Source of the DNA: Cyanobacteria bacterium UBA8803
GTDB taxonomy: Bacteria > Cyanobacteriota > Cyanobacteriia > Cyanobacteriales > Coleofasciculaceae
DNA length: 20,417 bases
Direction of reading: 5' to 3'
Assembly: GCA_003505715.1 (NCBI GenBank)
Contig: DNXU01000537.1
Span: 4,027 to 24,443, forward strand
Positions within the stretch are counted from its first letter, which is position 1. Every line of letters starts with the position of its first letter. Positions 1-20,417 of the stretch are shown in pieces. The notes under the pieces were generated by a model. The model worked only from the letters and a program-made list of their open reading frames with translations, ran no database searches and was not told the origin of the DNA. The position numbers were made by a program, and so were the translations under genes.

Positions 1-510
1 CATCTTCTAAAGCTTTAATTAAGCCGGGAATAGCAGATTCTGAGCCGATTTTGTCGAGAGCTTCTACCGCATTACTACGGACATAATAACTATCATCTTC
101 TAAAGCTTTAATTAAGCCGGGAGTCGCCACCTCTGAGCCGATTTGACCGAGAGCTTTCACCGCACTACCACGGACATAATAACTATCATCTTCTAAAGCT
201 TTAATTAAGTCGGGAATCGCCACCTCTGAGCTGATTTTGCCGAGAGCATCTACCGCATTACTACGGACATTATAATCATCATTTTCTAAATCTTTAATTA
301 AGCCGGGAATCGCCACCTCTGAGCCGATTTTGCCGAGAGCATCTGCCGCACTACTACGGACATCATAATCATCATCTTCTAAAGCTTTAATTAAGTCGGG
401 AATCGCCACCTCTGAGCCGATTTTGCCGAGAGCTTCTACCGCACTACTACGGACATAATAATCATCATCTTCTAAAGCTTTAATTAAGCCGGGAATCGCT
501 TTCTCAGATT
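1..510 (-). repeat. Tandem 93-bp units encoding 31-aa HEAT repeats
   Basis: Units begin at 1, 94, 187, 280, 373 and 466, so the period is exactly 93 bp (31 codons). Units differ by only a few bases, for example in the stretch CATCTTCTAAAGCTTTAATT, which recurs with few or no changes. Each encodes a helix pair with the pattern (A/V)xxALGKIGSEVAIPxLIKALEDD. The array continues past the left edge, so the full copy number is unknown. Near-identity at DNA level points to recent expansion or homogenisation. Confidence 0.92.
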
Positions 511-2428
511 TGGTTAGGTTCAAAAGCTGGATTTGGAGTAACTGAGGCACTTCTAACCCAGCTAATAAACCCACGGTTTGTGCCTGATGCTTCAGTTTTA
601 CCTCCCCTGCCAACCTCGCTCCCAACCTTAAATCCACCTCTAAAGCTAACTTCACCACTCGCACCACCTGCGCCTCATCCTCCACTAACTCGAGCATCAG
701 TGCCAGCGGTTCTGTCCATTTCAGATAATTCAGATACTCTCGTTTCAATTTCTCATCGCTGATACCCCCAGGATTTAACGAATTGCCCCCCCTAACCCCC
801 CCAACTTTGGGGGGGAAAACAGCAGAAGTTTTGTCTTGTTCCCCCCAGGATTGGGGGGTTAGGGGGGCAGCTCGACTCTGCAACACCTTCAGCAAATACT
901 CTGCCGTGTAATATTCTTGAATCAGTTGATGCCGAAATTCAATTTGGTCGCCTGCCCGCATTTGAATCAGGTGATGCTTGAGTAAATCTTTCAGCCATTT
1001 GCAAGCACAGCTACGTGGTTGCTCTAATCCCTCATCCCTTAGAAATGCTGTCAGCATCTCTTCTGCCTCTTGCTTAGGAATCGCAACTTGTAAGTCAGTC
1101 CGATTTTTTCCCTGAGTCATCGTAAACGCCAGCTGCTCCAACAGCAACTGACACCAATCCCGCGACTCCTCTGTCACCGGAACATCCTGCTTGAGTTTGC
1201 CATAATAACTCTGGCTGAACTGGCGAAACACCTTTCCCAGATTCGACGGCACCTTTCCCATCTTGCTGCTAAACAGGGAACACAGCATCCACAACAGCAG
1301 AGGTGTTTGCCCAAACTCCCGCAGCCGACTCCCCAACTGCCTCAACATTTCCTCCCCCTGCTGTGGCAGATAAGCCTGGACAAACTGCTGCATCTGCGCT
1401 TCACTCAGGGGTTGCATTTCCAACTTATTAACAATATCCAAGTCACCCCCCACCCCCAAATCCCGCGTTGTGAAAATCATCGGCGTTGTTTTCTGATAGT
1501 CTTGCCGAAATTTCTGCAAATCCCGTCGTGCCTCATCGTTTGGCAATTCATTGAGTCCATCCACCAGCAGCAGCAATTGTCCCTGCCGCAACCAAGTTTT
1601 GAGCGTTTCGGCATCTACGGTTAAATTGGGGTCATGCCGTTGCAAGAAGTCTTGAATTAAGTCGAGGATGGAGGTGCGGTAGTAACGGAGTTCCACGAGA
1701 ACGGGGATTTTCACGCCTCCAGTCCCCCCTGCTTCCTTACTCTTCTGTGCCTCCTCCAACAATAACCGCGCCAACGCCGTTGATTTCCCCGAACCTGGAC
1801 GCCCTACCAGCAATACATGCTGCGAGGCATACTTGCGCAACCCCTCCAGCACCATCAATCGCTCAACCTTTTCCTCCCCTTTACCTCTCTCCTCCCTCTC
1901 CCGTTCTACCGTCTGTACCATCAGATCAAAATCAAATAGCAGGGGTGACTGTTCCGCCTCAGCCTGCTTTTGTCCCACTACATCCGTAATGGTGTAAACC
2001 TTCCGCCATTGAGCGTAAGTAGTGCAGAGGGATTCTAGATAGCGTACAGGTAAATTTGTCTGTTCAAGTAAGAGAACATTCCCAGCGCTGTTCTTTTGTG
2101 CTAGATTCCACTTACCAATAACATGTTCAATAATTTCTCTATCTGCTGCGGCTAAATTGAGGTCAGTCTGGCTTAGGTATTCCAAAAATACAATTAATCC
2201 TAGCCTTTGCGAATGCTCAACTGTAATATAAACCTTTGAAAGCTTAGCGCAAAGGCTGAAAACGAACTGGAAAGTAGTTGCCTCTAAAGGCAGTAAGGCA
2301 GAGTATTCTCCTAACCCACAGTTACTCAGCACAGCACTACGGAGTTCAGCATCAGCAGTTTTGAGCAGTGTTCTATGGGTTAAAATTTTCTGGAGTTGAG
2401 CCTTTTCCTGTGAGTTAAGAAATTCCAT
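1..2428 (-). CDS. NACHT ATPase with C-terminal HEAT repeats (partial, runs off the left edge)
   Basis: The frame stays open from an ATG at 2428 to base 1, giving at least 809 residues; the C terminus lies outside the window. Residues 1-110 form an adaptor-like domain shared with the NACHT gene at 3743-6115. The NACHT module has Walker A GRPGSGKS (209-216) and Walker B LLLLVDGLNEL (285-295). A helical segment ends in a FRHQLIQEYYTAEYL motif (498-512), typical of the end of NACHT modules. From about residue 643 there are 31-residue HEAT repeats of PBS-lyase type, each encoded by an almost identical 93-bp unit. A C/G-rich inverted repeat is read through in frame at residues 519-556. Such proteins are thought to act as STAND switches, with the HEAT array as sensor or oligomerisation surface. 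No clear Shine-Dalgarno is visible. It is the last gene seen of the six-gene array. Family assignment is firm; a role in defence is inferred. Confidence 0.9.
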   Translation of the reverse strand, partial: MEFLNSQEKAQLQKILTHRTLLKTADAELRSAVLSNCGLGEYSALLPLEATTFQFVFSLCAKLSKVYITVEHSQRLGLIVFLEYLSQTDLNLAAADREIIEHVIGKWNLAQKNSAGNVLLLEQTNLPVRYLESLCTTYAQWRKVYTITDVVGQKQAEAEQSPLLFDFDLMVQTVEREREERGKGEEKVERLMVLEGLRKYASQHVLLVGRPGSGKSTALARLLLEEAQKSKEAGGTGGVKIPVLVELRYYRTSILDLIQDFLQRHDPNLTVDAETLKTWLRQGQLLLLVDGLNELPNDEARRDLQKFRQDYQKTTPMIFTTRDLGVGGDLDIVNKLEMQPLSEAQMQQFVQAYLPQQGEEMLRQLGSRLREFGQTPLLLWMLCSLFSSKMGKVPSNLGKVFRQFSQSYYGKLKQDVPVTEESRDWCQLLLEQLAFTMTQGKNRTDLQVAIPKQEAEEMLTAFLRDEGLEQPRSCACKWLKDLLKHHLIQMRAGDQIEFRHQLIQEYYTAEYLLKVLQSRAAPLTPQSWGEQDKTSAVFPPKVGGVRGGNSLNPGGISDEKLKREYLNYLKWTEPLALMLELVEDEAQVVRVVKLALEVDLRLGARLAGEVKLKHQAQTVGLLAGLEVPQLLQIQLLNLTKSEKAIPGLIKALEDDDYYVRSSAVEALGKIGSEVAIPDLIKALEDDDYDVRSSAADALGKIGSEVAIPGLIKDLENDDYNVRSNAVDALGKISSEVAIPDLIKALEDDSYYVRGSAVKALGQIGSEVATPGLIKALEDDSYYVRSNAVEALDKIGSESAIPGLIKALED
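761..874. repeat. C/G-rich inverted repeat inserted in frame in the NACHT gene
   Basis: Two arms face each other: TGCCCCCCCTAACCCCCCC (784-802, then AA) and TTGGGGGGTTAGGGGGGCA (851-869). They match as an inverted repeat apart from single C/G length differences, with further G and C tracts between them. The open frame continues through it and encodes a low-complexity Pro/Gly-rich stretch (residues about 519-556) between the NACHT end motif and the next helical segment. This looks like a cyanobacterial dispersed palindromic element that inserted without breaking the frame. Confidence 0.75.
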
Positions 2429-2556
2429 ATTCAGTTATTCAATTATTCAGATTCCCATACTGATTGACTCACCGAGGAGATATTATTTTGAGATTGTGCG
2501 ATCGCATTCCCCAACTCTTCTAGCCAATTCAGTTTCCCTTGCTGCATTCACTACCT

Positions 2557-3726
2557 TTAGGCAGTCTGTGGCAGCTCCAGGATGAGACGGTAAGCGTCCA
2601 AATATTTGAGAAGAAAAGAGTGAGCTGATCCCCACAGATAAAGGCGGAACATACGATACCGCGCCTCACCCCAACGATGTATGATTTCATCACGAGCGTC
2701 TTCGAGGTTCTCTGCCCAAGCTTTACAAGTTAAGAAATAACTGTGACGGTCATTGTAGATAGCCTGTAGCTCAAAGGGAGTTTTAGCTACACCTTTAAGA
2801 AAGTCGTGCAAACAGAAGCACGAATGATTCCTCCGGAAAATGTAACGGCTAATAAAGGAGGGAAGCTGATACTTCTGACGGCTAGCGCTGGCATCAAGGT
2901 AAACACGCCCACCTGGCTTTAAGAGACGCTGGCACTGTCTCAACACAGCAGGATAGTTCGGAAGATGTTCCATAACGCCGATGATGACAATTGCATCGTA
3001 GCATTCCCCTGACTCATGTTCTAGGAAGTGCTGGTTAATAGCTTCACAGGGCAGCTTTAGTTGCTCAATCAAAGCTGTTAGGAATTGCATAGATTCTTGG
3101 GAGATTGTCAGCGACGTTACCCGAATTCCTTGCCTTCCTGCATGTTCGGTAAAAGCTCCCCAACCAGCGCCTACATCTAGGACGCGATCGCCCGATTTCA
3201 GACCACAAGCTTCAATGGCAAAGTTAAGCTTGCGGCATTGAGCCGTCTCCAATGTCTCATTATCCCGCTCAAACACTGCCTGAGAATAACATCGGGTTTT
3301 ACCTAAGAATGTTAGGTAAAACTCATTACCCAAATCATCATAGTGTTGAGAGATTGCCTGTCGATCGCTTCGGATCTGCCCAAGAATTATGGGAACTACA
3401 TGTCGCCATAGTCTATACCAGAGGTAGCGGTCGGTCAACAGGTAGCGCATACTTAGAGCCTGCAACATATCACCAGTAATATCAAGACTCCCGTCAATGT
3501 AGGCTTCAGAGAGCTTACACTCGTCAAGTTGGTTCAATGCCGCAAGTCCTCTAATATCGTTAACAATCAACTTAAATAACGGTTCTCCCTTACCAAAACA
3601 ATAGAAATGGCTATTCCATAGCTCTATTGCAAAGGGAATTCTGGCTTGGTCAAAAAAACGCTTCTGGACAGAACTAGATAAACCGCTACTGCTTAGGATA
3701 TGTGAATTACTGATAGCTTTCAGCAT
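2557..3726 (-). CDS. Cyclopropane-fatty-acid-synthase-like SAM methyltransferase
   Basis: This 389-residue protein follows the CFA synthase layout. The N-terminal domain carries EAYIDGSLDI (75-84); the substrate-contact segment HYDDLGNEFY (128-137) follows; the Rossmann core has SAM motif I VLDVGAGWG (182-190), VMEHL (251-255) and LLKPGG (268-273). True CFA synthases methylate double bonds of membrane phospholipid acyl chains and bind bicarbonate in the active site. By eye alignment to E. coli Cfa, Glu253 and Tyr330 are kept. The usual Cys of YSCAY is Gln149 (YSQAV) and the usual His of the LLHTIG strand is Asp278. The substrate or chemistry may therefore differ. The gene starts 16 bp after the stop of the membrane NACHT gene and precedes the HEAT NACHT gene, so it probably belongs to the same transcript. 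Family confidence is high; exact reaction is uncertain. Confidence 0.85.
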   Translation of the reverse strand: MLKAISNSHILSSSGLSSSVQKRFFDQARIPFAIELWNSHFYCFGKGEPLFKLIVNDIRGLAALNQLDECKLSEAYIDGSLDITGDMLQALSMRYLLTDRYLWYRLWRHVVPIILGQIRSDRQAISQHYDDLGNEFYLTFLGKTRCYSQAVFERDNETLETAQCRKLNFAIEACGLKSGDRVLDVGAGWGAFTEHAGRQGIRVTSLTISQESMQFLTALIEQLKLPCEAINQHFLEHESGECYDAIVIIGVMEHLPNYPAVLRQCQRLLKPGGRVYLDASASRQKYQLPSFISRYIFRRNHSCFCLHDFLKGVAKTPFELQAIYNDRHSYFLTCKAWAENLEDARDEIIHRWGEARYRMFRLYLWGSAHSFLLKYLDAYRLILELPQTA

Positions 3727-3742
3727 TATTTTTTTATCCCAG

Positions 3743-6115
3743 TTACAGATTTATTGAAGAAATATTAAATGAAGCAAAATGCTCTAGTAGCAGTCGGTGG
3801 ATGAATATATAGCCTCCACCAACCTTTTGCAAGAAGATTCTTTTCGTTGCATAGTTGAGGAAACGGGCATAATTCCAAGGTATATAACCATTCCACCAGA
3901 GAATGATACGCATAATAAAGTGTTGAAGGCAAACTAACCCTGAGCCTCCGCTACCAACCAATCCCAGAAATATTCCCAAACTTAAGGTGACACTCATTAT
4001 TGCTGGAATCATTTGATTGGGCGGAAGATCCCTACTTCTTAACCACCAAATCGGTACAGATATGATTACAACAAGCGTAAGGAAAATGGCAGCATTAGTT
4101 GCTGATTGTAAAATACCTTGATTAGGAATTGTTCTTCTCTCTACCTCAGAACGTTTTTGAAACCCACCAATCAGAGCAAAAAATAGTACCCATATCAAAA
4201 AATCTGATAGTATATTTTTATATAAACCTTTAGTAATAAAAATGGAGATTATTGACACACATACCAACCCAATAAATAAGCCAACAACAGCATAGCTTCG
4301 AGCTTTCAACCAGGAAAATTTAGTTGTATATACTGGCTCTATTTTTTCAGAAATTAAGCGTTCAATTAGCCAGAATCCAGCTCCACATATAGTTGATTCA
4401 ATCAACAACCAAACCACCAATAAATTCCACGAGAGGTGCTTTTCAAACAACCAGGCAACGAGAACTCCACTGATTCCAAATACAAGTCCAGCTGCTAATC
4501 CAATAATTAACTTACAATTCAGCTTAGAGAGTAGCTCCGCAATTAATCCCGATATTAATCCAGATAGCATTGAAGTAATCACAATCACCCACCAAGGTGT
4601 CATTCCAGATGACTCAAAAATATCTTCATAAGCATATACCCTCCAAAAAAACAACCCCACACTTAACCCATACAACCAACCTACAATCAATTTAAATCCA
4701 ATACGATATACCCACGTCTGAGTTCTGGAAAGCAGCCAGCTAGGCTGCATACGCTCAATTAAAAAGACTGTTTTAGATTGCTGAACCATTCTTTGTGCTA
4801 GCCAAGTCAGCCAGCGCTTTGCTTTGTGTTCTGGATAATGATCTTGAACAACCCTACGGCTGAACATCCTGTCTATGTATGCATTAAATAGATGCTGGCG
4901 GCGTTCTTCCAAGTTCTGACTGGGCAAATCTTCAATGGACATCCCTCGGTAAGCAAGGGTAATGATATTCAGCATAAGAGGCGATTTTACCAATTCTTGC
5001 AGGTGGATATCGGTACGCAATGCTATGCTGACTGCTGCCAGTTCAGCACCAGCATCAGCCAGATAGAGTTGAACTTGCTCGCTAGTTAGTGGTTGTATGT
5101 ATATGGCTGCTTGAAAGTTCAGACGGTGTCGTAGAGATTCGTAGTCCTTGATGCGACTACACACTACCATCTCTGTATCCACTTGTTCCTGATGTAATTG
5201 ATTTAACGCCTGAACGCAGGCATCCCGGTAAGCGCTGTTCACCTCATCTAGACCATCAAGCAATAGCAGTAATTGCCCAGCTTTCATCCAACTTTTGCCA
5301 ACTTGCTTGGGAACCTGGTATTGACTGTAGAGTTCTGAAACTAACCAATCAGCAATGGTGTGCTTCCCACCTTGCCAAGAAGAGAGGTTTAACACCACTG
5401 GTATTGGTAGGTTGACATCTTGCTGGGCACGATCAACTAAGTCACGAGCAAGTTCAACCAGAGTTATGGTTTTTCCAGCTCCAGGTTCTCCTAAAATCAG
5501 CATAGTGCGACCTATGCCCAACTGATCGAATTGATCTATGACTTTGGTATCAGGTGGTAGGGGTTGCTGGTCTTGGTCGGGAGTTTCCCAATTAAATACT
5601 ACTGGTCTATTCACAGCGTTGAATCGCTCTTCGAGTCCCAATTCAATTAGTGCTTGATCATGTAAGGACTTCTCCAATACGCCGTTAACCCAGGAATTTC
5701 TAACCTTATTAAGCAGAATCTGGCGATTGCGATCCTCTTGGTAGGTTAATCGCGTTCCTATAAGTTGCTGCTTGCCCTGACTGGATGCCTGCCCTAGCTC
5801 CCACTTAGTAATAACGTATTGAATAAATTTCTTATCTTCTTCTGATAAATTAAAGTCAATCTGGCTCAGGTATTCCAAAAAGACAACTAATCCTAATTTT
5901 TCTGAATTATCAACCGTAACATATACCTGGGAAAGGGTAGCATAAATGCTGATAACGAACTTACCTAAAGGTTGATCTAACTGAACTAATCCACAATATT
6001 GATCTAGGCCACAAAACGCTAGAACATTACTACGCTCATCAGCAGTTTGAAGTTGTGAACTCTTAGTTAAAATTCGCAAAAGCTGAAATTTTTCTTGGGA
6101 GTTAAGAAAGTCCAT
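3743..6115 (-). CDS. NACHT ATPase with C-terminal multi-spanning membrane module
   Basis: A complete 790-residue protein. Residues 1-110 match the N-terminal domain of the NACHT gene at 1-2428 (both begin M-E/D-FLNSQEK and share GL(I/V)VFLEYLSQ), about half identical by eye. The NACHT module has Walker A GEPGAGKT (209-216), Walker B LLLLLDGLDEV (282-292) and a sensor-like VVCSR (317-321). About eight hydrophobic segments follow (near 475-495, 508-530, 536-557, 563-585, 607-628, 635-652, 675-692 and 703-725). The tail IPWNYARFLNYATKR...FIHRLLLEHF (745-780) is an end motif I recall from cyanobacterial NACHT proteins. It is probably an inner-membrane STAND NTPase whose membrane part could be effector or anchor. 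It starts 34 bp after the upstream stop. No strong Shine-Dalgarno precedes the ATG. Domain calls are firm; the defence role is inferred. Confidence 0.9.
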   Translation of the reverse strand: MDFLNSQEKFQLLRILTKSSQLQTADERSNVLAFCGLDQYCGLVQLDQPLGKFVISIYATLSQVYVTVDNSEKLGLVVFLEYLSQIDFNLSEEDKKFIQYVITKWELGQASSQGKQQLIGTRLTYQEDRNRQILLNKVRNSWVNGVLEKSLHDQALIELGLEERFNAVNRPVVFNWETPDQDQQPLPPDTKVIDQFDQLGIGRTMLILGEPGAGKTITLVELARDLVDRAQQDVNLPIPVVLNLSSWQGGKHTIADWLVSELYSQYQVPKQVGKSWMKAGQLLLLLDGLDEVNSAYRDACVQALNQLHQEQVDTEMVVCSRIKDYESLRHRLNFQAAIYIQPLTSEQVQLYLADAGAELAAVSIALRTDIHLQELVKSPLMLNIITLAYRGMSIEDLPSQNLEERRQHLFNAYIDRMFSRRVVQDHYPEHKAKRWLTWLAQRMVQQSKTVFLIERMQPSWLLSRTQTWVYRIGFKLIVGWLYGLSVGLFFWRVYAYEDIFESSGMTPWWVIVITSMLSGLISGLIAELLSKLNCKLIIGLAAGLVFGISGVLVAWLFEKHLSWNLLVVWLLIESTICGAGFWLIERLISEKIEPVYTTKFSWLKARSYAVVGLFIGLVCVSIISIFITKGLYKNILSDFLIWVLFFALIGGFQKRSEVERRTIPNQGILQSATNAAIFLTLVVIISVPIWWLRSRDLPPNQMIPAIMSVTLSLGIFLGLVGSGGSGLVCLQHFIMRIILWWNGYIPWNYARFLNYATKRIFLQKVGGGYIFIHRLLLEHFASFNISSINL

Positions 6116-6149
6116 AGTTAGCCATTAGGATTCCACAATTGCGTTTACC

Positions 6150-7241
6150 CTACTGTTTAAATAGTTTTTCTAACTCTGCCAATTCCCCCTCTGTCTCTGC
6201 ATCCACAGCTGGCAAAGGTCGCTGCATGATGGAATAGAGCGATCGCTTTTGCACTGTTACCCCTTGCAAACCAATCTCACGCAGATGTTCATGAATTTTC
6301 AGCACCATGTTTCGGCGGTCAGCCTTTATCAAATCCGGACTGCGAAAAATTGTTGCTTTGATAGCAGGCAAAAGAAAATCTTTTACCTTATCGTATTCAC
6401 CGTCAAACACAGCATCTTGAGCCTGGTAAACCAATTCCTTAATTTGGGTCAACGACTCCCAATCTTGAGCTGGACGCTTTTCTACACGGAATAGCATATA
6501 GCTATACCCCTCAAGAGGTTTACCATCACGCACAAACACCTTAGTTTTTCCCGGTGTTCCCACCTTCAAGCTGCCATTCACAACACACAGCGTATCTGGA
6601 TTAATCTGGTTTTCCTCAGCCAAGATAGCCAAGAAGTAACCTGGCTTGAGGTCATTGTCCCCCCCACCACCAGCAGCACAAAAAGTTTGTTGATACCCCA
6701 ATTCTAACTGCCCCTCTCCAGCACCGATTAAGTCTTCAATCCCTCGATACACAGGTTCTGCTAGCTTCACCACGGTTGAGAGTTCTGGCACTGGCAATAA
6801 CTCGGAAAACCGCCCCATCGTTTTGATAAATTTGCCGATGGGGTCACTATTCACCATACTGAACAACCCAGCTTGCAACTCCACCAAGCCATCATTAAAG
6901 GGAAATAGGGGTGTTAGTGGATAGTTACACTGGATGACTTTATTCAGATTCTCTTTCGACAGTTCTTGTAGATGTCCTGGCTCAGCCAGATAGGGAATCG
7001 TAACAGACTTACCGCCATGATTGAAGCGAATCGCCGCATGAACGACTGGATACCGTTCCCTAAACCAATCCACATCTCTGGCTAAGCGCATCTCCACCAA
7101 CCACAGACGACAGTAGGCTTCTCCCGCATTTATCGGTGTGGCATCGTAATCTACATTAGTCCGATATTCCGGTAGAAAAAGGGCTTGATATTTCGGGGAC
7201 TCTCGCCTGAACGTTTCTGAGAAATTCTGCCAAAAACTCAT
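6150..7241 (-). CDS. Unrecognised 363-aa protein, partner of the protease gene
   Basis: I do not recognise a named family. The protein is soluble, with no signal peptide and no membrane segment. Residues 35-90 contain a mixed alpha/beta stretch (EAYCRLWLVEMRLA, then FNHGGKSVTIPYLA). A second block holds YPLTPLFPFNDGLVELQAGLF (107-127 region). A loop rich in glycine, CAAGGGGDNDLKPGYF (188-203), leads into a small beta-rich domain. The C-terminal 110 residues look helical and charged. Translation starts at an ATG with a good AAGGAAG ribosome-binding site 7-9 bases upstream. It lies only 20 bp after the protease stop, so the two are almost certainly co-translated and may form a complex or a substrate-protease pair. 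That pairing is inference. High coding confidence, function unknown. Confidence 0.85.
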   Translation of the reverse strand: MSFWQNFSETFRRESPKYQALFLPEYRTNVDYDATPINAGEAYCRLWLVEMRLARDVDWFRERYPVVHAAIRFNHGGKSVTIPYLAEPGHLQELSKENLNKVIQCNYPLTPLFPFNDGLVELQAGLFSMVNSDPIGKFIKTMGRFSELLPVPELSTVVKLAEPVYRGIEDLIGAGEGQLELGYQQTFCAAGGGGDNDLKPGYFLAILAEENQINPDTLCVVNGSLKVGTPGKTKVFVRDGKPLEGYSYMLFRVEKRPAQDWESLTQIKELVYQAQDAVFDGEYDKVKDFLLPAIKATIFRSPDLIKADRRNMVLKIHEHLREIGLQGVTVQKRSLYSIMQRPLPAVDAETEGELAELEKLFKQ

Positions 7242-7261
7242 GAATCACTTCCTTGCCAATA

Positions 7262-8680
7262 TCAAGATAGTTGAGTTTGAATGTTTTTCCAGAAGGCACG
7301 AAGCGGAACACCAGATGTGGTTCCTGGCTCAAGCGATCGCCCAGCACGCCCTATACCCAGGTTTCCCCGATGAATAGCCACTAATTGCCAATCCCGATTA
7401 AAAATTGGCGCACCAGATGACCCCTCATCAGTACTGATGTTGTGGTCGATGTAATCGTCTCCCACTTGCACAATCTGACCCAAGCCAGAAATTACAACAT
7501 ATTGTCCTTGTGGATGGTGAATCAGGCGAATTTCCTGATTACTATCTAATATGGCATCAATTAGGTTAGCTGTCCGTTGCTTCGGCTCACCTTTGACCCT
7601 GACCAAAGCATAATCCAGTTGACTAGAGCGTGTCGCCGTATCGAGATCCAGTTCAAAGACATTTGAGTCTAAGGGGTAGCTCCCAGCTGTGTAGTTAAAA
7701 CGCACCCAGGCTACTGTAGCCTGACTTTTGCTAAAAATGTGGTCGCAGGTGAGCAGCAGATTCTTCCCAATCAGGACACCAGTACCAATACCAGTTCCTT
7801 GAGGCGACTCAATTCTACCAACTGCACTGCGAGCCGCTAAAGCCTTAAGATTTTCCTGTCCCCGCTCAACTAATCGGGTGAATAAAGCAACATCCCGATC
7901 TGCCAGTCCATAAATTGGAGCCAGCTCGCATAGGTACTTGAGTAGGCTCACCAGCGGGTGATCATCCAAGCGCTGATTAGAGACAGGGTACGTCCTAAAT
8001 GCTGCGACTAATGCTGGAGCAAATTTAATCGGTGTTGCACCCAGTTTCAGGTTGCTGAGCACAGCCATATCGATACCAGCACTCTCCAGAACCTCTTGGC
8101 GATCGCTAGCATCGTTAATCTTAATGGCAAATTGGTTTAGCGCTAAAGTTAAAAGAGGAACATCTCTGTCCTCCAAAAATAATTCAGGATTCATAACACT
8201 TTCATCTGTCCAGCTTGAATTTGAGTCTGTAAATTGAGATAAAACTTCAACGGCTTGATGAGGCTGTATCGAAATAGGAGCAGGAGCCTGAGCCGATGCT
8301 TGCGGGTTGAGGCGACGCTTCAAATCCTGAATAAACTCCTTCGATGAAGTTGCTTGAACCTTCTGTTTGTATAGAGATTTCTCAATTGGCTCAACAACGC
8401 TTACGTAGAGGTCACGGATGTATCTCCGCCGTGCAGCATATGTACCGTCCAATTCTGATGACCAGTAGTCATACCAGTCCCAGAGAGACCTGAATTCGTT
8501 TGGATTTGAGATAGATAGCCCCGCTTCCTGTAGCAGCTCAAATCTTAGTGCGACTTCTCGGTAAAGTTCGGTGTACTCCTCCTCCTCATGCTCAATTCGA
8601 GTTCCAGTAGCAACGTCGATCAGGATTAATTGCAGCTTTTTAATCTTTGTTAGAAACTCTTCAAGTTGTTCAGGTTCCAT
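7262..8680 (-). CDS. Trypsin-like serine protease with N-terminal adaptor-type helical domains
   Basis: A 472-residue protein in three parts. Residues 1-105 are an acidic helical domain with the motif SLWDWYDYWSSEL (65-77) followed by an Arg-rich RRRYIRDLY (84-92). Residues 172-250 form a second helical domain (LTLALNQFAIKI...HPLVSLLKYL) resembling the effector-associated adaptor domains described for STAND conflict systems. Residues 290-470 are an S1-family chymotrypsin-fold protease: GIGTGVLIG (297-305), catalytic His314 in TCDHIF, Asp356 in QLDYALV, and Ser422 in DEGSSGAP. The triad is complete. No signal peptide is seen, so it should act in the cytoplasm. The expected role is cleavage of a host or partner protein after recruitment by an activated NTPase; this follows from known architectures, not from anything measured here. 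The start is the first in-frame ATG, with a weak ribosome-binding site. Confidence 0.88.
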   Translation of the reverse strand: MEPEQLEEFLTKIKKLQLILIDVATGTRIEHEEEEYTELYREVALRFELLQEAGLSISNPNEFRSLWDWYDYWSSELDGTYAARRRYIRDLYVSVVEPIEKSLYKQKVQATSSKEFIQDLKRRLNPQASAQAPAPISIQPHQAVEVLSQFTDSNSSWTDESVMNPELFLEDRDVPLLTLALNQFAIKINDASDRQEVLESAGIDMAVLSNLKLGATPIKFAPALVAAFRTYPVSNQRLDDHPLVSLLKYLCELAPIYGLADRDVALFTRLVERGQENLKALAARSAVGRIESPQGTGIGTGVLIGKNLLLTCDHIFSKSQATVAWVRFNYTAGSYPLDSNVFELDLDTATRSSQLDYALVRVKGEPKQRTANLIDAILDSNQEIRLIHHPQGQYVVISGLGQIVQVGDDYIDHNISTDEGSSGAPIFNRDWQLVAIHRGNLGIGRAGRSLEPGTTSGVPLRAFWKNIQTQLS

Positions 8681-8738
8681 AAACTACATCTAAATTTTCC
8701 GCAGACTCTCCCTCGTACCTCTACACCGCAACCTCTGC

Positions 8739-11700
8739 CTAATTCTGAGGGCGAAGATGCTCCAGTCGCTCAACAAGTTGCTCTATCTGGCTGTTCCTGT
8801 CGCGAAACCACTCTCTAGACCAAATTCTGTAAATGCGCCAGCCAAGTTTCTCCAACACCAATTGCCGAAGGCGATCACGATCGCGGACAGTTGAATATCT
8901 GTGATAAGTTACCCCATCACACTCGATGCCCAATAGAAACTCATCCCGATGGTCGTTTTTCACTGCTAAGTCAATTCGGTAATCTGAGCAACCTACTCGC
9001 CTCTCCACTCGGTAGTTACGCTTGATCAAAGCGAGGTAGATGTCGTCTTCTAAAGAAGAATTTAATCGAGTCAAATTATCAGATTGATTCCCCTCCAATT
9101 TTTTACCATCACTTGCAGCGTAAGCAAGGTAGTCTTTTAGCAGAGCCACGCCTCTACTGTTAGTCCGACTGAGGTCTAAATTCTCTGCCTGAATTGAAGC
9201 AACTAACACGAGCTTGTACTTAGCACGGGTTATTGCCACATTCAGCCGCCGTTCTCCTCCCTGTCGGCTCAGGGGACCGAAATTATGGATGAACTCACCT
9301 TGGCTATCAAATCCATATCCAAAGCTAAGAATAATCACGTCTCGCTCATCACCCTGAACCCGTTCTAGGGGTTTAAGGAAGAAATTAGGTGAGTTGTCCT
9401 GACAAAATTCTTCTAGGTTTGGATTAGTAGCACTCAGTTGATCAAGCTGCTCTTCAATGGCATCAGATTGAGGTTTACTGAATGCAATAATACCTAAAGA
9501 CTGCTGGGGGTTTTGCTGAACATGCTTCAGCGTCAGCCGCGCCACTTCCTCTGCTTCACGAATGTTGTCTCGCCGCCCTCCGCGATCGTAGATTCCTCCC
9601 TCAACGTACCGGAAATGGACGCCTCGATTAGCGTCTTTCACAGGGTTGGGGAAAGAGATGAGCTGTGACTCGTAGACTTTCTGGTTGGAGAAGGCAATGA
9701 GGCTCTCGTCTTGACTTCGGTAGTGCCACATCAGGATATGGTTTTCCATGAAAGTCCAGCACTCGTCAAGTACGCTCTCGTAGATATCCTCATCCTCATC
9801 ATCTTCTTCATCAGAGCTAGTGCCTACAAAAAATGAAGTGGGCGGAAGTTGCTTGTTGTCCCCAACAACAATTACCTGCTTGGCTCGCATAATGGAGGGG
9901 ATTGCCTCTTCGGTACGGATTTGGGATGCTTCATCAAAGATAACGACATCGAAGTGAACCACTTGTGGATCGACGTACTGGCTTACTGCAAGTGGACTCA
10001 TTAGCCAGCAGGGCTTGAGAGTAGTGACAAGTTCGGGAGCATTTGTGATGAACTCACGGATTTCCTTGTGCCTGTTTTGCTTTCCACTCTGTTGCTGAAG
10101 CAATTGCATTTGTTGCTTCGCTGTTGGTTGTCTAGACCACTCTCGCCAGCAATCAGCATGGAGCTGCCGAAGGCGGTCTCTTGCTACTTCATACTGCCGA
10201 GAATCAAGCTCAGAAAATTCCCGCACTACCTGCTCGTGGAGATGTGAGTGGAAGTTCCGCAGCTTAGGATTATTGCTGTGTACGTATTTTAGCCAGTTTT
10301 CGTAAACACCTTTCTCTAGAATGGGATACCAAGATTCTGGTGAAATCTCAGATTCCCGCAGCTTTGATAAGAATGCCCCAGCTCCTAAAGCTTCTATTTG
10401 CTCGATCAAGTTCTGATAGGTTAGCCAATCCTCGAACAAGTCAAGTTCGCTTTCAGCAGTGTTGAGAAAACCTCCCACCTCTTCTAAAGAATTGGTTCTC
10501 AGGGAATCAATAAATTCTTGGGGAAAGTAATTCAGCAAGAAGTCGAAACCTGCTTCAATCTGGTTCTGGTTAGTCTCCAGTTCGTCCTGTAGTCTTTCCA
10601 GTTCCCGACGGCAATCAAGTGAGGAAATAGCTGCTGCTACTTTCTCGGTATTAAGATCGTGTTTTCGCAGCTCTATCAACCAGTCAAGCGCCCTCCGGAT
10701 GCTTTCCAAGTCCGGTTGCTCTGTATTGAAAAATGGTCTAAAAGCAACGCGAGCTGGGTGCGCGGGATCTCTGAGTCTGTTACGAAGATCCTGAAGACAC
10801 ACTGCTTGCTTAAGATCCGATATCAATTCCTCATCGGAAACTCGACCTTTTACTTTCCGACATTTGAGTGTACTTATACGAACTTGCCAATAAGTACGCC
10901 GTAAGAAGCAAAAGAATCCCTTGGACTTTTGATATTGTTCTAGGAGTGCTGGTAAGTTTAAGTCGAGGATTGCATTGCTGTACTTAGCTTTTAGAGGGTT
11001 AGTCCGAATAGCCTCAACGTCCCATTCAAGGTCGCAGAACAACTGATGCAGGGTGCTGACATCTGTTCCTCTTTGCCATCCTTCTGGAACTGGGGGAGCG
11101 GCAACCACATGGGCTACGGCTGAATACAGAGCTTGCAGGTCTGCCAAAGGAGTTTCTCCTCCCAATAGCTCACCCAACCGGACTTTAGCCCTCTCGGCTA
11201 TTTGAATTCCTCGACGCAGGTTTTCAATTCCTCCTGAAAATTCTGAACGAACTTCAAATGGGAAGTCTTTGAGCTGGCTCCTTGTCCATACAGTTGTTGC
11301 CTTTTCCCGGAAAAATTGCAAAAATCCGCTGAGGTTACGCAGTAATTCCTCTGCATCCAATAACCGTAAATCAGACCACTCTTGAACATTAGAAAGCGTA
11401 AATTCGAGTATCGGAATCCTAGCTTGTTCGAGTCTGAGGAGTTCGCCGTAGAGTTCAAAAGCAGACTTATTCAGGGGTTGCTGCTTCTGATGTAAACGTA
11501 CCGGGTGATCCTTTAGGGTTTGACGACAGCGACGAAGCTTATGGAATAACAAGTTTTGCTCTTGTAACACATGGCGTTGTAAAAGCTGACTGGCAGTTTT
11601 ATTCAGATGTTCGTAAAAGTCTTTTTTATTAGTCGTACCCCTATGATGAAGATTTAAGCAGGCATCCTCAAGACCACAGTCTTTAAGCCTGTTAAAGACA

Positions 11701-12680
11701 ACTTCTAAAGCAGTTTCTTTTTCTGAAACCAGCAAGACGCGCTTCTGTGCGCCCATCAGCTCAGCTATCATATTGACGATAGTTTGGCTTTTCCCCGTGC
11801 CAGGTGGTCCCTGCACTACGAAGTTAAGTCCTGCTTTTGCTGCCTCAATGACTTCCTGCTGGCTGGAATCAGCTTCAAGTATCTGGAAGACTGCTTCAGG
11901 ATCAACTCGCTCATCTAGTTCTCTAGCATCGATTTTCTGAGGAATATTTGACTTGTCTGCTGTCGAGTTACCCGCCAGCGCTAGGAGAATCGGATGTTTG
12001 GCGACTATTTCCTCATTCTGTTCAAGCCGCTCAATGTCTCGAATCATTGCTGCCTTTGTCCTCTGAAACAAGCTAATGTAGGCAGTGTTCTCCACGTTCC
12101 AGTTAGGACGCTCAACAACAGCTTGACGAATCCTATTCAGACGTTCGTCATAGCCCAAATTTAGCTCCATTTCACTTTCAGATAAGGTAATTCCAAAGTC
12201 AGCGCTTAGTTTTTGAACCAACACCGGGTTCAGGGAGATCTCTTCCTCGGTTGAATAGAGCGTGTACTCTTGTTTCCTAGAAGTTTTACGTAATTCGACT
12301 GGTATGAGAAGGATAGGAGAACTGATGAGTTCCTTGGACTTTTCTGCAACATTCCACGTCAAAGTACCAATAGCTACAAAAAGGCTGTTGACGCCCTTCT
12401 CCTTCAGAAGGGCATTTGCCTCTTTGCGGAGCTTATTGAGAAACTTAGTACGTTCAGTCCCCATCTGCCTGGTTTCCAACTCATCGACAGGAAGTGGGCG
12501 AGACTTTTCCCCTGTGAGAGCTTCAAACAAAATTGATATTGATTCTGGATTAGAAATCTCAACAGTAGGAGGCTTGTCTTTTTTGAAGTACAGCAGACGG
12601 TTGCGCTTACTTAAATCAGCTAGTTTGTCTTTCCAGGTTTTGATTCTCTGCTGAATTTCTGGATTTACTGCGTTATTCAT
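8739..12680 (-). CDS. DUF4011-type SF1 helicase fused to a C-terminal Vsr-like endonuclease
   Basis: A very large protein (about 1313 residues; numbering here counts from a possible GTG at 12686). The N-terminal 250 residues, with KDKLADLSKRNRLLYF (19-34), fit DUF4011. The helicase has a Q-motif-like SSQQE (274-278), Walker A GPPGTGKS (293-300), DEAS (918-921), motif III GDNKQLPP (942-949), WHYRS (987-991), motif V VQGDERDVI (1110-1118) and motif VI RRLNVAITRAK (1146-1156). About 600 residues of helical insert separate Walker A from the DEAS box. The C terminus is a Vsr/PD-(D/E)XK nuclease with RIDLAV (Asp1239), IECDG (Glu1255, Asp1257), VRDRDR and GWRIYRIWS. Such fusions occur in bacterial defence islands and should unwind and cut nucleic acid. 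The ATG at 12680 is preferred because AGGGTG lies 5 bases upstream of it. It is the first gene of the minus-strand array. Confidence 0.93.
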   Translation of the reverse strand: MNNAVNPEIQQRIKTWKDKLADLSKRNRLLYFKKDKPPTVEISNPESISILFEALTGEKSRPLPVDELETRQMGTERTKFLNKLRKEANALLKEKGVNSLFVAIGTLTWNVAEKSKELISSPILLIPVELRKTSRKQEYTLYSTEEEISLNPVLVQKLSADFGITLSESEMELNLGYDERLNRIRQAVVERPNWNVENTAYISLFQRTKAAMIRDIERLEQNEEIVAKHPILLALAGNSTADKSNIPQKIDARELDERVDPEAVFQILEADSSQQEVIEAAKAGLNFVVQGPPGTGKSQTIVNMIAELMGAQKRVLLVSEKETALEVVFNRLKDCGLEDACLNLHHRGTTNKKDFYEHLNKTASQLLQRHVLQEQNLLFHKLRRCRQTLKDHPVRLHQKQQPLNKSAFELYGELLRLEQARIPILEFTLSNVQEWSDLRLLDAEELLRNLSGFLQFFREKATTVWTRSQLKDFPFEVRSEFSGGIENLRRGIQIAERAKVRLGELLGGETPLADLQALYSAVAHVVAAPPVPEGWQRGTDVSTLHQLFCDLEWDVEAIRTNPLKAKYSNAILDLNLPALLEQYQKSKGFFCFLRRTYWQVRISTLKCRKVKGRVSDEELISDLKQAVCLQDLRNRLRDPAHPARVAFRPFFNTEQPDLESIRRALDWLIELRKHDLNTEKVAAAISSLDCRRELERLQDELETNQNQIEAGFDFLLNYFPQEFIDSLRTNSLEEVGGFLNTAESELDLFEDWLTYQNLIEQIEALGAGAFLSKLRESEISPESWYPILEKGVYENWLKYVHSNNPKLRNFHSHLHEQVVREFSELDSRQYEVARDRLRQLHADCWREWSRQPTAKQQMQLLQQQSGKQNRHKEIREFITNAPELVTTLKPCWLMSPLAVSQYVDPQVVHFDVVIFDEASQIRTEEAIPSIMRAKQVIVVGDNKQLPPTSFFVGTSSDEEDDEDEDIYESVLDECWTFMENHILMWHYRSQDESLIAFSNQKVYESQLISFPNPVKDANRGVHFRYVEGGIYDRGGRRDNIREAEEVARLTLKHVQQNPQQSLGIIAFSKPQSDAIEEQLDQLSATNPNLEEFCQDNSPNFFLKPLERVQGDERDVIILSFGYGFDSQGEFIHNFGPLSRQGGERRLNVAITRAKYKLVLVASIQAENLDLSRTNSRGVALLKDYLAYAASDGKKLEGNQSDNLTRLNSSLEDDIYLALIKRNYRVERRVGCSDYRIDLAVKNDHRDEFLLGIECDGVTYHRYSTVRDRDRLRQLVLEKLGWRIYRIWSREWFRDRNSQIEQLVERLEHLRPQN

Positions 12681-12686
12681 TAACAC

Positions 12687-13039
12687 CCTATTTCACGACA
12701 GCTAATGAAGAAAGACCTCTGATCAAAGATGCATTCCAAATCTACCAACGTTAGTGATCCAAATCACACTAGTGCTATACCTTGATGGTTAAGACAAAGC
12801 CCTAATAGTACTTGGAGGCTTTCATTTACCCACTTTCTCCAACTTGGAGGCAATTAGGCGTTAAGCCATAAAATCATATCGCGATCCTTGGGAAGTCAAG
12901 GCGAAGAGCCGCAACAAGTAGACAGGCTCCAGAACCTTCAATTTTCCTTATAGTCGGCGTAGGAGGACTTCGTTTGTATAGCGCCAGACTTCCAGTCTGT
13001 CGGCAATTTACCAAATTCAGTTGCACCCTCAGCTAATTT
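12687..13039. other. Non-coding spacer upstream of the helicase operon
   Basis: About 350 bp with no supported gene. It contains the CRP-like dyad at 12753-12768. A hairpin CAGACT-TCC-AGTCTG at 12985-12999 sits within the sequence GTATAGCGCCAGACTTCCAG, which has the look of a dispersed cyanobacterial repeat. The operon promoter must lie here, but I cannot place it with confidence. Confidence 0.5.
12753..12768 (-). promoter_or_regulatory. CRP-like palindrome upstream of the helicase operon
   Basis: The minus strand reads TGTGATTTGGATCACT. Its centre is the perfect dyad GTGAT-TTGG-ATCAC, and it fits the CRP-family consensus TGTGA-N6-TCACA except for the last base. It lies about 73 bp upstream of the preferred ATG of the first gene in the array. 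Cyanobacterial cAMP receptor proteins use this consensus. No convincing -10 and -35 pair could be assigned around it, so regulation is a hypothesis. Confidence 0.4.
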
Positions 13040-13264
13040 TCAAAAACACGATAGCAACTGTACATGTGACCAAGGTATTTCACTAATAGGAGCGACAAGA
13101 GCCTCAGCACCTGCCGCTAGAAAATCATTAGCAAACTGGGCAGATGCACAAGCTCCACTTACAATTAATTTGCCCTGCCATTCATCCTGAAAGCTAGTTT
13201 GTTTGCCTTTGAAGATGCAATCGACTGGCAAGATTGGATCGTTGTTTGGCTCAACTCGCTTCAG
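13040..13264 (-). pseudogene. Possible C-terminal remnant of a decayed gene
   Basis: A minus-strand frame stays open from just after an in-frame TAA near 13264 to a stop at 13040. It encodes about 74 residues including GKLIVSGACASAQFANDFLA and AGAEALVAPISEIPW. The Gly/Ala-rich beta-alpha pattern reads like the C-terminal piece of a real enzyme, loosely recalling the end of CHAT or caspase-like domains. There is no ATG: the first possible start is a TTG at 13231, with no ribosome-binding site. It is therefore more likely a fragment than an intact gene. Family identity is not established, and a chance open frame remains possible. Confidence 0.25.
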
Positions 13265-13323
13265 TTATTCTGTATTGAAGAACGCCATCAGTGTTAAAAT
13301 TTATTGTCTCAGGAAGCAAAACC

Positions 13324-13923
13324 ATGCCATACAGCAGTTTCACCTTAGCTAAAGCGAAAAAAGATTTTGGTCTAACAACTGCTGAAGGAGGGCGGTTTTT
13401 GCCGCCAATTGACCCCATAGCTCCCAGTTCTCGGCTACAAGATGCGTTGGCAGATTTGCCTTGGGCGATCGCTGTTGGCTCAGAAAAGGCTAAGTCCGAG
13501 GGCATCATTTACCCAATCCTACAAGAGGTAAGACGTATTTTAAAAAATCAGGTGAGTCTCTTCTCTGGTAGAGATTTTACAGTGGATGTCAACAAAGGAC
13601 TGAATGGCTATGTTGATTACCTGATTAGCCGTTCTCAAGAACAACTAGAAATCGAAGCACCAGTCGTGATGGTGGCGGAAGCGAAACGAGATAACCTGAA
13701 TGAAGGCTTGGGACAGTGCATTGCAGAAATGGTCGCTGCTCAAATTTTCAATCAAGCCAATCAGGTTAATATTTCCACAATTTACGGGTCAGTCAGTAAC
13801 GGTACTCAATGGCGCTTCTTGAAATTGGCAGGGTCAACGGTGACTATAGATTTGATGGATTATGCTCTACCTCCAGTTGACCAAATTTTGGGCTTTCTAG
13901 TCTGGATAGTTCGAGAGGGTTAG
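13324..13923 (+). CDS. PD-(D/E)XK nuclease-like small protein
   Basis: A 199-residue protein starting at the ATG at 13324, chosen because AGGAAG lies 7 bases upstream; an in-frame GTG at 13291 lacks such a site. The core has FTVDVNKGLNGYVDYLISR (85-103; Asp98), VVMVAEAKRDNL (114-125; Glu119 and Lys121) and LGQCIAEMVAA (129-139; Gln131). The spacing Asp-(about 20)-Glu-x-Lys followed by a helix with Gln is the PD-(D/E)XK fold pattern. I recall similar proteins as common and uncharacterised in filamentous cyanobacteria. It points away from the helicase operon. Whether it is an active nuclease, and what it cuts, is unknown; a link to the neighbouring array rests on proximity only. Confidence 0.8.
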   Translation: MPYSSFTLAKAKKDFGLTTAEGGRFLPPIDPIAPSSRLQDALADLPWAIAVGSEKAKSEGIIYPILQEVRRILKNQVSLFSGRDFTVDVNKGLNGYVDYLISRSQEQLEIEAPVVMVAEAKRDNLNEGLGQCIAEMVAAQIFNQANQVNISTIYGSVSNGTQWRFLKLAGSTVTIDLMDYALPPVDQILGFLVWIVREG

Positions 13924-13927
13924 AAAC

Positions 13928-14004
13928 GAATAAAGTCCACAACTGTTTTAGTCGGTTTCAACCGGCTTTAGCTATTAGCCGTAGAATTGATTCTACGGCG
14001 GGAT
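13928..14004. repeat. 77-bp double-hairpin repeat, copy 1
   Basis: This copy matches the one at 14267-14343 at 72 of 77 positions, in the same orientation. It contains hairpin one, AGTCGG-TTTCAA-CCGGCT (13950-13967, one G-T pair), and hairpin two, CCGTAGAAT-TG-ATTCTACGG (13979-13998). It begins 4 bp after the stop of the nuclease-like gene and contains the stop codon of the minus-strand antitoxin-like gene. It looks like a small dispersed, possibly MITE-like, cyanobacterial repeat. Confidence 0.85.
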
Positions 14005-14250
14005 ATTTTTTAATTGGCTTTCTCGATGTTCATTAGCTTCCTGCCTAGTCCGGGAAACCCAGGTTTGAGCATCTTCACCTAATGCAGGTGCGGGAACTAA
14101 ACCGCGAATTTCGTTCCATCGTTGTCGAGGTTTGGTAATATGTTGCGTTTGTCTAGCTTTTTCGGCTAGATAGGCGATTAATTCTAGTTGTTCTTCTAGC
14201 GTTAGAGTATCGGCTTGCTGCTTTAATTTTTGAAGGTTATTGTAACTCAT
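13993..14250 (-). CDS. Orphan antitoxin-like protein
   Basis: An 85-residue protein. Residues 1-33 (NLQKLKQQADTLTLEEQLEL and IAYLAEKAR) form a helical segment with the TLTLEEQLELI motif seen in many small cyanobacterial antitoxins. The part KPRQRWNEIRGLVPAPALG (40-58), then EDAQTWVSRTRQEANEHRE (59-77), is characteristic of the same group, which I recall being encoded next to PIN (VapC-type) toxins. No toxin gene lies downstream: only 69 bp separate the stop from the nuclease-like gene. The last three codons and the stop (IPP-stop) lie inside repeat copy 1, so the natural C terminus may have been replaced. It may be an orphan remnant or may act on a toxin encoded elsewhere. Confidence 0.7.
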   Translation of the reverse strand: MSYNNLQKLKQQADTLTLEEQLELIAYLAEKARQTQHITKPRQRWNEIRGLVPAPALGEDAQTWVSRTRQEANEHRESQLKNIPP

Positions 14251-14266
14251 AGTTGTTTTATTTGTA

Positions 14267-14343
14267 GACTAAAGACAACAACTATTTTAGTCGGTTTCAA
14301 CCGACTTTAGCTATTAGCCGTAGAATTGATTCTACGGCGGGAT
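14267..14343. repeat. 77-bp double-hairpin repeat, copy 2
   Basis: Second direct copy, 339 bp from the first. Here hairpin one is perfect (AGTCGG-TTTCAA-CCGACT) and is enclosed by a further complementary pair, CTAAAG at 14269-14274 and CTTTAG at 14305-14310. Hairpin two is identical to that of copy 1. The two copies bracket the antitoxin-like gene, with this one at its 5' side. Confidence 0.85.
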
Positions 14344-14444
14344 CTCAGATCAAATAGATATTGGACTCGTTACCAACGACCCAAGCTAAAAATTACTAAA
14401 CCCGCCCCTTGAGCGTGCCCCATGTCAGCTAAGAAATTCTCAAA

Positions 14445-14526
14445 TGCGGACGAAAGGACTTGAACCTTCACTCCGTGAGGAACTAGAACCTAAATCTAGC
14501 GCGTCTGCCAATTCCGCCACGTCCGC
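14445..14526 (-). tRNA. trnL: tRNA-Leu (UAG anticodon)
   Basis: The minus strand folds as a class II tRNA of 82 nt. The acceptor stem is GCGGACG paired with CGTCCGC, with discriminator base A. The D arm contains GGCGGAATTGGCAGACGC. The anticodon stem CTAGA/TCTAG encloses the loop TTTAGGT, so the anticodon is UAG, reading the leucine codon CUA. A long variable arm (TTCCTCACGGAGTG) and T arm with TTCAAGT follow. CCA is not encoded. The long variable arm, the anticodon and the A discriminator together make leucine secure. Confidence 0.95.
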
Positions 14527-14621
14527 AAGTATCGTGATCGCTATCATAGCAAAAACTCGACCGTTTGAGTATGTGGGGGGAGACAAAGAAATTTATCTCC
14601 CCTTCCCACCAACAGCACCAA

Positions 14622-16892
14622 TCAACCCGATATGGCAGGACTCTCGGCTGGGTGATGATCGAACGGTAAGGTAACCGTAACTCTCGTACCAACTCCCACT
14701 TGGCTCTCTAAGTCGATTTTGCCTCCTTGTAGCTGCACGCACTGTTTTACCACTAATAATCCCAACCCGTTCCCAGCAATTGCGCCGACATTACTCCCTC
14801 GGTGGAACCCATTGAACAGAAATTTGCGATCGTCTTCAGGAATACCAATCCCACAATCTTGGATGTGGAACATCACCTTTTCCTCTTCACACACCAGTTC
14901 AAACTGGATTTCACTGCCTTCTGGAGAATACTGCATGGCATTGAGCAGTAAATTCATCAGCGTTCGCCGCAGCAATTTTTCATCCCAAAGGCCGAAACAG
15001 TGCCCTTGACTGGTAAAGGCAATGCGGTGCTGTCCACTGCCATGGTGTTGCAACTCGACACTTAGTTTATGGCAAAAGTCATTTAAATCGAGCCACGTCG
15101 GGTTTACATGCAGTTCTTTGGCTTCTATCTTCTTGAGCAAGACGAGGTCATTAAGCAGCTGGTTGATCCGTCTGGCATTGACTTGAATGCGCTGGGGGTA
15201 ATTAGTATTCGTTTCGCCATTTCCTTGCTGATGATTATTTTCAATGCGTTTGGCATAAGAGAAAATATTATTGAGCGGGCTGCGCAGTTCCTGGGTAACT
15301 ACGGAGGCAAAATGGGCAAGGTAAGATTTCAGAGCCATTAACTCCGCTTCTTTGGCTAAAGCTTCGCTGGCCGATGTTACTGCCTGTTTTTGCTCGGTAA
15401 TATCTTTAAAGGTAATTGCAACCGCTCCGCCCTCACCGTTGATATCATTCAGACGAGTCATCGTATACTCGTAGTCTCTAATCCCCTCTGCTGTAGTCAA
15501 GCTGGTTTCATCATTGATGGATAGTCCCATCTTTAACACCGTTTCTCGTTGTACCTCTAGCCGTTCCGTGACCTCAGCGGATAACTGAAGCTGCTGCCAG
15601 GTTTTACCGATAAAATCGCTTTGGGCTAACCCCCAGGCTTTGGCTGCTGTCTGGTTCACGTAGATATATTTGCCAGCGCGATCCGAGACGAAAAAGAAAT
15701 CGCTAGAACTGGAAAGAATAGTATTTAGCAGTTTACCTAACTGCTCGACCAAGGCTTCTACACTGGGGCCGGGTTGCTCTAACTGCTGGTTTGAGGCTGG
15801 GGGTTGCTCTTGCTGGCTAGCGGCTAATTGTTTAATCGCTTCCTGCTCCTGCTTAATCGCCTGCTGCTGTTTAATTGCCTCCTGCTGTTCGGCTTTCAGC
15901 TGCTTTTGCTCGGTGATATCCTCTAGGATACAAGTAATATAGATCGGTTCCTCCTCCATTGCGGGCACTAAGGCCAGGGTTAGGCGTACCCATTCTATGG
16001 ATCGCTCTGGATGGAATAAGCGCTTTTCTAACTGGTAAGAGCGGCGTTCCCCTGTGAGTAGTTGATGGAACATAGCCGACTCAACACCAGGTTTATCCCA
16101 ATTCATCAACTGCGGAAAAATCGCCTGTAATATTTCACCATCACACCCCAGCATATCCTGTAGGGTTTGGTTGCGATCAATGACGCGGCCCTCGCTATCC
16201 AAGAGCGCTATCCCAATAGCAGCCCGATCCAATACAGCACAAAACAGGTGTTTGCTCGGTGGTTGGCTGGACTCTCTGTACCGTACCGCCGCCAAGTCTT
16301 GCAGCCGCCACCGCAACCCTACAACCTGACCTTGAGTATCCTGAACGGGTACTACCGTAAACGACGCCAAAAAGGAAGAACCGCCACGAGGCTGAATTTG
16401 AACTGGCCAATTATTGATCGACTCACCCCGTTGCAGCTGACTCAGCTTGTAGTAGAAGTCCCGACGTTCCTGGGTGGCCACAAAGGCCACTAAGGATTTA
16501 CCCACTAAACCTTCTGGGGAAAAGTTCAATAACTGAGCCGCTGCCTGATTGGCTTCGGCCACTTCTGCCTCTGGATTGGTGACCAAGTAACCATCAGGGG
16601 CAAAATTAAACAGCTCTTTGTAGCGTTGGCGTTCCGCTTCTACAGCCATACGGCTTTCGGCCAACTTTTCATTTTGTTGGCGCAGTTCTCCAGCAGCAAA
16701 TTGCAATTCTTGGAGAGAATGAGACAGTTCGGTCAAACTTTCCATTAACAGTTTTTGCGGTTGAGCCGGAACTCCTTGCCCGGGTTGAGACTCATCATTC
16801 GGCACCTCGAGCAATTCGTGCGCTCGTTGCCATAGCGCTTCTACTCGTCGGAGGGACAGCGTAATTTGTTGGTCAAACGTTTCTTCAGTCAT
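14622..16892 (-). CDS. Three-PAS sensor histidine kinase lacking the phospho-acceptor histidine
   Basis: A 756-residue soluble protein with no membrane segment. A coiled-coil N terminus (about 1-90) is followed by PAS domains at about 90-200, 212-328 and 388-500, the latter two ending in the PAC-type DITEQKQ. A Q/E-rich linker (330-372) separates PAS 2 and PAS 3. The HisKA helix reads FASVVTQELRSPLNNI (528-543): where the family has H-E-L-R-x-P, the histidine is Gln534 (codon CAG). The ATPase domain looks intact: N-box NLLLNAMQYS (647-656), G1 DCGIGI (679-684) and G2 GNGLGL (707-712). It may therefore bind ATP but cannot autophosphorylate on the normal site, and might act as a partner or modulator of another kinase. 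No response regulator is adjacent, and its signal is unknown. Confidence 0.9.
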   Translation of the reverse strand: MTEETFDQQITLSLRRVEALWQRAHELLEVPNDESQPGQGVPAQPQKLLMESLTELSHSLQELQFAAGELRQQNEKLAESRMAVEAERQRYKELFNFAPDGYLVTNPEAEVAEANQAAAQLLNFSPEGLVGKSLVAFVATQERRDFYYKLSQLQRGESINNWPVQIQPRGGSSFLASFTVVPVQDTQGQVVGLRWRLQDLAAVRYRESSQPPSKHLFCAVLDRAAIGIALLDSEGRVIDRNQTLQDMLGCDGEILQAIFPQLMNWDKPGVESAMFHQLLTGERRSYQLEKRLFHPERSIEWVRLTLALVPAMEEEPIYITCILEDITEQKQLKAEQQEAIKQQQAIKQEQEAIKQLAASQQEQPPASNQQLEQPGPSVEALVEQLGKLLNTILSSSSDFFFVSDRAGKYIYVNQTAAKAWGLAQSDFIGKTWQQLQLSAEVTERLEVQRETVLKMGLSINDETSLTTAEGIRDYEYTMTRLNDINGEGGAVAITFKDITEQKQAVTSASEALAKEAELMALKSYLAHFASVVTQELRSPLNNIFSYAKRIENNHQQGNGETNTNYPQRIQVNARRINQLLNDLVLLKKIEAKELHVNPTWLDLNDFCHKLSVELQHHGSGQHRIAFTSQGHCFGLWDEKLLRRTLMNLLLNAMQYSPEGSEIQFELVCEEEKVMFHIQDCGIGIPEDDRKFLFNGFHRGSNVGAIAGNGLGLLVVKQCVQLQGGKIDLESQVGVGTRVTVTLPFDHHPAESPAISG

Positions 16893-17391
16893 CTTCTACT
16901 TATACATAGCGCACCCTTAAACTCCATATTCTCCGATCTTCCTCCTAAGTTGTCCTCCAAAACTGAAATAGGGATGAGGGATCGGGGAGACAGAGAGGGG
17001 CAAGAGGAGGAGGGGTCTTCAGGCGTGGTGGTTTAGAGAGTTCACGAGCCGCTACTCAACTAAAATCTGATTTATAACACGATCGCCTTAATCTGTGCAG
17101 GAAGGTTTGGGAGCGCTCTTTAATTTGTAGCCGGAAAAAATAATAGGGGTGCGTTACGCTGGCGCTAACGTACCCTACTAAGTCGCAAGGGATGGGTTTT
17201 GAGTTAAGTCATATCTGCGGGGCCCATTCCCCATTCCCCAAACGACAGAGTGTGACACTTCTGGGTGCGGAAGGTGGGTTACTACGAACCTGCCAAACTG
17301 CGATTCCCCTTCTCCCAAGGTTAGGAGAAGGGGTGACCGGATGAGGGTTTTTTATTGGTGGCAGGCTCCCTCTGCCTATCCCGCGAGAATT
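16893..17391. repeat. Spacer with several dispersed hairpin repeats
   Basis: About 500 bp without a supported gene. It holds at least two palindromes of the style scattered through cyanobacterial genomes. The first is GGGTGCGTTA (17147-17156) facing TAACGTACCC (17166-17175), matching at 9 of 10 positions. The second is CCCCTTCTCC (17306-17315) facing GGAGAAGGGG (17324-17333), a perfect 10-bp stem with an 8-nt loop, followed by GATGAGGG and a T-run. The second lies 3' of the pirin gene but has no T-run on that gene's strand, so I call it a repeat and not a terminator. Confidence 0.6.
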
Positions 17392-18090
17392 CTATGCTAA
17401 ATCAAACAACAGTATCTCTGCATCTTCTGTTGCTGTTATGGCAATATCTGTTTCCTCGCTGATGGCTGTGCCATCTCCTGGATCGAGGGGCAATCCGTTG
17501 AGGGTAATGGTGCCTTGAGCAACCTGTACCCAGGCATGGCGTTGAGGCTTTAGGTTATGAGAGATGCGATCGCCCTTTTTCAAAACTGCCCCGTACAAAT
17601 CTACATCCTGCTGCACTCTCAGCGCTCCTTCCCTACCATCAGCTGCGGCAATTAAGCGCAGTTGACCTGGATTCTTGGCTAGTCCGAAGTGATGCTGTTC
17701 GTAGCTAGGCGGAGTTCCTTTCGTTTGCGGTAACAGCCAAATTTGCAAGAAGTGAGCGGGTTCGGTTTGGGAAGGATTGAACTCGCTGTGCAGAATGCCC
17801 GTACCAGCACTCATCCGCTGCACGTCACCGGGGTAAATTACTGAACCGTTACCCATGCTGTCTTTGTGTTCTAGCGCCCCCGCCAATACATAGGTAATGA
17901 TTTCCATGTCACGATGTCCGTGGGTGCCAAAACCAGCACCGGGACTGACACGATCCTCGTTAATCACCCGCAGGGCGCGAAATCCCATATAACTAGGATC
18001 GTAATAATTGGCAAAGGAAAAGGTGTGGTAACTATCTAGCCAACCGTGATTGGCATGTCCACGATCTTGGGCTTTGCGAATTTCCATCAT
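17392..18090 (-). CDS. Pirin family protein
   Basis: A 232-residue bicupin protein of usual pirin length. The N-terminal cupin holds all four metal ligands: His57 and His59 in GTHGHRDMEI (55-64), and His101 and Glu103 in GILHSEFN (98-105). SYHTFSFANYYDP (20-32) and QIWLLP (116-121 region) are family hallmarks. Bacterial pirins bind iron or nickel, and some have quercetin 2,3-dioxygenase activity or respond to redox stress; the substrate here cannot be told. AAGGA precedes the start, followed by two adjacent ATG codons. The CDGSH gene ends 72 bp upstream on the same strand, so the two may share a transcript facing away from the HxlR regulator. Confidence 0.93.
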   Translation of the reverse strand: MMEIRKAQDRGHANHGWLDSYHTFSFANYYDPSYMGFRALRVINEDRVSPGAGFGTHGHRDMEIITYVLAGALEHKDSMGNGSVIYPGDVQRMSAGTGILHSEFNPSQTEPAHFLQIWLLPQTKGTPPSYEQHHFGLAKNPGQLRLIAAADGREGALRVQQDVDLYGAVLKKGDRISHNLKPQRHAWVQVAQGTITLNGLPLDPGDGTAISEETDIAITATEDAEILLFDLA

Positions 18091-18162
18091 ATTTATTCCT
18101 TATTAGTCATCATTAGGCGTAGAGAATCCTAAACTAGAAACTCCATTGTTCCGTTACCTTGG

Positions 18163-18399
18163 TTAAAGTTGGCTATGAGTGCCGTCGCAATACGGAGGAT
18201 TACTCGTGTATTTGCAGTTGCATAAAGCTACCTTTTTTTTCTCAGTTTGCTCCCAAGCTAGGGGCGTAAATTCAGTGCCTTGATGGGCACCATCACAAAA
18301 AGGCTGGTTTTGCGATTGACCGCAACGACACCAATAGTAAGTTCCGGGTTCTAGTTCCAGTACGGCGGGTTTTTTATCTGCGATCGCAGGTTGAGTCAT
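18163..18399 (-). CDS. CDGSH iron-sulfur domain protein
   Basis: A 78-residue protein with two complete CDGSH-type sites: Cys24, Cys26, Cys35 and His39 (CRCGQSQNQPFCDGAH), and Cys60, Cys62, Cys71 and His75 (CNCKYTSNPPYCDGTH). Each C-x-C-x8-C-x3-H set would hold a redox-active [2Fe-2S] cluster that can be transferred or change redox state. There is no membrane anchor, so it is soluble. A strong GAGGAG ribosome-binding site sits 6 bases before the ATG. It is the first gene of a probable two-gene transcript with pirin and is divergent from the HxlR regulator, suggesting a redox or iron-sulfur stress role. That role is inference. Confidence 0.95.
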   Translation of the reverse strand: MTQPAIADKKPAVLELEPGTYYWCRCGQSQNQPFCDGAHQGTEFTPLAWEQTEKKKVALCNCKYTSNPPYCDGTHSQL

Positions 18400-18444
18400 C
18401 TTGTTCTCCTCAAAGTCTTGCCACTACAAAACAGAAAATTAGTA

Positions 18445-18467
18445 GAAACGTTCTGCCGGAACGTCTC
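18445..18467. promoter_or_regulatory. Inverted repeat in the CDGSH/HxlR divergent region
   Basis: GAAACGTTC-TGCCG-GAACGTCTC: the arms match at 8 of 9 positions, with a perfect inner ACGTTC/GAACGT. It lies 46 bp upstream of the CDGSH start, a good place for a regulator that controls the divergent pair. The bound factor is unknown; the adjacent HxlR protein is the obvious candidate. Confidence 0.4.
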
Positions 18468-18556
18468 ATTGTTGAAAAAGAAAGTCACACGCCCAGATTT
18501 GCTAGGAATTGAGCTTTCATCTTTTATCCTTTTCAACCTATTTCAACTTTATCCTT

Positions 18557-18596
18557 AGTAAGGTTATTATGGAAAGTATGCACTTTAAAGTAAGGT
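18557..18596. promoter_or_regulatory. Repeat and palindrome upstream of the HxlR gene
   Basis: The octamer AGTAAGGT occurs at 18557-18564 and again at 18589-18596, 32 bp apart (about three helical turns). The perfect palindrome ACTTTAAAGT spans 18582-18591. It is placed just before the HxlR start at 18615, so autoregulation is a reasonable guess. No -10/-35 pair is called. Confidence 0.35.
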
Positions 18597-18614
18597 AGTA
18601 CCCAAAAAGATACT

Positions 18615-18956
18615 ATGGAAACTCAAACCCTAACCCCCAACAGAGCCAGTTGCCCAGTGGAGAGAACCCTAGAGGTAATTGGGGGGCGCTGGAAAGTCTT
18701 AATCCTGCGAGAGTTGTTTGGTGGCGTGAAGCGCTTTGGTCAACTCCACCGCGCTTTAAACGGAATTACCCAAAAGATGCTGACCCAACAATTGCGGGAA
18801 ATGGAATCAGATGGCATCGTGCATCGGGAGATGTATTTGCAAGTCCCGCCTAAAGTAGAATACTCCCTAACGGCTTTAGGGGAGAGCTTGAAACCGATTA
18901 TTGAGGCCATGCATGAATGGGGCATCAGGCATCTGGATCGTGAAAATCCTAACTGA
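18615..18956 (+). CDS. HxlR family winged-helix transcriptional regulator
   Basis: A 113-residue DNA-binding protein of usual HxlR length. Recognisable parts are SCPVERTLEVIGGRWKVLIL (12-31), the helix-turn-helix FGQLHRALNGITQKMLTQQL (41-60) and the wing PPKVEYSLTALG (78-89). Cys13 lies at the N-terminal position where several family members sense electrophiles or oxidants through a reactive cysteine. It is transcribed away from the CDGSH-pirin genes, with a shared 215-bp intergenic region containing two dyads, so it probably controls them and itself. The ATG is supported by conservation of the N terminus; the ribosome-binding site is weak. Confidence 0.93.
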   Translation: METQTLTPNRASCPVERTLEVIGGRWKVLILRELFGGVKRFGQLHRALNGITQKMLTQQLREMESDGIVHREMYLQVPPKVEYSLTALGESLKPIIEAMHEWGIRHLDRENPN

Positions 18957-19149
18957 GAGCCAGAGAAAATATAGCTTGCTTTTGCTGATATTCTATTTAT
19001 AGCGAGCCAAATCACAGCTGTTACAACTTAAGAATAAATAAACTTAGGTTGAAATGGCTAATGACTAATGGTTATTAGCTATTAGGCATTAAGTATTTGG
19101 GGAAAAGAACAAGGGGTAAATTTTATACCCTTGGTTTGAGGGATTTATC

Positions 19150-19782
19150 GTGCCGCGCATAATTGCTATCATTAATGGTAAGGGAGGCGTTGGAAAAACA
19201 ACTACCTCAGTTAATTTAGCCACAGCTCTATCGGATACAAAACGTGTCCTGCTCGTGGATGCCGATCCTCAAGGTTCAGCAACTTGGTGGGTTGAGCGTG
19301 GTGACGGTGTTATGGGTTTCGATCTCGCTCAAGAAACCAACCCAAAACTCTTGAGCCGTTTGCAGAAGATAAAAGATTATGATTTAGCTGTGGTGGATAC
19401 ACCACCAGCACTGCGCTCAGAAGCACTAGCGGCGGTCGTGGCGATCGCAGATTATATTGTTTTACCCACACCGCCAGCACCGATGGACTTAGCTGTACTT
19501 ATTGAAACTGTGCGAAAAGCGATCGCGCCTTTAGGTGCAACCCATCGGGTATTGCTAACGCGGGTAGATTCCCGCAGCCTTAGAGAAGCATTGGATGCCC
19601 AGACTACCCTTGAGGAACTAGGCGTGCCAGTGTTTCATGCTTTTATACGAGCATACAAAGCTCACGAACGAGCCGCCCTTCAAGGCATTCCCATCGAGCG
19701 ATGGCGAGGTGAAAATGCCCGCGAAGCAAAGGCAGACTACCGCCGTATGGCGGATGAACTACAGCGTGATTGGGGAAGGTAA
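19150..19782 (+). CDS. ParA/MinD-type ATPase, possibly McdA-like
   Basis: A 210-residue ATPase starting at GTG, with GAGGG about 8 bases upstream. Deviant Walker A is KGGVGKT (11-17) with signature Lys11 and Lys16; switch motif [11 protein letters not shown] (34-44); Walker B VVDTPP (81-86). It is a small ParA without the N-terminal DNA-binding domain of large plasmid ParAs. Such ATPases bind DNA nonspecifically when ATP-bound and form gradients that position plasmids, chromosomes or protein bodies. Its stop overlaps the start of a coiled-coil partner gene (TAATG). In cyanobacteria this layout fits type 2 McdA of the carboxysome-positioning pair, as well as other ParA cargo systems. The ATPase call is firm; the cargo is inferred. 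Confidence 0.92.
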
Positions 19783-20387
19783 TGGCGAAGAAACGTTTAA
19801 CAGACTTGCTGCGGGAAGAGGTGGCGAAATCACCAGAACCTCTAGATGAGGATATGCAAGAAACTACCACCGAGCCACAGGTACAGCAGAACGCGGAAGC
19901 AGTAGAGGAATTAACCATGAATATACAAGCCAAACCTAGCACTAGAAGCTCAACTCCAACCAAGGCCGAGTTGGAAGCAACGGTAACTGAGTTGAAAGCA
20001 GCATTAGCAGAAGCCCAAAATAAAGAAACAACCTTGGCTGAATTAAAAGAAGCTTGGGCAGAAGCCAATAAAAGAGAAGCCTCTTTACAAGAACAAATCA
20101 CTGATTTACAAGCAGATTTGCAACAGCAGAAACAATCAGTCGAGCAACTGCAAAAAGAACTACAAGAAATCGACCAGCTCAAAACAGAGTTAGACAAAGC
20201 GAAGAAAGCAGCTGTTCAACTAGCCCAAGCAAACGAAAAGCTAACTCAAGAAATCAGTACCTTGAAAAAAGAAAATGAAGCGCTCAAAGCCAATGAACCT
20301 CAACCTCGAGAGCCAAAAATAGGACGACCTATTCAAAAAGCAACCGATAAGCCCACAGATTTCGCCAAAAGCTCCTGGCTACTTTAG
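19782..20387 (+). CDS. Coiled-coil ParA partner, possibly McdB-like
   Basis: A 201-residue protein starting at the ATG overlapping the ParA stop by one base (TAATG), with GGGAAGG just upstream; an in-frame TTG at 19770 is less likely. The N terminus [14 protein letters not shown] is basic, as expected for a ParA-stimulating segment. Residues 20-60 are acidic and probably disordered. Residues 62-172 are a long Gln/Glu/Lys/Ala-rich coiled coil. The tail ends FAKSSWLL, with Trp199 two residues from the end. McdB proteins, the partners of carboxysome-positioning ParAs, are reported to carry an invariant C-terminal tryptophan along with a coiled coil and disordered N terminus. This protein fits that description, but a plasmid or chromosome adaptor is also possible. 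Confidence 0.85.
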   Translation: MAKKRLTDLLREEVAKSPEPLDEDMQETTTEPQVQQNAEAVEELTMNIQAKPSTRSSTPTKAELEATVTELKAALAEAQNKETTLAELKEAWAEANKREASLQEQITDLQADLQQQKQSVEQLQKELQEIDQLKTELDKAKKAAVQLAQANEKLTQEISTLKKENEALKANEPQPREPKIGRPIQKATDKPTDFAKSSWLL

Positions 20388-20417
20388 CCATTACCAACCC
20401 CACCACCAACCACCACC

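What the first reader, a model, noticed from the sequence alone, without database searches (positions are those of the whole stretch)
1..12680. Six-gene minus-strand array combining helicase-nuclease, protease, two NACHT switches and a lipid-methyltransferase-like enzyme
Six large genes run in one direction with gaps of 58, 20, 34, 16 and 128 bp. They encode a DUF4011 helicase fused to a Vsr-like nuclease, a trypsin-like protease with adaptor domains, an unknown partner, a membrane NACHT, a CFA-like methyltransferase and a HEAT-repeat NACHT. NACHT proteins and helicase-nuclease fusions are established anti-phage components, and protease-adaptor-STAND combinations are described in conflict systems. 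I do not know this six-part combination as a named system. It could couple recognition by NACHT proteins to protein cleavage, nucleic-acid damage and membrane change.
Basis: partly seen in the sequence, partly recalled or inferred. Interest (0 to 1): 0.8.

Follow-up and report, generated by a model that had tools for sequence, protein, structure and literature searches.

The report
Protease cartridge between helicase and NACHTs
A cyanobacterial gene row looks like a composite immune locus in which a protease and an uncharacterised partner protein, a pair that recurs next to several other immune sensors, sit between a helicase and two NACHT-type receptors; whether the protease switches its partner on is untested.

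Summary
The six-gene row is real, with exactly the stated gaps, but it is not one conserved six-part system. Of 31 distinct loci with the "unknown partner" (UNK; duplicates removed), only the window shows the methyltransferase or the HEAT-NACHT in the stretch read. The constant unit is a gene pair, an EAD8-trypsin protease (PROT) plus UNK, adjacent in 24 of 31 loci. The pair recurs beside a DUF4011 helicase-nuclease (HEL), EAD8-STAND, EAD8/MoxR/vWA, SIR2-nSTAND1 and HSP90-like partners. Distant UNK relatives lie beside papain-like and caspase peptidases. A helical domain (X) heads the protease where HEL is adjacent (14 of 14) and in none of 9 HEL-less loci. X co-diverges with HEL (r 0.89) and the trypsin domain with UNK (r 0.68), HEL with UNK hardly at all (r 0.21). 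In the Nostocales clade of protease-linked HELs the nuclease has lost its motif glutamate; the window keeps it. Best reading: a protease-UNK cartridge with two inputs, HEL through X and NACHTs through EAD8, with UNK as likely substrate or pro-effector. EAD8-STAND/trypsin coupling and protease-activated partners are in print; I did not find UNK or HEL-X coupling named.

The parts
8739..12686 (-). HEL: DUF4011 + split SF1 helicase + MTES_1575 (Vsr-like) nuclease, best PADLOC match PDC-S37
   Evidence: PDC-S37 1305 bits. Walker A GPPGTGKS at residue 293, IFDEAS at 916
8763..9050 (-). nuclease domain of HEL (residues 1213-1308), motif IECDG intact here
   Evidence: PF18741, 110 bits
7262..8680 (-). 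PROT: X domain - EAD8 - trypsin-like protease
   Evidence: model mean pLDDT 74, pTM 0.56
8318..8668 (-). X domain (PROT residues 5-121), helical in the model, found in PROT where HEL is adjacent
7811..8185 (-). EAD8 of PROT (residues 166-290)
   Evidence: PF19961 53 bits over residues 176-284; wider span
7280..7816 (-). trypsin-like domain (residues 289-467), triad H314-D356-S422, H437
   Evidence: triad in 21 of 21 proteins aligned; nearest PDB sequences: V8/glutamyl endopeptidases
6150..7241 (-). UNK: protease-linked protein without a match in the family libraries tried
   Evidence: (no family)
6468..7130 (-). C2-like beta-sandwich region of UNK (residues 38-258) with helical insert 133-173
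3743..6115 (-). TM-NACHT: EAD8 - NACHT - multiple hydrophobic segments
5807..6106 (-). EAD8 of TM-NACHT (residues 4-103)
   Evidence: PF19961 E 0.0012, under the cut-off; hhalign prob 95.5
2557..3726 (-). CMAS/CFA-like methyltransferase; probably a locus-specific passenger or add-on
2..2428 (-). HEAT-NACHT (cut by the window edge): EAD8-like - NACHT - HEAT repeats
2117..2419 (-). EAD8-like N-terminus of HEAT-NACHT (residues 4-104)
   Evidence: 53% identical to that of TM-NACHT

Best explanation
The locus is a composite immune (conflict) locus built around a two-gene cartridge, PROT + UNK. Two kinds of input can reach the protease. HEL (helicase-nuclease) acts through the X domain fused to the protease (inferred from co-occurrence and co-divergence). 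The two NACHT proteins act through their N-terminal EAD8 domains, which are of the same family as the EAD8 of the protease (domains shown; contact inferred). On sensing an invader, HEL or a NACHT oligomer would gather and activate the protease, a V8-like enzyme with an intact triad, predicted to cut after acidic residues. Its dedicated target would be UNK, a soluble protein with a C2-like sandwich and helical additions, acting as a latent effector freed or reshaped by cleavage, plausibly at the membrane. This is the logic of the published protease/pro-nuclease pairs with an unrelated partner fold. In the window HEL keeps its nuclease motif, so DNA cleavage may be a second output. CMAS is probably a passenger. 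Shown: the parts, the recurrent pair, the co-inherited blocks, the nuclease motif loss elsewhere. Inferred: activation order, cleavage of UNK, membrane action, phage defence.
For: PROT and UNK are adjacent in 24 of 31 loci, gap exactly 20 bp in 15 of 20 same-strand pairs; UNK and PROT distance matrices agree, r 0.73, 0 of 5000 permutations, n 20. In the order sample 12 of 14 UNK genomes have a strong PROT match, all 12 within 7 kb of UNK on the same contig; the other two hold only UNK fragments. Partners swap: HEL; EAD8-STAND; EAD8/MoxR/vWA; SIR2-nSTAND1; HSP90-TPR. HEL-linked UNK proteins are not one clade (AU p 0.00027). X is in the protease in 14 of 14 HEL-adjacent loci and 0 of 9 HEL-less ones. 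HEL~X r 0.89 (0 of 5000), TRYP~UNK r 0.68 (0 of 5000), HEL~UNK r 0.21, X~UNK r 0.19 (12 loci). X follows the far end of HEL (0.79) better than the nearer trypsin domain (0.30) (9 loci). L054: X stays behind HEL but is fused to a metallophosphoesterase. Distant UNK relatives sit beside a papain-like and a caspase peptidase. The motif glutamate of the HEL nuclease is absent in all 12 Nostocales protease-linked loci where it could be read, and in 24 of 24 listed database proteins nearest to them, against 80 of 80 kept among those nearest to HELs without X or PROT; this parallels the loss of HamA nuclease motifs in protease-HamA fusions (PMC12799240). Nearest solved proteases are V8/glutamyl endopeptidases, E 3.8e-11; the histidine of their IHWGG motif aligns with H437, kept in 21 of 21.
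Confidence: 0.5

Rival explanations
1. UNK is not a substrate but a partner of the protease: a C2-like membrane-docking subunit, chaperone or inhibitor that keeps it off. The protease itself (cutting host or phage proteins) and the HEL nuclease are the effectors.
For: Tight pairing and shared ancestry fit a complex as well as an enzyme-substrate pair; C2-like folds bind lipids (function recalled); relatives occur beside proteases of three folds. A pairing of that kind, trypsin with Trypco1/2, is in print without a known role in the passages read (PMC7159879).
Against: Partner swapping among trypsin, papain and caspase folds is easier for a substrate than for a fold-specific cofactor (argument, not a test); L052 and L048 keep UNK without a nearby trypsin.
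Confidence: 0.3
2. Plain defence island: HEL is an independent single-gene system, PROT-UNK-NACHT another, merely neighbours.
For: HEL-type proteins occur with neither X nor PROT beside them in genomes G257, G091, G241 and G285; the best PADLOC family, PDC-S37, is by its name a single-gene candidate (meaning of the name recalled).
Against: X in the protease where HEL is adjacent, HEL~X co-divergence, and X left behind HEL in L054.
Confidence: 0.1
3. One reading: all six genes act as one machine, with the methyltransferase changing membrane lipids.
For: One direction, short gaps; CMAS lies between the two EAD8-NACHT genes.
Against: CMAS and HEAT-NACHT are not seen in the stretches of the other 30 loci; CMAS matches at E <= 1e-80 in 3 of 388 genomes, the other two without PROT or UNK nearby.
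Confidence: 0.05
4. A cell-death or stress pathway of filamentous cyanobacteria that is not mainly directed at phages.
For: The published EAD systems are linked to multicellular habit and predicted cell death (PMC7159879, PMC8195603: passages and one section read); 20 of the 23 loci are from cyanobacteria by title.
Against: The helicase resembles families named for anti-phage members, though under their NCBIfam cut-offs; decay and partner swapping fit an arms race.
Confidence: 0.05

Closest known systems
EAD8-STAND plus EAD8-trypsin conflict systems (PMC8195603; DGR 6 locus of PMC10907252)
   Same: A trypsin-like protease and STAND NTPases share an EAD8 adaptor; the EAD8-iSTAND2/MoxR/vWA form described in PMC8195603 resembles my loci L020/L034 and L021.
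   Different: The passages and section that I read do not mention an UNK-like partner, the X domain or a DUF4011 helicase-nuclease input.
Protease-activated pro-nuclease pairs in Hachiman, AVAST, Lamassu and DRT, and caspase-nuclease canu (PMC12799240; parts 1 and 2 of 6 read)
   Same: A trypsin-like protease with a partner gene is acquired again and again by unrelated immune systems, one of them helicase-based; the partner also occurs with caspases; protease fusions lost the original nuclease motif.
   Different: The partner there is an MBL-fold nuclease, typically upstream; UNK is downstream, has no Pfam match and a C2-like model. The protease here is fused to adaptors (X, EAD8), not to a defence enzyme. 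Cleavage was shown there, not here.
Hhe / ProA / PDC-S37 DUF4011 helicase-Vsr nucleases
   Same: DUF4011, SF1 helicase and MTES_1575 nuclease; PDC-S37 is the best PADLOC match.
   Different: Shorter (1315 aa) and under the NCBIfam cut-offs for ProA (1115 of 1500 bits) and Hhe (752 of 2000); linked to a protease by X.
Trypsin-co-occurring Trypco1/Trypco2 and constant component EACC1 (PMC7159879)
   Same: A constant non-peptidase gene beside a peptidase gene.
   Different: UNK matches no Pfam family at E up to 0.05; EACC1 is described as a single TM helix with short extensions, UNK has no hydrophobic segment at the threshold used.
Bacterial CARD-NLR systems with trypsin-like peptidases (PMC13236601; passages read)
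   Same: Adaptor, NLR-like ATPase and trypsin-like peptidase controlling lysis.
   Different: EAD8 in place of CARD; no gasdermin, phospholipase or LypC-like gene recognised among the six genes.

Membership tests
EAD8-coupled STAND/trypsin conflict system | trypsin-like protease carrying EAD8, active site intact | tested here: met
   PF19961 53 bits, Trypsin_2 64 bits; H-D-S in 21 of 21 proteins aligned
EAD8-coupled STAND/trypsin conflict system | EAD8 at the N-terminus of a neighbouring STAND NTPase | tested here: met
   TM-NACHT PF19961 E 0.0012 but 19.9 bits against cut-off 27, HEAT-NACHT not listed; family profiles align, hhalign prob 95.5, E 1.6e-8; HEAT-NACHT 53% like TM-NACHT
EAD8-coupled STAND/trypsin conflict system | homotypic EAD contact recruits the protease | not testable with these tools
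   needs binding assays
protease-activated pro-effector pair (HamM/Avs1a/CanC type) | protease and partner pair recurring in unrelated immune systems | tested here: met
protease-activated pro-effector pair (HamM/Avs1a/CanC type) | partner is an MBL-fold nuclease | tested here: not met
   no family match; C2-like model
protease-activated pro-effector pair (HamM/Avs1a/CanC type) | partner cleaved and activated by the protease | not testable with these tools
   needs a biochemical assay
Hhe (NCBIfam NF042953) or ProA (NF058533) | score above the family's curated cut-off | tested here: not met
   752 of 2000 bits and 1115 of 1500 bits
PADLOC PDC-S37 | near full-length match to the model | tested here: met
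   residues 67-1312 to model 90-1342 of 1550, 1305 bits
C2 domain | C2 beta-sandwich fold | tested here: inconclusive
Trypco1/Trypco2 | sequence membership | tested here: inconclusive
   no Pfam family for UNK at E up to 0.05; I did not check that both models are in this Pfam copy
bacterial gasdermin | gasdermin fold | tested here: inconclusive
   not named among the 50 rows shown by each; the full lists were not seen
cyclopropane fatty acid synthase (CFA/CMAS) | CMAS domain | tested here: met
   PF02353 170 bits; equivalog cut-offs of NCBIfam not reached

The most novel reading that the evidence does not exclude
PROT-UNK is a plug-in immune cartridge of a new kind: a V8-like protease and a latent C2-like, membrane-acting effector that it cleaves. 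Evolution has docked it to a DNA-scanning helicase through a dedicated X domain and, separately, to NLR-type receptors through EAD8. The window is a two-input version in which a nucleic-acid sensor and two protein sensors share one death effector, caught before the helicase's own nuclease was lost.
Probability: 0.27. Interest if true: 0.85.

Novelty: new variant of a known kind. Interest (0 to 1): 0.6.

Why it matters
If true, it adds a second fold to the newly described class of protease-activated pro-effectors, shows how one cartridge is wired to helicase sensors and to NLR-type sensors by different docking domains, and gives a test bed in laboratory cyanobacteria for how bacterial 'inflammasome-like' proteases choose their targets. 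The block structure inside one protease gene (X with the helicase, trypsin with UNK) makes the docking claim directly testable.

Tried and rejected
One six-gene system: rejected, see rival 3. UNK as an MBL pro-nuclease: no family match and another fold. UNK as Trypco/EACC: no Pfam match, inconclusive for Trypco. UNK on phages: no match in the phage collection. CMAS as a conserved NACHT companion: not seen beside the two close homologues, except a NACHT-like frame about 7 kb off in L082; four weaker homologues (L065-L068) were not looked at. Mere linkage as the cause of HEL~X co-divergence: made less likely, not excluded, (X~HEL first fifth 0.79, X~trypsin 0.30), where only 9 loci entered (12); leave-one-out values of HEL~X run from 0.81 to 0.90, but X~trypsin rises to 0.62 without L049, and HEL~trypsin is 0.34-0.61 by fifths of HEL. 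HEL loci left out: L039 (split HEL), L040 (no trypsin domain found), L053, L028, L029 (remnants). Rows left out of the UNK tree: L047 (broken UNK), L027 (partial UNK), L030, L028, L029, L053 (remnants), and L048, L050, L051, L052 (long branches); L036, whose upstream part is cut by the contig end, was held with the HEL rows in the AU test. A quick tree with the four long rows kept gave the same two places for HEL, with lower support. Viral structure library: one strong match for UNK (Hokovirus HKV1 protein), unexplained. Promoter and terminator scans: no more sites than in shuffled sequence. Paper searches for DUF4011 with trypsin, for trypsin-like + helicase + NACHT + cyanobacteria + anti-phage, and for protease + C2 domain + bacterial immune + phage + effector gave nothing on this system; paper supplements and figures were not read.
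Full report
OBSERVATION. Pfam gives DUF4011 + helicase + MTES_1575 nuclease (HEL); EAD8 + Trypsin_2 (PROT); nothing for the 363-aa protein (UNK); NACHT with a weak EAD8 (TM-NACHT); CMAS; NACHT + HEAT (HEAT-NACHT). PADLOC's best match for HEL is PDC-S37; NCBIfam places it near ProA and Hhe but under their cut-offs. The HEAT-NACHT runs beyond the window and contains an assembly gap. Motifs are intact: Walker A and B-like motifs in HEL and both NACHTs, and the protease triad H314-D356-S422 in 21 of 21 proteins aligned.

EAD8 LINKS. A search of the window's own genome with Pfam EAD8 finds one match, in PROT; a search with the TM-NACHT N-terminus finds only TM-NACHT and HEAT-NACHT (54%). The two NACHT domains are clear relatives (53%), and both are remote from that of PROT (20-27%), but family profiles align (hhalign probability 95.5, E 1.6e-8). 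So three EAD8-family domains were found in the genome, which is 90.7% complete, and all lie in this row. In a search with whole TM-NACHT over 388 genomes of the order (224 with a match; the row list was cut by the tool), no listed row except the window's own reaches residues 1-56, and most begin near residue 120: the NACHT-membrane part is common, while its EAD8 head was not seen elsewhere. The same N-terminus searched in 14 genomes that hold UNK, PROT or HEL relatives matches in 5, each time at the UNK locus (G284, G228, G362, G168, G233), and in none of G087, G265, G317 and G382, whose UNK goes with HEL.

WHAT IS CONSERVED. UNK occurs in 14 of 388 genomes of the order and in 23 loci of the species-genome collection. 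Six of these are the same places, leaving 31 distinct loci, the window included. Reading the neighbourhoods: PROT is the adjacent same-strand gene in 24 of 31 (L036 cut at a contig edge, L040 lacking its trypsin domain, L030 a fused remnant); in 2 it is near but not adjacent (L043 on the other strand, L051 in pieces); in 5 it is absent from the stretch (L028, L029, L053 are remnants; L048 and L052 are non-cyanobacterial). The PROT-UNK gap is exactly 20 bp in 15 of 20 same-strand pairs measured. HEL is adjacent to PROT in 14 loci, in several of them cut, split or frameshifted (L031, L035, L037, L039, L044). CMAS is seen only in the window; a NACHT with HEAT repeats only in the window (L044 has another NACHT protein about 7 kb away, L025/L046 a HEAT protein without NACHT); only the window has HEL together with EAD8-NACHTs. 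Other partners: EAD8-NB-ARC (L033), EAD8-caspase-like-STAND-WD40 (L041; caspase and STAND parts by eye, the Pfam list being filled by WD40), EAD8 protein + MoxR + vWA (L020/L034 by Pfam, L021 by eye, L052 in part; the EAD8 protein of L020 matches no Pfam family, and iSTAND2 is my reading from PMC8195603), SIR2 + nSTAND1 (L024/L043), HSP90-like + TPR (L025/L046), EAD8-nSTAND1 (L030). Distant UNK relatives on plasmids lie beside a papain-family peptidase (Sporomusa, 30%) and a caspase (Pseudanabaena, 22%, in a MoxR locus); a third (Prosthecochloris, 22%) has no recognised peptidase beside it.

TWO BLOCKS IN ONE GENE. In the 14 loci with HEL beside PROT, PROT carries one or two copies of a helical domain X; in 9 HEL-less loci (L021, L030, L032, L033, L034, L041, L043, L046, L050) it does not (L047 cannot be judged because the contig ends, L036 and L051 are cut or in pieces). 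X is also found without HEL in L055-L060, in L055 fused to a Hypoth_Ymh domain. Over 12 HEL loci the pairwise distances of HEL and X agree (r 0.89, 0 of 5000 permutations), as do those of the trypsin domain and UNK (r 0.68, 0 of 5000) and of EAD8 and the trypsin domain (r 0.50, 1 of 5000), while HEL and UNK (0.21), X and UNK (0.19) and HEL and EAD8 (0.02) do not; HEL and trypsin reach 0.36 (154 of 5000) and X and trypsin 0.30 (187 of 5000). In the 10 Nostocales loci alone the pattern is sharper: HEL~X 0.91, HEL~trypsin -0.07, X~trypsin -0.03, TRYP~UNK 0.48 (9 of 5000). For example L037 and L049 share 92% in UNK but 40-47% in X and 41-55% in HEL, whereas L037 and L023 share 80-81% in X, 85-89% in HEL, 90% in UNK and only 42% in EAD8. 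X follows even the far end of HEL (0.79) better than the nearer trypsin domain (0.30), though HEL~trypsin is 0.34-0.61 in the same 9-locus matrix. In L054 the X domain stays behind a 77%-identical HEL but is fused to a metallophosphoesterase. I read this as two blocks, HEL-X and EAD8-trypsin-UNK, that meet inside the protease gene, X being the HEL-side dock. Gene order alone could contribute, and the loci are few.

REPEATED ACQUISITION. In the UNK tree of 21 rows the HEL-linked rows fall in two places, the window with Microcoleus vaginatus inside a starred group with EAD8/MoxR and EAD8-STAND loci, and a Nostocales group; holding them together is rejected (p-AU 0.00027; L036, with unknown upstream, was held with them). 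The quick PROT tree also needs two changes. The HEL tree, by contrast, puts all 11 protease-linked HELs tried on one side of a branch, so HEL-X may be one old unit that met different PROT-UNK pairs.

NUCLEASE LOSS. The nuclease motif IECDG of HEL is intact in the window, in L031 and in the 6 HELs read from loci without X or PROT (two nearly identical, one split). In all 12 Nostocales protease-linked loci where it could be read the glutamate is V, M or I; L054 has D there and A for the earlier motif aspartate. Among the 120 listed database relatives, 24 of 24 nearest to the Nostocales group lack the glutamate, 80 of 80 nearest to HELs without X or PROT keep it, and 15 of 16 nearest to the window keep it, the motif not being found in the other one (7992 proteins matched, 120 were listed and read). 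That this residue is catalytic is recalled from the PD-(D/E)XK superfamily, not tested. The loss may be a single event. It resembles the published loss of HamA nuclease motifs where a protease was fused to HamA (PMC12799240; parts 1 and 2 of 6 read).

MECHANISM. I propose that HEL (by X) and the NACHTs (by EAD8) gather and switch on PROT, which processes UNK, the latent effector. The order of events, the cleavage and the membrane site are inference, by analogy with HamB/HamA-protease/HamM (PMC12799240). A cofactor or anchor role for UNK is the main rival.

KNOWN AND NEW. EAD8-STAND with EAD8-trypsin is in print (PMC8195603: passages and section 6; PMC10907252: passages; PMC7159879: passages). 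Protease-partner pairs are in print (PMC12799240). In those passages, and in the listings of the searches, I found no mention of UNK, of X, or of a DUF4011 helicase coupled to a protease; most texts were seen in passages only, and figures and supplements were not read, so this is no proof of absence.

Noticed in passing
L054:2838-4463: X domain followed by a remnant like the HEAT-NACHT N-terminus and a metallophosphoesterase, right behind a HEL with altered nuclease motifs; looks like a fusion after a deletion.
   Followed up: partly
L022, L023, L027, L028, L035, L037-L039, L044, L049, L053: HEL-PROT-UNK or its remains sit beside a roughly 241-codon frame downstream and often a roughly 417-codon frame upstream; read by eye in L022 these look like a PAPS reductase and an SbcD-like phosphoesterase, so the module may occupy a fixed chromosomal site with repeated decay.
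   Followed up: no
L061, L062, L063: A second EAD8-trypsin type without UNK or X in the stretch.
   Followed up: no
L055:7534-8343, L057:5606-6337, L058:6080-6772: X domain with other C-terminal parts (Hypoth_Ymh in L055), no HEL beside it: X may be a wider adaptor.
   Followed up: partly
L025:4474-10284: HSP90-like ATPase, TPR protein and an EAD8-trypsin with a different N-terminal part in front of UNK.
   Followed up: no
UNK model against BFVD: Whole-length structural match to an uncharacterised protein of Hokovirus HKV1 (E 8.3e-7).
   Followed up: no
window 13291-13923, 14444-14527, 17392-18956, 19150-20387: Beyond the row: a 210-aa ORF without a Pfam match, a tRNA-Leu, a pirin and HxlR regulator pair in opposite directions, a ParA-like gene.
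   Followed up: no
L002 about 3820-4029: Assembly gap of N inside the HEAT repeats of the HEAT-NACHT; the window begins at its edge.
   Followed up: yes
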